From Mycobacterium sp. Root265 (GTDB lineage: Bacteria; Actinomycetota; Actinomycetes; Mycobacteriales; Mycobacteriaceae), in the NCBI RefSeq assembly GCF_001428895.1, contig NZ_LMJA01000009.1:139041-203040 (forward strand): a DNA stretch of 64,000 nucleotides, given 5' to 3'. Positions 1-64,000 of this stretch are shown in pieces. A program made the position numbers and the translations under genes. The first letter of the stretch is position 1. Each line of letters starts with the position of its first letter. A model generated the notes under the pieces. That model saw only the letters and a list, made by a program, of their open reading frames with translations. It made no database searches and was not told the DNA's origin.

Positions 1-1
1 C

Positions 2-628
<627 letters not shown>

Positions 629-641
629 ACAGGGCACAACC

Positions 642-662
642 CCCGGGCTACGTCAGCCCGGG
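642..662. other. rpoA-rplQ intergenic hairpin
   Basis: A perfect 8-bp inverted repeat (CCCGGGCT / AGCCCGGG, loop ACGTC) lies between rpoA and rplQ. There is no T-run after it, so it is more likely an RNA-processing or attenuation element than a strong terminator. Confidence 0.5.
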
Positions 663-716
663 ATCCGTCCCGGTCCTACCTGATACGGGGATCGGCCACA
701 TTAGGAGATAGTCGCA

Positions 717-1289
717 ATGCCCAAACCCACCAAGGGTCCTCGCCTCGGCGGGTCGTCCTCGCACCAGGCCGCGCTGTTGGCCAACCTGGCCACCTCGCTC
801 TTCGAGCACGGCCGCATCAAGACGACCGAACCGAAAGCACGGGCGTTGCGTCCGTACGCGGAGAAGCTGATCACCCACGCCAAGAAGGGCACGCTGCACA
901 ACCGGCGTGAGGTGATGAAGAAGATCCGCGACAAGGATGTGGTGCACACCCTGTTCGCCGAGATCGGTCCCTTCTTCGCCGATCGTGAGGGTGGCTACAC
1001 CCGGATCATCAAGGTGGAGGCACGTAAGGGCGACAACGCCCCGATGGCCGTCATCGAGCTGGTCCGGGAGAAGACCGCGACCTCTGAGGCCAACCGTGCT
1101 CGCCGTGCGGATGCGTCGCAGAAGGTTGCGGCGGCCGCCGCCCCGCAGGCTGCAGTCGAGCCTGAGGCCACCGAAGGCCCGACCGCCGACGAGGCTGTCG
1201 AGGAGACCACCGAGGCGCCTGCCGACGAGGCTGTTGCCGAGGAGACCACCGAGGCCGACGCCGAGGACAAGGCTGACGACGCCAAGTAG
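717..1289 (+). CDS. rplQ: 50S ribosomal protein L17
   Basis: Ribosomal protein L17 is a structural protein of the large subunit. The start ATG is preceded by TTAGGAGAT. The conserved core covers about residues 1-120 ([43 protein letters not shown]). After it comes an Ala/Glu/Thr-rich acidic tail of about 60 residues with near-repeats ([20 protein letters not shown]). Such low-complexity tails are common in mycobacterial L17 but absent from E. coli L17 (127 residues). It is probably co-transcribed with rpoA. Confidence 0.97.
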
Positions 1290-1296
1290 CAACGCA

Positions 1297-2166
1297 ATGA
1301 ACAAACCCGCCATCGACTCCGGTGGCGGGTTTGTTCGTTTGCGCTTGGACATCGCCTATGACGGCACCGAGTTCGCCGGCTGGGCCGCCCAGGACGGGCA
1401 GCGCACCGTCGCCGGTGTTCTCGAAGAGGCGCTGTCGACGGTGTTCCGCACCCCGGTGATCCTGCGGGCCGCCGGACGTACCGATGCCGGTGTGCACGCC
1501 ACCGGGCAGGTGGCGCATGTCGACGTGCCTGAGGATGCGCTGGGCCACGCTTACCCGCGCAGCGTGCGGCCGCCGGGGGAGCCCGAATTCCTGCCGTTGA
1601 CAAGGCGTCTCGCACGGTTCGTGCCCGAGGACGTCCGGGTGCTCGGCATCGTGCGCGCCCCGGACGGTTTCGACGCGCGGTTCTCCGCGCTGCGCAGGCA
1701 TTACGAATACCGGCTCGCCACAGCGCCATACGGCGCGACCCCGCAGCAGGCCCGGTTCGTCACGCCGTGGCCACGCCCGCTCGACGTGGACGCCATGGTG
1801 GCCGCGTCGCGGCACCTGATCGGGCTGCACGATTTCGCCGCGTTCTGTAAGCACCGCGACGGCGCCACCACGATCCGCGAGATGCAACGGCTGGACTGGA
1901 CGAGGGACGGCGACCTGCTCACCGCCCACGTCAGTGCCGACGCGTTCTGCTGGTCGATGGTGCGCTCACTGGTCGGTGCGCTGCTGGCGGTGGGGGAGGG
2001 CCGCCGGGAACCGGCATGGTGCGCGTCGCTGCTCGACGCGACGAAACGCTCCAGCGATTTCGCGGCGGCACCGGCTCGTGGTCTGACCCTGGTGCGGGTG
2101 GACTATCCGGCCGATGATCAGCTGGCCGCGCGTATCAACGTGACGCGCGATCTGCGCACCCTCTGA
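1297..2166 (+). CDS. truA: tRNA pseudouridine(38-40) synthase TruA
   Basis: TruA converts uridines 38-40 of tRNA anticodon stems to pseudouridine. The signature [14 protein letters not shown] holds the catalytic Asp. Other family blocks are [17 protein letters not shown] near the N-terminus, [14 protein letters not shown] and [11 protein letters not shown]. The ATG at 1297 gives 289 residues, but the first dozen codons coincide with a hairpin (1301-1334). A start nearer the conserved [10 protein letters not shown] block, such as TTG at 1339, is possible. It lies just after rplQ as in M. tuberculosis (Rv3455c). Confidence 0.95.
1301..1334 (+). terminator. hairpin after rplQ overlapping the truA 5' end
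   Basis: The 11-bp arms ACAAACCCGCC (1301-1311) and GGCGGGTTTGT (1324-1334) pair perfectly around a 12-base loop. They sit 11 bases after the rplQ stop. The arm ends in GTTTGTTCGTTT, a weak T-rich tail. It probably attenuates read-through into truA, whose apparent start codon lies just upstream of the stem. Confidence 0.55.
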
Positions 2167-2189
2167 ACGGTCAACGAGGGCAAGGGCAC

Positions 2190-2879
2190 TCAGAGGCGCG
2201 GCGCCACGAAATCTGCAGCCTGGTTGACCATGCCCGCTTTGATGTACGCCGGTGCCAGGTGATCAGCCCAATACGACTCCCAGTTCTCCGGGTCGGTCGG
2301 ATTGCAGATCGGATCGTCGCCGTGGCAGAGCTCGATGGTGCGTTCCTGATAGAGCGGGTTGAAGTTCGAGATGGGCCCCACCCAGGCGATCCCGTTGCCG
2401 AACAGGGCCACCGCGGCGACCTTCTGGTCGATGCCGGGAGGCAGCGGTTTCTGGAATCCGAAGGCCGCGAAGGGGACCGCGAGCACCACATCGGTCACCG
2501 CGGCCCCGAGTGAATAGCCACCCAGAATGAGCCGGGTGTCCGGGCAGTTGGTCGACATGTACTGCGCGCGGGCGCTCATATCGTTGGCGCCGATGTCGAT
2601 CTGGGTGTCCGCGGGGTACTTCACCGCGTACATCGCCACATTCTTGCCGGTCTTGGAGCGCAGGGCGCTGACGAGGGCGTTGCCGATCTGGCCGGCGCCG
2701 GGAGATTCCATCCGGCCGCGCGCGAAGATCAGCTCGGCGTCGGGGCAGGACACCGCCCCGGCCGTCGGCAGGAGGGCGGGCGTGGTGAGAGTGGGCGTGG
2801 TCAGGGCGGCCAGCACGACGAGCACTGCAGACGACAGCACGGTGAAGCGGCGGACCCGACCCCTCGGCTTCAAGATCAC
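2190..2879 (-). CDS. cutinase family serine esterase, secreted (copy 1)
   Basis: This is a secreted alpha/beta-hydrolase of the cutinase-like protein (Culp) family, which hydrolyses ester bonds in lipids or polyesters outside the cell. The N-terminus has Arg residues followed by a hydrophobic stretch (VLSSAVLVVLAAL), a signal peptide. Mature motifs are CPDAELIFARGR, the nucleophile elbow GGYSLG with the catalytic Ser, and a C-terminal CHGDDPIC with the catalytic Asp flanked by a probable disulfide. The His is likely in WADHLAP. It is convergent with truA (23-base gap) and first from the left of four tandem paralogues; M. tuberculosis has two cutinase genes here (Rv3451, Rv3452). Confidence 0.9.
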   Translation of the reverse strand: MILKPRGRVRRFTVLSSAVLVVLAALTTPTLTTPALLPTAGAVSCPDAELIFARGRMESPGAGQIGNALVSALRSKTGKNVAMYAVKYPADTQIDIGANDMSARAQYMSTNCPDTRLILGGYSLGAAVTDVVLAVPFAAFGFQKPLPPGIDQKVAAVALFGNGIAWVGPISNFNPLYQERTIELCHGDDPICNPTDPENWESYWADHLAPAYIKAGMVNQAADFVAPRL

Positions 2880-2929
2880 CGCTCCGAGTGTAGTCGCCGG
2901 AATTGACGTCTGTGTTGCGAAGTTCGCGG

Positions 2930-3640
2930 TTACCGCACGCGCGCAGCGGCGAAGTCGGCGGCCTGGTCGATGAGTCCGGAGCCGATGTAGCCGTCCTGCA
3001 GGTGGTCGCCCCAGACCCGCTGGAGGTCGTTCAGGTCGTTCGGCAGGCCGCCCGAGCAGACCGGATCCTCTGCGTTGCAGACGTCGATGGTGCGGTCCAG
3101 GTACTGCCCGGCGATCTGATGCCCCGGAATCGACTTGGAGAAATTACCGACCAGCACGACGGCGGCGATGTGGCTGTCCATCCCGGGCGGCAGGGGGCGG
3201 TTGAACCCCATGCCGGTCTGGGTGGCCGACAGTGCCAGCGCGGCCGACGCCGCACCGAGCGAGTAGCCACCGACGATCAGCCGGGTGTCCGGGCAGGCGC
3301 CGGCCATGTACTGGATGCGGTTGCTGATGTCGTTGGCGCCCTGGGGAATCTCGGTGTTGGCCGGATAGTTCACGCCATAGACGCCGATGGGCTGCGGCAG
3401 CCGGGCGTTCAGCGCGGCCACGAGATTGTCGCCGAGGCGTCCGACACCGGGCGCTTCGTTGCGGCCGCGCGCGAAGATCAGCTCCACGGGTGCGCACGGT
3501 TCGGCCGATGCGGTGGGAACCTGTGCGGTCGGCCCGGCCGTCGTCGTGGCCAGGAACCCCCCGGCGAGGGCCGCCACCGCGGCGACGGTGGCGGCGAACT
3601 TACGCGCACGGCGCTTTGCTGGAAGCGTTCGGATAGGCAC
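2930..3640 (-). CDS. cutinase family serine esterase, secreted (copy 2)
   Basis: A second cutinase-like secreted esterase, 236 residues from a GTG start. The signal region is KRRARKF followed by AATVAAVAALAGGF and an Ala-rich cleavage zone ending near ASAEPC. Core motifs are PVELIFARGRNEAPG, nucleophile elbow GGYSLGAAS, and CNAEDPVC for the acid residue. The His is likely in WGDHLQDG. Like copy 1 it has GYSLG and the FARGR variant, so these two look like the closer pair. Copies 3 and 4 have GYSQG and FARGT. Confidence 0.9.
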   Translation of the reverse strand: MPIRTLPAKRRARKFAATVAAVAALAGGFLATTTAGPTAQVPTASAEPCAPVELIFARGRNEAPGVGRLGDNLVAALNARLPQPIGVYGVNYPANTEIPQGANDISNRIQYMAGACPDTRLIVGGYSLGAASAALALSATQTGMGFNRPLPPGMDSHIAAVVLVGNFSKSIPGHQIAGQYLDRTIDVCNAEDPVCSGGLPNDLNDLQRVWGDHLQDGYIGSGLIDQAADFAAARVR

Positions 3641-3664
3641 CTGATGCAGTGTACCGGGGTGCGC

Positions 3665-4312
3665 TCAGAGCAGACCGGCCGCGAAGCTTGCGGCCTGATC
3701 GGCGGGGCCGCCGTCGTAGGCGCGGTGCGCGGCGACGTCGTCGCCGGGGCTGCAGACCGGGTCGCCGAAGTTGCACAGGTCGATGGACCGGCCACCCCAT
3801 ACCGGGCTGGCCGTCAGCGGCAGGCCCACCTTTGCCGACGGGTTGCCGAACGCCACCAGCGCGGCGACGTGCTCGGGCGTATTGGGCGGCAGTGGGGCGT
3901 TGAAGCCGATGCCGGGCACCGGCACCGCGGCGATGACGTCGATGACGGCGGCGCCCTGGGAGTAGCCGCCCAGCACCAGTCGCGTGTTGGGGCAGTTGTT
4001 CATCATCCATTGGATGTGACCGCTGGCGTCGTTGGCGCCGCCCGCGGCGGCCAGGAAGTCGAAGCTCGCCGGATAGTTCACCGCGTAGGTGCCCACCGAA
4101 CGTCCGCCGACCTTGTTGCGCAGCGAGTTGACGAAGGCACTCCCGATGCGGCCCAGGCCCGGATCCTCATTGGTTCCGCGGGCGAAGACGACCTCGATAT
4201 CGGTGCATCCCTCGGCCTGCGCCGGCGACGCGGGCGTCAGGATCAGTGCACCGGCTGCCGTGGCAGCGGCGGCGACAAGGACAGAACAACGGCGAACAAG
4301 ATCAATGGCCAC
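3665..4312 (-). CDS. cutinase family serine esterase, secreted (copy 3)
   Basis: A third cutinase-like enzyme, 215 residues. A short signal peptide (RRCSVLVAAAATAAGALIL) ends near AQAEGC. Motifs are IEVVFARGTNEDPGLG, nucleophile elbow GGYSQG, and CNFGDPVCSPG for the catalytic Asp pair of cysteines; the His is likely in AAHRAYDGG. It is closer to the classic GYSQG cutinases than copies 1 and 2. It may be transcribed with copy 4, whose stop is 41 bases upstream of this start. Confidence 0.9.
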   Translation of the reverse strand: MAIDLVRRCSVLVAAAATAAGALILTPASPAQAEGCTDIEVVFARGTNEDPGLGRIGSAFVNSLRNKVGGRSVGTYAVNYPASFDFLAAAGGANDASGHIQWMMNNCPNTRLVLGGYSQGAAVIDVIAAVPVPGIGFNAPLPPNTPEHVAALVAFGNPSAKVGLPLTASPVWGGRSIDLCNFGDPVCSPGDDVAAHRAYDGGPADQAASFAAGLL

Positions 4313-4352
4313 GCCAAAGCATAACGCGAAGACGGGCTAAATAAGTCCCGAG

Positions 4353-5042
4353 TCAGACGCGGCCGGCGATGAACCCGGCTGCCTGCGGAATGAAACCCGA
4401 CGATTCGTAGTGGGTGTGCGCGAACGGGTTGCGCCCGCGCGAGCAGATCGGATCGCCGTCCGCGCAGAGGTCGATCCCGCGCCCGCTGAACGGCGGTCCC
4501 GCTGCGGTCAACGGGTAGCCGAACTTCGCGCCGGCGTTTCCGAATCCGACCATCGCGGCGACATTCCCGGCCAGGTTGCCGGGCAGCGGTGGCGCCGAAC
4601 CCATGTCGCCGATGCGATCACCGACCGGCGGCAGGCCGACAAGCATGTTGACGATTGCGGCCCCCTGCGAGTACCCGCCGAGCACCACCCGGGTGTTGGG
4701 GCAGTTCTGGGCCAGGTAGGCGACACGTCCGGCCGCGTCGACGGCGCCGTCGGCCGCGGTGAAGAAGTCGTAGGTCGCGGGATAGTTGATCCCGTAGGTG
4801 CTCAGGGTGCGCCCCCCGAGTTGCGGGCGCAGCGAATCCGCCAGCGCCTGGCCGACGCGGCCGATGCCGGGGGGCTCGCTGGTGCCGCGGGCGAAGAGCA
4901 GTTCGACGTCCGAGCACGGCTCGGCGGACGCGATCGGTGCGGGACCGGCCAGGACGGCGAGTGCAGTTATCAGTGCGGATCCCAGTGCGGCCGACCGGGC
5001 AGCCATCGTGCGCAGCTTCACGATCAACATCTTCACATTCAA
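4353..5042 (-). CDS. cutinase family serine esterase, secreted (copy 4)
   Basis: A fourth cutinase-like enzyme, up to 229 residues. The longest frame begins at a TTG (5042); ATG at 5030 (MLIVKLRTMAARS) is an equally good start. The signal peptide ends at IASAEPC. Motifs are VELLFARGTSEPPGIG, GGYSQGAAI (nucleophile), CADGDPICSRG (acid residue) and FAHTHYESSG (His). It starts only 3 bases from the stop of the EamA exporter gene (5046) on the same strand, so read-through from that gene is possible. Confidence 0.9.
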   Translation of the reverse strand: MNVKMLIVKLRTMAARSAALGSALITALAVLAGPAPIASAEPCSDVELLFARGTSEPPGIGRVGQALADSLRPQLGGRTLSTYGINYPATYDFFTAADGAVDAAGRVAYLAQNCPNTRVVLGGYSQGAAIVNMLVGLPPVGDRIGDMGSAPPLPGNLAGNVAAMVGFGNAGAKFGYPLTAAGPPFSGRGIDLCADGDPICSRGRNPFAHTHYESSGFIPQAAGFIAGRV

Positions 5043-5045
5043 AGG

Positions 5046-6056
5046 TTAGCTACGGCTAATCGGTTGCCCGGCCGACGGTTGCACGGGCGGGACGTCGGGC
5101 CAATTGGCCTGCGCCACCTGCTCGGTGCGGTCGCCCTGACGGGCAAGTGCCAGGCCGAGCAGAACCACTGCGCCGCCGACGGTCTGAGTGATGGTGATCG
5201 CCTCACCCAGCAGCGCCCAGGCGGTGAGCACGGCGAACAGCACTTCGGACAGCCCGACCAGCGAGGCGAACCGCGGGCGCAGCCGGGCCACACCCATGAT
5301 GCCCAGCGTGTAGGCGATGGCGGTCGGGATGAGCGCGAGCGCGATGACGGGGACGAACCACGGCACCGTCAGTCCGGCCACCACGGCGTTCTCGGCGCTG
5401 AAGTGCATCGGCATGATGCCGGAGACGCCGAGTGCGGCGACGGAGACGGCGCCGACGACCAGGCCGGCCGCGGCCAGCGTGATGGGGCTCAGTCCGGTGC
5501 CGTCGGAGCTCGCCTTCTCCGACATCATGAAGTAGCAGGCCGCGCAGACTGCGGCGGCGAGTCCCCACATCACGCCGGTCGAGTTGATGTGCGCGCCGGC
5601 GAAGACGTCGAGTACCAGCGTGATGCCGGTGATCGCGATGGCGACACCGGCCAGCGTCAGATTGCTCGGTCGGCGCCGGGTCCGTGCCCACAACCAGCCC
5701 ACCACCAGAATGGGCGCGGTGTATTCGAGCAGCAGTGCCACGCCCACCGACAGATGAGAGACGGCGTTGTAGTAGCAGAACTGGGCGCCCGCGACGGGGA
5801 CCACGCCGTAGGCGATGATCGTGCGGCGATGCTCCAGCGCCTCACGGACCCAACCCGGCCTGGCGAAAGTGGCGAAGACGGCCATGGCCAGCGCCCCGCC
5901 GGCCAGTCGTGCGGTCACCGCGGCGGTGGGGGTCCAGCCCGCCTCCATGAGCGATTTCGCCAGGGGGCCGGACAGGCCGAACGCGAAGGCGGACGTGATG
6001 GCGAACGTCAGGCCGAGCCGGAACCGGCTCGTGGACCGCGCGTCGGTCATCGTCAT
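5046..6056 (-). CDS. EamA/DMT family membrane exporter
   Basis: This is an inner-membrane transporter of the drug/metabolite superfamily with two EamA repeats and about ten hydrophobic segments. Such proteins usually export amino acids or metabolites; the substrate here is unknown. The ATG at 6056 is preceded by GGAG at a 6-base spacing and gives 336 residues starting MTMTDARS. The first EamA half begins with GLTFAITSAFAFGLSGPLA, the second with GVMWGLAAAVCAACYFMMS. It is divergent from the CGNR regulator gene, which is probably its regulator. Confidence 0.88.
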   Translation of the reverse strand: MTMTDARSTSRFRLGLTFAITSAFAFGLSGPLAKSLMEAGWTPTAAVTARLAGGALAMAVFATFARPGWVREALEHRRTIIAYGVVPVAGAQFCYYNAVSHLSVGVALLLEYTAPILVVGWLWARTRRRPSNLTLAGVAIAITGITLVLDVFAGAHINSTGVMWGLAAAVCAACYFMMSEKASSDGTGLSPITLAAAGLVVGAVSVAALGVSGIMPMHFSAENAVVAGLTVPWFVPVIALALIPTAIAYTLGIMGVARLRPRFASLVGLSEVLFAVLTAWALLGEAITITQTVGGAVVLLGLALARQGDRTEQVAQANWPDVPPVQPSAGQPISRS

Positions 6057-6074
6057 GAGGCGCTCCAAGATGTA

Positions 6075-6144
6075 ATGAGTAAAATGAATGTTGCTCATGA
6101 CAATATCGGTGACGGGAGTCATGCGTCAAATGATTTTCACTCAT
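6075..6144. promoter_or_regulatory. imperfect inverted repeat between divergent exporter and regulator
   Basis: ATGAGTAAAA (6075-6084) and TTTTCACTCAT (6134-6144) form an imperfect inverted pair in the short intergenic region. They could be half-sites for the adjacent CGNR regulator. The right half lies within the predicted start of that gene, so the true start may be downstream. Confidence 0.3.
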
Positions 6145-6687
6145 GACACGGAGCTCACACTGCGGGCCGCGTGCGTACTGATCAACAGCGACAGGGTCGA
6201 CGGCGACGAGCTGGGCGACATCGCCGGACTCGACGACTACCTGGCCGAGTTCGGCTGGACCGGACGCCGCGACCGCGACGACGCCGAACTCGCCGAGGTG
6301 CACCGCTTGCGGGAGCGGATCGGGCGGCTGTGGGCGGCCGCCGATGACGAGGAGCGCGCGGTCGGACAGGTCAACGCCCTGCTTTCCGACACCAAGGCCT
6401 CGCCCTGGCTGACCCGGCACGCCGAGATGCCGGAATGGCATCTGCATCTGGCCTCGATCCACGACCCGCTGGCGCGCAGGATGGGCGCCGAGATGGCCAT
6501 GGCGCTGGCCGACCTGATCCGCGGCGGCGAGCTGCGCCGGCTCAAGATCTGCGCGGCACCCGACTGCGAAGCGGTGCTGTTCGACGTGTCACGGAACCGG
6601 TCCAAGATCTTCTGCGACACCGGGAACTGTGGGAACCGCCAGCATGTGGCGGCCTACCGGGAAAGGCGCGGGAAAGAGGGGGACTGA
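6121..6687 (+). CDS. CGNR zinc-finger transcriptional regulator
   Basis: This is an ABATE/CGNR-type DNA-binding regulator. The N-terminal part (TELTLRAACVLINS) fits the ABATE domain and the C-terminus has the zinc finger LKICAAPDCEAVLFDVSRNR with IFCDTGNCGNRQH, including the diagnostic C-G-N-R. ATG at 6121 gives 188 residues; ATG at 6130 is another option. Members are often divergent from exporters, as here. Its 3' end overlaps the convergent proline-rich gene by 34 bases. Confidence 0.88.
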   Translation: MRQMIFTHDTELTLRAACVLINSDRVDGDELGDIAGLDDYLAEFGWTGRRDRDDAELAEVHRLRERIGRLWAAADDEERAVGQVNALLSDTKASPWLTRHAEMPEWHLHLASIHDPLARRMGAEMAMALADLIRGGELRRLKICAAPDCEAVLFDVSRNRSKIFCDTGNCGNRQHVAAYRERRGKEGD

Positions 6688-7553
6688 AGGTCGTTCACCG
6701 GGCGAACGGACAACAAGTCGGCCGCATGGTGCGACAAAGGGCTCAGCGGGTGCAGCGAACCGCCGGGGTCTCTTGGTCCGAGCAGTTCCTTCCATTTCGG
6801 CGGATCGAGCTTCGACCCGTTCGAAGCATCACCAAGGCCGTTGTTGGTGTCGGACTGCGTCTGATCGGCGTCCGGCGCAGACTTCGACTGATCGGAGTCT
6901 GGCCTGCCGGCTCGTGTCGGAGCGCCCGCGACGGGGGTCTCCCTGCTCCACCACTCGGTGCCTGAGACTGAATAAGGTTCTGCAGCAGAAGAATAAAGGG
7001 ATCGCGGCGCCGGATCGGTGGTCCCTCCGTAGGTGCCGGCTCCGCCTTCGGGTGCATAGGCCGAACCTACGCGGGGTGCGGGCGTCTCATATCCCGGGGC
7101 CACCCAAGGTGCAGTCTCCCCGGCATCGGCTCCGGTGGTGGTCTCTGAGGTTCGGCCGCCGTTGTCGATCAGCGGTGGAACACGGTCCTTCTCACGGCGT
7201 GACGAGTCGTCGACGGGTGCCGGCGCGGCGCCCCCTGCGGCAGGGGTGCGGAGCGCTTGTTCGAGGAATTGCCGCCAGGCTTGCAGTGCCGTCAGCAGCT
7301 GCTGGGTGTGGTCGGCGGGCGCGACTGTCGGCTGAATCGGCGGCGGGCCGAAGGCCGGCGGCATCGGGGTGCCGAACCCGGGGGGCATCGGGGGGATCGG
7401 CGGCGGAACGAGCGGCATTGCCGGAGAGGGCAATTGGGGCATCACCGGGAATGCGAAGCCGGGCGCCACTGCTGCGCTCGCGACCTGTTCCAGGTACTGC
7501 CGCCACGCTTGCAGATAGGCAAGGAGGTTCGGATCGTGCTGCGGCATGGTCAT
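6654..7553 (-). CDS. proline-rich protein with duplicated LQAWRQ(Y/F)LEQ motif; last gene of the shell operon
   Basis: I do not recognise a family. The 299-residue protein starts at an ATG overlapping the stop of the FAD enzyme (ATGA). Two nearly identical amphipathic segments stand out: LLAYLQAWRQYLEQ (residues 10-23) and LLTALQAWRQFLEQ (86-99). They are joined by a Pro/Met/Phe-rich linker (about 31-79, PPIPPMPPGFGTPMPPAFG). The remainder is polar and apparently disordered, with a late PPKWKELLGP patch. There is no signal peptide. Short repeated motifs on flexible linkers suit a tethering, scaffold or cargo-docking protein, which would fit its place behind an HK97-fold gene; that role is inference. 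Confidence 0.8.
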   Translation of the reverse strand: MTMPQHDPNLLAYLQAWRQYLEQVASAAVAPGFAFPVMPQLPSPAMPLVPPPIPPMPPGFGTPMPPAFGPPPIQPTVAPADHTQQLLTALQAWRQFLEQALRTPAAGGAAPAPVDDSSRREKDRVPPLIDNGGRTSETTTGADAGETAPWVAPGYETPAPRVGSAYAPEGGAGTYGGTTDPAPRSLYSSAAEPYSVSGTEWWSRETPVAGAPTRAGRPDSDQSKSAPDADQTQSDTNNGLGDASNGSKLDPPKWKELLGPRDPGGSLHPLSPLSHHAADLLSVRPVNDLQSPSFPRLSR

Positions 7554-9775
7554 CTTCGTTCCTCCAGGAATGGCGATGGGAAGCTGGCGCTACTCGGTGG
7601 CGAGGACGGGGCGTCCAACGGGTGGGGAAGTGACTGCGCGGCATATCGGGCATCGAGGTTACGCAGCGGACGAGTGTCGGCCGGTTCCCGATTCTCCAGA
7701 TCGAAGATGTAGCAGTAGTCACCGGCCGGTGTCGGCATCCGGATCGGGCTCGACAAGCTCTGGTCGAGGAACCCATAGGGAAACCGCCAGTCGAGCGTGG
7801 TGTTTTCGCGACGATCGGCACCCCGGGTCGCGACCCAGACGTAGTGGTCCAGGATGGCGTTGACCGCGTGACGGCCCGATTCGCAGGCCGCTTCCATGGA
7901 GGTCATCCGGGTGAAGGTCTTGGTCCACGTGCCGGCGAAGACGACCGAGTTGTGGTGCACCTGATAACCGCCGTGGCGGGCTTGCCACACGTGGCGCTGC
8001 AGCAGATCCTCCAGCCACCACTGCTCGTTCGGCCGGTAGGTCCAGGACGTGCCGTGCGGATTCCAGGGATCGCCGCCGGGACGGTTTGGCCAGTCGCCGA
8101 CGATCGGTATGAGATAGGGCGTTTCGTTGCGGATCGGGTGACCGGTGTCCGGCGCCAGATGTAGCCCGGTGTCGAGTGTGTACCAGGCGGGCCACGGCAG
8201 GATCCCCTCCGGACGGGTCCCGTCGACGGTGGTGAGCGCGTCGACGATCTGCCGCCACACCTCGGTGGCGATCTCGTCTGCGGTGCAGTCGCGGGCGGCC
8301 TTGCCGCGGCCGGATTCGTCGCGCAGGTGCTGCGACGCAGTGTTGAAATCGCCGATATCCACCGACAGCACCGAGACGTAGCCATTCTGGGCCAGATTGG
8401 GTCGCTGTTCCCACATTCCGTGTTGGTTGATCGAGGACAGCGCCCACTCGGTGCCGGAGTAGTACATGTGCCCGCGCAGCAACTGGAACTCGGTATCGAA
8501 GAAGTACTGGATACCACTGAGGGTTTGAAACCGGTCCCACGGCACTCGGCCCATCTGATTTACGGCGTATGGATCTCGCCTCGTGTGCGGCCGGGTGGAC
8601 CCCGGCTGGAGCGGGCCGTCGGGTGGAGGTGCCGACGTCGTGAAGCCGTCCAGTTCGGCCACCGTGCCCCCGGTGCCGGTTGCGCGCATCGTCGCCGTGA
8701 TCCGCTCGGCGCCGGGAGCATCGACGGCCACCACGGTGTAGTCCGGTGTCACCCGAGTTTCGTCGGCCAGTGTCACCCGGGCGCGGGGGCGAAGATATGG
8801 CGGCTGTGCCGGGTCGACCACGGGCGGATCGATGCTCGCGGCCGCTGCATGCACGAATCGCACACCGAGCCGGACCAGATGGCGATACCAATGGTCGAAC
8901 CACGACTCGGTGGTGGGCGCGTTGAGGACTCCGTCGGCCTTGTTGTCGCGGCGGTCCATCTGGAGTTGCAGCTGCAGATAGGTGGTCAGATTGGTGCGGG
9001 CGTCTCCCCAGCGGGCGTCGAATGCGGCCAGCACCTTGGGCATTTCGAGCAGGTACCGATCGAACTGCGGCGAATAGTGGAAGCGACGGGTGCCATCGGC
9101 CTGCCGCCCGACGAAGAAGTCGTAGGCCGATTGGTTCTGCAGTTCGGTGGCGCGGCGCGGCGGGCTCGTCACGAGGTACTGCAGCAGCCGGCTCACGAAG
9201 TTCTGCACATCGCCGGGCGAGAATCCCAGACTCATGAGTTGTCGAACAACGCTGACGAATTCACCGGGGCTGCGGGGCGCCTCGCGCGGAAACACCAGGG
9301 ACGGCTTGCCGGCCAGCGTCGTGCCCTGGGTGACAACGCGTTTGACGTTGTCCAGTACCGTCCGTGAACTCGGCTTCCACCGGAGCGCGCCGCCCGGGTC
9401 GGTCGTCGGCTCATATATCGGGATGCGGTTGAACAGATCCCAGGTGTGCAGGTAGTAGGCGGGGAAGAAGCGAAAGCCATGCTCGCCCGCGACGGCATCA
9501 ACGGGCGGTGTCGGGCGGCCGCGGCAACCGGGAAAGGGACGCAGCTGCGCGCAATTTCCCCCCGTGGTTACGGCTTTCGCGTACTGCGACGCCGCGAGTC
9601 CGCCGAGTTTGACCGGCAGATTGCCGCGCTCATCCGCTCGGGCCTCGTACACCGTGACCTCGAAGCCACGTTCGGCGAGTTCCTGAGCTGAGGTCAACCC
9701 GGCGATGCCCGCACCCAGCACCGCCACGGTGGGGCGGCGGGCGCTGGACGCTGGGGTGATGATCGGTTCGTTCAT
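7550..9775 (-). CDS. FAD-dependent oxidoreductase, phytoene desaturase/HpnE-like
   Basis: This is a large (741-residue) flavoprotein. The N-terminal dinucleotide-binding motif GAGIAG lies at residues 21-26 with the ribose-binding Glu in VYEA (44). Further on is GEHGFRFFPAYYLHTWDL, a block seen in carotenoid/squalene desaturase-like amine oxidases. The C-terminal FAD contact is probably in the VVFAGTWTKTFTRMTSMEAA region. Such enzymes desaturate or dehydroxylate isoprenoids. The ATG at 9775 overlaps the stop of the SCP2-like gene; a much longer upstream frame is not the likely start. Its length exceeds the usual about 450-500 residues of desaturases, so additional insertions are present. Its neighbours suggest an isoprenoid substrate. 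Confidence 0.85.
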   Translation of the reverse strand: MNEPIITPASSARRPTVAVLGAGIAGLTSAQELAERGFEVTVYEARADERGNLPVKLGGLAASQYAKAVTTGGNCAQLRPFPGCRGRPTPPVDAVAGEHGFRFFPAYYLHTWDLFNRIPIYEPTTDPGGALRWKPSSRTVLDNVKRVVTQGTTLAGKPSLVFPREAPRSPGEFVSVVRQLMSLGFSPGDVQNFVSRLLQYLVTSPPRRATELQNQSAYDFFVGRQADGTRRFHYSPQFDRYLLEMPKVLAAFDARWGDARTNLTTYLQLQLQMDRRDNKADGVLNAPTTESWFDHWYRHLVRLGVRFVHAAAASIDPPVVDPAQPPYLRPRARVTLADETRVTPDYTVVAVDAPGAERITATMRATGTGGTVAELDGFTTSAPPPDGPLQPGSTRPHTRRDPYAVNQMGRVPWDRFQTLSGIQYFFDTEFQLLRGHMYYSGTEWALSSINQHGMWEQRPNLAQNGYVSVLSVDIGDFNTASQHLRDESGRGKAARDCTADEIATEVWRQIVDALTTVDGTRPEGILPWPAWYTLDTGLHLAPDTGHPIRNETPYLIPIVGDWPNRPGGDPWNPHGTSWTYRPNEQWWLEDLLQRHVWQARHGGYQVHHNSVVFAGTWTKTFTRMTSMEAACESGRHAVNAILDHYVWVATRGADRRENTTLDWRFPYGFLDQSLSSPIRMPTPAGDYCYIFDLENREPADTRPLRNLDARYAAQSLPHPLDAPSSPPSSASFPSPFLEERR

Positions 9776-10176
9776 CCGCGATCCGCCCGGAGCGCGTTCA
9801 ATAAGCCGGGTTGTGAGGGTGCCCGCACGGCGGCATGCACGTAGGCCTTGAGCGTGTCGTGGGCTCGCAGGATGTCGTCGAGCGTGCCGTGCACAGTCAA
9901 ACTGCCCGTCTCCACGGCGCGGTCCAGCGTGATCACCGCGTCGAGCACGTCGAGCACCGTGTCCCGTGACACCTTGACCCGAGTGCCGGCCGTCGGGTCG
10001 ACGCCATTGGTCACCTCGAGCCGCCGGCCCCCGCTCAGTGAGAAGCATTCGGAGTCGATGTCGAGGCCGACCACCAGAGGTCCGAGGGTGTCGAGCACGA
10101 TGCGGTAGCTGTCCGGTGCCTCGTCGGCAAGGTGGCCGATGGACTGCCGCAGGAGTGCCGAAATACGTTCAGCCAT
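9772..10176 (-). CDS. SCP2 sterol-binding-like lipid carrier
   Basis: A 134-residue protein from MAERISALLRQ. It shows the pattern of the SCP2 domain: early helices, a beta-sheet (YRIVLDTLGPLVVGLDID; RVKVSRDTVLDVLD), then the G-x-L-x-V-x-G-x-L turn (VETGSLTVHGTLDDIL). SCP2 proteins hold a hydrophobic ligand such as a sterol or long isoprenoid. The start overlaps the CrtC-like gene by 8 bases and the stop overlaps the FAD enzyme start, so translation is coupled. In this operon it may carry the prenyl intermediate to the oxidase; that is inference. Confidence 0.65.
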   Translation of the reverse strand: MAERISALLRQSIGHLADEAPDSYRIVLDTLGPLVVGLDIDSECFSLSGGRRLEVTNGVDPTAGTRVKVSRDTVLDVLDAVITLDRAVETGSLTVHGTLDDILRAHDTLKAYVHAAVRAPSQPGLLNALRADRG

Positions 10177-11191
10177 GGAGAAACTCGAATACTCCGGTAC
10201 CGATGAAGTCGATGTCCTTGCCGTTGATCGACCCTGTGACCGCTGCCGTTCCAGTGGATTCGCAGAGCACAGTGGAGTCGGTGAGTGACATCTCGCTGGG
10301 CTGCGCGAGCCGCGCGTAGGACTGCGGCCGGAACTCGACGTGCACGGTGTCACCGGCTCTGCTCGCGGCCACGTCGACGCATTCGGGTACGCCGGGTACA
10401 TCGCCATCGAGCAGCAATCGCATCGGTGGTGGGAGCGTGCAATCCGCCTGACGGGCGAGCACACCGGACGTACGGACCGTAACTGACGCATGGCGGAAGA
10501 TGGCGGCAGGTTCGTCCTGGTGCCATACATAGAGTGCCTGTGACAGGTAGCGATGTCGTCGCCGGTCGGTCATCCGCAGGAACACCAGCGACCATGGCAC
10601 GTCCGGATCGCTGGGAAGCACCGTCGCCCATTCCCAGCCGAAGTCGTCGCCCCACCAGAACCGGCCCCAGTTGTGGTCGTGATAGGCGATGTCGTTGTCG
10701 AAGCGGTGTTCTCGGTCGCCAATGCGCAGCCACCCGGTGGCGTGCAGGCGTGGTACGAACAGCCAGCTCATCCGGCCCGACCCCACCGGTTGATTGTTCA
10801 CGACGAAGGGCCGGCTGACCGAGACGAACCAGAGTTCGCCTTTGATGCCCTGTTGGGGGAGGTCGATTCTGAGCTCGTAGCCGTTGCGTCCGATGTGCAT
10901 GCCGCTGTCGCCAATGGACAGGTTACCGAGATCGGCTGCAATGACGAGATCGTCCTCATCGAAACGTTGGATAACGCCGTGCCATTCGTCATCGTGTCCG
11001 ATGACGATGATCCTGGGGACGGCGCGAATCCGGCCGCCCGGCGCGACCTCCGTGTCGAGGCTGAAGTTGATGAGTACACGGCACTCCTCGGCGTGAATGA
11101 CGAAGTGGTGCCATTCCTTGAATCCGTGTGGGTTGGCCGCACCGATGGTCGGTGTCCGCATGAAGTCGCTGGCGGCCAGTGAGGCGGTCAT
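10169..11191 (-). CDS. CrtC/AttH-like lipocalin-fold protein (carotenoid 1,2-hydratase-like)
   Basis: 340 residues from the ATG at 11191, which overlaps the preceding stop (ATGA); a start three codons upstream (11200) is possible. The motif AYHDHNWG (169-176) followed by FWWGDDFGWEWA is characteristic of the hydroxyneurosporene synthase/AttH-like family. Carotenoid 1,2-hydratases of this family add water to the terminal double bond of acyclic carotenoids; relatives catalyse pericyclic or isomerisation steps. There is no signal peptide. Placement between a prenyl-diphosphate synthase and an isoprenoid-type oxidase supports action on a prenyl chain. The exact reaction is unknown. Confidence 0.75.
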   Translation of the reverse strand: MTASLAASDFMRTPTIGAANPHGFKEWHHFVIHAEECRVLINFSLDTEVAPGGRIRAVPRIIVIGHDDEWHGVIQRFDEDDLVIAADLGNLSIGDSGMHIGRNGYELRIDLPQQGIKGELWFVSVSRPFVVNNQPVGSGRMSWLFVPRLHATGWLRIGDREHRFDNDIAYHDHNWGRFWWGDDFGWEWATVLPSDPDVPWSLVFLRMTDRRRHRYLSQALYVWHQDEPAAIFRHASVTVRTSGVLARQADCTLPPPMRLLLDGDVPGVPECVDVAASRAGDTVHVEFRPQSYARLAQPSEMSLTDSTVLCESTGTAAVTGSINGKDIDFIGTGVFEFLHG

Positions 11192-11454
11192 CGCAACCAC
11201 CGCGTTGCGTCGGTGGTCGTGCGCACGGTGTTGGTGGCGGCGGTGTCGGTGTGCTGTCCCAGGCTTTCGATGCCGGCACCCATGCTGGCAAGACCCAGCA
11301 GCAGGTGCACGAAGTCGTCGGCAGCGCCGGCTGTGACTGCTTCCGGGGCTCCGGCCAGGGTGTGCACCATTCGTCCGATGCTCGCCAGGCCGACCAGATA
11401 GCCGATGAAGCTGCAGTCATCGGCAAGTGCGGCAGTGGGATCGGTCAGTGTCAT
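11188..11454 (-). CDS. small hydrophobic protein with internal repeat, unknown function
   Basis: I do not recognise this 88-residue protein. Two similar hydrophobic segments occur: IGYLVGLASIGRM (about 17-29) and HLLLGLASMGAGI (about 50-62). They share a (V/L)-G-L-A-S-(I/M)-G core. This could be a helical hairpin that is peripheral to a membrane or packs in an oligomer. Both ends overlap neighbours by 4 bases (ATGA), which argues that it is a real, stoichiometrically translated component of the operon. Confidence 0.7.
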   Translation of the reverse strand: MTLTDPTAALADDCSFIGYLVGLASIGRMVHTLAGAPEAVTAGAADDFVHLLLGLASMGAGIESLGQHTDTAATNTVRTTTDATRWLR

Positions 11455-11909
11455 GCGAATCCCTCGGGCCGCAGACGCGCGAGCATGGCGTCGTCGAGGC
11501 CCTGCCCGACGACCGCGTCGGCCAGCAACTCGGCCCAGGCGGTCGGTGCGGCATTGGGTTCGGCTGGACCGTCGAGCACGTTGAGGCTGACCGTTTCCCA
11601 GACGCGGCGCAGATTCTCCACGGCATCGGAGGCCACCAGGCGATCGCGCAACAGTGCGCCTTCCGGTGTCCGGCCATAGCGCATGCCCTCGGAGACGAGC
11701 ATGTCGTGAATGCGGCGCGCCGCAGCGGGGTTGCCCAGCACCGCACGGCGGGCACCGAGGAGCAGGTCGAACACTGCCGGGCTCTGTCCCTCGACGTCAT
11801 CTGGGGGCGCGGGTAACAGTTGCGGTGCCGCGTTTTCGGCGAGGTCGAGGGTGGCTTCCGTGATCCGCTCCAGCTCGGCCAGCACGCCGATCAGGTCCTC
11901 GGCGTTCAT
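11451..11909 (-). CDS. unknown helical protein in the shell/isoprenoid operon
   Basis: 152 residues from ATG 11909, overlapping the prenyl-synthase stop (ATGA). The longer frame to 11978 is unlikely given that coupling. It is predicted by eye to be mostly helical, with segments LIGVLAELERITEATLDLAE, VFDLLLGARRAVLGNPAAAR and LLRDRLVASDAVENLRRVWE. No metal-binding or catalytic motif is evident and there is no signal peptide. Its position directly after the GGPP-synthase-like gene suggests a partner or second pathway step, but I cannot assign one. Confidence 0.75.
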   Translation of the reverse strand: MNAEDLIGVLAELERITEATLDLAENAAPQLLPAPPDDVEGQSPAVFDLLLGARRAVLGNPAAARRIHDMLVSEGMRYGRTPEGALLRDRLVASDAVENLRRVWETVSLNVLDGPAEPNAAPTAWAELLADAVVGQGLDDAMLARLRPEGFA

Positions 11910-13105
11910 CGCGTGCGCTCGTGTACGTAGTCGACCAGGCTGCTCAGCATCTCGCGGTGCTGGCTGGGCGGTAGCCAATCCAGCTCGGCCAGCACGGACT
12001 CCGCCGCCTCAGCGTGGCGGGCGGCAACGTCGCGGGCATGGCCCAACGAGCCGACCCGCTGGATCATCTCGAAGAGCCACCGGATGTCGTCGAGTGTCTT
12101 GGCGTCGGTGTGACGCTGGGCGTGCAGGAATCCGTCGATCTCAGTTCGCCCGGCCAGGGAAAGCTCGCCGCGCCCGGCCAGGCGATCCAACAGGTCGGTG
12201 AGGTTGAGTTCAGCGTCCATGGCGGGTCGGCGTCTGCCGAGAATCTGTACGGCGCGTTCGCGCTCACCGTCGGGGAGATTCCGCAGCATGTGCAGCAGCA
12301 TCAGGGTGCGCTTGCCTTCCCACAGGTCGCCGCCGATCTCCTTGCCGTAGTCTTCGGGATCCCCACGCAGATTGAGCAGGTCGTCGGTGATCTGGAAGGC
12401 GGCACCGATGTGCCGGCCGAATGCTTCCAATGGGACGAGCCGGTCGACCGGAGCGCCGGCGGCGAGGGCGCCGGCTTGTAGCGGTGTGATGAACGAGTAC
12501 CAGCTCGTCTTGAGCTCGACCATCTTCAGGTAGTCCGCGTCGTCCAGCTGCCACGTATTGCTCTTGACCCAGTCGAGTTCGATGGCCTGACCGTCCACGG
12601 TCTGCCTGGTCATGTGGGCGACGGCGCGCAGGATGCGCAGAGCCGGTCCGAGCCCGACGCGTTCGACATTGTCGAGCAGTGGTTGGAGCGTGAGCGACAA
12701 CATGGCGTCACCGACGTTCACGGCGATGGGGACGCCGTGATCGATGTGCATGGTGGGTTTGCCGCGACGCCACCAGGATTCGTCTTCGATGTCGTCGTGG
12801 ATGAGGAAGGCGTTGTGATACAGCTCGAGCGTTGCCGCGGTGGGTAGGACCGCTTCGAGGTGCCCGCCGAGACCAAGGCAGATGGCGATCGCCAGCGCGG
12901 GCCGTAGCGCTTTGCCGCCGCGTTGCGGATAATCGAGGATCAGGTCGTGCAGGCTGCTGGAGCCTTGTTGCCCCGAGCCGTACAGCCTTTCGATCTCGCC
13001 GTCGCAGAGGCTCTTGCATTCGGCGAGATACGTTTCGAGCGAGTCCGCCGCATCCTGAGGCCCAGCCGTTTCAGGGACCCTTGACGGCGACGATACCGCT
13101 GGCAT
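11906..13105 (-). CDS. polyprenyl (geranylgeranyl-type) diphosphate synthase
   Basis: A trans-isoprenyl diphosphate synthase that condenses IPP with an allylic diphosphate. The first Asp-rich motif DDIED is at residues 104-108, followed by RRGKPTMH. The second is DDLLN (241-245), the DDxxN form found in many GGPP synthases, then YGKEIGGDLWEGKRT. ATG 13105 gives 399 residues. The N-terminus (about 1-20, PAVSSPSRVPETAGPQDAAD) is Pro/Ser-rich and looks disordered, and the gene start lies 35 bases inside the HK97-like gene. In established family 2B encapsulins prenyltransferases are known cargo with disordered N-terminal targeting regions, so this extension deserves attention. A C-terminal extension is also present compared with about 300-350-residue homologues. 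Confidence 0.92.
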   Translation of the reverse strand: MPAVSSPSRVPETAGPQDAADSLETYLAECKSLCDGEIERLYGSGQQGSSSLHDLILDYPQRGGKALRPALAIAICLGLGGHLEAVLPTAATLELYHNAFLIHDDIEDESWWRRGKPTMHIDHGVPIAVNVGDAMLSLTLQPLLDNVERVGLGPALRILRAVAHMTRQTVDGQAIELDWVKSNTWQLDDADYLKMVELKTSWYSFITPLQAGALAAGAPVDRLVPLEAFGRHIGAAFQITDDLLNLRGDPEDYGKEIGGDLWEGKRTLMLLHMLRNLPDGERERAVQILGRRRPAMDAELNLTDLLDRLAGRGELSLAGRTEIDGFLHAQRHTDAKTLDDIRWLFEMIQRVGSLGHARDVAARHAEAAESVLAELDWLPPSQHREMLSSLVDYVHERTR

Positions 13106-13907
13106 CCTTGATCCTCGTCGCGAAGCTGATACGCACCGCAAGTTCGACATGGCCTGCAGCAGTTTCTCCGATCACCGCCAGACTCGGTGGAACGCCGATC
13201 GCAATATCCACCGGTTCCTCGCCGGGAGACGCACCTGCAGCCCGACCGTGGGCGATCAAATTGCGCCGACCCACCAGAAGAATTCGAACCTTGTCCTTAT
13301 TGGCGGCGACCCCATCGATCGTCGTCGATCGGTGTAGCGAATTTGCGTTCGCAGCGGCGAGTAGCGAGTCGAGGACTGAGTAGCCGCTTACAAACTGGCT
13401 GAGCTTCACGAGACCGGCGGTGTTGGTAAGCAGCGTGGAAGGCGCGCGATATCCGGCGTCCTCTACCCTGGCCCTAGCAGGAATCAGTTGATCGAGGATT
13501 TCCTGTGGCGTAATAACGGTTGGAGCGACCGGGGCGATAGTCAGACCGACGGCTTGGACAGCGGTGTAAAGAAATTTCAGAATGATGTCATCGACCGTGC
13601 GGGCCAGTTCCACGGTGTGGCTGATGACAGTTGCGAGCAAGGCATCAGGATTGGGACCTGACGCTTGTGCGAGCGTCACGTTGATCTGAACGTCTTTGGG
13701 GTCGAGTGTCAGCGAAGCAGTGAAGAACGGTCCAGGAACTGATGGATTCGAAGGCTGGACCGCAGTTGCTGTGTCGCCGCGAACCTTGGTCGCGCCAGGA
13801 TCGCCCGTCTCCCAGTGAGGAATGCTCTGCCAGACGATACTGGTTTGCTCAAAAGTCTCTCGAACTTGTTTATTGGCGAGCGCCAATCGGTCGGCAGTCA
13901 AGTACAT
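13071..13907 (-). CDS. HK97-fold, encapsulin-like candidate shell protein
   Basis: 278 residues from ATG 13907 (GAGGGGG eight bases upstream). I aligned it by eye with family 1 encapsulins. The order of elements matches: an early E-loop-like beta region (FFTASLTLDPKDVQINVTLA), a spine-helix region (VELARTVDDIILKF), an A-domain block (AGYRAPSTLLTNTAGLVKLS, then GYSVLDSLLAA), and a C-terminal P-domain sheet (PVDIAIGVPPSLAVIGET, then VELAVRISFATRIKD) that ends IVAVKG as coat proteins do. There is no cyclic-nucleotide-binding insert as in family 2. No phage genes (terminase, portal, tail) are nearby, so this is not a prophage head gene in context. G+C is lower (about 52-60% in sampled lines) than in neighbours (about 68%). 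HK97-fold is my call from pattern only and needs a structural search. Confidence 0.6.
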   Translation of the reverse strand: MYLTADRLALANKQVRETFEQTSIVWQSIPHWETGDPGATKVRGDTATAVQPSNPSVPGPFFTASLTLDPKDVQINVTLAQASGPNPDALLATVISHTVELARTVDDIILKFLYTAVQAVGLTIAPVAPTVITPQEILDQLIPARARVEDAGYRAPSTLLTNTAGLVKLSQFVSGYSVLDSLLAAANANSLHRSTTIDGVAANKDKVRILLVGRRNLIAHGRAAGASPGEEPVDIAIGVPPSLAVIGETAAGHVELAVRISFATRIKDASGIVAVKGP

Positions 13908-13975
13908 GCCCACCACCCCCTCGGTGTGTCATCGATTCTCCCAGATCAGCGTGTGTTTCGCGTCCGCCGATCGAA

Positions 13976-16900
13976 CTATTTCTGTAGCAAGGCGACTTCA
14001 CCGCCGGGTGGCAACTCTCCTCGCAACGCCGCGTCGCAGTGCGCCATGTGCAGCGTGGCCACCGCATCTCCGGGCAGCAAAGTGCTGCAGTGCTCAAACG
14101 CTGCACGCGCTCGGTCGAATTCGCCGTAGTCGAACAATGCAAATGCCTCATCGAATGCGGGCTGCGCAGCGTATTTCGCCGCACGCAAGAGTTGTGGATC
14201 CTCGTCGTAGACCTCATAAACGGTCACCGGCCGGCGCCGATTCACCACCATGACCCGTTCCATCCGGCGGATGCGGAACTGCTCTGGATCCGCCAGTTGA
14301 GCGTATGTCGCGTCAGAGATGAGCAGGGCCGAGTCGTAGCGTTTGGTGGTGCCTTCGATGCGGGCGGCCAGGTTCACGGCGTCGCCGATGATGCTGAGCA
14401 CCATACGATTCACGCCGCCGACGAGCCCGAGGCCGACGACGCCGGTGTTGATGCCGATGCCCACCCGAAAGGCATTCGAGCCGAGGGCCAGTCGTTCGGC
14501 GTTGTGTTCCTGCAGCGACCGCAGCATCCCGAGGCCTGCCCGCAAGGCGTTGTCGGGACCGGATTGGAACACGGCCAGGATCTCGTCGCCGCGGAGGTCT
14601 TGGATCACCCCGTCGGACGCGATGATCGGCAGTTCGACGGCACGGAAGAAGCCGGTCGCAAGGTTGTTCGCCTCAGCGATATCCATGTCCTCCAGCAACG
14701 TCGTGTATCCCCGGATATCGGAGATGAGTACCGTCATCTGCCGCTCGACGCGATGGCCGCTGCGGACGCGGCGGATGTCGTCCAATTCCAAGATGCGGAG
14801 CAACTCGTTGGGTACAAAGCGCGATTGCATGTCGAGAAGCGACAGCCGCTGCTCGTCGGCCTCGCGCAGTCGCGCCTCGAGTTGAAAGTTCCACAGGGGA
14901 GCGGCGCACTGGGCGCACACGAACATGACCGCGTCCTCGTGTTCGGGGGTGAAGTTGCGGTCCAGTTCGGTGTGCTCGGCATAGATGACACCGATGACGT
15001 TCTCCTGCAGTTTGATCGGTGCGGCAATCACCGACGGCGTCCCGCTGGTGGGGTTGGCCATCACCCGGATCGGCGCGCCGGTTTCGGCGACCCGGCGGAC
15101 CAGGTCGCGGTCGAACGGCACGTCGGTCCACGGGCCCTCGACCACCGAGGTGACGCCGCCTTCGTGGACCGCGCGGACACCCAGACGTTCACCCTCGCCG
15201 GTGAGCCCCACGATCCGGCCGGCGCCGGTCATGTCCGCAACGGTGCCGAGCGCCAGGCCGGCCAGGCCATCACGGGTTCTCGCTGCCGAGAGGGCACGCA
15301 CCAGCTGGTGCGCTCCGGCAGGGTCGATGCCGGCGGATTCGTCGTGCACCAGATCGCGGCTGAGCAACCACGGATAGGCATGGGCAAGACGTTCCGTACG
15401 CACCGTCAACCCCACGCTCTGGAAGCGTTGGTAGGCCGACCGGAGCATGTGCTGGCGAAGCCTGGGCCGGCCGGACCGGGCGTACAGGGTCGCCGCCTCC
15501 TCATAGGCGGTGGCCGCGATCAAGGGCAGCTGATGCGTCTCGGCCAGTTCGATGGCCTGCTCCAGCAACCGTTCCGCTTTGCGGTGTTGTCCGCGGGCGC
15601 TGGCCCATGTCCCCTCGATCAGCGCATATTGAGCGGCGTAGTTGGCCGGTGCATCGGCCGCCCATTTACGGTGCAGGGCAAGGGCCGTGCGCACCGAGCG
15701 CCGGGTGGCGCGGTCGTTCGGCGCCGCCTGAATTCGGCTCAGGGCGTCCACCATGTGGATGAGCTGCATCACCGGGTTACCGGCCATGCCACCGATATGC
15801 CTCAGCGCTTCGTCTGCGACGGCCAGCGCGCCGGTGTAGTCACCAGCCCAGAAATGCAGGCCGACCTTCATGGTGGCGGCCACGCTCAAGCCGACTCCGT
15901 CATTTTCGAGCCGGGCAGCGGGAACCACAACGCGTTCGTCGTATCCGCTCTCGCCGGCCAGCAGGAACACATCTTCGCTGCGCCCCATCAGGTTCAGGCA
16001 GATCTGTTGCACGGCCTGACACAGCGTGGCGGGCGCGAGTTGCGACCTGATGCCGGGAACGATGGACTGCGCCAGAGCATCGATCTCGGCCAGCGGCCGC
16101 CCCAGCCAGAAGGATTGCGAAAGGACCGCTGCGGCTTGGTATCCCGCGAACTCCTGGTCGCCTTGGTCGAGTGCGGGGCCGATGGCCTCGCGAAGCTGGC
16201 TCAGGCTCTCCCGAATCGGGTGCCGCCAGTGACGGATGAAGTGCAGGTAGATGAACAACGTGTGTGGGTGCGCTTCGCGGAACTCCTCCCGCTCGGCCAG
16301 TGTCAGCGCGACCTCGCCGAATCGTTGGCTACCCGCGCGGTCCCCGGTGACCACCAACAGGATCGCGTAGTTCGCGAGCATGAGTGGCGAGGCCGGGGTG
16401 TGGCCGTGAGCCAGCGCGAGATCGAGTTGTTTGCGAACCAGCAGAGGGAAGTAGTTGGGCTGGATGCTGTAGCAGATGTGAAAGAGCTCGCCGAGGATCC
16501 GCTGGATCTCGATGACGCGCTGATCTTCGCAGTACCGGAGCGCGAGAAGCCGCTCGTTGCTCCAGTGCCGCATCGTCAGTTTCATATTCGCCAGGGCAAG
16601 GCCCATCCGGGGCTTGCCCGGATTCCGCGGCAACGGTTCACCCAGCTCGTCCAGCGCTTGCAGGCCGGTCTCCAGGGCATCTTGCAGCCGGTTCTGGGCC
16701 AGTCTCCCCTTGATCCGCAGGTATGCCACCCGCGCGCGATCGGCCGGGTCGGTCAGGACGTCGTCGGCCTCATCGAGCAGGGTGTGCAATGCCGGAACGT
16801 CGCCGACGAGCAGCGCGGCCTCGGTGGCATCGAGATGCAACTCCCGACTCAGGGCGAAGTGCGTTTCCCAGCGCCGTTCGCCGAGCAATGACAGACCGTT

Positions 16901-18292
16901 CCGGCAGTAGTCGAGTGACAGCGGAAAGGACGCCTGTGCACGGGCTTTGCGTGCCGCGCGGCGAAGGACCTCGACGTAGTGAGCGCGTTCGGGACCGTCG
17001 GGTAGCCCCTCGCCTCCGATGCCCACGTGGCGCGCGGCCTCGAAGAGTCGGTCTTCGCCGAGTGTGACCAGGCGCCGGCCGATGCGTAGATGCGTTTCCC
17101 GGCGTGCCTCTGCGCTGAGTCCGTTCCCGGCCACCTCGGCCACCCGGTCGTGACTGAACCGGTACCGGGCATCGTGACTGATCGCGTTGGCAATCCGCTG
17201 ACCCCGGTGGTCCAGTGCCTCCAATTGGCGCAGTTCGAGCGCCGCCCACAGTGCCTGTGCCACCGCGTGTGGTGGCTGGGCGGCCGCGGCCACGGCGTCA
17301 TCGAGATCGAATTCTGCACCGATGCACGTCAGCGACCGCAGGACCTCGCGGTCAGGCGGACGAAGCTGATCCAGGTAGCGGCCCATCGACTCGGCGGCCG
17401 TCGCCGTGACCTCGATGGAGCTGAGCATCCGTAGGTCCCAGCTGGGATCGCCGGTCACGGCTGTCGGCGTGAGTGCCCCTTCGATCTGGGCGCGGTATAA
17501 CAGCTGTCGGATCTGGAGTGGGTTGCCGTCGGTCCGGTAGTGGAACTCTGCGGCCACGTCGGAGAGCTCCGCAGTGGGACCGCCGGCCGTGGCCAGCAAG
17601 TCGTGGACGTCTGCGCGAGACAGCGGCTCCAGGCGCATCTCGCGCACGTTGGCCAGTGTGATGCCGGCTGCGGCCGGATCGAACTCGCCGGCACGATGCG
17701 CACCCAGCATTACGACGTTGCGCGGCGATACCGTCAGCAGTTCGGCCAACAACAGCAGAGAGTCACGATCCGCCCACTGCAGGTCGTCCACGGCGAGCAC
17801 CACAGGACGGTAGGCGGCCGTCTCGGATATCAGGCGTATTGCCGCACGGTGCAGGCGCCGCCGGGCGTCGGCGGCGTTGAGGTCGGTGATGCGAGAGCGC
17901 TCACCGAGGACGGCAGCGAGTTCGGGCACGAGGTCGCCCAGCACGCCGGACATCGTCGACATCGCGGCGCTCAGCCCGTCGCGCCAACGGTCGCGTTCGG
18001 CAGCGGGGGTGGACTCCATGGACCGAACGATCGAGCTCAGCGCATCACCGAGCGCAGCATAGGGAGCCGGCGCGCCGTCTCGGCAGCGCCCGTAGGCGAA
18101 TATGCAATTGCGGCTTGAGACCTCGGCGCCGAAGGCCTGGATGAGCGTCGACTTGCCCACTCCCGGTACGCCGGCGAGCAAGATGCATCCGCCGCTGTCT
18201 CGGCCCGCTTCATCTACTGCTGTTCGTAGATCCGCAATCTCCTGCCTTCGATCGACCACCCGCCCGTCGAAGTCGAACACGGGCGTTGTCAT
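13976..18292 (-). CDS. giant AAA-ATPase / TPR-like / GAF / class III nucleotide cyclase protein
   Basis: A 1438-residue signalling protein. The N-terminal AAA_16-type ATPase has Walker A GVPGVGKS (41-48) and Walker B-like VVLAVDDLQWADRDS near 165-180. A long helical, TPR-like middle follows, then a GAF domain (about 990-1130). The C-terminal class III cyclase domain (from about 1185) contains VLISDIRGYT and RGDEILAVF, which supply the two metal-binding aspartates, and SIIGDAVNLAARIE. The Lys usually three residues before the second GD is Asp here (DLRGDE), so substrate choice is uncertain. It is first in the operon, 68 bases upstream of the HK97-like gene, and may sense a ligand through GAF/TPR. 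Confidence 0.9.
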   Translation of the reverse strand: MTTPVFDFDGRVVDRRQEIADLRTAVDEAGRDSGGCILLAGVPGVGKSTLIQAFGAEVSSRNCIFAYGRCRDGAPAPYAALGDALSSIVRSMESTPAAERDRWRDGLSAAMSTMSGVLGDLVPELAAVLGERSRITDLNAADARRRLHRAAIRLISETAAYRPVVLAVDDLQWADRDSLLLLAELLTVSPRNVVMLGAHRAGEFDPAAAGITLANVREMRLEPLSRADVHDLLATAGGPTAELSDVAAEFHYRTDGNPLQIRQLLYRAQIEGALTPTAVTGDPSWDLRMLSSIEVTATAAESMGRYLDQLRPPDREVLRSLTCIGAEFDLDDAVAAAAQPPHAVAQALWAALELRQLEALDHRGQRIANAISHDARYRFSHDRVAEVAGNGLSAEARRETHLRIGRRLVTLGEDRLFEAARHVGIGGEGLPDGPERAHYVEVLRRAARKARAQASFPLSLDYCRNGLSLLGERRWETHFALSRELHLDATEAALLVGDVPALHTLLDEADDVLTDPADRARVAYLRIKGRLAQNRLQDALETGLQALDELGEPLPRNPGKPRMGLALANMKLTMRHWSNERLLALRYCEDQRVIEIQRILGELFHICYSIQPNYFPLLVRKQLDLALAHGHTPASPLMLANYAILLVVTGDRAGSQRFGEVALTLAEREEFREAHPHTLFIYLHFIRHWRHPIRESLSQLREAIGPALDQGDQEFAGYQAAAVLSQSFWLGRPLAEIDALAQSIVPGIRSQLAPATLCQAVQQICLNLMGRSEDVFLLAGESGYDERVVVPAARLENDGVGLSVAATMKVGLHFWAGDYTGALAVADEALRHIGGMAGNPVMQLIHMVDALSRIQAAPNDRATRRSVRTALALHRKWAADAPANYAAQYALIEGTWASARGQHRKAERLLEQAIELAETHQLPLIAATAYEEAATLYARSGRPRLRQHMLRSAYQRFQSVGLTVRTERLAHAYPWLLSRDLVHDESAGIDPAGAHQLVRALSAARTRDGLAGLALGTVADMTGAGRIVGLTGEGERLGVRAVHEGGVTSVVEGPWTDVPFDRDLVRRVAETGAPIRVMANPTSGTPSVIAAPIKLQENVIGVIYAEHTELDRNFTPEHEDAVMFVCAQCAAPLWNFQLEARLREADEQRLSLLDMQSRFVPNELLRILELDDIRRVRSGHRVERQMTVLISDIRGYTTLLEDMDIAEANNLATGFFRAVELPIIASDGVIQDLRGDEILAVFQSGPDNALRAGLGMLRSLQEHNAERLALGSNAFRVGIGINTGVVGLGLVGGVNRMVLSIIGDAVNLAARIEGTTKRYDSALLISDATYAQLADPEQFRIRRMERVMVVNRRRPVTVYEVYDEDPQLLRAAKYAAQPAFDEAFALFDYGEFDRARAAFEHCSTLLPGDAVATLHMAHCDAALRGELPPGGEVALLQK

Positions 18293-18830
18293 GGACAGCG
18301 TGCCCGAAGGCGTGAGCCGGACGAAGGCCGTGGAAAGGGAACGGTTGGACCCTGCGCCCGACCGTTTCGAGACGGTGCCAGTTCTGAGTGCATCGCCTGA
18401 CCGAGACTCCTCACGATCACCGGTGACCTGCTGCGTAGCCGGTGACCGGGATAGTGCGGAAGCTTAACCTCTTCCTCCATCACCGGCTTGGTGTTTTCCG
18501 TTGCGCGCGATATCGATGTCGCGGCTCTCGCATCCGGCTAAGTTGATTCAGCGCACTTCGCGACGTTGTCCCTCCTGGAGACCGAACCGCGGACGGCCTT
18601 TGAACTCGCAAATAAGTTGCTGTGCAATGCATTTTGGGTGATGCGCGGTTGACCACGTTTCGCGAGATTCTGCTATTCGGGTGTAGTTGCACCCAACGCG
18701 GATCGCGTAAGTCTTCGGACCGTCCGTCACCAGCTAACCCGTATTCCGATCCCCATGTTTCGCCGGCAAGGACCAGAATTGGTGCGGCGGACCTGCTCGC
18801 AGCCCGGTTAGGGTCGAATCCGGGGGACAT
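18293..18830. promoter_or_regulatory. divergent intergenic region of shell operon and ESX-4
   Basis: This 538-base stretch separates the cyclase gene (minus) from eccB4 (plus). It contains no convincing gene. An A/T-richer patch around 18600-18690 includes a small inverted repeat GGGTG-N6-CACCC (18679-18683 / 18690-18694). Upstream of eccB4, GGACC (18789-18793) and GGTCG (18812-18816), 18 bases apart, form a degenerate version of the SigM-type promoter seen clearly at other ESX-4 genes. Confidence 0.4.
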
Positions 18831-20222
18831 ATGGTTCGGCGTTCGGTGACACGGCTACAGGTGAGCGGCTACCGCTTCCTGACGCGCAGAATGGAATACG
18901 CGTTGGCATGCCGGGATACCCGCATGCTCGACGACCCCATCCGCAGCCAGTCGATGGCACTGGCGGCCGGCGTCGTGCTGGCCGCGATCGTGGTGGCGGT
19001 GTGTGCGGTGCTGGCACTGATGCGTCCACACGGAAGCCTGGGCGCCGATCCCATCGTCATGGCCCGGGACTCCGGTGCGATGTACGTGCGCGTCGGCGAC
19101 ATCATGCACCCGGTGCTGAATCTGGCGTCCGCGCGGTTGATCGCCGGGACCCCGGCGGTGCCGCGGCTGGTGAGCGCGGCCATGATCGCCGACGCCGAAC
19201 ACGGTCCGCTGATGGGTATCCCGGGCGCGCCGGGCAATATCGCACCGGCGCTCGCAGACGATCAGCAGGCCTGGACCGTATGCGATGACGGCGGCGACCG
19301 GACCACCACGGTGATCATCGGCGCGCCCGGGCAGCACCCGGTCGCTCCGCCGGTGCTGGTCACCGCGGCCCAGGAACGCGCGCGCGGAACCTACCTGCTA
19401 CACGCCGGGCGCCGCGCCGCGGTGGATCTGCGCGACCGCGCAGCGGTGCGCGCGCTGCGACTGGACCGCGTTGTCCCGCTGCCAGTTTCGGCCGCACTAC
19501 TGGACCCCCTCCCGGAGGCGACGCCGATCGTGGCGCCCCGGGTGCCCGGCGCCGGAGGACCCGGACCCGCCGGGCTGGCCGAGTTCCGGGTCGGCGAGGT
19601 GCTGCGGGTGCCGCGGGCGGACGCGGCCGATCACTACGTGGTGCTCGCTGATGGAGTGCAGCGCGTGGGGCCGGTGGCGGCGGATCTGATTCGTTTCGCC
19701 GACTCTCACGGCGGCGGCGAGATACCCGATGTGCCGGCCGACCGTATCGCCGCCGTGCCGGTGGTGGACACGTTGACGGTGACCGATCTGGCCGATCCGA
19801 CGGTGGCCGGTGCCGACCTCGGTGGCGGGCTGTGCACGCGCTGGCAGTGGCGCAACGGATCGGTGCCGGACACGGCCGTGCTGGCACCCGGCACCCTGCC
19901 CGACCAGGAACGCGCCCTGACACTGGTCCAGGCCGATGGCGACGGGCCCCGGGTCGACGCCGTGTCGGTTCCGCCCGGGCACAGTCTCTACCTCCGGGCG
20001 GCAGGCGTCGCCGGGGAGGGCATGTCGACCGGACCGCGGTACCTGGTCACCGAATCCGGGGTGGCATTCGGCGTCGGTGACGCGCACGCTGCCGAAGCCC
20101 TCGGGCTGCCGCAGGCACCGGGCGCCGCGCCGTGGCCGCTGCTCGCGCTGCTACCGCGTGGACCGGAGCTCAGCGTCGCCCGCGCTGCCGTCGTGCAGGA
20201 CAGCGTCCGCGTCCCGTCGTGA
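18831..20222 (+). CDS. eccB4: ESX-4 type VII secretion protein EccB4
   Basis: EccB is a membrane component of the type VII secretion core complex with a large periplasmic domain. The N-terminus TRLQVSGYRFLTRRMEYALAC is the family signature. One membrane helix lies near residues 43-63 (MALAAGVVLAAIVVAVCAVLAL) and the rest is extracytoplasmic. The length (463) matches EccB4 of M. tuberculosis (about 470, Rv3450c). Its 3' end overlaps the convergent mycP4 by 72 bases. In M. tuberculosis it follows directly on the cutinase genes; here the shell operon lies between. Confidence 0.95.
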   Translation: MVRRSVTRLQVSGYRFLTRRMEYALACRDTRMLDDPIRSQSMALAAGVVLAAIVVAVCAVLALMRPHGSLGADPIVMARDSGAMYVRVGDIMHPVLNLASARLIAGTPAVPRLVSAAMIADAEHGPLMGIPGAPGNIAPALADDQQAWTVCDDGGDRTTTVIIGAPGQHPVAPPVLVTAAQERARGTYLLHAGRRAAVDLRDRAAVRALRLDRVVPLPVSAALLDPLPEATPIVAPRVPGAGGPGPAGLAEFRVGEVLRVPRADAADHYVVLADGVQRVGPVAADLIRFADSHGGGEIPDVPADRIAAVPVVDTLTVTDLADPTVAGADLGGGLCTRWQWRNGSVPDTAVLAPGTLPDQERALTLVQADGDGPRVDAVSVPPGHSLYLRAAGVAGEGMSTGPRYLVTESGVAFGVGDAHAAEALGLPQAPGAAPWPLLALLPRGPELSVARAAVVQDSVRVPS

Positions 20223-21512
20223 CCTCAGAGCCGCCGAGGCCACCGCGAGTGCCGCACACACCGCGGCGCCCATCAGCGCGAACCGCCGTGGCTCAGCGTC
20301 GGTGACCACGGTGGGCGGCGACGCCAGTGGACGCGGTGCGTCCGGCGGCGCGGGAGCGGCGATACCGCGCATCGCGGCCAGCACATCGACCACGCCGTGT
20401 CCCACCAAGGGATTCCAGTCCGACCCGGGATGGCGTGCGGTGCTCTCGATACGGTGCATCACCTGGCGGGCCGTCAAGGTCGGGGCCGCCGCGCGCAGCA
20501 GCGCCGCGACGCCCGACACCACCGGGGCCGCGTAGCTGGTCCCGGAGATCGGTTGCGGATCAGGGTGTCCCGGCATCGTGTCCGCCAGTCCCTCCCCGGC
20601 CGGATTCAGCGATGTCACGGACTCGGCGGGGGCGGCGACGTCCACCCACGGACCGGCCAGGGTGAAATCGGACGGTGCCCCGTCGGCGTCGACCGACCCG
20701 ACCGTCAGCACGTAGTCGTCATACCAGCTGGGGCTCGCCACCACGTCGACGCGATCCCAGTCGGGCCCGCCAGCAGGATCGGGCAGCGGATTCTGTTTCG
20801 GGCATGTGCCCTGTCCGCCCACATTTCCGGCCGCGGCGACCACCACCACGTTGCGGGTGTCCACTGCGTACGCCAGGGCCGCACCCAGCGCCCGGTCATC
20901 GAGAGCATCGGCGACGGCGAGGCAGGCCACCGAAGAGATGTTGATGACGGTGGCACCCTGGTCGGCGGCGGCCCGCACCGCCGCAGCGAGCGACTCGACG
21001 TCCCCGACGCCGTGGCCACCGGCATCGGCGGCGCGGAACTTCATGCTGGACTGGCGGATCGCGAGAATGGCGGCATCCGGTGCGATACCGCTGAACCCAC
21101 TGGCCGGGTCGGGAGCCGCCCCGATGATCCCGGCGACGATGGTGCCGTGGCCGTCACAGTCGGCGGTGCCGTCGCCATCGGCGACGTAGTCGCCACCCGG
21201 CACCAGATGCGGCAGCAGCCGGTGCCGCGCCACACCGGTGTCGATGACCGCCACCGTCTGCCCGGCGCCACGGGTGCGAACCCACGCGGTGCGCAGATCG
21301 GGTCGTTCCCGGCGCGGCACCGTCTCGACGAGCGGGGCGGTCGCGCAGGTTTCGAATTGTTCGGTGGGGTAACGCGAAGCGGCCGGCCCGGGCTGCGGCA
21401 GTAACCGGCTGTCGATCGGCGGCGGACCGACCGCGACGGCGGGCGCCGCGGTGAGGACCGGTGCCACGGTGAACAGCACGGCCGCGAGCATCGGGGCAGC
21501 CCGGCCGATCAT
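20151..21512 (-). CDS. mycP4: mycosin protease MycP4 (subtilisin family)
   Basis: A secreted, membrane-anchored S8 serine protease of the ESX-4 system, 453 residues. The signal peptide is APMLAAVLFTVAPVLTAAPAVA. Catalytic residues are Asp91 (AVIDTG), His122 (CDGHGT) and Ser326 (SGTSYAAP). Near the C-terminus LMGAAVCAALAVASAAL is the membrane anchor followed by a short Arg/Asp-rich cytoplasmic tail. The ATG at 21512 overlaps the eccD4 stop (ATGA), which fixes the start; the much longer upstream frame is a shadow of eccD4. Confidence 0.95.
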   Translation of the reverse strand: MIGRAAPMLAAVLFTVAPVLTAAPAVAVGPPPIDSRLLPQPGPAASRYPTEQFETCATAPLVETVPRRERPDLRTAWVRTRGAGQTVAVIDTGVARHRLLPHLVPGGDYVADGDGTADCDGHGTIVAGIIGAAPDPASGFSGIAPDAAILAIRQSSMKFRAADAGGHGVGDVESLAAAVRAAADQGATVINISSVACLAVADALDDRALGAALAYAVDTRNVVVVAAAGNVGGQGTCPKQNPLPDPAGGPDWDRVDVVASPSWYDDYVLTVGSVDADGAPSDFTLAGPWVDVAAPAESVTSLNPAGEGLADTMPGHPDPQPISGTSYAAPVVSGVAALLRAAAPTLTARQVMHRIESTARHPGSDWNPLVGHGVVDVLAAMRGIAAPAPPDAPRPLASPPTVVTDAEPRRFALMGAAVCAALAVASAALRSRRDADAVLHDGSAGDAELRSTR

Positions 21513-22813
21513 CCGACACTCAGCGATCGCACCAACCCGTACACGTCGGCGGCCCAACATGCCAGTGGCACGACGGCAGCAAGCAGGACGTATTCGGCCA
21601 CATCGCTTGCGCGCGCCCACGACGAGGCGTGCCTGCCTTGGCCTGCCCGGCACCAGCCAGCCAGGCCAACGGCCAGCAGCACCGCCGGACCCGCGTACCG
21701 CGGCGCCGATACCGTGGCCAGCGCGGCGACCGCCGCGACACCGCTCAGGCCGCACCAACCCAGCGCGGCCCGGCACCGCGGGTCGGCGTAGAACCGGGTT
21801 CGCAACAGCAGCAGTGCCGCAAGCACCGCGGCCAGCACGAATCCCGGCAGCCATGAGCTGCCGCCCCGACAGCCCGCGGCAATCGCGCCGATGGCCAGCG
21901 CGGTGGCCGTCGCACCTCCGGTCACCAGGCCCGCGAAGACCGTGTGGCCACCGAACGCGGCCGCCTCGGACACCGGGTCGGCACTGTCGCCAGGAAACGG
22001 CGGACGAAGTCCGCTGACCGACAAAGTGATCCGGCCGGCGACGCCCAGTGTGCCCAGGGCCAGCACACCGAGAACTGCACCCGATGCCACGAGGTCCAGG
22101 GCCGCCATGAGTGAGAAAGCGGACACCGCGGCCACCGCTGCGGACGCGGTGGCCACAGCGGTGAGCAGCCAGGCATCACCGCGTCCCGCACGCAGTAGCC
22201 ACAGCGAGGCGAGACCACCGGCAGCCGCGCCGAGCGTCAACCCGGGGCCGCCCCCACCGGGCACCGCGAGAAAGCCTGCGACGCCGACGAAACCGACCGA
22301 CAAGCCGTGCAGGGTCGCACGCATGGCATCGTGTCGCCACCCGACGATGAGGCACCCCGCCGCACTGATCAGGGCGATGCCGGCGGCCACCATCGGCACG
22401 CCGCCGCGGCTGCCCGAGAACCCGAGCGTGATCAGCGCGAGCACACCGACGCACGCCCACATCCGGGCAGAGGTCGTGTGATCCGGTGCGGGGCTGGGTC
22501 CGGCCTCGGCCACGGCGCGGAAGGGATCCGCGCGGAGTGGGCCCGGCGCCGGCGCGCCGACGGGGGAGAGCACCATGACGTCGCCGTCGGATACTCCGCT
22601 TTCGTGCAGCGTCATCGACTCATCGCAGTGCCCGCCGCTGAGACGGTCCAACCGCCAGCCCTGGGATGCGGTACCCGACTCCGGTTCTGCGGCAAAGAGG
22701 TCGACGATATCGGGCAGCAGCAGACCGACTTCGGCATGGCGCGGCAGCATGAGGTCCACCGCCCTCGGCTCGGTGGCACTCTGAATCGACACCCGGCACA
22801 ACGGATCATCCAT
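21509..22813 (-). CDS. eccD4: ESX-4 type VII secretion integral membrane protein EccD4
   Basis: EccD forms the membrane channel rim of type VII secretion complexes. The N-terminal about 95 residues (MDDPLCRVSIQSATEPRAVD ... VMVLSPV) are the ubiquitin-like YukD domain. About eleven hydrophobic segments follow, from MWACVGVLALITLGFSG to YVLLAAVVPLACWAADVYGL. ATG 22813 gives 434 residues, a typical size. It is translationally coupled to mycP4 downstream and divergent from eccC4, with a 110-base shared promoter region. Confidence 0.93.
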   Translation of the reverse strand: MDDPLCRVSIQSATEPRAVDLMLPRHAEVGLLLPDIVDLFAAEPESGTASQGWRLDRLSGGHCDESMTLHESGVSDGDVMVLSPVGAPAPGPLRADPFRAVAEAGPSPAPDHTTSARMWACVGVLALITLGFSGSRGGVPMVAAGIALISAAGCLIVGWRHDAMRATLHGLSVGFVGVAGFLAVPGGGGPGLTLGAAAGGLASLWLLRAGRGDAWLLTAVATASAAVAAVSAFSLMAALDLVASGAVLGVLALGTLGVAGRITLSVSGLRPPFPGDSADPVSEAAAFGGHTVFAGLVTGGATATALAIGAIAAGCRGGSSWLPGFVLAAVLAALLLLRTRFYADPRCRAALGWCGLSGVAAVAALATVSAPRYAGPAVLLAVGLAGWCRAGQGRHASSWARASDVAEYVLLAAVVPLACWAADVYGLVRSLSVG

Positions 22814-22888
22814 CGCCCATCCCCCTGCACGTTCCCCCGATGCCACGGTAACGGGGCGGTGAGCATCCGCTGCGCACCAAAATTGAGG

Positions 22889-22915
22889 GGAACCCGAGGC
22901 GCGCGCGCTGCGTCG
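22889..22915 (+). promoter_or_regulatory. SigM-type promoter of eccC4
   Basis: GGAAC (22889-22893) and CGTCG (22911-22915) are separated by exactly 17 bases, 9 bases before the eccC4 ATG. This fits the published M. tuberculosis SigM pattern (-35 GGAAC, -10 CGTCR). Because it is so close, the mRNA would have almost no leader. Confidence 0.6.
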
Positions 22916-22923
22916 AAATAGGA

Positions 22924-25900
22924 ATGGAGTTCCTGAGGGAGAAGCGTCTGCCCGCTCCGCCCGTGCCGGACGGAGAGGTGGTACTGCGGCGACCACCTGA
23001 CGTGCCCGTGGTAGAGCCGGCGAGTCCGTTGGCGCGCCTGTTGCCGGTGCTGATGCTCGTCGCGGTCGGCGGCATGGTGGTGCTCTACCTGACCTCGTCG
23101 ACCGGCTCGGGCGCGACGACGCCGCGCAACCCGGTGTACATGATCTTCCCGGTGATGATGGTGATCTCGGTGCTCGGCACACTGGCCCACACCGGGCGGG
23201 GCCGGACTGCCGAGCTGAACGCCGGCCGGCGTGACTACCTGCGCTACCTGGACACCGTGGCAGCGGATATCGGTGAAACCGCACGCAAGCAACATGTTTC
23301 GGCGCACTGGAGCGATCCCGATCCCGCGACGCTGTGGACACTGGTGGGCGGCAGGCGAATGTGGGAACGCAGACCCGTGGACCCTGACTTCTGCCGCGTT
23401 CGGGTCGGAGCGGGCCCCGCCCCGCTGCTCACCCCACTGACCACCGCACCGGCCGACCGGGTCGCCGAGCCGGACCCGGTGACGGCCGGGGCGCTGGAGG
23501 GCCTACTCGTCGGCCGAGCGGTGGTGGCAGACCAGCCCGTGACGGTTGATGCCTCCGGTCACCTCGGGTTCGACGGTGAGCCGGCTGCGGTGCGAGACCT
23601 GGTGCGTGCCATGGTCTGCCAACTTGCGGTGCTGCACAGCCCGGGTGATGTATCCGTGATGGGGCCCGCCGGTCCGTACTGGGACTGGCTGAAATGGCTG
23701 CCCCATCACGCGCAGCGGCCGGGCGCGGGGCGCACCGTGGCGATCCTGGAGGGGGACATGCCCGCCCCGGTCGGCGCCGAGGTCACGGTGCTCGACCTCA
23801 ATGGAGGCGGCGACACGACGATCGAGCTCGCGGCCATCGCTCACGTGGACGGCCTGTCGCCGGCGCAGGCAAGGATGTGCGCGCGCAGGCTGTCCCGGTG
23901 GCGTACCGGCCCGGATGCGGGCGTCGCCGGCACGACATGGGCGGGTCTGGTCGGTGTCGGTGTCGGTGCCGCAGCGGATCTCGATCCGGCGGCGGTATGG
24001 CGCCCCCGCGCGGATCAGGACCGGCTGCGGGTACCCATCGGTGTCGGCGACGGCGCGGACAATCGGGGTGAACCGGTGTTCCTCGACATCAAGGAGGCCG
24101 CCGAGGGCGGTATGGGCCCGCACGGACTGTGCGTCGGAGCCACCGGATCGGGGAAGTCGGAATTCCTGCGCACGCTCATCCTCGGACTGGTGGCCGCCCA
24201 TTCCCCCGATGACCTCAATCTCGCCCTCATCGATTTCAAGGGCGGCGCCACATTTCTCGGCTTCGAACAGCTGGCCCATGTGTCGGCGGTCATCACCAAT
24301 CTCGATGACGAGGCCTACCTGGTCAGCAGGATGCACGAGGCGCTTTCCGGTGAGATGAACCGGCGCCAGCAGGTCCTGCGGGCAGCCGGAAACCTCGGGA
24401 ACATCGCCGAGTATCGGCGCGCTCGGACGACGGAGTCCGGTCTGCCCGCGTTGCCCGCGCTGTTCATCGTCATCGACGAGTTCTCCGAGCTGCTCAGCCA
24501 GCACCCCGACTTCGCCGAGTTGTTCGTGGCGATCGGGCGGCTGGGCAGGTCGCTGGGGATGCACCTGCTGCTGGCCAGTCAGCGTCTCGATGAGGGCAGG
24601 CTGCGCGGGCTGGAGACCCACCTGTCCTACCGGGTGTGTCTGAAGACATTCTCGGCCAGTGAATCCCGCGCCGTTCTCGGACTGCCCGACGCGTACGAAC
24701 TGCCGACCGCGCCGGGCGCGGCCTATCTGAAGACCAGCGACGGCCGGCTGGTGCGGCTGCGCACCACGTATGTCTCCGGACCGGACATCGCCAGGGGTGC
24801 TCCGGACCTGCGCGCGCGCCGATTCACGTCGGCATCCGATGACGATGCCGGCGGGGCTGAGGTGCATATCGACACCGGTGCGACCGTGCTGGAGACCGTA
24901 CTGCACCGGCTGGCCGGTCACGGCAGGCCGGCGCACCGGCTGTGGTTGCCCGCGCTACCGGCATGTCCGGCGTTGGAGGAACTGCTCGCGCTGCACGACG
25001 GTGCCCGGCTGACCGCGCCGATCGGGCTGGTGGACAACGCCTTCGCGCAGCGTCGTGACCTGCTCACCGTCGACCTCAACGGGTCCGGTGGGCACGTCGC
25101 CGTGGTGGGTGCGACGCGATCCGGCAAATCCACCGCACTGTGCGCACTCCTGCTGGCGCTCGCCGCCACGCACAGCCCCGCCGACGTCCAGTTCTACTGT
25201 CTCGACTTCGGTGGCGGCACATTGACTGCACTGCAACACCTTCCGCACACCGGGGTGGTCGCAGGACGCGGTGACGGCGAACTGGTGCGCCGGACCGTGG
25301 CGCAGCTACAGACGCTGATCCGTCGCCGCGCGGGCGCCGGACGCACCGCCGCGCCCGACGGCTATGGCGAGGTATTCCTGGTGGTGGACGGCTGGGGCGC
25401 GCTCCGGCATGTCGACGACAACCTGGAGGAGGTCATCACCGCAATGGTCGCCCAGGGTCTCGCGCACGGAGTCCATGTCGTCATCGCCGCCTCCCGCTGG
25501 GGCGAACTGCGGCCCGCCCTCAAGGACCAACTCGGCACCCGCATCGAGTTGCGTCTGGGCGAGCCTGCGGAATCCGAGATGGACCGCAAGGCGGCCCGCC
25601 ATCTGGTGGACAGCCCGCCCGGAGCCGCCATCACCCGGGACGGCAGGGTCGCGGCGATCGCCGTGCCGCGCCTCGATGCCCTCGACACCATCGCCCAAGA
25701 CCTGCGCACGCGTCATGCCGGGCGCTGCGCCATCCCGGTCAGGCTGTTGCCCACGTTGGTGGAGCGCAATTCGGTCCCTGCCCAGGATGCAGGCCCCACC
25801 AACGTCACCATCGGCATCGGAGAGTCCGAGTTGAAGCCGGTAACAATCGATTTCGCCGAGACGTCACATCTGATCGTGCTGGGTGACAACGGCTGCGGCA

Positions 25901-26490
25901 AGACCACGGTGCTGCGCACACTGTGTACCCAATTGGCCCGAACCTGCACGCCGCAAGAGGTGCAGATACATCTCGTCGACATGCGGCGGACCCTGCTCGG
26001 CGTGGTGGATGACGAGTACCTCGCCGGCTACCTGATGTCCAACACCATGCTGCAGACACACCTCGCCGGACTGATCGAACACCTTCGCGGCCGGCTGCCC
26101 GGCGTCACGGTCACCCAGCAGCAGTTGCGCGACCGATCGTGGTGGACGGGTCCGGAAATGTACGTCGTCGTCGACGATTACGAGCTGATCGCGGGCGCCG
26201 GCACGGACCCGTTGGCACCGCTGCTGGAGTTTCTGCCGCACGCCCGCGATATCGGCCTGCACGTGGTCATCGCGCGGCGCGCCGGCGGTGCGGCGCGGGC
26301 GCTGTTCAACCCGATGCCCGCCACCATGCGTGAGCTCGGCTGTGCCGGGTTGCTGATGAGCGCGGGCCCCGACGACGGCGCCCTGCTCGGCGTCGCACGG
26401 CCCACGCCGTTGCCGCCGGGGCGGGCCACCCTGACCAACAGAGGGCACACCGACGAGCGGGTGCAGATCGCCTGGACCGCCGAGCCGTGA
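22924..26490 (+). CDS. eccC4: ESX-4 FtsK/SpoIIIE-type ATPase EccC4
   Basis: EccC is the motor ATPase that recognises and translocates WXG100 substrates. The 1188-residue protein is unsplit. Two membrane helices are near the N-terminus (LLPVLMLVAVGGMVVLYL; VYMIFPVMMVISVLGTLAH). Three ATPase domains follow with Walker A motifs GATGSGKS (about residue 405), GATRSGKS (about 728) and GDNGCGKT (about 986). Walker B residues are visible as LFIVIDEFSELL in the first domain. The stop overlaps the start of the Rv3446c-like gene (GTGA). Confidence 0.97.
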   Translation: MEFLREKRLPAPPVPDGEVVLRRPPDVPVVEPASPLARLLPVLMLVAVGGMVVLYLTSSTGSGATTPRNPVYMIFPVMMVISVLGTLAHTGRGRTAELNAGRRDYLRYLDTVAADIGETARKQHVSAHWSDPDPATLWTLVGGRRMWERRPVDPDFCRVRVGAGPAPLLTPLTTAPADRVAEPDPVTAGALEGLLVGRAVVADQPVTVDASGHLGFDGEPAAVRDLVRAMVCQLAVLHSPGDVSVMGPAGPYWDWLKWLPHHAQRPGAGRTVAILEGDMPAPVGAEVTVLDLNGGGDTTIELAAIAHVDGLSPAQARMCARRLSRWRTGPDAGVAGTTWAGLVGVGVGAAADLDPAAVWRPRADQDRLRVPIGVGDGADNRGEPVFLDIKEAAEGGMGPHGLCVGATGSGKSEFLRTLILGLVAAHSPDDLNLALIDFKGGATFLGFEQLAHVSAVITNLDDEAYLVSRMHEALSGEMNRRQQVLRAAGNLGNIAEYRRARTTESGLPALPALFIVIDEFSELLSQHPDFAELFVAIGRLGRSLGMHLLLASQRLDEGRLRGLETHLSYRVCLKTFSASESRAVLGLPDAYELPTAPGAAYLKTSDGRLVRLRTTYVSGPDIARGAPDLRARRFTSASDDDAGGAEVHIDTGATVLETVLHRLAGHGRPAHRLWLPALPACPALEELLALHDGARLTAPIGLVDNAFAQRRDLLTVDLNGSGGHVAVVGATRSGKSTALCALLLALAATHSPADVQFYCLDFGGGTLTALQHLPHTGVVAGRGDGELVRRTVAQLQTLIRRRAGAGRTAAPDGYGEVFLVVDGWGALRHVDDNLEEVITAMVAQGLAHGVHVVIAASRWGELRPALKDQLGTRIELRLGEPAESEMDRKAARHLVDSPPGAAITRDGRVAAIAVPRLDALDTIAQDLRTRHAGRCAIPVRLLPTLVERNSVPAQDAGPTNVTIGIGESELKPVTIDFAETSHLIVLGDNGCGKTTVLRTLCTQLARTCTPQEVQIHLVDMRRTLLGVVDDEYLAGYLMSNTMLQTHLAGLIEHLRGRLPGVTVTQQQLRDRSWWTGPEMYVVVDDYELIAGAGTDPLAPLLEFLPHARDIGLHVVIARRAGGAARALFNPMPATMRELGCAGLLMSAGPDDGALLGVARPTPLPPGRATLTNRGHTDERVQIAWTAEP

Positions 26491-27632
26491 GAGCGACGGT
26501 ACTGCTGATCGGACCGGGCACGGTCAGCGGTCCTCATCCGGTGCCCGCTGACATCAGCGGTGCGGCAGTCGATGCCATCGATGACGAGTACACCCTCGTC
26601 GATGAACGGCCGGTCGCCGTCGACGATGTGTGGGCGTGGGTCCTTCGCGTGGCGGCCGGAGAACCGGACGGCAGCCTCCTGCTGGTGTGTCCCGGCTGGT
26701 GGAGCGATGCCCGGCTGAACCGCATCCTGCACGCGGCGCGACAGCACCGCGAACCGGTCCTGCTGCGGCGGCACGAGGCGCTTGAAGCCATACGGAGCGA
26801 CGGGGAATCACACCGATCGCCGACGGCCTGCATCATCGAGATCGCGCCGGAGTTCGTGATCTGCCGCATCCCGGGCTCGCCGATCACGGTGACACCTCGC
26901 CTCGCTGAGATGGGGGAGGTCGCCGGCACCGTCACACGCGGCATCCTCGGGGCCGGACCGGTGGTGATCGACGCCCCGGTGGGCGTGGCCGGCGCAGCAG
27001 AACTCGCCGCCGCTCTCGCGAATGACCTCGACGGCCGCGATGTGCAGATTGTGGACGATGCCATGCTCGCTGCGGCGGTCACCGCGGAGCACCTGCCGGC
27101 ACCGGTGGCGCGCCGGCGGCGCACCACGGTGTGGGCGGTGCCTATCGGCCTGCTGATGGCGCTCGGTGTGCTGCTCGGCCTGCCGAGAGCGGGCCAGCCC
27201 ACCGAGGCGGCCCTCACGGTGCTGACCGAGGGCCGCGTGACGGTGAAGATCCCCGCGGGCTGGGAGGTCCGGCGGATCACCGACGGTGCGGGTTCGCCAC
27301 GCGTTCAAGCACATTCGCCGACCGAGGAAGTGGCCGCGATCCTGCTCACGCAGTCGGCGGCAGGACCGGACCTGCCCCGCACCGCGGACGTCCTGGAGGC
27401 TGCGCTGGCACTCCAACCGCCAGGGGTGTTCACCGGGTTGCGCACCGACGACCACCAGGGCGGGCGCGCCGTGCTGAGCTACACCGAGACGCGCGCGGAC
27501 CGCGAGATCGCCTGGGCGGTCTTCCTCGACGGTCGGGTGCGGATCGCGGTCGGATGCCAGCAGCCGCCGTCGGCTGCGGTGATCCGGAAGTACTGCGATG
27601 AGGCCATCCGGTCGGCCCACGCAGTGCAGTGA
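26487..27632 (+). CDS. type VII secretion-associated protein (Rv3446c-like)
   Basis: 381 residues starting at a GTG that overlaps the eccC4 stop. By position and architecture it corresponds to M. tuberculosis Rv3446c, the actinobacterial type VII secretion-associated protein family (TIGR03931). A cytoplasmic N-terminal half (about 1-205) precedes an Arg-rich stop region (ARRRRTT), a membrane helix (VWAVPIGLLMALGVLLGLP, about 213-231) and an extracytoplasmic C-terminal domain beginning EAALTVLTEGRVTVKIPAGW. Its exact role in ESX-4 is not established. Confidence 0.88.
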   Translation: MRATVLLIGPGTVSGPHPVPADISGAAVDAIDDEYTLVDERPVAVDDVWAWVLRVAAGEPDGSLLLVCPGWWSDARLNRILHAARQHREPVLLRRHEALEAIRSDGESHRSPTACIIEIAPEFVICRIPGSPITVTPRLAEMGEVAGTVTRGILGAGPVVIDAPVGVAGAAELAAALANDLDGRDVQIVDDAMLAAAVTAEHLPAPVARRRRTTVWAVPIGLLMALGVLLGLPRAGQPTEAALTVLTEGRVTVKIPAGWEVRRITDGAGSPRVQAHSPTEEVAAILLTQSAAGPDLPRTADVLEAALALQPPGVFTGLRTDDHQGGRAVLSYTETRADREIAWAVFLDGRVRIAVGCQQPPSAAVIRKYCDEAIRSAHAVQ

Positions 27633-27651
27633 AAACGAATTCGGCACAGAC

Positions 27652-27678
27652 GGAACCGAATCGGGTGCCGCTGCGTCC
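27652..27678 (+). promoter_or_regulatory. SigM-type promoter of esxU-esxT
   Basis: GGAAC (27652-27656) and CGTCC (27674-27678), 17 bases apart, precede esxU by about 50 bases. The surrounding sequence is nearly the same as at 51302-51328, sharing GCCGCTGCGTCC. In M. tuberculosis SigM is known to activate esxT/esxU. Confidence 0.65.
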
Positions 27679-27731
27679 TATTCACAACAGCAATTCCACA
27701 CGCAAGTCATCTCACCCGGGGGAGGACCACC

Positions 27732-28040
27732 ATGCCCGCACTGAACACCGATCTGGAACTCATGCACTCGGTCGCCGGCCAGATCGATGCCCGCAACCAG
27801 GAGGTCCGGGCCATGCTCGGCACCTTCATCGGACGCATGTGCAGCGTGCCGGCATCGGTATGGGGCGGTGCGGCGGCGGTCCGCTTCCGGGAGGTCGTCG
27901 ACCGCTGGAACGCCGAATCGCTGGCGTTGCACAACGCCCTGGAGCGCATCGCCGAGACCGTTCGGCTCAACGAGCACACCCTGCGCGAGGCCGCCGAGGG
28001 CCACTCGCACGGCATCGGCGCCGTCAGCAATCAGCTGTAG
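27732..28040 (+). CDS. esxU: WXG100 protein EsxU
   Basis: A small helical-hairpin ESX-4 substrate, 102 residues. It has the W-x-G turn (SVWGGAAAV, about residues 37-45) between two helices and no signal peptide. The N-terminal part ADLELMHSVAG-like and FIGRMCSVPASVWGG align with M. tuberculosis EsxU (Rv3445c). A strong ribosome site (GGGGAGG) lies 6 bases upstream of the ATG. It should dimerise with the EsxT product encoded 35 bases downstream. Confidence 0.93.
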   Translation: MPALNTDLELMHSVAGQIDARNQEVRAMLGTFIGRMCSVPASVWGGAAAVRFREVVDRWNAESLALHNALERIAETVRLNEHTLREAAEGHSHGIGAVSNQL

Positions 28041-28075
28041 CGAGAACCGAGCTGCAGAGATCAGGAGTCAGGAAC

Positions 28076-28372
28076 ATGGACATGATGTTGACCTACAACT
28101 TCGATGAGATCGAGTACACGGTGCGGCAGGAAATCCACGCCACATCGGCCCGGTTCAACGCGGCGCTGGAGGAGTTACGGGCCCAGATCGCCCCCCTGCA
28201 GCAGACCTGGACAGCCGAGGCCGCCGAGGCGTACCGCGCCGAACAGCTGCGCTGGAACCAGTCGGCGGCCGCGCTCAACGACATCCTCTTCCGGCTGGGC
28301 AATGCGGTACGCGACGGGGCCGACGATGTCTCGGCAACCGATCGCCGCGCAGCCGGCGCCTGGGGTCGCTGA
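28076..28372 (+). CDS. esxT: WXG100-family protein EsxT
   Basis: The partner of EsxU, 98 residues. LTYNFDEIEYTVRQEIH and the C-terminal DRRAAGAWGR correspond closely to M. tuberculosis EsxT (Rv3444c). The turn reads TWTAEAAEAY, so the usual W-x-G is W-T-A, as in other EsxT proteins. The ATG at 28076 has AGGAG upstream; the much longer frame starting at 27629 is not the gene. It is the last gene of the ESX-4 operon before the hairpin at 28395. Confidence 0.93.
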   Translation: MDMMLTYNFDEIEYTVRQEIHATSARFNAALEELRAQIAPLQQTWTAEAAEAYRAEQLRWNQSAAALNDILFRLGNAVRDGADDVSATDRRAAGAWGR

Positions 28373-28394
28373 CCAGCGACCCGCGCCCATGACC

Positions 28395-28438
28395 CTGTGC
28401 GGTCCCGCTTCGGGGGAGAGACCGGCGGGACCGCACAG
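28395..28438 (+). terminator. hairpin at the end of the ESX-4 operon
   Basis: Perfect 14-bp arms CTGTGCGGTCCCGC (28395-28408) and GCGGGACCGCACAG (28425-28438) enclose a 16-base loop, 23 bases after the esxT stop. There is no T-run, as is common in mycobacterial terminators. Confidence 0.65.
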
Positions 28439-28543
28439 TCATGGCAAAGCGCCCCCAGGAGGGCGAATTCGATTCAGACTGTCAACCGTCAACTATCCTG
28501 ATCTCATGCGCTGGTGCCGGCTCTTCGGCTGTGCGCGGGGAGT

Positions 28544-29833
28544 GTGAGCTTGGTGGCGATATCGAAGACGACCGGCGGCCGTGTGCCGCCGGCGCAGGTG
28601 CGCGCCGTCCATGACCTCTTCGTCGCAGGTGAGGTCGACGCGTCCTATCTCGATTCGGTGCCGCTGCGCCGGGTCGTCGCCGAGAGCTGGCAGCGCAGCC
28701 TGGCCACGGGTGTGGATCCGGACAGCATGGGCCGCACGGCCGAGGCCGTGAACGCGCTCGACGAGTTGCGCAAGACCCACCCGCTGGCACCGACGTTGCC
28801 GCTGATCCGGCGCCTCCTCGTCGAAGATGCGGTGGACGCGGGCGTCGTCGTCGCCATCACCGCCGCCGACGGCACGCTGCTGTGGGTCGAGGGTGACCGG
28901 CTGGCCATCCGCAAGGCCGAGGCGATGAACTTCGTGCCGGGCACCGACTGGAGCGAGAACATCGCGGGGACCAACGCACCCGGCACCGCACTCGCGCTGG
29001 ACCGGGAGGTGCAGATCCGCGGATCCGAGCACTACTCCCGCATCGTGCACCCCTGGAACTGCACCGCGGTGCCCGTCCACGACCCCACCACCGGGGCGCT
29101 GCTGGGCGCCATCGATCTCACCGGCGGATCCCGCGTCGCCGCGCCGGAGACCCTGGCCTTGGTCCGGGCCACCGCCGTGGCCGTGGAAAACCAGCTCGCG
29201 CTGCTACGCCTGACCACTCCCGCGCAGCCCACCCCGGCCCCCGATGCGGCCGCCGCCCCCCGGCTCTCGGTGCTCGGTGCCGACCGGCCGCGCTGGCAGG
29301 CGGACTCGCGTTCCACCACGCTGACCGGCAGGCATGCCGACATCCTGGTGTTGCTGATCCGCCACCCGGAGGGACTGAGCGCCGACCATCTGGCGATGCT
29401 GCTCGACGACAAGGACCTCGACGTGGTGACCATCCGCGCCGAGATGTCCCGGTTGCGTCGGGTGATCGGCAACAGCTTCATCGCGTCCCGGCCGTACCGG
29501 CTGCTGGGTCCGGTGACCAGCGATATGGGCGACGTACTCGAGGCCTTGCAGGCCGGTGATGTCTCGGCCGCACTCACCGCGTACTCCGGCGCGCTGCTGC
29601 CGCAGTCGGTGTCACCGGCGATCGGGCGGCTGCGCACCGAGTTGATGACCAGCCTGCGCGGTGCGGTCCTGGCCGGCGCGGATCTCGGCCTGCTGCGGCG
29701 CTGGCTTGAACTGCCCGACGGTCGCGATGACCGGCGCGGGTGGACATTGCTGCACGACCACGCCGAAACCGACCCGGTGGCTCGTGCCGGCGCGCGTGGT
29801 CATCTGGCCGGGCTCGACTCCGAACTCGGCTGA
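28544..29833 (+). CDS. GAF-domain transcriptional regulator (AcoR N-terminal-like)
   Basis: About 429 residues; the start is uncertain among GTG codons at 28514, 28544 and 28553. The N-terminal half resembles the sensory part of AcoR-type activators: SWQRSLATGVDPDS, then a GAF domain with TDWSENIAGTNAPGTALA and IVHPWNCTAVPVHDP. There is no sigma-54 AAA domain. Instead the C-terminal part has a winged-helix-like segment (LTGRHADILVLLIRHPEGL ... VVTIRAEMSRLRRVIG). Such proteins often sit beside aldehyde dehydrogenases, as here, and may sense an alcohol, aldehyde or acetoin-like ligand. Confidence 0.8.
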   Translation: MSLVAISKTTGGRVPPAQVRAVHDLFVAGEVDASYLDSVPLRRVVAESWQRSLATGVDPDSMGRTAEAVNALDELRKTHPLAPTLPLIRRLLVEDAVDAGVVVAITAADGTLLWVEGDRLAIRKAEAMNFVPGTDWSENIAGTNAPGTALALDREVQIRGSEHYSRIVHPWNCTAVPVHDPTTGALLGAIDLTGGSRVAAPETLALVRATAVAVENQLALLRLTTPAQPTPAPDAAAAPRLSVLGADRPRWQADSRSTTLTGRHADILVLLIRHPEGLSADHLAMLLDDKDLDVVTIRAEMSRLRRVIGNSFIASRPYRLLGPVTSDMGDVLEALQAGDVSAALTAYSGALLPQSVSPAIGRLRTELMTSLRGAVLAGADLGLLRRWLELPDGRDDRRGWTLLHDHAETDPVARAGARGHLAGLDSELG

Positions 29834-29935
29834 CCGCAAAACCTGAGCAGAACCCCGCGCGTCAGCTCTGAACTGCACCGACGGTGCCTCCGTAAGCGAG
29901 TTGTCAGCTCCGCGGTGGCACCCGACGATCGACAC

Positions 29936-30856
29936 ATGGATATCGACCGCTATGCCGCGTTCCTGCCCGCCGACCGTCGCGGCCCGATCGCCGCGCCACG
30001 GCAGACCTGGATGGACTGGCGCGGACGCCGCATCCACATCGCGCGCGGCGGAAACACCGACGGGCCTGTGCGCGGAATTCTGGTGCACGGCGGCGGCGGA
30101 TACTCCGGCGCCCTGTGGCCATTGGCCGGGCTGGTCGCCGGCAACCGGGACGGAATCGGCGTGGAGATCGTGGCACCGGATATGCCGCTGTACGGCTACA
30201 CCGAGGAACCCGCGCCGGGCCAGGTGCGCTACCCCGACTGGGTCGACCTGCTGTGCGACATCATCACCGCCGAACGTGCCCGCGACGACCGGCCGATCAT
30301 CCTGTTCGGCGCGAGCATGGGCGGGATGCTGGCCTACGAGGCGGCGCATCGCACCGGCGCCGTCGATGCGGTGCTGGCGACCTGCCTGCTGGACCTGTCC
30401 GATCCGGCCGCGCTGGCGGCGGCCTCCCGAATCAAGGTCGGAGGCGGGCTCACGGGGCCGATACTGCGGGCGGCCGGCGCGGCACTGGGATCGGTCCGCG
30501 TACCCATACGGTGGATGGCCGACATGTCGGCGATGAGCAGCAATCCGGGCCTGTCGACACTGTGCGCCACCGACCCGCGTGGCGGCGGCGTCCGGGTGCC
30601 GATCGGCTTCCTGTCGAGCTGGCTGAACTACGAACACACCCCACCGGAGCGCTACCGCGGCGCCCCGGTCACCCTCGTCGCTCCGGCGGCCGACACCTGG
30701 ACGCCCCCGGAACTGAGCGTGAAATTCCTGCAGCGGATCGCCGGCCCGACGCGCGTGGAGCTCCTGGAGAACTGCGGGCACTATCCGATCGAGGAACCGG
30801 GCCTGAGCCGGCTGGAGGCCGTCGGCCGAGAGGTGCTCGAGGCCGTCGTCGCGTAG
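29936..30856 (+). CDS. alpha/beta-fold hydrolase
   Basis: 306 residues from ATG 29936; a GTG seven codons upstream (29915) is possible. It has the oxyanion block VHGGGGYSG (about 50-58), nucleophile elbow GASMGG with Ser127, a likely acid residue in APAADTWTPPE, and His in ENCGHYPIEEPG near residue 281. There is no signal peptide, so it acts in the cytoplasm. The substrate is unknown. It lies between the GAF regulator and the aldehyde dehydrogenase and may make or clear an ester in the same pathway. Confidence 0.85.
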   Translation: MDIDRYAAFLPADRRGPIAAPRQTWMDWRGRRIHIARGGNTDGPVRGILVHGGGGYSGALWPLAGLVAGNRDGIGVEIVAPDMPLYGYTEEPAPGQVRYPDWVDLLCDIITAERARDDRPIILFGASMGGMLAYEAAHRTGAVDAVLATCLLDLSDPAALAAASRIKVGGGLTGPILRAAGAALGSVRVPIRWMADMSAMSSNPGLSTLCATDPRGGGVRVPIGFLSSWLNYEHTPPERYRGAPVTLVAPAADTWTPPELSVKFLQRIAGPTRVELLENCGHYPIEEPGLSRLEAVGREVLEAVVA

Positions 30857-30874
30857 GTCATCCGCATTGTCGCG

Positions 30875-30893
30875 TTGCAACCGTGATGCAACC
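30875..30893 (+). promoter_or_regulatory. 11-bp-phased TGCAAC direct repeat upstream of the aldehyde dehydrogenase
   Basis: TTGCAACC (30875-30882) is repeated as ATGCAACC (30886-30893), one helical turn (11 bp) on. It lies about 60 bases before the dehydrogenase start. The same arrangement occurs at 37889-37908 and 38722-38740, so it is a probable operator of the catabolic island. Confidence 0.6.
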
Positions 30894-30953
30894 TCTGCGC
30901 GCCTAAGTTGAGTGACGACCGACACACCTCGGTGTCACAACGCAGGAGAAGCC

Positions 30954-32477
30954 ATGACTGTTTATGCACGTCCGGGCGCAGACGGCGCCCTGATGTCGTT
31001 CGACGCGCGATATGACAATTTCATCGGCGGCCAGTGGGTCGCACCGACCGCCGGCCGCTACTTCGAGAACCCCACCCCGATCACCGGCCAGGTGTTCTGT
31101 GAGATCGCCCGGTCCGACGAGTCCGATATCGACAAGGCTCTGGACGCCGCGCACGCCGCCGCTCCGGCCTGGGGCAAGACCTCGGCCGCCGAGCGCGCGC
31201 TGATCCTCAACAAGATCGCCGACCGTATCGAGGAGAACCTCGAATCCATCGCGCTCGCCGAGTCCTGGGACAACGGCAAGCCGATCCGCGAGACGCTGAA
31301 CGCCGACATCCCGCTGGCCGTCGATCACTTCCGGTACTTCGCCGGATGCATTCGCGCGCAGGAGGGTTCGCTCTCGGAGGTCGATGAGGACACCGTCGCC
31401 TACCACTTCCACGAGCCGCTCGGCGTCGTCGGCCAGATCATTCCGTGGAACTTCCCGATCCTGATGGCCGTGTGGAAGCTGGCGCCGGCGCTGGCCGCAG
31501 GCAATGCGGTGGTGCTCAAGCCGGCCGAGCAGACCCCGGCCTCGATTCTGTACCTGGTGTCGCTGATCGGTGACCTGCTGCCCGCCGGTGTGCTCAACGT
31601 GGTCAACGGCTTCGGCGTCGAAGCCGGCAAGCCGCTGGCCTCCAGCAACCGGATCGCCAAGATCGCCTTCACCGGTGAGACCACCACCGGCCGACTGATC
31701 ATGCAGTACGCCTCGCAGAACCTGATCCCGGTGACCCTGGAACTCGGTGGCAAGAGCCCCAACATCTTCTTCAACGATGTGCTGGCTGCCAACGATGCCT
31801 ACCAGGACAAGGCGCTCGAGGGCTTCACCATGTTCGCCCTCAACCAGGGGGAGGTGTGCACCTGCCCGTCGCGCAGCCTGGTTCAGGCCGATATCTACGA
31901 CGAGTTCCTGGCGATGGCTGCGATCCGCACCAAGGCCGTGCGCCAGGGTGACCCGCTGGACACCGAGACGATGATCGGCGCGCAGGCCTCCAACGATCAG
32001 CTGGAGAAGATCCTGTCCTACATCGAGATCGGCAAGAACGAGGGCGCCCAGGTGGTGACCGGCGGCGAGCGTGCAGAGCTCGGCGGCGATCTGAACGGCG
32101 GCTTCTACGTCGCACCGACGATCTTCACCGGCCACAACAAGATGCGGGTGTTCCAGGAGGAGATCTTCGGTCCGGTGGTCGCGGTGACCTCGTTCAAGGA
32201 TTACGACGAGGCCATCAGCATCGCCAACGACACCCTCTACGGCCTGGGCGCCGGGGTGTGGTCGCGCAACGGCAACACCGCCTACCGCGCCGGGCGCGAC
32301 ATCAAGGCCGGCCGGGTATGGACGAACTGCTACCACCAGTACCCCGCGCACGCCGCGTTCGGCGGTTACAAGCAGTCCGGTATCGGACGCGAGAACCACA
32401 AGATGATGCTGGATCACTACCAGCAGACGAAGAACCTGCTCGTCAGCTACAGCGACAACGCACAAGGGTTTTTCTGA
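30954..32477 (+). CDS. exaC: acetaldehyde/aldehyde dehydrogenase (NAD-dependent)
   Basis: A 507-residue class of aldehyde dehydrogenase that oxidises acetaldehyde and similar short aldehydes to acids with NAD. Visible motifs are [10 protein letters not shown] (cofactor), [22 protein letters not shown], the catalytic Glu block LELGGKSP and the catalytic Cys in [11 protein letters not shown]. The C-terminal [17 protein letters not shown] is typical of ExaC/AldA enzymes. Start ATG has GCAGGAG upstream. In context it would consume acetaldehyde from ethanolamine lyase and propionaldehyde or 3-hydroxypropionaldehyde from the diol dehydratase. Confidence 0.95.
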
Positions 32478-32511
32478 TGAGAGCTTGCGCGAAGAAGATA
32501 GCGCACAGCTG

Positions 32512-32940
32512 ATGGATTCCCCGGCAGCCCGGGTGTTGATCACCCGGGCTGCTGCAGGGCTGGTGGTGCATCTTCAAAACCGGAACGGCGCGTTGATGTT
32601 TCGTCAGTCCGGCGGCTTCGGTGTGAGCTCCACGCTCATGTGTCATCCCGTCGGTGAGTTCTCGATCGAGGACAGCGATGTGCTTCTCGGCATGCTCGAC
32701 GTCGTCTCGGACCGCCAGCCGTACGGGGTTCCGGTATGGGTCTCGGGCCCGCAGGTGCCGGTGTGGGAGCACAGTCAATTGGTGATCGATGTGGAATCCG
32801 GCCGCGGTACCGGCTTCAGCCTGGAAGAATCAGAAGGGATGCGGTTCGTGTCGCTGGCCCGGGTCGTCCCGGCGCGCCACGTCGATGCGGCCCGCACACC
32901 CATCGCAGAACCCGCACGGGTACAACCCTTTCGACGCTAG
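32512..32940 (+). CDS. DUF779 protein lacking the usual cysteine pair
   Basis: A 142-residue member of the DUF779 family, which is commonly encoded just after ExaC-type aldehyde dehydrogenases. Family features are ALMFRQSGG, then LMCHPVGEF and [20 protein letters not shown]. Other members I recall have SGGCCDGS at this place; here it reads SGGFGVSS, so the adjacent cysteines are missing. The ATG at 32512 matches the family start, although a TTG at 32485 is in frame. Function is unknown; it probably accompanies the dehydrogenase. Confidence 0.82.
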
Positions 32941-32948
32941 GAGCAGTG

Positions 32949-34466
32949 TTGCCCGATTTCGTCGCAGCCATCGATCAGGGCACCACCAGCACCCGAGCCA
33001 TGATCTTCGATCATGCCGGTGCCGAGGTGGGCCGTCACCAGCTCGAACACGAACAGATCATGCCGCAGCCCGGCTGGGTGGAGCACAACCCGGTGGAGAT
33101 CTGGGAGCGCACCGCCTCGGTGCTGACCTCCGTGCTCAACAACACCAACCTGCAACCCGATGACATTGCGGCGCTGGGTATCACCAATCAACGCGAGACC
33201 ACCCTGGTCTGGAATCGCAAGACCGGGCGGCCGTATTACAACGCCATCGTCTGGCAGGACACCCGCACGGACCGCATCGCCACGGCGCTGGACCGGGACG
33301 GGCGCGGTGATGTGATCCGGCAGAAGGCCGGTCTGCCGCCGGCCACCTACTTTTCCGGCGGAAAGATCCAGTGGATCCTGGAGAATGTCGCCGGTGTGCG
33401 GGAGGCCGCCGAGAACGGTGACGCGATCTTCGGCAACAGCGACAGCTGGGTGGTGTGGAACCTGACCGGCGGAACCCGGGGCGGAGTGCACGTCACCGAC
33501 GTCACCAATGCCAGCCGCACCATGCTGATGAATCTGGAAACCCTGGACTGGGACGACGAGTTGTTGTCGTTCTTCGGAATTCCGCGCCAGATGCTGCCGG
33601 AGATCCGTCCGTCGTCCTCGCCGGAACCCTACGGCGTGACGCTCAGCACCGGACCCATGGGCGGCGAGGTCCCGGTGACGGGAATCCTCGGCGATCAGCA
33701 GGCCGCGATGGTGGGCCAGGTGTGTCTGAAGGCCGGCGAGGCCAAGAACACTTACGGCACAGGTAATTTCCTGTTGCTGAACACCGGTGAGAAGATCGTC
33801 CGGTCCACCAACGGGCTACTGACCACCGTGTGCTACCAGTTCGGCGATGCGAAACCGGTGTACGCGTTGGAGGGTTCCATCGCGGTGACGGGTTCGGCGG
33901 TGCAGTGGTTGCGCGATCAGCTGGGCATCATCAGCGGTGCGGCGCAAAGTGAGTCGCTGGCCAAGCAGGTCGATGACAACGGCGGGGTCTACTTCGTGCC
34001 GGCGTTCTCCGGGCTGTTCGCGCCGTACTGGCGTTCGGACGCTCGGGGTGCGATCGTCGGGCTGAGCCGCTACAACACCAATGCTCACGTGGCCCGGGCG
34101 ACGCTGGAGGCGATCTGCTATCAGAGCCGTGACGTGGTCGATGCGATGGAAGCAGATTCCGGTGTGCACCTTGAGGTTCTGAAGGTCGATGGCGGTATCA
34201 CCGCGAACAGTCTGTGCATGCAGATTCAGGCCGACGTGATCGGCGTGGACGTGGTCAAACCGGTGGTCGCCGAAACCACGGCGCTGGGCGCGGCGTACGC
34301 CGCCGGGCTGGCCGTCGGCTTCTGGGCGAACCCGGACGACCTGCGTGCCAACTGGCAGGAAGGCGAACGCTGGAGCCCGGAATGGTCGGAGGAACAGCGC
34401 AGCGGGGGATATGCGGGTTGGCAGAAGGCGGTGCAACGCACGCTGGACTGGGTCGACGTCTCGTAG
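32949..34466 (+). CDS. glpK: glycerol kinase
   Basis: Glycerol kinase phosphorylates glycerol to sn-glycerol 3-phosphate with ATP. The 505-residue protein begins with the ATP-binding [14 protein letters not shown] and includes [46 protein letters not shown] and the late [20 protein letters not shown] at 32949 best matches the family N-terminus and has AGGAG five bases upstream; GTG at 32946 is adjacent. It is 8 bases after the DUF779 stop and ends at a strong terminator. Confidence 0.96.
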
Positions 34467-34483
34467 TTCGAGTGCCCTGAAAT

Positions 34484-34523
34484 GATTGCAGCCCTGCGGA
34501 TTCCGATCCGCAGGGCTGCAATC
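34484..34523. terminator. bidirectional terminator between glpK and the HbpS-like gene
   Basis: Perfect 17-bp arms at 34484-34500 and 34507-34523 (ATTGCAGCCCTGCGG and its complement at the core) enclose a 6-base loop. TTTGG follows on the plus strand. It lies between convergent genes and should stop both. Confidence 0.85.
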
Positions 34524-34538
34524 TTTGGCGCTGTCGTG

Positions 34539-34937
34539 TCAGAGTGCCGCCACGCCGGCCTCGGCCACGCTGATGTCCTGGTCGACGCTTCCCGCGCTCA
34601 CGCCGATCGCGCCGATGACCACGTCGCCGTCGGTGAGCGGGATGCCGCCGCCGAAGATCACCAGGCCGCCGTTGGTCTGCTCCAGACCGTAGAGTTCCGC
34701 GCCCGGCTGGGCGAGCGGCATGAGCGCACTGGTGGGCGCATTCATCAGAATTGACGTGCGCGCCTTGCTGATCGAGATGTCGATACTCGCCTTGATGGCG
34801 CCGTCCATGCGCGCGAACGCCACCAGGTGTCCGCCGTCGTCGACGACCGCGATGTTCATCGGCTGGCCGATCTCACCGGCCTTCTCGACCGCCGCTTCGA
34901 CGACTTTGGTGGCCCTGGTCAGGCTGATGGCACTCAT
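34539..34937 (-). CDS. GlcG/HbpS family heme-binding-like protein
   Basis: 132 residues from ATG 34937. GlcG/HbpS proteins share the fold of the PduO C-terminal domain and some bind heme. Visible family blocks are MNIAVVDDGGHLVAFARMDGA, the SISKARTSILMN helix, GGIPLTDGDVVIGAIGVSAGS and the C-terminal DISVAEAGVAAL. No signal peptide is seen. PduO/GlcG-like genes frequently accompany diol dehydratase loci; here a role in handling heme or corrinoid is possible but unproven. Confidence 0.87.
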   Translation of the reverse strand: MSAISLTRATKVVEAAVEKAGEIGQPMNIAVVDDGGHLVAFARMDGAIKASIDISISKARTSILMNAPTSALMPLAQPGAELYGLEQTNGGLVIFGGGIPLTDGDVVIGAIGVSAGSVDQDISVAEAGVAAL

Positions 34938-35216
34938 TGGAAGACCTTTCGAATCGGTGTTCCCGCAACCAATTTTGACGTTTACGGGGGCGTATTGCCT
35001 CGGTTCGATCATAATCTGAACCAACCCGGTGCGGCAGCCGTTTGGACGGCCATTGCCGATCGGCGGCAGACCCTAGCCAAAAACTCGCCAACCGATCAGT
35101 TGCGGTACTACCTCCGGTGAGGATGCCACCCAGGTTCCGCCGGTTTGCGCCCCCGTGCCGAGCATCACGACAACCATTGTGCAGCAGAGCATCTTGCCGA
35201 TCAGATAGGTGGGTTC

Positions 35217-35930
35217 GTGGCGAACATCGACATCTTCGTATGGGAGTTCCTGGGCACCGCAGTGCTGTGTCTGCTCGGCAGTGGCGCGGTGGCCGCGGTG
35301 GCGCTGAAGAATTCGTTCTCCTATGGCGGCGGCGGCGATTGGATCGTGATTGTGCTGGGCTGGGGGTTCGGGGTGTTCACCGGCGCCAGCATCGCCGATC
35401 CCGCGGGAGGTCACATCAACCCGGCGGTCACTTTCGCGGTGGCATTGTCGGGCGACGTGCCCTGGTCGAGCGTGCCGGTGTACTGGGCGGCCCAGTTGTC
35501 GGGTGCCTTCGTCGGCGCCTCCCTGGCCTGGGCTGCCTTCAAGCTGCAGTTCGACAAGATGGACGACAATTCCGGAACGCGCGGGATCTTCTGCACCTCA
35601 CCGGCTGTGCGTTCTTTCGGGTGGAACATCGTCACCGAGGTCATTGCCACCTTCGTACTGATCATCTGGGTCCTGACCAACCCGGAGATCAACACGACGC
35701 TGGGGTACGCGGCGGTCTCGTTCGTGGTGATCACCATCGGGTTCGGCCTCGGTGGTCCGACCGGTTACGCCATCAACCCGGCCCGCGACCTGGGACCCCG
35801 TATCGCGTACGCACTCTTGCCGATTCGAGGCAAGGCCAAGCCCGATTGGGCTTACTCGTGGGTCCCCGTGGTCGGACCGTTGCTCGGCGCCGCGCTCGCC
35901 GCCGGCGTGGCCATGCTGCTCCCGGCCTGA
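35217..35930 (+). CDS. glpF: glycerol facilitator (aquaporin/MIP family)
   Basis: A six-helix channel for glycerol, short diols or water, 237 residues from GTG 35217. The two NPA loops are GGHINPAVTF and GYAINPARDLGPR; the Asp after NPAR marks the aquaglyceroporin branch. The first helix is WEFLGTAVLCLLGSGAVAAV. It is probably the uptake route for glycerol and 1,2-propanediol used by the kinase and dehydratase nearby. It is convergent with cobA across a hairpin terminator. Confidence 0.94.
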   Translation: MANIDIFVWEFLGTAVLCLLGSGAVAAVALKNSFSYGGGGDWIVIVLGWGFGVFTGASIADPAGGHINPAVTFAVALSGDVPWSSVPVYWAAQLSGAFVGASLAWAAFKLQFDKMDDNSGTRGIFCTSPAVRSFGWNIVTEVIATFVLIIWVLTNPEINTTLGYAAVSFVVITIGFGLGGPTGYAINPARDLGPRIAYALLPIRGKAKPDWAYSWVPVVGPLLGAALAAGVAMLLPA

Positions 35931-35947
35931 GCCCTACTCGCCACCCG

Positions 35948-35974
35948 ATTCGCCGGCTGAATCAGCCGGCGAAT
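35948..35974. terminator. bidirectional hairpin terminator between glpF and cobA
   Basis: Perfect 12-bp arms ATTCGCCGGCTG (35948-35959) and CAGCCGGCGAAT (35963-35974) enclose a 3-base loop. The stem overlaps the last codons of cobA on the other strand. Confidence 0.75.
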
Positions 35975-37113
35975 TGTGCTGCAACAGGTACGTGACATTC
36001 CCCGGGTCGCTGCGCGCCTGCCCGCCGATCGCACTCGCCGGCCACAAAACCGGCCACCGCGCCGATGATGGTGGTGGCGGGCGGCTTGACTCCTGCGGTC
36101 CGTGCGGCAGCGCCGACGGTGCCGATGGTGGCACGGATCTCCTGCTGACCGGACAGGGTGCCGTCCGCGATCACCGCCGCCGGGGTGTCCGGGTGCATCC
36201 CGCCATCGACGAGGGCACGGGTGATCGTGTCGAGATTGGCCACGGCCATCATCAGCACGATCGTGGTGTTCGCCCGTGCCAGTGCCGCGTAGTTGACCGT
36301 GCACTCGGGATGGTCGGGTGGGACATGACCCGACACGACGGTGAAGCCTTGGGTCAGACCGCGGTGGGTGACCGGGATGAGCGCCGCGGCGGGCGCGGCG
36401 ATCGCCGAACTCACCCCGGGAATCACGTCGACGGTGACACCGGCTCGTACGCACTCGTCGAGTTCCTCGCCGCCGCGGCCGAAGACGAAACCGTCACCAC
36501 CCTTGAGGCGCACCACGATGCGACCGGCGCGGGCATGTTCGATCAGCATGGCGTTGATCGCGCTCTGCTCGGTGCGCCGGCCACCGGGGATCTTCGACAC
36601 GTCGATGATCTGGGCTGTGGGCGCGATCTCGTGCAGAGCCCCCACCGGGGCCAGCCGATCGGTGACGATGACATCGGCCTCGCCCAACGCCGCATGACCG
36701 GCGACGGTGAGCAGACCGGGATCGCCGGGACCGCCGCCGACGAGCACGACCCTGCCGGTGCCCGCAGCGGCACCCGAGGACTCCGCGTGTCCGTCATCGT
36801 CCGGTCCGATGCAGAACAGGCCACGAGCCGTCGCCAGCGCGGCGAGCGCGCGGTCCGTCTCGGGGTCGCCGCTGTACGCACAGAGCAGATCGGCCGTGTC
36901 CAGGTCGGAGGCGCGGAATTCGCGCTGTTGCAGGGCGATCAGTGTGCGCTCGGCGAGATCCGCGAGATACGGCGCCGGCCGGGATGCGATGACCGTGACG
37001 GCCGCGCCCGCGGTCGTCAGTGCGCCGACCGCCGACAGTGCCCGGTCGGATGAACCGACCACCGTCACCGAACGGCCGCGCACCGGAAGCCGTACCGTCA
37101 CACCCTCAGGCAT
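35962..37113 (-). CDS. cobA: uroporphyrinogen-III C-methyltransferase (CobA/CysG-like)
   Basis: The C-terminal two thirds is an S-adenosylmethionine-dependent methyltransferase that makes precorrin-2, the entry to cobalamin and siroheme: VGGGPGDPGLLT, DRLAPVGAL, VRLKGGDGFVFGRGGEE, PGVSSAIAAPAAA. The N-terminal about 115 residues resemble the CysG Rossmann domain, but the glycine motif reads VVGSSDRAL and the usual AATDD block reads AYSGDPE, so dehydrogenase/chelatase activity may be lost. ATG 37113 gives 383 residues and overlaps the LuxR-type gene by 8 bases. Sitting beside two B12-dependent enzymes suggests that it supports cobalamin supply. Confidence 0.9.
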   Translation of the reverse strand: MPEGVTVRLPVRGRSVTVVGSSDRALSAVGALTTAGAAVTVIASRPAPYLADLAERTLIALQQREFRASDLDTADLLCAYSGDPETDRALAALATARGLFCIGPDDDGHAESSGAAAGTGRVVLVGGGPGDPGLLTVAGHAALGEADVIVTDRLAPVGALHEIAPTAQIIDVSKIPGGRRTEQSAINAMLIEHARAGRIVVRLKGGDGFVFGRGGEELDECVRAGVTVDVIPGVSSAIAAPAAALIPVTHRGLTQGFTVVSGHVPPDHPECTVNYAALARANTTIVLMMAVANLDTITRALVDGGMHPDTPAAVIADGTLSGQQEIRATIGTVGAAARTAGVKPPATTIIGAVAGFVAGECDRRAGAQRPGECHVPVAAQFAG

Positions 37114-37840
37114 TCCGGCGCCCACGCAGCACCGCGGCGACCAGGGCCGCGCGGCTGTGCACCCCGAACTTGCTCTTGATGTTGTGCAGGTGGAACTTCA
37201 CGGTGGCCTGCGAGATGAACAAGGCACCTGCGATCGCGCGGTTGTCGAGTCCCTCGATGAGCAACCCGACGACCTCGCGCTCACGCCGGGTGAGCGTGCC
37301 CGATTCGCCGGGGCGAGCCTGCTCGCGCAGTTCGGCCATCAGGGTCTCGGTGCTGCGGGCATCGAGGGCGCGATGGCCCTCGATCACCCGCAGGACGGTG
37401 TTGCGCAGGTCCGCGGTCGATGAGCGACGGTCGATGACCGCGTCGGCGCCGGCCCGGACCAACGGCAGCGCACGTTCGCGCGGATCGTCGCCGTCGATGA
37501 CGGCCAGGATCTTGGGCGCCGGGTCGAGTTCGGCCAGCAGCGACGCCAGGTCGGCCACCGCCTCGGCGCCGACGAACACGAGTGCGGGCCGCAACAACCG
37601 CAGCCGCTCGACGAGTCCGGGACCGTGCGCGAGATCACCCACCAGCTTGATCCCGACACCCTGGGTGACGACATGGATGAGGCCGTGCCGGAGCAACTCG
37701 TCGTTCATCACGAACACCGTCCGGATCGGTGCGGGTTCGATGAAAGATGCTGCTATATCGATGTTTTCGACTGAAGCGTCGGCATCGCCGACGCTGTGTT
37801 CCCGCTGGGTCGGTGCGTCGCGGGTCTGTGTCCAGCCCAT
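37106..37840 (-). CDS. LuxR-type response regulator with a pseudo-receiver domain
   Basis: 244 residues from ATG 37840. The C-terminal LuxR/NarL helix-turn-helix is complete: LTRREREVVGLLIEGLDNR, then ISQATVKFHLHNIKSKFGV. The N-terminal domain has the outline of a receiver (IRTVFVMNDELLRHGLIHVV, later ILAVIDGDD), but the strand that normally carries the phospho-acceptor Asp reads RPALVFVGAEA. It is therefore unlikely to be phosphorylated there. No histidine kinase is nearby. TGCAAC repeats 50-68 bases upstream of its start and at two other promoters make it the leading candidate regulator of the island. Confidence 0.9.
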   Translation of the reverse strand: MGWTQTRDAPTQREHSVGDADASVENIDIAASFIEPAPIRTVFVMNDELLRHGLIHVVTQGVGIKLVGDLAHGPGLVERLRLLRPALVFVGAEAVADLASLLAELDPAPKILAVIDGDDPRERALPLVRAGADAVIDRRSSTADLRNTVLRVIEGHRALDARSTETLMAELREQARPGESGTLTRREREVVGLLIEGLDNRAIAGALFISQATVKFHLHNIKSKFGVHSRAALVAAVLRGRRNA

Positions 37841-37888
37841 GGTCGAACTCCGTCCTGCTGCTGAGCGGCGAATGCTAGCGCAGGCAGC

Positions 37889-37908
37889 GTTGCATCGACG
37901 TTGCAACG
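37889..37908 (-). promoter_or_regulatory. 11-bp-phased TGCAAC-type repeat upstream of the LuxR-type gene
   Basis: GTTGCATCG begins at 37889 and GTTGCAACG at 37900, exactly 11 bp apart. The right copy forms a perfect 10-bp palindrome CGTTGCAACG (37899-37908). It lies just after the fhuF-like stop and before the regulator gene, consistent with autoregulation. Confidence 0.6.
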
Positions 37909-37909
37909 T

Positions 37910-38635
37910 TCACGGCGCGGCCTCGGGGACGAGCACGCAATCACCGCACAGCCCGGACCGTGGCGCCTGGTAGTACAGGCAGCAGCTCTGCCTGCGGAAC
38001 CGGCCCTCGACGAACGTCCCCGTTCCGCGCAGCGGACCGGATGCCAGAAGCGCGCGCACCAGTGCCCGGCCCGACGCCTCCAGCTGCGGTCGCGACAGGG
38101 CCAGCACCGTCACCGCGCCGTTGGCGGCCGACGTGAGATTGCCCAGCGTGATCCGTGGGGACAGCGACACCAGGGTGTTCAGCCTGGTGCCCAGTTCCGT
38201 CAGCACAGGGATGACCGATTCCGCGATGACCTGCGCGGACGTCGTCGGATCGACCATCCGCCAGGCCGGATCGGGTACGGCGAACTGCGCTGCGTGCCCG
38301 TCGCTCGGCGTCCACCGCAGCGACTCGTGGTCGAGCACCGGTACCGCCCCGAAACACAACGCGCCGCCGATGACGGGTGAGAGCAGGCGCGCCGCGACGG
38401 CGAGCTGGAACGACGACGCCGCCATCCGGATCGGGATCTGGTCCGGTGCACAGTCCGCCGAGGCGGCGAAGGCGGCGCGGGTGCGGTCCACGTGCCCGGT
38501 GAGCACGGTGTCGGCGAAAAACTTTGACAGGCAGAGTGATTGGGTTCCAGCCTGGGTGGGAAGCGCGAAGTACCCGCCCAGCGCGCTCAACTCGGCCAGA
38601 AAGTCGGCGCGGGCAGGTGACGGCACATCGGTCAT
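37910..38635 (-). CDS. FhuF-like 2Fe-2S protein
   Basis: A 241-residue protein whose C-terminus carries the FhuF cysteine pattern C-C-x10-C-x2-C (QSCCLYYQ ... GLCGDCVLV), which binds a [2Fe-2S] cluster. The body resembles siderophore-iron reductases (PDQIPIRMAASSFQLAVAARL). Known FhuF proteins reduce iron in hydroxamate siderophores in the cytoplasm. No siderophore genes are nearby. It is divergent from the diol dehydratase operon and shares its TGCAAC-box region, so reduction of a corrinoid or repair of the dehydratase system is an alternative role to test. Confidence 0.82.
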   Translation of the reverse strand: MTDVPSPARADFLAELSALGGYFALPTQAGTQSLCLSKFFADTVLTGHVDRTRAAFAASADCAPDQIPIRMAASSFQLAVAARLLSPVIGGALCFGAVPVLDHESLRWTPSDGHAAQFAVPDPAWRMVDPTTSAQVIAESVIPVLTELGTRLNTLVSLSPRITLGNLTSAANGAVTVLALSRPQLEASGRALVRALLASGPLRGTGTFVEGRFRRQSCCLYYQAPRSGLCGDCVLVPEAAP

Positions 38636-38721
38636 GGTGGGTGCACGGTAACCCGCAGGCCCGGCCCCGGACGAGTGGGTGGACCGAATACTGCCCGTAC
38701 GGCCAGGTTGGTCACCGCTGG

Positions 38722-38740
38722 TGCAACGTTGTTGCAACGT
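38722..38740. promoter_or_regulatory. 11-bp-phased TGCAAC repeat between fhuF-like gene and dehydratase operon
   Basis: TGCAACGT occurs at 38722-38729 and again at 38733-38740, 11 bp apart. This is the most perfect of the three sites. It lies about 100 bases upstream of the dehydratase small subunit and could control both divergent units. Confidence 0.65.
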
Positions 38741-38840
38741 GACGGGAGACACAATGGGCGGGTCGCGGTCATCCCGCGTCACACAAGCGAAAAGTCGGGT
38801 GGCCCCGCACCTGCGGTCACCCCTCACCTGGGAGCTGTGC

Positions 38841-39269
38841 ATGACGGAACCGACCCTCGATCCAACGGTGGACTACCCGTTGAGCCTGAACCGGCAGGAT
38901 CTGCTGTTCAGCCCCAACGGCAAACCCATTGCTGACATCACCATGGAGGCGGTGATGTCGGGCGAGGTGATTGCCTCGGACCTGCGCATCACCCCGCAGA
39001 CGCTGCGACTGCAGGCTCAGATCGCCGAGAAGGTGGGTCGCAAGCAGTTGGGTGGCAACCTGCGCCGGGCCGCGGAGATGACCACCATCAGCGATGAGCG
39101 CGTCCTTCAGATCTATAACGCGTTGCGCCCCAACGCATCGACCAAGCCGGAACTCGAAGCCATCGCCGAGGAGCTGGAAGGCGAATACGGCGCCACCCTG
39201 CTCGCGGGCCTGGTGCGCGAGGCCGCTGACGTCTACGAGCGTCGCGAAATTCTCGCGACCAACGAATAG
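38841..39269 (+). CDS. pduE: diol/glycerol dehydratase, small subunit
   Basis: The gamma subunit of adenosylcobalamin-dependent diol/glycerol dehydratase, 142 residues. Family blocks are DYPLSLNRQDLLFSPNGKP, DITMEAVMSGEV, DLRITPQTLRLQAQIAEKVG and AAEMTTISDERVLQIYNALRP. GGGAG is six bases upstream of the ATG. It is first in the operon; in enterobacterial pdu and dha operons the small subunit is third, so the order is permuted here. Confidence 0.94.
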   Translation: MTEPTLDPTVDYPLSLNRQDLLFSPNGKPIADITMEAVMSGEVIASDLRITPQTLRLQAQIAEKVGRKQLGGNLRRAAEMTTISDERVLQIYNALRPNASTKPELEAIAEELEGEYGATLLAGLVREAADVYERREILATNE

Positions 39270-39278
39270 GAGAGATCG

Positions 39279-41006
39279 GTGACCGCAGTAACCCCGCAGG
39301 CGGCCTCGACCCCCAACACGGGTCAGAAGCGGCAGTCCGAGCGGACCAGGGTTCTCGAGGAACGACCGGTCAATCTGGACGGCTTCGTGCAGGAATGGCC
39401 CGAGGTCGGCATGGTCGCGATGGACAGCGAGTTCGACCCCGAGCCCAGTGTGCGGGTCGTCGACGGTGCGATCGTGGAGATGGACGGGCGCGCCCGCGCC
39501 GACTTCGACTTCCTGGACCAGTTCATCGCCGATCACGCTATCGATGTCGCGACCACCGAGCAGTCGATGGCGATCCCCGCGCAGGAGATCGCGGCGATGC
39601 TGGTCGATCCGCGGGTCACCCGCGACGAGGTGATCGCCGTGACCGGCGGCCTGACCCCGGCCAAGCTGCTCGAGGTCGTCAAGACGATGAACATCGTCGA
39701 GATCATGATGGGCATGCAGAAGATGCGGGCCCGCCGAACCCCCGCCAACCAGGCGCACTGCACCAGCGCCCGGGACAACCCGCTGCAGGTTGCGTGCGAG
39801 GCGGCGGAGGCGTCGCTGCGCGGTTTCTCGGAAGTGGAAACGACGCTGGGTGTGGTGCGCTACGCACCGCTGGTCGCGATGGCGCTGCAGATCGGCAGCC
39901 AGGTCGGCACCGGTGGACGGCTGACCCAGTGTGCGCTGGAAGAGGCCACCGAGCTGGAACTGGGCATGCGCGGCATCACCGCCTACGCCGAGACGATCTC
40001 CGTCTACGGCACCGAATCGGTGTTCGTGGACGGCGATGACACCCCGTACTCCAAGGCGTTCCTGGCCGCGGCGTACGCCTCCCGCGGTATCAAGATGCGG
40101 TTCACCTCCGGCACCGGTTCCGAAGTGCAGATGGGCAACGCCGAGGGCCGCTCGATGCTGTACCTGGAGATCCGCTGCATCCTGGTCACCAAGGGTGCCG
40201 GGGTGCAGGGCCTGCAGAACGGTTCGATCTCGTGCATCGGTGTGCCCGGTGCCGTACCCGCCGGTATCCGGGCGGTGGCCGCCGAAAACCTCATCGCCTC
40301 GGCGGTGGATCTGGAATGTGCCTCCGGCAACGACCAGTCGTTCTCGCATTCGCCGATGCGCCGCGTCGCGCGCCTGCTGCCGCAGATGATGCCCGGCACC
40401 GATTTCATCACCTCGGGTTACTCCGCAACTCCCAACTACGACAACATGTTCGCCGGATCCAACGTCGACGCCGAGGATTTCGACGATTTCAACACCATCC
40501 AGCGTGACCTGCAGATCGACGGCGGACTGCAGCATGTGAAGGAAGCCGACATCCTCGCCGCGCGTCACCGCGCGGGTAAGGCGTTGCAGGCGGTGTTCCG
40601 CTATCTGGAGCTGCCGGCGATCAGCGATGCCGAGATCGAGGCGGCGGTGTACGCGCACGGCAGTCGCGAATTGATCCCGCGCGACGTGTTGGAGGACCTC
40701 AAGGGTGCCCAGCAGGTGATGGACCGCAACGTGACCGGCCTGGATCTGGTCAAGGCGCTCGAATCGACCGGTTTCAGTGATGTCGCCGAGAACCTGCTGA
40801 CCGTGCTGCGCCAACGTGTTTCGGGAGATCTGCTGCAGACCTCGGCCATCATGACCCGCGATCTGCAGCCGCTCTCGGCGGTCAACGACCGCAACGACTA
40901 CGCGGGCCCCGGTACCGGTTACCGTCCGTCGGGGGCGCGGTGGGAAGAGATGAAGCGGCTGCGTCACGTGACGAGTGCCGAGAACCCAGAAGTAGAGGTG
41001 GACTGA
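39279..41006 (+). CDS. pduC: diol/glycerol dehydratase, large (catalytic) subunit
   Basis: The alpha subunit, a TIM-barrel radical enzyme that dehydrates glycerol to 3-hydroxypropionaldehyde and 1,2-propanediol to propionaldehyde. The GTG start follows AGGAGAG and gives 575 residues. Recognisable blocks are NLDGFVQEWPEVGMVAMDS, MRARRTPANQAHCTSARDNP, YGTESVFVDGDDTPYSKAFL, FTSGTGSEVQMG and NGSISCIGVPGAVPAGIRAV. It is separated from the small subunit by 9 bases and from the medium subunit by one. Which diol is preferred cannot be read from the sequence. Confidence 0.96.
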   Translation: MTAVTPQAASTPNTGQKRQSERTRVLEERPVNLDGFVQEWPEVGMVAMDSEFDPEPSVRVVDGAIVEMDGRARADFDFLDQFIADHAIDVATTEQSMAIPAQEIAAMLVDPRVTRDEVIAVTGGLTPAKLLEVVKTMNIVEIMMGMQKMRARRTPANQAHCTSARDNPLQVACEAAEASLRGFSEVETTLGVVRYAPLVAMALQIGSQVGTGGRLTQCALEEATELELGMRGITAYAETISVYGTESVFVDGDDTPYSKAFLAAAYASRGIKMRFTSGTGSEVQMGNAEGRSMLYLEIRCILVTKGAGVQGLQNGSISCIGVPGAVPAGIRAVAAENLIASAVDLECASGNDQSFSHSPMRRVARLLPQMMPGTDFITSGYSATPNYDNMFAGSNVDAEDFDDFNTIQRDLQIDGGLQHVKEADILAARHRAGKALQAVFRYLELPAISDAEIEAAVYAHGSRELIPRDVLEDLKGAQQVMDRNVTGLDLVKALESTGFSDVAENLLTVLRQRVSGDLLQTSAIMTRDLQPLSAVNDRNDYAGPGTGYRPSGARWEEMKRLRHVTSAENPEVEVD

Positions 41007-41007
41007 A

Positions 41008-41580
41008 ATGTCGGAAAGGGTACTCACTTTCGTCGATGAGAAGCCGGCCGAGTCGGGGAAGCGGACCGATGAGGTGCTGGTGGGAATCTCGCCGGCGTTC
41101 GCCGATTTCTTCAGCCAGACCATCACCGGGATGTCGCACGCCGATGTGATCCGCCAGATTCTCGCCGGTATCGAGGAGCAGGAGGTGTCGGCACGCATCG
41201 TGCGGATCCGGCACAGCAGCGACCTGGCCGTCGTCGCGCACACCGCGGCGAAGCTGTCCGGATCCGGTATCGCGATCGGCCTGCTGTCCCGCGGCACCAC
41301 GATGATCCACCAGCGGGATCTGCCGCGGCTGTCGAGCCTGGAACTGTTCCCGCAGAGCCCGCTGATGACGCTGGAGACCTACCGGCAGGTCGGCTCGAAT
41401 GCGGCCCAGTACGCCAAAGGCGAATCACCCGAACCCGTTCCGACGCTGAACGATCAGATGGCCCGGCCGCGCTGGCAGGCCAAGGCGGCCCTGCTGCATC
41501 TCAAGGAGACCGAGCAGATCGTCAAGGGTGCAAAGCCGGTCGAGGTGGTGCCGCAGTTCGCTGAAGCCCTGGCGAACTGA
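41008..41580 (+). CDS. pduD: diol/glycerol dehydratase, medium subunit
   Basis: The beta subunit, which with alpha holds the cobalamin, 190 residues. Typical segments are DEVLVGISPAFADFFSQTI, RIVRIRHSSDLAVVAHTAAKLSGS-like (in two parts), GLLSRGTTMIHQRDL and FPQSPLMTLETYRQVGSNAA. Unlike microcompartment-targeted enterobacterial PduD, the N-terminus lacks a long amphipathic encapsulation helix; it begins MSERVLTFVDEKPAES. This fits the absence of shell genes. It ends in a one-base overlap with the reactivase. Confidence 0.94.
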   Translation: MSERVLTFVDEKPAESGKRTDEVLVGISPAFADFFSQTITGMSHADVIRQILAGIEEQEVSARIVRIRHSSDLAVVAHTAAKLSGSGIAIGLLSRGTTMIHQRDLPRLSSLELFPQSPLMTLETYRQVGSNAAQYAKGESPEPVPTLNDQMARPRWQAKAALLHLKETEQIVKGAKPVEVVPQFAEALAN

Positions 41581-43448
41581 TGTCGCAGACCGTTGTCGGT
41601 GTCGACATCGGCAACTCGACGACGGAGGCCAGCGCCGCGACGATCGGACCCGACGGGTCGGTGCAGTACCTCGGGGCTGCCCTGGCGCCCACCACGGGCG
41701 TCAAGGGCACCCCGCGCAATGTCGACGGCGTGGCGGATGTGGTCGAACGCGCACTGCGGGTGGCAGGTGTCGCGGTGGGCGATCTCGACGTCGTGCTGCT
41801 CAACGAGGCGACCCCGGTGATCAGCGGGATGGCGATGGAGACCATCACCGAGACCATCATCACCGAGTCGACGATGATCGGGCATGACCCGCGCACCCCG
41901 GGTGGCCGCGGCTTGGGCGTCGGCACCACCGTCGGTTTCGATGCGCTCGCCGAAACCTCCACGGCGGAACCGGTGATCGTCGTCGTACCCAGAGGTGTGG
42001 ACTTCGAGGTCGCGGCGGGACAGATCAACACCGCGACCCGTCGCGGTGTCGCGGTGGCCGCGGCGATCCTCGGGAACGACGATGCCGTCCTGGTGGTCAA
42101 CCGGCTGGACGGCGCCATCCCGGTGATCGACGAGGTGTCGCGTATCGACGCCGTGCCGCTGGGCATGTTGGCAGCGGTGGAGGTCGCCGGACCGGGCCAG
42201 TCGATCCGCACCCTGTCCAATGCCTACGGGCTGGCCACCATTTTCGAACTCGATGCGGCAGCCACCAGGGTGGTGTCACCGGTGGCCCGGGCGCTGACCG
42301 GGAACCGCTCCGCGGTGGTCGTCCGCACACCCGCCGGCGATGTCGCCGATCGCACCATTCCGGCGGGATCCCTCGAACTCAAGGGCGAGAGCCGTCGTGC
42401 GACAGTCGACGTGTCGCGTGGCGCCGTCGAGATCATGTCCGCCGTCGAGCGGGTCAGCCCGTTGGCCGATGTCAGCGGCGAGGCGGGCACCAACACCGGC
42501 GGCATGATCGCGAACGTGCGCCAGAGTATGGCCGACCTCTCCGATCACGCCGTCGCCGACGTACACATCAAGGACCTGCTTGCGGTGGACACCTTTGTCC
42601 CGCAGGAGGTTCGCGGCGGTGTGGCCGGGGAGGTGGCGCTGGAGAACGCAGTGGCACTCGCCGCGATGGTGCGCACCCGGGACAGCGGAATGCAGGCGGT
42701 GGCCGCCGCGGTGGCCGACCGCCTGCGTGCCGGCGGAGCCGAAGATGTCGAGGTCATCGTGGGCGGGGTCGAGGCCGAGATGGCGGTGCTCGGTGCCCTC
42801 ACCACCCCCGGCACCGACAAACCGCTTGTCGTGCTCGACCTCGGCGGCGGATCCACCGACGCGGCGCTGATCGAGATCGACGGTTCGATCGAGGCGGTGC
42901 ACCTTGCCGGGGCGGGCGATCTGGTCACCAAGCTCATCGATGCCGAACTCGGCCTGGACAATCTGGAACTGGCCGAGGACATCAAACGATGCCCACTCGG
43001 CAAGGCCGAGAGCTTCTTCCATGTCCGGCTGGAGAACGGCACCGTGCAGTTCTTCGAGAAGCCGCTGCCGGCAACGGCATTTGCCCGGGTGGTCACCCTC
43101 GATGGGCACAGCATGAACCCGATTCCGGGACGGCATTCGATGGAGCGGATCAGAACCGTCCGGCGGACCGCCAAGGAACGCATCTTCGTCGTCAATGCGC
43201 TGCGTTCGTTACGCACGGTCGCTCCGGGCGGAGATCTGCGTCAGATCGGCTTCGTGGTGCTGCTGGGTGGCTGCGCCCTGGATTTCGAGATCCCGCAGCT
43301 CATCGCGGATGCCCTGGCCCCGTATGGGATCGTCTGCGGCACAGGCAATATCCGCGGCACCGAGGGGCCGCGCAATGCGGTGGCGTCGGGCCTTGTCGCC
43401 TCCTACGCGGGCCGATCTGCCGGCGTGCTGGTGGGCGACAGTGGCTGA
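41580..43448 (+). CDS. ddrA: diol dehydratase reactivase, ATPase large subunit
   Basis: A 622-residue Hsp70/actin-fold chaperone that exchanges damaged cobalamin on the dehydratase at the cost of ATP. Nucleotide-binding motifs are VGVDIGNSTTEA at the N-terminus and VLDLGGGSTDAALIEID around residue 420. DKPLVVLDLGG and a GTGNIRGTEGPRNAVASGL C-terminal block are family features. The ATG overlaps the stop of the medium subunit by one base. It acts with the small subunit encoded next. Confidence 0.95.
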   Translation: MSQTVVGVDIGNSTTEASAATIGPDGSVQYLGAALAPTTGVKGTPRNVDGVADVVERALRVAGVAVGDLDVVLLNEATPVISGMAMETITETIITESTMIGHDPRTPGGRGLGVGTTVGFDALAETSTAEPVIVVVPRGVDFEVAAGQINTATRRGVAVAAAILGNDDAVLVVNRLDGAIPVIDEVSRIDAVPLGMLAAVEVAGPGQSIRTLSNAYGLATIFELDAAATRVVSPVARALTGNRSAVVVRTPAGDVADRTIPAGSLELKGESRRATVDVSRGAVEIMSAVERVSPLADVSGEAGTNTGGMIANVRQSMADLSDHAVADVHIKDLLAVDTFVPQEVRGGVAGEVALENAVALAAMVRTRDSGMQAVAAAVADRLRAGGAEDVEVIVGGVEAEMAVLGALTTPGTDKPLVVLDLGGGSTDAALIEIDGSIEAVHLAGAGDLVTKLIDAELGLDNLELAEDIKRCPLGKAESFFHVRLENGTVQFFEKPLPATAFARVVTLDGHSMNPIPGRHSMERIRTVRRTAKERIFVVNALRSLRTVAPGGDLRQIGFVVLLGGCALDFEIPQLIADALAPYGIVCGTGNIRGTEGPRNAVASGLVASYAGRSAGVLVGDSG

Positions 43449-43836
43449 AAGGTCCACCGGCCGCGGTGGCCAGCCGTCCCGGCCGGTGATCGTCGTACTC
43501 AGTGACGGCGCCGGACCGCCGGTGCGTGAGGTGCTGGCGGGGATAGAGGAAGAGGGCGTGCCGTCGTCGGCGCGGCCGGTGGCCGACGCCGATCGAGGCA
43601 TCGCCGCAGCAGATCTCGCCGTGCGGGCCGCAATGCAATCACCGCTGCAGGTCGGGGTGGGCGTCAGCGCGGCGGGGGATATCTGTGTATGCCACGCGAA
43701 GCTCGCGCAACCGGTGTTCGAACTGTCTGCCGGAACGCCGGACGCCGCGGCGCGGACCATGGGGCACAACGCCGCCCGCATCGTGGCCGGACTGCCGCTG
43801 AAGTCGCTGACCGATTACCATCTCGGCCACGTTTGA
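43441..43836 (+). CDS. ddrB: diol dehydratase reactivase, small subunit
   Basis: 131 residues from GTG 43441, overlapping ddrA by 8 bases. The fold resembles the dehydratase medium subunit, with which it swaps. Family blocks are PVIVVLSDGAGPPVREVLAGIEEEG-like (in two parts), LQVGVGVSAAGDICV and ARTMGHNAARIVAGLPLK. An extended frame beginning at 43195 is a shadow of ddrA. It is the last gene before the 244-base leader of the ethanolamine genes. Confidence 0.92.
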   Translation: MAERSTGRGGQPSRPVIVVLSDGAGPPVREVLAGIEEEGVPSSARPVADADRGIAAADLAVRAAMQSPLQVGVGVSAAGDICVCHAKLAQPVFELSAGTPDAAARTMGHNAARIVAGLPLKSLTDYHLGHV

Positions 43837-44080
43837 GGCCATGTTGGGCTGGACACGGCAGCCTTAACGGACGATACTGCTGTATCAAAGGTTGGGTATC
43901 AGACCTTTAGGCTGCCCGGAGTTGAGCAGTCGAACGCTGGAAGTCCGTGGCCGGGCAGGAGCATCTCGCAAGGTTTCGGTTGCCGCCACGCCTTCCCGGT
44001 CAGCCCGAGGCTGGCAGTAGTCAGGCAGCGTCGTGAAATTCAGAAAAGACTTGATTGCACTGTGAACGAAGGAGTTCCAA
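43837..44080 (+). promoter_or_regulatory. structured leader upstream of the ethanolamine genes
   Basis: This 244-base gap has no gene but several pairings. CTGCCCGG (43912-43919) pairs with CCGGGCAG (43951-43958); AAAGGT (43887-43892) pairs with ACCTTT (43903-43908). A strong ribosome site AAGGAG ends 6 bases before the permease start. I could not match it to a cobalamin riboswitch core. It may be an untranslated regulatory leader or partly a ddrB terminator. Confidence 0.4.
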
Positions 44081-45493
44081 GTGGCCGGTGTTGAAGAACA
44101 CCTCGAGAGTGCGGACTATCTGCAGAAGCGTCAGCTCAAATCGGGCACCGCGGGCTGGGTGCTGCTGGCAGGTCTCGGCATCAGCTATGTCATATCCGGC
44201 GACTACTCGGGCTGGAACTTCGGCCTGGAGCAGGGCGGGTTCGGCGGTCTCGCGATCGCCGCGGTCATCATCGCGGGCATGTACCTGGCGCTGGTGCTGG
44301 GCATGGCCGAGCTGTCCTCGGCGCTGCCGGCCGCCGGTGGCGGCTACACCTTCGCGCGCCGCGCGATGGGCCCGTGGGGTGGTTTTGCCACCGGCACAGC
44401 CATTCTCATCGAGTACGCCATCGCGCCGGCGGCCATCGCCACCTTCATCGGGGCCTATGTCGAGTCGCTGGGGCTGTTCGGCATCACCGACGGTTGGTGG
44501 GTGTACCTGGTGGCCTACGCCATCTTCATCGGCATCCATCTGGCCGGTGTGGGTGAGGCGCTCAAAGTGATGTTCGTGATCACCGCCATCGCACTGGTCG
44601 GTCTGCTGGTGTTCGCCATCGCCGCCGTCGGGCACTTCGATGTCGCCAACCTGACCGATATGGCCGTCGACGAGAGCGCCGCCGGCGCCTCCAGCTGGCT
44701 GCCCAACGGTTACCTGGGCATCTGGGCCGCCTTCCCGTTCGCCATCTGGTTCTTCCTGGCGATCGAAGGAGTGCCGCTGGCCGCCGAGGAGACCGCCAAC
44801 CCCGAACGCAACGTGCCGCGCGGCATCATCGCCGGCATGGGCGTCCTGCTGGTCACCTGCGCCGCCGTGCTGATCCTCACCACCGGCGCCGGCGGTGCGG
44901 CGGCGATGTCGTCATCGGGTAACCCACTGGTCGAGGCGCTCGGCGACGGCACCGCCGCCAAGATCGTCAACTACATCGGTCTGGCGGGCCTGATCGCCAG
45001 CTTCTTCTCCATCATCTACGCCTACTCGCGACAGCTGTTCGCGCTGTCGCGGGCCGGATATCTGCCCAGGGTGCTGTCGGTCACCAACTCGCGCAAGGCG
45101 CCCATGCTGGCGCTCATCGTGCCCGGGATCATCGGGTTCGTGCTGTCGCTGACAGGGCAGGGCGCGATGCTGCTGAACATGGCGGTCTTCGGTGCGGCGC
45201 TGAGCTACGTCCTGATGATGATCAGCCATATCGTGTTGCGCCGCCGCGAGCCGGATATGCCGCGGCCGTATCGCACCCCCGGCGGTGTCGCCACCACCGG
45301 CTTCGCCCTCGTCATCGGGGTGTTCGCCGTCATCGCCACCTTCCTGGTCGACCCGGTCGCCGCGGGCTGGTGCCTGGCTGTCTTCGCCGCATTCATGCTG
45401 TATTTCGCGTTCTACAGCCGGCACAAGCTGGTGGCCAACTCGCCCGATGAGGAATTCGCCATGCTGGCGCGGGCGGAGGACGAGCTCAAGTGA
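44081..45493 (+). CDS. eat: ethanolamine permease (APC family)
   Basis: A 12-helix amino acid-polyamine-organocation transporter, 470 residues from GTG 44081. The N-terminus YLQKRQLKSGTAGWVLLAGL, then GISYVISGDYSGWNFG, is the signature of ethanolamine permeases. Other blocks are AGGGYTFARRAMGPWGG, FAIEGVPLAAEETANPERNV-like and a C-terminal KLVANSPDEEFAMLARAEDE. It imports ethanolamine and its stop overlaps eutB (GTGA), so transport and the first catabolic step are co-translated. Confidence 0.94.
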   Translation: MAGVEEHLESADYLQKRQLKSGTAGWVLLAGLGISYVISGDYSGWNFGLEQGGFGGLAIAAVIIAGMYLALVLGMAELSSALPAAGGGYTFARRAMGPWGGFATGTAILIEYAIAPAAIATFIGAYVESLGLFGITDGWWVYLVAYAIFIGIHLAGVGEALKVMFVITAIALVGLLVFAIAAVGHFDVANLTDMAVDESAAGASSWLPNGYLGIWAAFPFAIWFFLAIEGVPLAAEETANPERNVPRGIIAGMGVLLVTCAAVLILTTGAGGAAAMSSSGNPLVEALGDGTAAKIVNYIGLAGLIASFFSIIYAYSRQLFALSRAGYLPRVLSVTNSRKAPMLALIVPGIIGFVLSLTGQGAMLLNMAVFGAALSYVLMMISHIVLRRREPDMPRPYRTPGGVATTGFALVIGVFAVIATFLVDPVAAGWCLAVFAAFMLYFAFYSRHKLVANSPDEEFAMLARAEDELK

Positions 45494-46899
45494 TCTACCG
45501 GCAGCAGGTCTCCGGCGTGAACTACGCCTTCGACGGACTCGTGGAGGTGATGGCCAAGGCCACACCGCTGCGCTCGGGCGACCAGCTCGCCGGGTGCGCC
45601 GCCGAGCACGATGCCGAACGCGCGGCCGCCGCGTGGGTGCTCGCAGACCTGCCGCTGGACACTTTTCTCAATCAGGAGATCGTCTCCTACGAGACCGACG
45701 AGGTCACCCGGCTGATCATGGATACCCATGACCGTCAAGCCTTTTCGGCGATATCGGGACTGACGGTGGGCGGCCTGCGGGACTGGCTGCTGGAGACTTC
45801 CGCGCATGACGACAGCGCCACGCGCATCGCGGCCGTCGCCCCGGGCCTGACTCCGGAGATGGTGGCCGCGGTCAGCAAGATCATGCGCAACCAGGATCTC
45901 ATCGCGGTCGCGGCGGCCACCCGGGTCACCGCGTCGTTCCGCACCACCATCGGCCTGCCCGGCACGCTCGCGACCCGGCTGCAGCCCAACCATCCGACCG
46001 ACGACCCGCGCGGTATCGCCGCGGCCGTCCTGGACGGGCTGCTACTGGGCTGCGGGGATGCGGTGCTCGGCATCAACCCGGCGACCGACTCTCCGCAGGC
46101 CACCGCCGACCTGTTGGTGCTGCTGGACTCCATCCGCACCCGCTACGACATTCCGGTGCAGTCCTGCGTGCTGTCGCACATCACCACCACCATCGGGTTG
46201 ATCGAGAGCGGGGCGCCCGTCGACCTGGTGTTCCAGTCCATCGCCGGGACCGAGGGCGCGAACTCCGCCTTCGGCGTGGACATCGCACTGCTGCGGGAGG
46301 GACGCGACGCCGCGATGAGCCTGGGACGCGGCACCGTCGGTGACAACGTGATGTACCTGGAGACCGGGCAGGGCTCGGCGCTCAGTTCACACACCCACCT
46401 GGGTGTCGGCGGCAAACCGGTCGACCAGCAGACCCTGGAGACGCGGGCCTACGCCGTCGCGCGCGACCTGAACCCGTTGCTGGTCAACACCGTCGTCGGT
46501 TTCATCGGGCCGGAATACCTCTATGACGGCAAGCAGATCATCCGGGCCGGGCTGGAAGACCACTTCTGCGGCAAGCTGCTCGGGCTGCCCATGGGCGTGG
46601 ATGTCTGCTACACCAACCACGCCGAGGCCGACCAGAACGACATGGACACCCTGCTGACGCTGCTGGCGGCGGCCGGCGCAGCGTTCGTGATCACCGTGCC
46701 GGGAGCCGATGACGTGATGCTGGGCTATCAGAGCCTGTCCTTCCACGACGTGCTCACCACCCGCCGCACCCTGGGACTGCGGCCGGCCCCGGAGTTCCAG
46801 GCCTGGCTGCGCAAGGTCGGGATGGTCGACGAGGCCGGCCGACTGACACCGTTCGATCTGACGCACTCACCGTTGCGTGCGCTCACCTCCGCTACATGA
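45490..46899 (+). CDS. eutB: ethanolamine ammonia-lyase, large subunit
   Basis: The catalytic TIM-barrel subunit of the adenosylcobalamin enzyme that splits ethanolamine into acetaldehyde and ammonia, 469 residues. Recognisable are NQEIVSYETDEVTRLIMD, ISGLTVGGLRDWLL, LGCGDAVLGINPATDS, FQSIAGTEGANSAFGVD, YLETGQGSALSSHTHLG and MGVDVCYTNHAEADQNDMD. It starts at a GTG overlapping the permease stop. Its aldehyde product can be taken by the dehydrogenase at 30954. Confidence 0.97.
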   Translation: MIYRQQVSGVNYAFDGLVEVMAKATPLRSGDQLAGCAAEHDAERAAAAWVLADLPLDTFLNQEIVSYETDEVTRLIMDTHDRQAFSAISGLTVGGLRDWLLETSAHDDSATRIAAVAPGLTPEMVAAVSKIMRNQDLIAVAAATRVTASFRTTIGLPGTLATRLQPNHPTDDPRGIAAAVLDGLLLGCGDAVLGINPATDSPQATADLLVLLDSIRTRYDIPVQSCVLSHITTTIGLIESGAPVDLVFQSIAGTEGANSAFGVDIALLREGRDAAMSLGRGTVGDNVMYLETGQGSALSSHTHLGVGGKPVDQQTLETRAYAVARDLNPLLVNTVVGFIGPEYLYDGKQIIRAGLEDHFCGKLLGLPMGVDVCYTNHAEADQNDMDTLLTLLAAAGAAFVITVPGADDVMLGYQSLSFHDVLTTRRTLGLRPAPEFQAWLRKVGMVDEAGRLTPFDLTHSPLRALTSAT

Positions 46900-47708
46900 G
46901 GAGCGCTGTGAGTAGTAGTGATGCCGCCGACATTCCGACCCGGGAGGGTGATTCGGCGGTCCAGGAGTTCTGGGCCGAACTGCGCAAGACCACCCAGGCC
47001 AGGATCGGGCTGGGCCGGGCCGGCAATGCCCTGCCCACCCGTGAGGTCCTGGCGCTGGCGGCCGCGCATGCCGCGGCCCGCGACGCCGTGCACATCCCGC
47101 TGGACACCGATGCCCTCGCCGCCGCGGTGCGCGAGGCCGGGATCGGTGACCCGGTGGTCGTGACCAGCAGGGCGAGCACGCGCGAGGAGTACCTGCGCCG
47201 CCCGGATCTGGGCCGGATGCCCGCCGAGGACATGCAGGTACCCAGCGCGCCCGCCGATATCGGCTTCGTGCTGGCCGACGGACTGTCGCCCACCGCGCTG
47301 AGCCACCACGGCGCCGCCCTGCTGAAAGCCCTGGTGGGGCGGCTGGGTGACCGGTACACCCTGGCCCCACCGGTGATCGCCACCCAGGCCCGCGTCGCGC
47401 TCGGCGATCACATCGCGGCGGCGCAGGGCGCACGCACACTGGTGCTGATCATCGGGGAACGTCCCGGTCTGAGCGTCGCCGACAGCCTCGGCATCTATTT
47501 GACGCACCTGCCCCGGCCCGGCCGCACCGACGCCGACCGCAACTGCATCTCCAACATCCATCCGCCCGACGGGTTGGGCTACGCCGAGGCGGCGCGGGTG
47601 GCCGCAGGCCTGATCGGCGGGGCGCTGGCCCTGGGGCGATCCGGCGTCGCGCTCAAGGACACCTCGCGGCTCGACGCGCTCAACGAGACCGACACTGCTG
47701 AACTCTGA
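46896..47708 (+). CDS. eutC: ethanolamine ammonia-lyase, small subunit
   Basis: The cobalamin-binding small subunit, 270 residues if ATG 46896 (ATGA overlap with eutB) is used; GTG 46908 with GAGGAG upstream is an alternative. Family blocks are TQARIGLGRAGNALPTREVL, PADIGFVLADGLSPTAL, LILIIGERPGLSVADSLG-like and DRNCISNIHPPDGLGYAEAA. It completes the catabolic island before the ribosomal genes. There are no eut microcompartment genes such as eutM, eutN or eutL around it. Confidence 0.96.
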   Translation: MRSAVSSSDAADIPTREGDSAVQEFWAELRKTTQARIGLGRAGNALPTREVLALAAAHAAARDAVHIPLDTDALAAAVREAGIGDPVVVTSRASTREEYLRRPDLGRMPAEDMQVPSAPADIGFVLADGLSPTALSHHGAALLKALVGRLGDRYTLAPPVIATQARVALGDHIAAAQGARTLVLIIGERPGLSVADSLGIYLTHLPRPGRTDADRNCISNIHPPDGLGYAEAARVAAGLIGGALALGRSGVALKDTSRLDALNETDTAEL

Positions 47709-47787
47709 TCGGGCGAGTGTCGGCTCGTGTGTCACTTCCGGCCGATTCTTCGCACACAAGCCCACAATGGTCCCCAGGAACCGCGTT

Positions 47788-47817
47788 TTGACCTGGGCGG
47801 ATGGCGGCCGGTAAGCT
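47788..47817 (+). promoter_or_regulatory. housekeeping-type promoter of rplM-rpsI
   Basis: TTGACC (47788-47793) and TAAGCT (47812-47817) with an 18-base spacer fit a SigA-type promoter. The inferred leader of about 115 bases before rplM could carry autoregulation by L13, but I see no proof. Confidence 0.6.
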
Positions 47818-47937
47818 CCTCCGTTGGCGTGTGCTGCCCATCCGGGCATACGGGTCCCGGGTCAACGTCGGTCGCCGGGTAACCCTGAGCGCGTCCGCCT
47901 GACCGGCACCGTAACCCGAGAGTAGAAGGTAAGCACT

Positions 47938-48377
47938 GTGCCTACTTACACGCCGAAGGCGGGTGACACCACGCGTTCGTGGTACGTCATCGACGCCCAA
48001 GACGTGGTGCTCGGCCGTCTCGCCGTCGAAGCAGCCAAGCTGCTGCGCGGCAAGCACAAGCCGACATTCACGCCCAACGTCGACGGTGGCGACTTCGTCA
48101 TCGTCATCAACGCCGAGAAGATCGCCGTCAGCGGCGACAAGCTCACCAACAAGTTCGCTTACAGCCACTCGGGTTACCCGGGCGGTCTGCGCAAGCGCAC
48201 CATCGGCGAGCTGCTGGAGAAGCACCCCACCCGTGTCGTGGAGAACGCGATCATCGGGATGCTGCCGCACAACAAGCTCAGTCGCCAGGTTCAGAAGAAG
48301 CTGAAGGTGTACGCCGGCCCGGAGCATCCGCATGCCGCGCAGCAGCCGATTCCGTTCGAGATCAAGCAGGTGGCCCA

Positions 48378-48381
<4 letters not shown>
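47938..48381 (+). CDS. rplM: 50S ribosomal protein L13
   Basis: Large-subunit protein L13, 147 residues from GTG 47938. Typical segments are [53 protein letters not shown] and [16 protein letters not shown]. It overlaps rpsI by four bases (GTGA), the standard rplM-rpsI pair. In M. tuberculosis it directly follows esxT. Confidence 0.98.
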
Positions 48382-48911
<530 letters not shown>

Positions 48912-48928
48912 TCTGTTCAGTCTTGGCA

Positions 48929-48962
48929 CCGCCGGGTGTGGATTCCGATCCACACCCGGCGG
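48929..48962 (+). terminator. Rho-independent terminator of rplM-rpsI
   Basis: Perfect 15-bp arms (48929-48943 and 48948-48962), loop TCCG, followed by TTTCTTTTTATC. This is the clearest intrinsic terminator in the window. Confidence 0.95.
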
Positions 48963-49292
48963 TTTCTTTTTATCGTGACCTTGTTAGCTGACGTCTTTGC
49001 CGCAGGGTGTGGGTAAAGGCGTCGGGGGTGCCGACCTCGCCGGGTCCGTCACTGTTCATCTCGGCGTTTTGCCTTGCAAGGCCCTCGCCCGCAGCGAATT
49101 TTCGAGCCTCGGCGATATGTTGGCCCTGACGCCGATGTTTGCGGGGTGGGTTTGACACTGCGTGCGGCGCTGCACCACCTTGGGTGTGGAGCGGGGGCGC
49201 TGCAGCATGCGCCCAGGCAGAGAATCTGCCGTCGGTACGAGTCAGTCAGCTCGTGGGGGACCGGCACCGCTTCGCTGACTGAAAGGATGAAT
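48963..49292. other. intergenic region between rpsI terminator and secreted protein gene
   Basis: I see no convincing gene in these 330 bases; open frames here lack family features. The stretch from about 49140 contains the upstream region of the secreted protein, with GAAAGG as its ribosome site at 49281-49286. Confidence 0.5.
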
Positions 49293-49793
49293 ATGAACAA
49301 GATGACCTTTACGCGAGTGACCGCCGGTGCCGCCCTTGGTAGCGCACTGCTTCTGTTCGGAGGAGCCGCAGCGGCCAACGCCGAGCCCGGCGACGGACGT
49401 GTGGACCTCGCCATCGGCACCGCCGGCGTTCTCACCGGTGTGCCCCTTGAGACGGCCACCCAGATCGCCGCAGGAGTCTGCGACAGCGATGCCACCACGA
49501 TCTCCACCGTCGCCGAGAGCGTCGACGCCAGTGGCGCGCAGCAGAGCGTGTGCAACAACGACATCGGTGCCGTCGACTTCCGGCAGAACACCGCCACCGT
49601 CGAGGACGGTTCCTCCGGTGTGATCGATGCGCCGGGTACCGCCGAGGGGGCTTCCTTCTCCGAGGAGCCCGCGACGGAGACCGAGGCGCCCGCACCCGAT
49701 GACGTGACCGGTGACGAGGAGCCTGCGATCGAGGGTTCCGAATCTCCGGTGACGCCCACCACCACGACCCCAGTTCCTGCCCCTGTCGGGTAG
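49293..49793 (+). CDS. small secreted protein with acidic Pro/Thr-rich tail, unknown function
   Basis: 166 residues from ATG 49293; a second ATG at 49287 would add two residues. A clear signal peptide ([20 protein letters not shown] ... [10 protein letters not shown]) is probably cleaved after ANA. The mature part has two cysteines (GVCDSD and SVCNND) that could form a disulfide. The C-terminal third is Glu/Pro/Thr-rich ([26 protein letters not shown]) and likely disordered. I recognise no enzyme family. It is flanked by terminators on both sides, so it is a single-gene unit. Confidence 0.8.
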
Positions 49794-49819
49794 TCAGATC
49801 AGGTCGACCAGCAGCATCC

Positions 49820-49853
49820 CCACCGCCCGTACCCGCCAGGGTGCGGGCGGTGG
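49820..49853 (+). terminator. hairpin after the secreted protein gene
   Basis: CCACCGCCCGTACCC (49820-49834) pairs with GGGTGCGGGCGGTGG (49839-49853) with one T-G wobble and loop GCCA, 26 bases after the stop. No T-run follows. Confidence 0.65.
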
Positions 49854-49950
49854 TCCGTTCCGGCCACGAGCGGGTATCGATCGGGCGCCGACACGGGTTC
49901 AGGGGTTGCCAGTTGGCTCTTTGGGCGTCTCGTGTGAGAAATTTGTGGGC

Positions 49951-51288
49951 ATGGCTCGACTGTTCGGCACCGACGGCGTGCGCGGAGTCGCCAATCTCGA
50001 CCTGACCGCCGAGTTGGCGCTCGCACTGGGCGCTGCCGCTGCCCGGCGGCTGGGATCTGCCGGCGGCTCCCGGCGCAGGGTCGCCGTGGTGGGGCGCGAC
50101 CCGCGCGCCAGTGGTGAAATGCTGGAGGCCGCGGTGATCGCCGGCCTGACCAGTGAGGGCATCGATGCGTTACGTGTCGGGGTGCTCCCCACTCCCGCGG
50201 TGGCCTATCTGACCAGCGCCTATGACGCGGATTTCGGCATCATGATCTCCGCGTCGCACAATCCGATGCCCGACAACGGCATCAAGATCTTCGGCCCCGG
50301 CGGGCACAAGCTCGACGACGCCACCGAGGACCGCATCGATGAACTGTTGACCTCCGGTCCGGGCGTCCGTCCACTCGGTGGTGGCATCGGGCGGGTCGTC
50401 GATGCCGAAGACGCCCTGGACCGCTATCTGCGGCACGTCGCCAAAGCCGTCACCACCAGGCTTGACGGGGTCAAAGTGGTGGTCGACTGTGCCAATGGCG
50501 CCGCCTATACCGCCGCCCCGCTGGCGTACCGCGCGGCCGGCGCCGAGGTCATCACCCTGAACGCCGCGCCCAACGGGCTCAATATCAACGACGGCTGCGG
50601 ATCCACCCATATGGAGGAGCTGCAGGAGGCCGTCGTCGCGCACGGCGCCGATCTGGGTCTGGCCCATGACGGCGACGCCGACCGTTGCCTGGCCGTCGAC
50701 GCCGCCGGTGAGCTCATCGACGGTGACGCCATCATGGTGATGATGGCGCTGGCCATGCAGGAAGCCGGCGAGTTGGCCTCCAACACCCTGGTCGCCACCG
50801 TGATGAGCAATCTGGGACTGCACCTGGCGATGCGGGCGGCCGGTATCGAGGTCCGCACCACTGCGGTCGGTGACCGGTACGTGCTCGAGGAACTGCGGGC
50901 CGGTGAGTTCTCGCTGGGTGGCGAACAGTCGGGTCACATCGTGTTGCCGAGCTTCGGCACCACCGGCGACGGGATCGTCACCGGGCTGCGGCTGATGTCG
51001 CGGATGGCGCAGACCGGCTCCACACTTGCCCAGCTGTGCGAGCCGATGCAGACCTTGCCGCAGGTGCTGATCAATGTCGCCGTCGCCGACAAGGCGACCG
51101 TTGCCCAGACCGACACGGTGCGGACCGCGGTCGCTGCGGCCGAGGCCGAACTGGGTGACACCGGCCGGATCCTGCTACGCCCGTCGGGCACCGAGCAGGT
51201 CGTCCGGGTGATGGTGGAAGCCGCCGACGCGGACACCGCCCGCCAGCTCGCGGTGCGGGTCGCCGAATCGGTCAGCCAACAGAAATAG
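49951..51288 (+). CDS. glmM: phosphoglucosamine mutase
   Basis: GlmM interconverts glucosamine 6- and 1-phosphate on the way to UDP-N-acetylglucosamine for peptidoglycan. The 445-residue protein has the phospho-serine loop [11 protein letters not shown] (Ser102), metal loop DGDADRC, sugar loop GGEQSGHI and C-terminal phosphate loop [12 protein letters not shown]. It acts just after glmS, which is at 57337 in the same window. Confidence 0.97.
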
Positions 51289-51301
51289 TCTCTGCCGGAG
51301 G

Positions 51302-51328
51302 GGAACCGAACCGGGCGCCGCTGCGTCC
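51302..51328 (+). promoter_or_regulatory. SigM-type promoter of the Rv3440c-like gene
   Basis: GGAAC (51302-51306) and CGTCC (51324-51328) are separated by 17 bases and lie 9 bases before the ATG. The core GCCGCTGCGTCC is identical to that in front of esxU, implying co-regulation with ESX-4. Confidence 0.65.
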
Positions 51329-51337
51329 AATTCGGGT

Positions 51338-51643
51338 ATGGGACTTTTCGACTCTGCCCGGATGGATGCCGCCGCGGTACTCGATATCGCGCACCACTAC
51401 GACAACGCCGCCGACCAGGTGGACAGCGCGTTGCAGCGATGCCAGGCAGCGCTGACGTTCACCGGTACGCGCGCCGGCCGGGAGTACACCGACGGAGGCG
51501 GCGAGGTGCGCCGGTCTGTCGAGCACACCATCGGCGCACTGCGCGGCTGGTCGCGCAGCTGCCGCGAAATAGCTTCGCAGCTTCGGGTTTCCGCCGAGGA
51601 TTACGCGCAGATCGATGACCGCGCCGCACGCCGGATCGGATGA
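51338..51643 (+). CDS. ESX-4-linked WXG100-like protein (Rv3440c-like)
   Basis: A 101-residue helical protein without a signal peptide. By position between glmM and an Ala/Pro-rich gene it corresponds to M. tuberculosis Rv3440c. Two predicted helices (RMDAAAVLDIAHHYDNAAD, and EHTIGALRGWSRSCREIASQ) resemble EspC/WXG-like secretion targets, but there is no W-x-G turn at the expected place; GTRAG occupies a loop. Its SigM-type promoter matches that of esxU, and its stop overlaps the next start (ATGA). Secretion by ESX-4 is plausible, not shown. Confidence 0.8.
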   Translation: MGLFDSARMDAAAVLDIAHHYDNAADQVDSALQRCQAALTFTGTRAGREYTDGGGEVRRSVEHTIGALRGWSRSCREIASQLRVSAEDYAQIDDRAARRIG

Positions 51644-52965
51644 TGGACGTGCTGGAAGCGGGAGCGCCCGCGGTCGAGGTGATGACCGAGTATGTGCGGG
51701 CCTGTCGCCTGCTCGGGCATTCGGCGCCGGAGCCGGCCGGCCTGCACGCCGCGTACACCGCCGAGGACGGTATGGACCTGCAGGCGCTGGATGACGATCA
51801 TCGCACGCTGTCGGCAGCCGTCGCCGGAGCCGAGGGGGCACTGCTGCTGCAGGAACAGGCACGGCGAGCGCTGGCCACGGCATGGCGGGGTGCCGGAGCC
51901 GAGGCGGCCGCCGATCACCTGGCGCGCCACGCGGAAGCGGCGGCCACCGCCCTCGACGGGCTGCGCGGCACCGCGGCCGCGCTCACGGACCTGCGAAACC
52001 GGCTGCGGCAGTTGATCGATGCCAAGGTCGGCACCGCGCAGGACATCGAGGCGCGGGGGATGAGGGCCGAATGGTTGAGCGCATCCCGCATCGTGACGAC
52101 CGGAACCGGGGACCGGGCCGGCGCCAGCGAAATGGTGGACATGCAGGTCGCGCCGTTCGTGGCCAACGATATTGCCCTCGACTGGGTTTGCGCGATGCGG
52201 GACACCGAGTCGGCGGTCCGGCAGGCGTACCGCGATGCCGTTGCAGCGATCGTTGCGGAGGCCTCGGTCGTGTTCGAGCGACCCGGCCTGTCGGTGACCG
52301 AACCTTCTGTCGCCGAGTCGGTTTCCGGTCCGTCATCCCCGGCTCCGGTGGCGCCGGCCGGGTATGTTGCGGGCCCGGTACCTGCGGGTGCGGCCCCCGC
52401 TCAGGCCCCTGCCGTCCCGATGGCACCGCCATTGGCGGCGCCACCTGCGCCCCCACCGGCGGCGCTGGATCCGATGGCCGCGGCACCCATGCCGACTGCC
52501 GCTTCGCCGCTCGGTCCGGGCATGTCGGGCATGTCGGGACTGTCCGGTCTCGGACAGTCCTTCGCCGACCTGCTGGGCAGCCTGTTCGGTTCCGGCGGTG
52601 ACGGACTCGGCGAAAGTCTGGGGGCTGCCGGTGATCTGGATTCCCTCACCGACGATGTCCCGGAGGACACCGAGCCGGACGACCTGGACGGGATCGAGGA
52701 CGAGGGCGACGTGGACGACGAAGACGCCGAGGAGGAGGAACCGCTGGAGGACGAGACATCCGTGGCGGAACCGGGGGAGCAGCCTGCCGAGGAGGAGGCG
52801 CCGGTGGAAAACGTTGTGCCCGTTGCGGTGCCGCCGGAACCGTTGGCGCCGACGCCGGTGGCCGAACCGCCGGCCGAGCCCGTGGTGGCGGAGCCCGCCG
52901 AGCCGGTGCCGTCCGACACGCCCTGCGAGATCGCCGCCGACGAACTGCCGCAGGCCGGGCCGTGA
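51640..52965 (+). CDS. Ala/Pro-rich ESX-4-linked protein (Rv3439c-like)
   Basis: 441 residues, translationally coupled to the preceding gene. The N-terminal about 200 residues are helical with WXG-like spacing (ATAWRGAGAEAAADHLARHA). A Pro/Ala/Met-rich linker follows (MAPPLAAPPAPPPAALDPMA), then a Gly/Ser segment (GMSGMSGLSGLG), a strongly acidic stretch (DEGDVDDEDAEEEEPLEDE) and a Pro/Glu-rich tail. No membrane helix or signal peptide is evident. It corresponds by position to M. tuberculosis Rv3439c. The layout resembles ESX substrates or their chaperone-like partners. Confidence 0.8.
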   Translation: MMDVLEAGAPAVEVMTEYVRACRLLGHSAPEPAGLHAAYTAEDGMDLQALDDDHRTLSAAVAGAEGALLLQEQARRALATAWRGAGAEAAADHLARHAEAAATALDGLRGTAAALTDLRNRLRQLIDAKVGTAQDIEARGMRAEWLSASRIVTTGTGDRAGASEMVDMQVAPFVANDIALDWVCAMRDTESAVRQAYRDAVAAIVAEASVVFERPGLSVTEPSVAESVSGPSSPAPVAPAGYVAGPVPAGAAPAQAPAVPMAPPLAAPPAPPPAALDPMAAAPMPTAASPLGPGMSGMSGLSGLGQSFADLLGSLFGSGGDGLGESLGAAGDLDSLTDDVPEDTEPDDLDGIEDEGDVDDEDAEEEEPLEDETSVAEPGEQPAEEEAPVENVVPVAVPPEPLAPTPVAEPPAEPVVAEPAEPVPSDTPCEIAADELPQAGP

Positions 52966-52966
52966 G

Positions 52967-53677
52967 CTAGGGGCTGCGGGTGACCAGGTTCCAGCCGTCG
53001 GCCGGATTACCGCGTATCACAAAGTATCCGGTGTTCTGCAGCGGTGTGGTCGCCAGAGTCGCCGTGTCCACTCCGCGCACGTTCATGGCGACCCACATCA
53101 TGATGGCGGCCCCGTGCGAGTAGGCAAGGACGTTGGGGTCCGGGTCGCCGACGGTGTCCCGGTACATGGTCTCGACGGCCTCGTCGTACCGGGCGTCGAA
53201 TTCATTGCCGTCGATCGAACCCGGTATGCGCGCGGCGCGATCACCACGCAGCCACTGTAGGGGAGCGTGGAAGTAGGTGGCGCCTGCCTCGGCCTCGGGC
53301 AGGCCCTCGTAGTTGCCGGCTTCGATCTCGCGCAGGCCCGGCAACACCACGACCGGCTCATGGAGAGCCGCCGCCATCGGCTGTGCGGTCTGCTGGGTCC
53401 GGACCATGGTCGACGCGAAGATGGCGTCGTAGGTCTGGCCCTTGCCCCGTAGCGCGCCGGCGACGGACTCCGCCTCGTGCACGCCCAGTTCGGTGAGTAC
53501 CGGCCCGGGGGTCGAGGTGTCGATGAGACCGGAGGCGTTGCCCGCGGACTGCGCGTGGCGGACCAGGGTGAGGGTGATGTCGCGCAGCTGCGCGAGGGCC
53601 ACCGGCGCTGCGCCGATCGACAGGGTCAGCGCGATCACCAACATGACTGCTGTGCGCGTGCTGCTGCTCCGGGCCAC
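52967..53677 (-). CDS. secreted histidine phosphatase (phosphoglycerate mutase-like)
   Basis: 236 residues with a signal peptide (TRTAVMLVIALTLSIGAAPV, cleavage near ALA-QL). The histidine-phosphatase core begins LVRHAQSAGNA, where RHA replaces the usual RHG. FASTMVRTQQTAQPMA, LREIEAGNYEG and the second His in AYSHGAAI complete the active site. It would hydrolyse phosphate esters outside the membrane. It converges with the Rv3439c-like gene with one base between the stops. Confidence 0.9.
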   Translation of the reverse strand: MARSSSTRTAVMLVIALTLSIGAAPVALAQLRDITLTLVRHAQSAGNASGLIDTSTPGPVLTELGVHEAESVAGALRGKGQTYDAIFASTMVRTQQTAQPMAAALHEPVVVLPGLREIEAGNYEGLPEAEAGATYFHAPLQWLRGDRAARIPGSIDGNEFDARYDEAVETMYRDTVGDPDPNVLAYSHGAAIMMWVAMNVRGVDTATLATTPLQNTGYFVIRGNPADGWNLVTRSP

Positions 53678-53756
53678 GGGAGATCCTTTCAGAGAGACAA
53701 CACGGTCGCGACTGAAAATTCAGCCGCGACCATGTCGCCCATCTCATTGCAAAAAG

Positions 53757-55127
53757 CTAGCGCGAACCGGTGCGCGCCGTTCCGGAACCGGTGCGGCGCT
53801 GTCCGCCGCGACCGCCACTGGAGCGACCGCCGCCGGTGTGGCCCGAGCCGGCCGGAGCTGCGCCGCCGGCACCGTTGTGGCGCTGGGGCCTGCGGCGGCG
53901 TCCGGGCTGCTGCGAGGTGCGTGCAGGTGCTTCCGGAGTCTCGATCACGAGACCGCCGGTGAAGGAACGCTCGCCGGGGGCGATCTCCTGCAGCACCGGG
54001 TGCGAGGCGCCGCTGAACTTGGTGATGGTCGGCTTGACGCCGGCCTTGCGGGTCAGCACCCGCACATCGGCGACCTGATCGTCGACCATCAGGGTCACCA
54101 CGGTGCCGTCGTTACCGGCGCGGGCGGTACGCCCGGACCGGTGCAGGTAGGCCTTGTGCTCGACCGGCGGGTCGGCGTGCACCACCAGGTTGACGTCGTC
54201 GACGTGGATACCGCGTGCGGCGATATCGGTGGCGACCAGCACCGAGGCGGAGCCGTCGGAGAACGCCCCGAGATTGCGGGTACGGGCGTTCTGGGAAAGG
54301 TTGCCGTGCAGTTCAACTGCCGGCACGCCACGTGAATTCAGCTTGCGAGCAAGGCCTTTGGCACCGTACTTGGTGCGGGCGAACACGATGGTGCGGCCCG
54401 GCGATGCGGCCAGGTCGGCCAGCACGTCGAAACGCGCTGCGCCATCCACGTGCAGGACGTGGTGCACCAGGGTGGAGACCGGTGAATTCTCGGAGTCGAC
54501 GCTGTGCACGATCGGGTCGCGCAGGTAGCGCTGGACCAGCACGTCGACGCCACCATCGAGGGTGGCCGAGAACAGCAGCCGCTGGCAGTCGCGCGGTGTG
54601 CGGTCGAGCAGGCGCTTCACCGGAGGCAGGAAGCCGAGGTCGGCCATGTGATCGGCCTCGTCGAGCACGGTGATCTGCACCGCGGACAGGTCGGCATGAC
54701 CGGACTTCACGTGGTCTTCCAGCCGGCCGGGGCAGGCGATGACGATATCGACACCGTCGCGCAGCTTCTGGATCTGCGGACCGGCGCTGACGCCGCCGAA
54801 CACGGTCACCGAACGCAGGCCGGTGGCCTTGGCCAACGGTGCGAGCGACGCGTCGATCTGGGTGGCCAGCTCGCGGGTCGGCGCCAGGATCAGCGCACGC
54901 GGCCGACCGGCACGCCGCGGCGTGTCCGAGGCGGCCAGGCGGGCGACGACCGGAAGCAGGAATGCGTAGGTCTTACCGGATCCGGTGCGACCGCGGCCGA
55001 GCACATCGCGGCCGGCCAGCGAATCGGGAAGTGTCGCGGACTGAATGGGGAAAGGGGACTCGATGCCTGCGGCAGTGAGTGTGTTGACAACGGCTTCGGG
55101 CAGGCCGAAGTCGGCAAACGTAGACAA
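53757..55127 (-). CDS. DEAD-box ATP-dependent RNA helicase
   Basis: An RNA helicase of 456 residues that remodels RNA or ribosome assembly intermediates. The Q-motif region STFADFGLPEAVV and PFPIQSATLPD, Walker A GRGRTGSGKT, PTRELA, DEAD box VLDEADHMADLG, SAT and the late ARGIHVDDVNLVVHAD and HRSGRTARAG are all present. The C-terminal about 70 residues are basic and Gly/Ser/Arg-rich (GGGRSSGGRGGQRRTG), an RNA-binding tail. The likely start is TTG 55127 with GGAG six bases upstream; no ATG lies in frame near the conserved N-terminus. Confidence 0.93.
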   Translation of the reverse strand: MSTFADFGLPEAVVNTLTAAGIESPFPIQSATLPDSLAGRDVLGRGRTGSGKTYAFLLPVVARLAASDTPRRAGRPRALILAPTRELATQIDASLAPLAKATGLRSVTVFGGVSAGPQIQKLRDGVDIVIACPGRLEDHVKSGHADLSAVQITVLDEADHMADLGFLPPVKRLLDRTPRDCQRLLFSATLDGGVDVLVQRYLRDPIVHSVDSENSPVSTLVHHVLHVDGAARFDVLADLAASPGRTIVFARTKYGAKGLARKLNSRGVPAVELHGNLSQNARTRNLGAFSDGSASVLVATDIAARGIHVDDVNLVVHADPPVEHKAYLHRSGRTARAGNDGTVVTLMVDDQVADVRVLTRKAGVKPTITKFSGASHPVLQEIAPGERSFTGGLVIETPEAPARTSQQPGRRRRPQRHNGAGGAAPAGSGHTGGGRSSGGRGGQRRTGSGTARTGSR

Positions 55128-55295
55128 GAATGCTCCATGGATAGGAATGGTCGTCCTGCCCGGCGCGGATGGTTCCCGCGGCTCTCGGTGTGACGATCGA
55201 GCAAGGCTCAAGAAATGGCCTTGGCGAAGCGGCAAAAGGCAGAACAGACGATGCCGCTGTCACCCAGGATACCCAAGGAAGCCCAATGCCGGAAA

Positions 55296-56336
55296 CTATG
55301 AGGTGAGCGTCACCAATTCCTCGGTGAATCGCACGGCCTCGGCCTCGTCGGTGGCCAGCGGATGGACCAGCATCGTCGTGACGCCGGCCTCCTTGTAGGC
55401 AGCCAGCCGTTCCTTCACGAATCCGCGCGGTCCGACCAGCGACACGTGGCGCACCAGCTCGTCGGGCACCGCGGCGATCGCCTCGTCCTTCTTGCCCGCC
55501 AGGAACAGGTCCTGGATGTGGTCGGCGACCTCGCCGAACCCGTATCGGGTGGCCAGGTTGTGGTAGAAGTTCTTGCCCTTGGCGCCCATGCCGCCGATGT
55601 ACAGCGCCAGTTGCGGTTTGGCCCAGGCCAGCCGGTCCTCGACGTCATCGCCGATGGCGAGGCTGGCGCTGACCATGATGTCCAATGGGCCGCGGGCGGG
55701 ATCGCGCTTGGCATAGCCGGCGCGCAGGGCGTCACCCCACACCTCGTCGGACTTCTCCGGGTAGAAGAACACCGGCTGCCAGCCCTCGGCGATTTCTGCG
55801 GTCAGCTCAACGTTTTTCGGCCCCAGTGCCGCGATGGTGATCGGGATATTCTCTCGCACAGGGTGATTGATGAGGCGCAGCGGCTTGCCGAGCCCGGTGC
55901 CGCGACCCTCGGGCAGCGGGATCTGGTAGTGCTTGCCGTCGTAATTCACCTTCTCGCGGCGCCACACCTGCCTGCAGATTTCGACAACCTCACGGGTACG
56001 GCCCATCGGGGCGTCGAACGGGACCCCGTGGAAGCCCTCCATCACCTGCGGGCCCGACGTGCCGATGCCGAGCCGGAAGCGCCCGTCGGACACGTAGTCC
56101 AGGCCGGCTGCGGTCATGGCCAGCAGGGTCGGGGTGCGCACGTAGATGGGCACGACGCCGGACCCGAGTTCGATCGTCGAGGTCTTGGCCGCCAGGTATC
56201 CGAGCTGGCTGATGGCGTCATAGGAATAGGCCTCGGCCACCAGCGCGATGTCGACGCCGACCTTTTCCAGTTCGACGACCTGCTCGACGGCCTGTTTGAA
56301 GCCGCCCGCATAGCTGAGGAAGATTCCTGTGCGCAT
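55296..56336 (-). CDS. LLM-class F420-dependent oxidoreductase
   Basis: A 346-residue luciferase-like monooxygenase-fold protein of the type that in mycobacteria uses coenzyme F420. Blocks include GVDIALVAEAYSYDAISQLG, VPIYVRTPTLLAMTAAGLD, RFRLGIGTSGPQVMEGFHG and the C-terminal GVTTMLVHPLATDEAEAVRF. The substrate is unknown. Just upstream of the ATG is a perfect palindrome (56351-56364) typical of TetR operators, so the gene is probably repressed by a TetR protein encoded elsewhere. Confidence 0.92.
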   Translation of the reverse strand: MRTGIFLSYAGGFKQAVEQVVELEKVGVDIALVAEAYSYDAISQLGYLAAKTSTIELGSGVVPIYVRTPTLLAMTAAGLDYVSDGRFRLGIGTSGPQVMEGFHGVPFDAPMGRTREVVEICRQVWRREKVNYDGKHYQIPLPEGRGTGLGKPLRLINHPVRENIPITIAALGPKNVELTAEIAEGWQPVFFYPEKSDEVWGDALRAGYAKRDPARGPLDIMVSASLAIGDDVEDRLAWAKPQLALYIGGMGAKGKNFYHNLATRYGFGEVADHIQDLFLAGKKDEAIAAVPDELVRHVSLVGPRGFVKERLAAYKEAGVTTMLVHPLATDEAEAVRFTEELVTLTS

Positions 56337-56350
56337 GGAAGAGTTATATC

Positions 56351-56364
56351 ACCAACCGGTTGGT
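56351..56364. promoter_or_regulatory. TetR-type palindromic operator
   Basis: ACCAACCGGTTGGT is a perfect 14-bp palindrome 14 bases upstream of the LLM oxidoreductase start. Sites of the form AACCAACCGGTTGGTT are known mycobacterial TetR/FadR-like operators. No TetR gene is in this window. Confidence 0.55.
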
Positions 56365-56383
56365 TGGGAGTGCGTCGAGGGCG

Positions 56384-57226
56384 TCAGCCCTTCAGCAGCG
56401 CGACGACCTTGTCCTCCAGCGAGGGCTGGGCGGCCTCCGGGTCGGGTGCCACCGTCTTGGGCAGCACCACCTCGGGATCGGCGAAGTCGCGGTACTCCTT
56501 GTCGCCGGTCAGTACGTACAACAGGTAGCCGGTCAGCAACGCGCGGGTCGCCTTCTGGGTGCCCTTGTCGGCGCCGGGCAGGCCGACCGCCTTGGCCAGC
56601 CGGCGTCCCTCGATGAGGCCGCCGGCCTCGGCCTTGGCCACGGTCCGCAGAATGGCTCCGGGCCAGGCGTGCGCGAGTGCGTCGGCATTGGATTTGAGGG
56701 CCGTGGTGTCGCCAGGTGCTCGCAGGATCAGACCCGGCAGCGTCAGCGCGGCGGCGGGCTGTTCGGCGGGTGGGCTGGTGACTGCGGGGAACAGCGCCGC
56801 GGCGGCCTTCAGTCGCGAACCCAGGCCGGCGGCGGTGAAGACCGCGGCCGATCCGCCGAAGCCGTGGCCGACGACGCCCAGCTTGGCGGGATGCACGCTG
56901 ATCTGGCCGGGCCCCAGACGCACCCCGGCGATGATGTCCAAGGTGGTGCCCAGGTCGACGGCCAGATTGAGCGCCGATGGGGCCAGTGAGCGTTCGGTGT
57001 CGGGGGCGGCCGCCACGATGCCCCAGGACGCCAGGTGCTCCAGGGTGCCCGCATAGCGGTCGGCGGCGGCCAGCCAATCGTGGCCGAACGCCACACCGGG
57101 CAGGCTCAGACCCGACTCAGGGGTGTAGACGATGCCGGGCTGGCCGGCGAAAGCAAGGTCTCCGCGCAGGACGCGGTGCGGTCCGCGCCGGGTCAGAGCA
57201 GCGAAGAGTTTCTTCGTCTTGGCCAC
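56384..57226 (-). CDS. alpha/beta-hydrolase-fold protein lacking the nucleophile serine (Rv3438-like)
   Basis: A 280-residue protein with a dienelactone-hydrolase-like layout: AFGHDWLAAADRYAGTLEHL, a late acid-residue region LILRAPGDTTALKSNADAL, and a conserved C-terminus. The elbow that should read G-x-S-x-G is GVVGHGFGGSA, with Gly where the Ser is expected. Enzymatic activity of the usual kind is therefore doubtful unless the following Ser is used. By position and length it matches M. tuberculosis Rv3438. It is divergent from glmS. Confidence 0.82.
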   Translation of the reverse strand: MAKTKKLFAALTRRGPHRVLRGDLAFAGQPGIVYTPESGLSLPGVAFGHDWLAAADRYAGTLEHLASWGIVAAAPDTERSLAPSALNLAVDLGTTLDIIAGVRLGPGQISVHPAKLGVVGHGFGGSAAVFTAAGLGSRLKAAAALFPAVTSPPAEQPAAALTLPGLILRAPGDTTALKSNADALAHAWPGAILRTVAKAEAGGLIEGRRLAKAVGLPGADKGTQKATRALLTGYLLYVLTGDKEYRDFADPEVVLPKTVAPDPEAAQPSLEDKVVALLKG

Positions 57227-57336
57227 GCATAGACCCTAGTCGACGCCTGCGGGCCGTCATCGCCGACTGTGGCGATGAGCACCTCGCCGCCGCGCAAGGC
57301 GGGGCTGCGAAGGCGGCTGCACTACCCTGGGTCCCT

Positions 57337-59205
57337 ATGTGTGGAATCGTCGGCTATGTCGGGCAGCGCCCTGCCTGCGAGGTCGTCGTCGATGCGCTGC
57401 GGCGGATGGAATACCGCGGCTACGACTCCTCGGGGGTGGCACTGCTCGACGGCGCCGGTGGACTCACCGTGCAACGACGGGCGGGCCGGCTGGCCAATCT
57501 GGAAGAGGCCCTCAAGGACGCCGACGCGGGCGACCTCGGCGGGACGACCGGTATGGGGCACACCCGGTGGGCCACCCACGGCCGTCCCACCGACCGCAAC
57601 GCCCATCCGCACCGCGATGCCAGCGGCAAGTTCGCCGTCGTGCACAACGGCATCATCGAGAACTTCGCGGCCCTGCGCGCCGAGTTGGAGACCGCGGGCG
57701 TCGAGTTCGCCAGCGACACCGACTCCGAGGTCGCCGTGCACCTGGTCGCCCAGGCCTACCGCACCGGGGACACCGCCGGAGATTTCGTCGCCTCGGTGCT
57801 GTCGGTGCTGCGACGGTTGGAGGGTCATTTCACCCTGGTCTTCGCCTTCGCCGACGAGCCCGGCACCATCGTCGCCGCCCGCCGTTCCACCCCGCTGGTG
57901 GTCGGCGTCGGTGACGGCGAGATGTTCATCGGCTCCGATGTCGCAGCGTTCATCGAATACACCCGTGACGCAGTCGAACTCGGCCAGGACCAGGCGGTGG
58001 TCATCACCGCCGACGGGTACCGGATCTACAACTTCGCCGGCGACCGTGACGACGCGAATGCTCGCCCGTTCCATATCGACTGGGACCTCTCGGCCGCCGA
58101 AAAGGGTGGCTACGAGTACTTCATGCTCAAGGAGATCGCCGAGCAGCCCGCGGCCGTGGCCGACACCCTGCTCGGCCATTTCGTGGACGGCCGGATCGTG
58201 CTCGACGAGCAGCGGCTCTCCGACCAGGAACTGCGTGAGGTCGACAAGATCTTCATCGTCGCCTGCGGTACCGCCTATCACTCCGGCATGCTGGCCAAGT
58301 ACGCGATCGAGCACTGGACTCGGCTGCCCGTCGAGGTAGAGCTCGCCAGCGAATTCCGTTACCGCGACCCGGTTCTGGACCGCAGCACCCTGGTGATCGC
58401 GATCTCGCAGTCCGGCGAGACCGCGGACACCCTGGAGGCCGTGCGGCACGCCAAGGAGCAGAAGGCCAAGGTCCTGGCCATCTGCAACACCAACGGCAGC
58501 CAGATCCCGCGCGAGGCCGACGCGGTGCTCTACACCCGCGCCGGTCCGGAGATCGGGGTGGCCTCGACCAAGACATTCCTGGCGCAGCTGACCGCCAACT
58601 ATCTGGTCGGGCTGGCGCTGGCGCAGGCCCGCGGCACCAAGTACGCCGACGAGGTGGCCCGCGAGTACCACGACCTCGAGGCCATGCCCGATCAGGTTGC
58701 GCGGGTGCTGACCTGCATGGAGCCGGTGACGGCGCTGGCGCAGCGGTTCGCCCAGGCCTCCGCCGTGCTGTTCCTGGGTCGCCATGTCGGCTACCCGGTG
58801 GCGCTGGAGGGTGCGCTCAAACTCAAGGAACTCGCCTATATGCACGCCGAGGGGTTCGCTGCCGGCGAGCTCAAGCACGGCCCGATCGCGCTGATCGAGG
58901 ATGACCTGCCGGTCATCGTGGTGATGCCCTCGCCCAAGAGCGCGGCCACCCTGCATGCCAAGCTGCTGAGCAACATCCGCGAGATCCAGGCCCGCGGTGC
59001 GATCACCATCGTCATCGCCGAGGAGGGCGACGACACGGTGGCCCCGTACGCCGATCACCTGATCGAGATACCGGCGGTGTCAACGCTTTTCCAGCCGCTG
59101 CTGTCGACGATCCCCATGCAGGTGTTTGCCGCCGGCGTCGCGCAGGCGCGTGGCTACGACGTGGACAAGCCCCGCAACCTGGCCAAGTCGGTCACTGTCG
59201 AGTAA
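57337..59205 (+). CDS. glmS: glutamine-fructose-6-phosphate aminotransferase
   Basis: GlmS makes glucosamine 6-phosphate from fructose 6-phosphate and glutamine, the first step to UDP-GlcNAc. The start is fixed by the N-terminal nucleophile Cys2 (MCGIVGYVG). The glutaminase domain includes RMEYRGYDSSG and GHTRWATHG; two SIS domains follow with ACGTAYHSGM, ISQSGETADT and the C-terminal NLAKSVTVE. 622 residues. The stop is 5 bases from that of the convergent AraC-type gene. I see no glmS ribozyme in the 110-base upstream gap. Confidence 0.98.
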   Translation: MCGIVGYVGQRPACEVVVDALRRMEYRGYDSSGVALLDGAGGLTVQRRAGRLANLEEALKDADAGDLGGTTGMGHTRWATHGRPTDRNAHPHRDASGKFAVVHNGIIENFAALRAELETAGVEFASDTDSEVAVHLVAQAYRTGDTAGDFVASVLSVLRRLEGHFTLVFAFADEPGTIVAARRSTPLVVGVGDGEMFIGSDVAAFIEYTRDAVELGQDQAVVITADGYRIYNFAGDRDDANARPFHIDWDLSAAEKGGYEYFMLKEIAEQPAAVADTLLGHFVDGRIVLDEQRLSDQELREVDKIFIVACGTAYHSGMLAKYAIEHWTRLPVEVELASEFRYRDPVLDRSTLVIAISQSGETADTLEAVRHAKEQKAKVLAICNTNGSQIPREADAVLYTRAGPEIGVASTKTFLAQLTANYLVGLALAQARGTKYADEVAREYHDLEAMPDQVARVLTCMEPVTALAQRFAQASAVLFLGRHVGYPVALEGALKLKELAYMHAEGFAAGELKHGPIALIEDDLPVIVVMPSPKSAATLHAKLLSNIREIQARGAITIVIAEEGDDTVAPYADHLIEIPAVSTLFQPLLSTIPMQVFAAGVAQARGYDVDKPRNLAKSVTVE

Positions 59206-59210
59206 CCGTT

Positions 59211-59966
59211 TCAGCCGGTCCGTCTGGCCCATTCGCTGGGCGGGACGCCGAAGTGGCGGCGGAAAGCGCGGTTGAAGGTACCCGGGTCGGCGAAGCCGCT
59301 GGTGCGCGCTGCGTGACCCACCGAGGAGCCCTGGGCAATCAGGGCGCTCGCGAGTTCCAGTCGCTGACGGCGGATCTCCGTTGCCGGCGAGCGACCGTCC
59401 TCGGCCAACACCTGCTGGACAGAGCGCAATGAGAGGTGGAACTCGGCGGCCAGTCTGGCCGCCGTGAAATCCGGGTCACGGAAGCGCGTGCGGACATGCT
59501 CGAGCAGTCGCGCCCGCAATTCCGTGCGGGACGGCGCGGATTCGGCGATGACGCCGCCGTGCGGTTGGGCCGCCAGCCGTTCGGTGGCATCGGCGAACGC
59601 GAGAAGTCGGGTGCCGTCGGACCCCAGTGGTTTCGCCGACCAGGTGACCGGCACGGGCTGACCGGACCGGGTGATGAACCATTCGTGTGCCGTGACCCCG
59701 GGTGAGCCGCAGCCGTCGAGGATCGGGCAGGAATGCGACGGGTACCGCGAACCGTCGGGGTGCCACTCGTGCAGGGTGTCGTGGCTGGGTGCGCCGATCA
59801 CGTCATCGCCGGATCGGTAGCCGAGCATGCTCAGCGCTGCCTGATTCGCCAGCGCCACAGTGCCGTCCGGGCCGATCACCCACAGCGGGGTCGGCGCGAC
59901 ATCGATCGCCGCCGACAACGTCCCGGCGTCGAGCGGGGTCACGCTGAAGTTCGTCTGGTTGACCAT
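59211..59966 (-). CDS. PAS-AraC transcriptional regulator
   Basis: 251 residues from ATG 59966. The N-terminal PAS domain covers about residues 20-130 (PTPLWVIGPDGTVALANQAA; VTWSAKPLGSDGTRLLAFAD) and contains two cysteines (SCPILDGCGS) that could bind a ligand. The C-terminal AraC domain has both helix-turn-helices (FTAARLAAEFHLSLRSVQQV; GHAARTSGFADPGTFNRAF). It is divergent from the cyanase gene across 217 bases, so it is probably its regulator, perhaps sensing cyanate or a nitrogen signal. Confidence 0.88.
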   Translation of the reverse strand: MVNQTNFSVTPLDAGTLSAAIDVAPTPLWVIGPDGTVALANQAALSMLGYRSGDDVIGAPSHDTLHEWHPDGSRYPSHSCPILDGCGSPGVTAHEWFITRSGQPVPVTWSAKPLGSDGTRLLAFADATERLAAQPHGGVIAESAPSRTELRARLLEHVRTRFRDPDFTAARLAAEFHLSLRSVQQVLAEDGRSPATEIRRQRLELASALIAQGSSVGHAARTSGFADPGTFNRAFRRHFGVPPSEWARRTG

Positions 59967-60183
59967 GCTCCCACCTGGCTTCCGATGATGAGCCGAGGCT
60001 AGGCGCAGGGCGTTTCGAGGTGTTTCTCCGTTCGTTACGGCGCGGTTAAACGATGGGCAGACGCTGCCGGGCTGCGCAAAATGCCGGATTCCCTGCGTCT
60101 TCTGCCATGGGCACGATGCCGCCGAAGCGGTGGTATTGAGCCACCACAACCCCACCGCCACGTTTCACGGAAGGAACCCGCAC

Positions 60184-60630
60184 ATGGTCTACGACCCCGC
60201 CTCGCCCGTCATCACCGAGATCGAACAACGTCGTGTCGACACCGGGATCAGCTGGCAGAAGCTCGCCGAGCACATCGACCGGCCGCTGGTGTGGACGGTG
60301 GCGGCCCTGCTGGGCAGCCACCCGATGCCCGCCAAAGAGGCCACCGCTGCCGGCGAACTGCTCGACCTCAGCCCGGAAACCGTTGCCGCACTTCAGCGAC
60401 AGCCCTACCGGACGGCCGACCCGGCGCTGCAGACCGACCCGACGATCTACCGCTTCGTGGAACTCATCAACGTCTACGGCCCGGCCTTCAAGGCGCTGAT
60501 CCACGAAGAGTTCGGCGACGGCATCATGAGCGCGATCAACTGCAACGTCTCCTTCGAGCGGCGCGCGGATCCCGGGGGAGACCGCGTCGTCGTGACCATC
60601 GACGGCAAATTCCTGCCGTACCAGTGGTGA
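60184..60630 (+). CDS. cynS: cyanate hydratase (cyanase)
   Basis: Cyanase converts cyanate and bicarbonate to ammonia and carbon dioxide. The 148-residue protein has the catalytic triad Arg90, Glu93 (YRFVELINVYG) and Ser116 (MSAINCNVSF), matching E. coli R96, E99 and S122 with an offset of six. The N-terminal helix-turn-helix-like part includes GISWQKLAEHIDRPLVWTVA. GGAAGG precedes the ATG. An FNT-family channel gene follows after 23 bases. Confidence 0.96.
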   Translation: MVYDPASPVITEIEQRRVDTGISWQKLAEHIDRPLVWTVAALLGSHPMPAKEATAAGELLDLSPETVAALQRQPYRTADPALQTDPTIYRFVELINVYGPAFKALIHEEFGDGIMSAINCNVSFERRADPGGDRVVVTIDGKFLPYQW

Positions 60631-60653
60631 ATCCGACCGAAAGGAATCAGCCC

Positions 60654-61511
60654 ATGTCGTATGTCAAACCCGCCGAACTCGCCGTCCGGATCATCGATGC
60701 CGGCGAGTCCAAGGTGTTCATGTCCACCCGTGACACCTTGATCCGCGCGTTCATGGCCGGTGCGATCCTCGCACTCGCCGCGGCCTTCGCGGTGACGATC
60801 TCGACGCGCACCGGTGAGCCGCTGTTGGGTGCGGTGCTCTTCCCGGTCGGCTTCTGCATGCTGCATCTGCTTGGATTCGACCTGCTGACAGCGGTTTTCA
60901 CGCTGGTGCCGCTGGCGTGGCTGGACAAGCGTCCGGGTGTCACGCTCAAGCCCATGCTGCGCAACTGGGGGCTGGTGTTCATCGGCAACTTCGCCGGTGC
61001 GCTGACCGTCGCGGTGTTCATGGCGGTCTATTTCACCTACGGGTTCAGCGTCGAACCCGACGCCGTGGGACAGGCGATCGGTCAGATCGGTGAAGGCCGC
61101 ACGGTGGGCTACGCCGACCACGGCGCCGCGGGAATGCTGACACTGTTCCTCCGCGGTGTGATGTGCAACTGGATGGTCTCGATGGGCGTCGTCGGCGCCA
61201 TGATGTCCGACAGCCTGCCCGGCAAGGTGATCGCCATGTGGATGCCGATCATGGTGTTCTTCTACCTCGGTTTCGAGCATTCGATCGTGAACATGTTCCT
61301 GTTCCCGTCCGGGCTCATGCTCGGTGGTGACTTCACCATCGGCGACTATCTGCTGTGGAACGAAATTCCCACGGTGCTCGGCAATCTGGTGGGCGGACTG
61401 GCGTTCGTCGGGCTGGTCATCTACGCCACCCACGGCCGGACGGCGCCGTCGCGGCCGCGCCCGAAGGATCTGGTGTCGGTGGATCAGGTTCCGGTGCCGA
61501 GCAAGATCTGA
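60654..61511 (+). CDS. formate/nitrite transporter (FNT) family channel
   Basis: A 285-residue membrane protein with six hydrophobic segments, in the FocA/NirC family of pentameric channels for small monovalent anions. Family blocks are DTLIRAFMAGAILALAAAFA, FCMLHLLGFDLLTAVFTL, NWGLVFIGNFAGAL, MCNWMVSMGVVGA and GFEHSIVNMF. AAAGGAATC precedes the ATG. Linkage to cyanase suggests passage of cyanate, bicarbonate or nitrite; the substrate cannot be read from sequence. It converges with and overlaps the EamA gene by 28 bases. Confidence 0.93.
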   Translation: MSYVKPAELAVRIIDAGESKVFMSTRDTLIRAFMAGAILALAAAFAVTISTRTGEPLLGAVLFPVGFCMLHLLGFDLLTAVFTLVPLAWLDKRPGVTLKPMLRNWGLVFIGNFAGALTVAVFMAVYFTYGFSVEPDAVGQAIGQIGEGRTVGYADHGAAGMLTLFLRGVMCNWMVSMGVVGAMMSDSLPGKVIAMWMPIMVFFYLGFEHSIVNMFLFPSGLMLGGDFTIGDYLLWNEIPTVLGNLVGGLAFVGLVIYATHGRTAPSRPRPKDLVSVDQVPVPSKI

Positions 61512-62386
61512 TCGCCGGCGGACTCGCGGTCCTCGCGCATCCCGGCCGCGAGTCCGACCCCGATCAGCGCGATGCCACCCCACACCGCGGGCCCGGGTAC
61601 CGCGCCGGTCAACGGTATGCCGATCAGCGCGGCGGCGACGGGTGCGATCCCGGTGAGCAGCCCGGCCCGCCCGGTGCCCAGTGCACCCACACACGAGTAC
61701 CAGAGAATGAAGGCCACCGCGGTGACGCCGACCGCGAGGTAGCCGATGGCGGCCACCTCGGCGACGTCGAACCGGGTGACGGCCCCGACACCTTCGGTAC
61801 CGACCGCCAGGACGGTGAACATCGCCGCCGCCATCCAGGTGCTGTGCACCGACACCCCGACCGGTCCGTGCCGGCCCAGCACCGGCAGCGCCAGCAGGGT
61901 GAAGCCCACCTCGCAGAGAAAGACGGTCAGCGCCCACAGCAGACCCACCGTGTCCGCGCGGCCCAGACCGACCACGGCGACAGCACCGGCGCTCACCACC
62001 ACCGCGGCCGCCAGCACCTTGGCGCGCGGTTGTCGGCCCTCCAGATACGGTCCGAGCGCCGCCAGAGCGACCGGTACGCAGGCCACCGCCACGGCCAGCA
62101 CCGCGGGCTCGGCGTGCCGCGATCCGTGCACGAGGGCGAGGTTGAACACCACCAGACCGCTGAGCGCGACTCCGGAGAGCCAGAACCATTCCGTGCCCCG
62201 CGGGCGATGCAGGGTGCGCCGGGTGAGGCAGGCCCATCCGACCAGCAGGGCGCAGGCCAGCCCGTAGCGCAGTGCCTGAGCGGTGTGCAACGGTGCGTCG
62301 GCGAGCAGGCCGGACACGGCGACGCTACCGCCCACGAAGGTCATGCCGGCGGCCCCGGCGAGGGTGACCCGATCGGTGCTGGACAT
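61484..62386 (-). CDS. EamA/DMT family membrane exporter (second copy)
   Basis: A 300-residue transporter with about ten hydrophobic helices from MSSTDRVTLAGAAGMTFVGG. The second EamA repeat begins near TVGLLWALTVFLCEVGFTLL and ends GPAVWGGIALIGVGLAAG. It is divergent from a MocR-type regulator at 62444, a common pairing in which the regulator controls the exporter. It is not closely similar to the exporter at 5046. Confidence 0.88.
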   Translation of the reverse strand: MSSTDRVTLAGAAGMTFVGGSVAVSGLLADAPLHTAQALRYGLACALLVGWACLTRRTLHRPRGTEWFWLSGVALSGLVVFNLALVHGSRHAEPAVLAVAVACVPVALAALGPYLEGRQPRAKVLAAAVVVSAGAVAVVGLGRADTVGLLWALTVFLCEVGFTLLALPVLGRHGPVGVSVHSTWMAAAMFTVLAVGTEGVGAVTRFDVAEVAAIGYLAVGVTAVAFILWYSCVGALGTGRAGLLTGIAPVAAALIGIPLTGAVPGPAVWGGIALIGVGLAAGMREDRESAGDQILLGTGT

Positions 62387-62443
62387 GTGGCCATGATGGC
62401 GCGAATATGGTCCTCCCAATAGCACCAAAGGGGGCGTTATCCA

Positions 62444-63868
62444 GTGGACCAAATGGGGGGCGGTGCCGATTTTCTGCTGCTGGATCCGTCGGGTGTGCCG
62501 CCGCGTGGCATCACCGACTGGCTGGTCGGTGCGATGCGCGGTGCCATCGGCGACGGGCGGCTGACCGCGGGGGCCCGGCTGCCCGCCACCCGCACACTGG
62601 CCGCCGATCTGGGGGTGTCGCGTGGTGTCGTCGTCGAGGTCTACCGCCGGCTGATGGACGAGGGGTTGGTATCCGGGCGCAGCGGTGGCGGCACCATCGT
62701 GCTCGACGCGCCTGCCCCCGCGGCACCGCAGCACCGGGTGCCGGTCGCAGCCGTACCGGACCGGCTGCCGCGACCCCGGCTGTCCCCGGGCGAGGGAGTG
62801 GATCTGTCGCCCGGCGTGCCTGATCTGTCGGCCTTCCCGCGCAGCATGTGGTTGCGCGCGGAACGCCGGGTGCTGACCGAGACGCCTCCCGAGGAGTTGG
62901 GTTACGGGGATCCACGCGGGCACCCGCGGCTCCGGGCTGCGCTGGCGCCGTGGTTGGGCCGAACCCGTGGTCTGCGGGTCATACCGGAGGACATCATCGT
63001 GGTGTCCGGTGTCGCGCAGGCGATGGCGCTGCTGGCTCAGCAGTTGCACCGCCAAGGCGTCACCGACATCGCGGTGGAAGATCCCGGATCACGCGGTGCG
63101 GTCGACGAACTCGCCTACTGGGGGCTCAATCCAATCCCGATTCCGGTGGATGAGGACGGACTCGTCATCGCCGATCTGGCCTCGAGCGGGGTGCGCGCCG
63201 CGTTCCTCACACCGGCCCATCAGTTCCCGACCGGTGTCGTGCTGGGGCCCGCCCGGCGCCGGGAACTGTTGGCGTGGGCGGCGCAGGCCGAGCTGATCAT
63301 CGAGGACGACTACGACGCCGAGTACCGTTACGACCGGGCGCCGGTGCCGGCGTTGCACGCCGGTGCGCCGGAGCGGATCGCCTACGCGGGAAGCACATCC
63401 AAGAGCCTAGCGCCGGCGCTGCGGCTGGGATGGTTGGTGGCACCGGCGGAGCGTCGTGCGGATCTGGTCGCCGCCAAACACGCCAGCGACCTGGGCAGCC
63501 CGACCCTGCCGCAGCTGGTACTGGCCCGGCTGCTGGAGAACGGGGACTACGACCGCCACGTCCGGACGGTGCGCGCCCGGCACCGCGCCCGCCGCGACGC
63601 GTTGCTGAACGGTTTCGAGCGGCTTCCCGGCATCGAGGTGCGGGGCGTCGCGGCCGGGCTGCACGTTCTGATCACGTTTGCCGACAACGGGATCGACGAT
63701 GTCGACGTGGTCGAGGCCCTGCGCGCTGCCGGCGTGGTGGTTCAGCCGCTGTCTCTGCATCGGCAACTACCCGGGCCGCCGGGGTTGGTCATCGGCTATG
63801 CGGCACATCCGCCGGACCGGCTGGCCGAAGCGGCCGGAATAATCGCGCACACGCTGCGACGGTCCTGA
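62444..63868 (+). CDS. MocR-type GntR/aminotransferase-fusion regulator
   Basis: 474 residues from GTG 62444. An N-terminal GntR winged helix (GAMRGAIGDGRLTAGARLP-like, LAADLGVSRGVVVEVYRRL) is joined to a fold-type I aminotransferase domain. The PLP-binding Lys is Lys320 in AGSTSKSLAPALRLGW, and IIEDDYDAEYRYDR precedes it. Such regulators sense PLP or amino-compound adducts. Inverted TGGTCC (62408-62413) and GGACCA (62446-62451) near the start are possible binding half-sites shared with the divergent exporter. Confidence 0.93.
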   Translation: MDQMGGGADFLLLDPSGVPPRGITDWLVGAMRGAIGDGRLTAGARLPATRTLAADLGVSRGVVVEVYRRLMDEGLVSGRSGGGTIVLDAPAPAAPQHRVPVAAVPDRLPRPRLSPGEGVDLSPGVPDLSAFPRSMWLRAERRVLTETPPEELGYGDPRGHPRLRAALAPWLGRTRGLRVIPEDIIVVSGVAQAMALLAQQLHRQGVTDIAVEDPGSRGAVDELAYWGLNPIPIPVDEDGLVIADLASSGVRAAFLTPAHQFPTGVVLGPARRRELLAWAAQAELIIEDDYDAEYRYDRAPVPALHAGAPERIAYAGSTSKSLAPALRLGWLVAPAERRADLVAAKHASDLGSPTLPQLVLARLLENGDYDRHVRTVRARHRARRDALLNGFERLPGIEVRGVAAGLHVLITFADNGIDDVDVVEALRAAGVVVQPLSLHRQLPGPPGLVIGYAAHPPDRLAEAAGIIAHTLRRS

Positions 63869-64000
63869 CACAAAGTTCCGATTCAACGTGTCACACCGGA
63901 GTTGTCTTGAGTCAAGAAGTTGGCAGGTTTTTTTGGTTAATTGGGTTTAGGTATGCCTGCTGTGGGGTGTGGTCCTGGATGGCTTGGTGTGGTCGGATGG
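63869..64000. other. window end with composition shift, no gene
   Basis: After the MocR stop, an exact 13-base palindrome TCTTGA-G-TCAAGA (63905-63917) is followed by a T-run (GGTTTTTTTGG) and an unusually T/G-rich stretch to the window end. No coding frame is convincing. It may be a terminator followed by the edge of a mobile or foreign element. Confidence 0.35.

Follow-up and report, generated by a model that had tools for sequence, protein, structure and literature searches.

A mycobacterial operon that may encode an encapsulin-like isoprenoid nanocompartment

The window analysed here is a stretch of 64,000 nucleotides from the genome of Mycobacterium sp. Root265 (contig NZ_LMJA01000009.1, positions 139,041 to 203,040). 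Nine genes on its minus strand run from position 18292 down to 6654 (Table 1), and their coordinates place overlaps of 35 or 80, 4, 4, 4, 8, 4 and 4 nt at seven of the eight junctions. The sole junction without overlap, between the cyclase and the shell candidate, has a gap of 68 nt. A first-pass annotation had described nine same-strand, mostly overlapping genes, and a check of coordinates and gene content bore this out.

Table 1. Genes of the operon and its flanks, in window coordinates
Feature	Position	Strand	Description
Cyclase	13976..18292	-	1438 aa; AAA_16 ATPase - GAF - class III nucleotidyl cyclase; first operon gene
Shell candidate	13071..13907	-	278 aa; probable HK97 fold; outside known families
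Polyprenyl diphosphate synthase	11906..13105 (start 13105 or 13150)	-	PF00348
152-aa conserved protein	11451..11909	-	without Pfam match
88-aa protein	11188..11454	-	N-terminal part conserved, linker variable, C-terminal RWLR
CrtC/tocopherol-cyclase/DUF2804-like protein	10169..11191	-	invariant YHDHNWG
SCP2-like putative lipid carrier	9772..10176	-	134 aa; weak PF02036 in relatives
FAD flavoprotein	7550..9775	-	741 aa; NAD_binding_8 + Amino_oxidase
Repeat/tail protein	6654..7553	-	299 aa; helix repeats, Pro-rich linker
EccB (ESX-4-type locus), right flank	18831..20222	+	PF05108, 458.9 bits
Cutinase, left flank	4353-5042	-	
EamA transporter, left flank	5046-6122	-	

The cyclase, a candidate sensor or regulator, matches AAA_16 at 104.9 bits, Guanylate_cyc at 36.2 bits and GAF at 27.0 bits. 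The synthase reaches 198 bits with PF00348 against a cut-off of 27, and its best NCBIfam model is NF041169 (family 2 encapsulin cargo polyprenyl transferase), at 182.6 bits and below the cut-off of 450. The flavoprotein (mean identity 73.5% over 38 sequences) belongs by Pfam to FAD Rossmann families; its PDB matches are limited to the first 70 profile positions, and it is a candidate prenyl desaturase or oxidase. The annotated identities of the SCP2-like and CrtC-like proteins are weak. None of the nine genes has a sulfotransferase, SDR, PKS, NRPS or terpene cyclase match.

Alignments A3 to A7 of the operon proteins hold 24, 23, 24, 22 and 16 rows, chosen from the available sequences. CrtC, tocopherol cyclase and DUF2804 form one superfamily. 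In the CrtC-like protein (A5, 24 rows) the YHDHNWG motif is invariant, and its region is where DUF2804 and Tocopherol_cycl match weakly, in 14 and 7 of the 24 sequences; the window protein lies under both gathering cut-offs and has no PDB match at E 1. We regard it as a candidate prenyl hydratase or cyclase. Distant CrtC-like matches in two genomes (G540 and G575) were rejected as instances of the operon, with no further operon gene in the stretches examined. For the SCP2-like protein, a putative lipid carrier, PF02036 matches 14 of 22 sequences weakly, with E 0.0031 at best. The copy from the window lacks a PF02036 match at E 1 and does not reach the gathering cut-off; a PDB search gave an SCP2-like chain at E 0.77. 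Mean column identity of the 152-aa protein is 79% (A3, 24 rows), and its one PDB match, at E 0.94, was judged to be chance. The 88-aa protein ends in RWLR in 33 of 39 sequences. The following gene's Shine-Dalgarno-like (A/C)GGTGG and its ATGA start fall on these codons, and the only hints of selection at the protein level are the leucine, which is written with four synonymous codons, and the choice of W or F; a role as targeting peptide was dropped because it is confounded by the overlapping ribosome-binding site.

The last gene encodes two YLQAWRQ(Y/F)LEQ-type helices, a Pro-rich linker and a (K/R)SL(F/Y) motif. This tail is present in all 39 cases examined; one or more helix motifs occur in 38 of them and (K/R/Q)(S/T)L(F/Y) in 28. 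In 17 of the 39, one of them decayed, it is fused to the C-terminus of the flavoprotein. In six genomes the strong tail matches adjoin the operon only and all others are weak, and the idea of a loading domain in general use across the genome was set aside. The helix-repeat, Pro-rich tail resembles a cargo-loading extension and is a candidate cargo-loading or scaffold tail.

A genome scan with the single shell sequence found no relative. An alignment-based scan, which used two peptide patterns and can miss members, found the shell gene in 40 loci. All eight genes from cyclase to flavoprotein are matched in 39 of these, the remaining locus being truncated where its contig ends; the cyclase is matched in all 40, on the opposite strand in L053 and partially in some. 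Because the gene order is the same in all five further genomes whose neighbourhoods were read, and in 39 of the 40 loci, the operon is not a chance arrangement. Of 394 genomes, the six with a shell match are also the six with a strong CrtC-like match. One weak shell match, in genome G087 (E 5.3e-4, 87 residues), counts towards the tally without being regarded as a family member. The 40 loci speak against the case that would have refuted the first-pass annotation, shell homologues without the isoprenoid genes, and the linkage of shell and enzymes is better supported than the HK97 fold.

Carriers of the operon are scattered mycobacteria, and one locus lies in Pseudonocardia. With L053 and every locus whose flank does not exceed 1200 bases left out, there are seven upstream contexts among 36 loci and seven downstream among 35; with the Pseudonocardia locus, these contexts lead us to regard the operon as horizontally mobile. 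The block was earlier said to interrupt an order of cutinase and eccB. This is right, with the nuance that the slot is sometimes filled by another operon: of four operon-free genomes, two (L106, L108) have eccB-(EamA)-cutinase-cutinase-truA without the block and two (L105, L107) carry a different prenyl operon in its place. The operon lies outside phages and prophages: the shell's neighbours are biosynthetic genes in 39 of 40 loci, tblastn against 50,697 phage and 72,556 plasmid records brought up nothing related to the window shell, and a pattern scan of IMG/VR found no relative of the shell family.

Libraries gave no convincing Pfam, PHROG or NCBIfam match to the shell candidate. At E 1, Pfam matches neither it nor the 152-aa, 88-aa and repeat proteins, and PHROG matches none of these nor the CrtC-like protein. 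Neither PF04454 (Family 1 encapsulins), PF19307 (Family 2) nor PF05065 (Family 3) matches it. The same genome has a PF04454 gene and a PF19307 gene, each at a location other than the operon. A PDB search with a six-member shell profile found the Thermotoga maritima encapsulin below threshold in 10 of 12 sequences, with two Rab11b sequences ranking above it; a 39-member profile left one encapsulin chain, at E 1.2.

The 39-member profile (alignment A2, excluding the decayed L058 and the cut-off L059) was also compared with other profiles by hhalign, in local and global modes, with significance taken from column shuffles. Against four Family 1 encapsulins, 225-230 columns aligned end to end and colinearly; local scores in three set-ups were 35.7, 29.95 and 30.3, and neither 100 nor 150 column shuffles reached the score, locally or globally. 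The seven other operon proteins scored at most 17.5 against this set, none with an extended alignment, and the pair of Family 1 and PF05065 scores 29.9 for comparison. After 20 Family 1 sequences were added, out of 85 genomes with a match, the local score against all 24 was 26.6, with 161 columns aligned; 300 shuffles peaked at 22.2, and the other operon proteins scored at most 20.3. The global score of 8.5 was under the shuffle maximum of 11.5. Against PF05065 proteins from seven of 11 loci (L066, L067, L071 and L073 left out), 214-243 columns aligned and global scores of 34.5, 38.5 and 32.0 were above all shuffles. The local PF05065 score was unstable, at 41.4 in one set-up and 21.0 and 20.6 in two others, the last reached by three of 150 shuffles. 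Eight phage-type capsids gave 15.5, within 200 shuffles, a set on which the Family 1 encapsulins also fail (15.9). An IPHW stretch lines up with the phage capsid type found in the same genome, which we take to be cluster-A-type, yet the score lies within shuffles and the kinship was rejected. No profile similarity was detectable to three Family 2 sequences (score reached by 11 of 100 shuffles), which is weak evidence of distance because Family 1 also fails against Family 2.

The HK97-like shell proposed by the first-pass annotation is thus probably correct by comparison with Family 1 and PF05065, qualified by the unstable local PF05065 score and two failing tests. The 278-aa protein could instead have nothing to do with HK97 and serve an ordinary prenyl-lipid operon in an accessory or regulatory role, its profile similarity being chance. 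The empty library searches, the Rab11b ranking, the unstable PF05065 scores and the phage capsid set that does not match all suit such a protein, as does the prenyl operon of L105 and L107, which sits at the same site and in which no HK97-like gene was recognised. We nevertheless think it unlikely, given a Family 1 local score that no shuffle reached with either 4 or 24 sequences (0 of 100, 150 and 300) and the lack of an extended Family 1 alignment for any other operon protein. On profile evidence the shell candidate likely has the HK97 fold. Its apparent kinship with virus shells and encapsulins is at the edge of what sequence comparison can detect, and it may form a kind of nanocompartment not yet described.

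Three observations go beyond the earlier annotation: the tail fusion, the several contexts of the operon, and the low conservation of the shell, which is the least conserved of eight operon proteins compared. Its mean identity is 51.1%, against 53.3-77.0% for the seven others, and its distances track those of the other operon proteins least. This comparison kept 39 shell, 37 synthase, 35 152-aa and 35 cyclase sequences, 39 each of the 88-aa, CrtC-like and SCP2-like proteins, and 38 flavoproteins including any fused tail; L058, L059 and sequences below a length limit were excluded. Between one pair of genomes, identity is 83.0% for the Family 1 encapsulin and 49.4% for the shell candidate. The shell evolves faster than its enzymes, a surprising pattern if it builds a rigid icosahedral container.

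The shell candidate might also be a domesticated HK97 protein that does not close into a compartment but builds a scaffold, sheet or incomplete shell, onto which prenyl enzymes associated with membranes or droplets dock, with the tail as a tether. Its weak conservation would suit such a loosely constrained structure. Hydrophobic substrate chemistry and an SCP2-like carrier suit a lipid surface, and the Pro-rich helix-repeat tail fits a tether. Encapsulins are by definition self-assembling icosahedral shells (PMC8346489), and an alignment to Family 1 that runs colinearly from end to end suggests retention of the HK97 elements; we consider the open scaffold improbable, to about the same degree as a non-HK97 protein. 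A fast-evolving shell in several contexts could also mark a capsid-derived anti-phage or phage-parasitic element that interferes with capsids and carries the enzymes as passengers. With enzyme genes matched in 39 of 40 loci, no shell relatives in phage, plasmid or IMG/VR records and no PHROG match at E 1 for the shell, the 152-aa, 88-aa, CrtC-like and repeat proteins, this seems very improbable indeed.

Among the known encapsulins that resemble the operon is Family 2B, which has polyprenyl transferase cargo with disordered extensions and, in Actinobacteria, a polyprenyl synthase and tailoring enzymes encoded next to an HK97-type shell gene (PMC8346489). The best model for the operon's synthase is that of family 2 cargo, below its cut-off. 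Unlike Family 2B, the operon has a shell with neither PF19307 match nor cNMP-binding domain, a separate cyclase gene, a set of flavoprotein, CrtC-like and SCP2-like proteins with no terpene cyclase match, and an extension on the flavoprotein C-terminus. Family 1 is the most consistent colinear full-length profile partner and of similar size, but the operon shell lacks a PF04454 match, sits in a different, multi-enzyme operon and shows much lower conservation between the two genomes compared above. Family 3, with PF05065 capsids inside natural-product biosynthetic clusters (PMC8346489), places an HK97-type protein in a biosynthetic operon, as is probably the case here, and the global similarity noted above is to PF05065 proteins rather than Family 3 sequences. 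The operon differs in having no PF05065, sulfotransferase, SDR, PKS or NRPS match and in its isoprenoid rather than peptide chemistry. Family 4 is an A-domain protein of about 100 residues (PF08967), whereas the shell candidate has 278 and no Pfam match.

On balance we favour, with modest confidence, the reading that the operon is a self-contained unit which moves horizontally and encodes an encapsulin-like nanocompartment for isoprenoids, its shell family lying outside the four described. What we infer of assembly, cargo, pathway order, chain length, product and regulation is as follows. The AAA-GAF-cyclase would gate expression or activity, and the 278-aa protein would assemble into an HK97-type shell. 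The synthase would make a prenyl diphosphate of C20 or longer, the flavoprotein would desaturate or oxidise the prenyl chain, and the CrtC/tocopherol-cyclase-like protein would hydrate or cyclise a double bond. The SCP2-like protein would carry the greasy product, and the Pro-rich helix-repeat tail, as separate subunit or fused, would anchor the flavoprotein to the shell. A bolder version, on which we are nearly evenly divided and lean slightly towards doubt, is a fifth encapsulin family unseen by current models. Its HK97 shell would evolve fast, move among mycobacteria within an operon of fixed composition and dock the desaturase-like flavoprotein through that enzyme's C-terminal helix-repeat, Pro-rich tail. 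The system would make a cyclised or hydrated polyprenyl lipid not yet described and be gated by a nucleotide cyclase of its own.

If this is true, HK97-derived compartments have not all been counted, because the published encapsulin survey used HMM searches supplemented with Pfam clan CL0373 (PMC8346489), and this shell has no Pfam match at E 1. The operon would also offer a case of a shell changing faster than its enzymes and, in its fused and split tails, a natural series in which to study cargo loading. For mycobacteria, it would be a lead to an isoprenoid so far undescribed.

Nine same-strand, mostly overlapping genes had been described in the first-pass annotation, and that arrangement holds: they occupy the minus strand between 18292 and 6654, with seven of the eight junctions overlapping by coordinates (table below). 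Gene starts were tested by comparison with orthologues. An in-frame upstream start is absent from many orthologues of the shell candidate, and for the synthase and the 152-aa protein the shorter starts agree with most of the orthologue set. At window positions 11188-11202 the stretch encoding the C-terminal RWLR of the 88-aa protein is shared with a Shine-Dalgarno-like GGTGG and with the ATGA at which the CrtC-like gene starts; the leucine of this motif is conserved across four synonymous codons.

Genes of the operon, in order of transcription
Gene	Product	Length (aa)	Window coordinates	Strand
1	AAA_16-GAF-cyclase	1438		minus
2	Shell candidate	278	13071-13907	minus
3	Polyprenyl synthase			minus
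4 and 5	Unknown proteins	152 and 88		minus
6	CrtC-like protein			minus
7	SCP2-like protein			minus
8	Flavoprotein	741		minus
9	Repeat protein (tail)	299	6654-7553	minus

Pfam, PHROGs and NCBIfam contain no match at E 1 for the shell candidate of the window, and six members of its family gave only stray single-member matches (best E 0.078 in PHROGs and 0.036 in Pfam). A six-member profile matched 12 PDB sequences, two of Rab11b (E 0.055 and 0.057) and ten of the Thermotoga maritima encapsulin (E 0.12-0.25), the latter from encapsulin residue 94 to 178-184; with a 39-member profile the list shrank to a single encapsulin chain (E 1.2) and a ribosomal protein (E 1.3). Profile-profile comparison gives the shell reading stronger support than these searches. 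Against four Family 1 encapsulins the shell profile aligned end to end over 225-230 columns, scoring 35.7, 29.95 and 30.3 locally and 35.2, 29.9 and 28.3 globally in three set-ups. These scores, local and global, were equalled by none of 100 shuffles each in one test and none of 150 each in another, and the seven other operon proteins reached local scores of at most 17.5. Against seven proteins of PF05065, the HK97-type capsid family, 214-243 columns aligned; global scores of 34.5, 38.5 and 32.0 exceeded all shuffles (maximum 14.6), but local scores varied, from 41.4 in one set-up to 21.0 and 20.6 in the remaining two, the last being reached by 3 of 150 shuffles. With 24 Family 1 sequences the local score was 26.6 over 161 columns (shuffle maximum 22.2, n=300; reversed 19.1), the highest other operon protein scoring 20.3 over 9 columns, and the global score of 8.5 lay below the shuffle maximum of 11.5. 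Three Family 2 sequences gave no signal (score reached by 11 of 100 shuffles), though the method does not pair Family 1 with Family 2 in these comparisons either. A set of eight phage-type capsids, the one from the window's own genome plus seven annotated phage proteins, gave 15.5, inside 200 shuffles (maximum 25.4), in a comparison that Family 1 encapsulins also fail (15.9). Judged from these profiles, the shell candidate likely adopts the HK97 fold.

The genome of the window holds three further HK97-type genes, encoding a Family 1 encapsulin (C14:23191-23943), a Family 2 encapsulin (C27:323127-323846) and a phage-type capsid (C25:204832-205692) with 88.6% identity to that of Mycobacterium phage Gail. 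Another genome, G052, matches Family 1 encapsulins at two places, both over the full length (C1:2247513-2248265 and C1:1268059-1268811).

Shell matches at E 0.001 or better occur in 7 of 301 genomes of the family, one doubtful, and shell matches in 6 of 394 genomes of the class, all of one genus. In apparently the same draw of 394, a CrtC-like profile found eight genomes, the six shell carriers and two with weak partial matches; in these two (L109 and L110, of another family; a distant protein, 30% over 131 residues) no other operon gene matched in the fetched stretches. The flavoprotein was found in three of 296 phylum-level genomes, all shell carriers. When the shell alignment was used to scan a species-genome collection, 68 pattern matches came down to 41 relatives and 40 loci. 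By title, 39 of these loci belong to Mycobacterium or Mycolicibacterium and the other one to Pseudonocardia eucalypti. The gene order is fixed: the synthase, both unknown proteins and the CrtC-like, SCP2-like and flavoprotein genes adjoin the shell gene in constant order in 39 loci, counting partial matches (the L032 flavoprotein at a contig end, several genes in L058), and the fortieth locus, L059, stops at a contig end. A cyclase match is present at all 40, the Pseudonocardia copy lying downstream on the opposite strand. In Mycobacterium lepraemurium (L058) the operon looks decayed, with partial shell, CrtC-like, flavoprotein and cyclase matches.

The operon occupies several genomic contexts, flanking-ORF clustering giving seven upstream (36 loci) and seven downstream (35 loci), of which decayed L058 makes one on each side. 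It is probably a mobile unit. Neither phage nor plasmid records contained a relative of the window shell, and the shell alignment found nothing in IMG/VR. The window operon is flanked on one side by eccB and on the other by an EamA-cutinase block, beyond which lie a second cutinase and truA. An EccB query matched seven of eight genomes lacking a shell match, and four loci were fetched: one reads eccB-cutinase-cutinase-truA, one eccB-EamA-cutinase-cutinase-truA, and in two (L105 and L107) about 10 kb separates eccB and EamA. In these two genomes, which are of the same genus, the slot holds a different prenyl operon (L105:1968-11322 and L107:3006-12031). Its synthase is 40-44% identical to that of the window operon, and its flavoprotein is HpnE-like but scores under the cut-off of that model; it also encodes a cyclase/AAA protein, checked with Pfam for L105 alone, and two proteins, 475 and 514 residues long, that belong to no known family. 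A search with the shell had no match in this stretch at E 0.1. Prenyl operons of this sort may have a hot spot in the eccB-EamA slot.

The flavoprotein reading frame continues into the last gene in 17 of 39 cases (the window and 38 loci), decayed L058 included, giving fused frames of 911-1072 aa; in the other 22 a gene of its own encodes the tail. That the tail is fused in almost half of the cases indicates that it and the flavoprotein act together. A YLQAWRQYLEQ-type motif occurs once or more in 38 of the 39 tails, 26 of which have two, and 28 tails contain a (K/R/Q)(S/T)L(F/Y) motif. Each of six carrier genomes has one tail match adjoining the operon (in two pieces in G112); eight further tabled matches are weak, seven with internal stops. 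In Family 2, according to a published encapsulin survey, cargo loading depends, or is proposed to depend, on extensions that are unannotated and for the most part disordered (PMC8346489); by analogy the tail may be a cargo-loading element.

The shell candidate evolves faster than its neighbors. Mean pairwise identity is lowest for it (51.1%) and the 88-aa protein (53.3%), intermediate for the SCP2-like (65.3%), CrtC-like (69.4%) and cyclase (71.2%) proteins, and highest for the flavoprotein (73.5%, fused tails included), the 152-aa protein (74.0%) and the synthase (77.0%). Distances for the shell correlate with those of other operon proteins at 0.58-0.71, against 0.68-0.92 among the others. 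Between loci L051 and L054 the synthase, CrtC-like protein, flavoprotein and cyclase are 89-95% identical and the shell 63%; between the window's genome and G029 identity is 83.0% for the Family 1 encapsulin and 49.4% for the shell candidate. In the shell candidate, residues 1-40, 151-160 and 211-250 are conserved, and residues 111-120, 131-140, 171-180 and 191-210 are the most variable. The main puzzle is this fast divergence, which would reflect either diversifying pressure on the outside of the shell or weak constraints.

Among the open-licence PMC papers listed, titles and abstract openings contain no description of this operon. The operon is alike in logic to the Family 2B polyprenyl-transferase encapsulins, although by sequence it qualifies for none of the four encapsulin families described so far. 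It would form a compartment with cargo and make a prenyl product.
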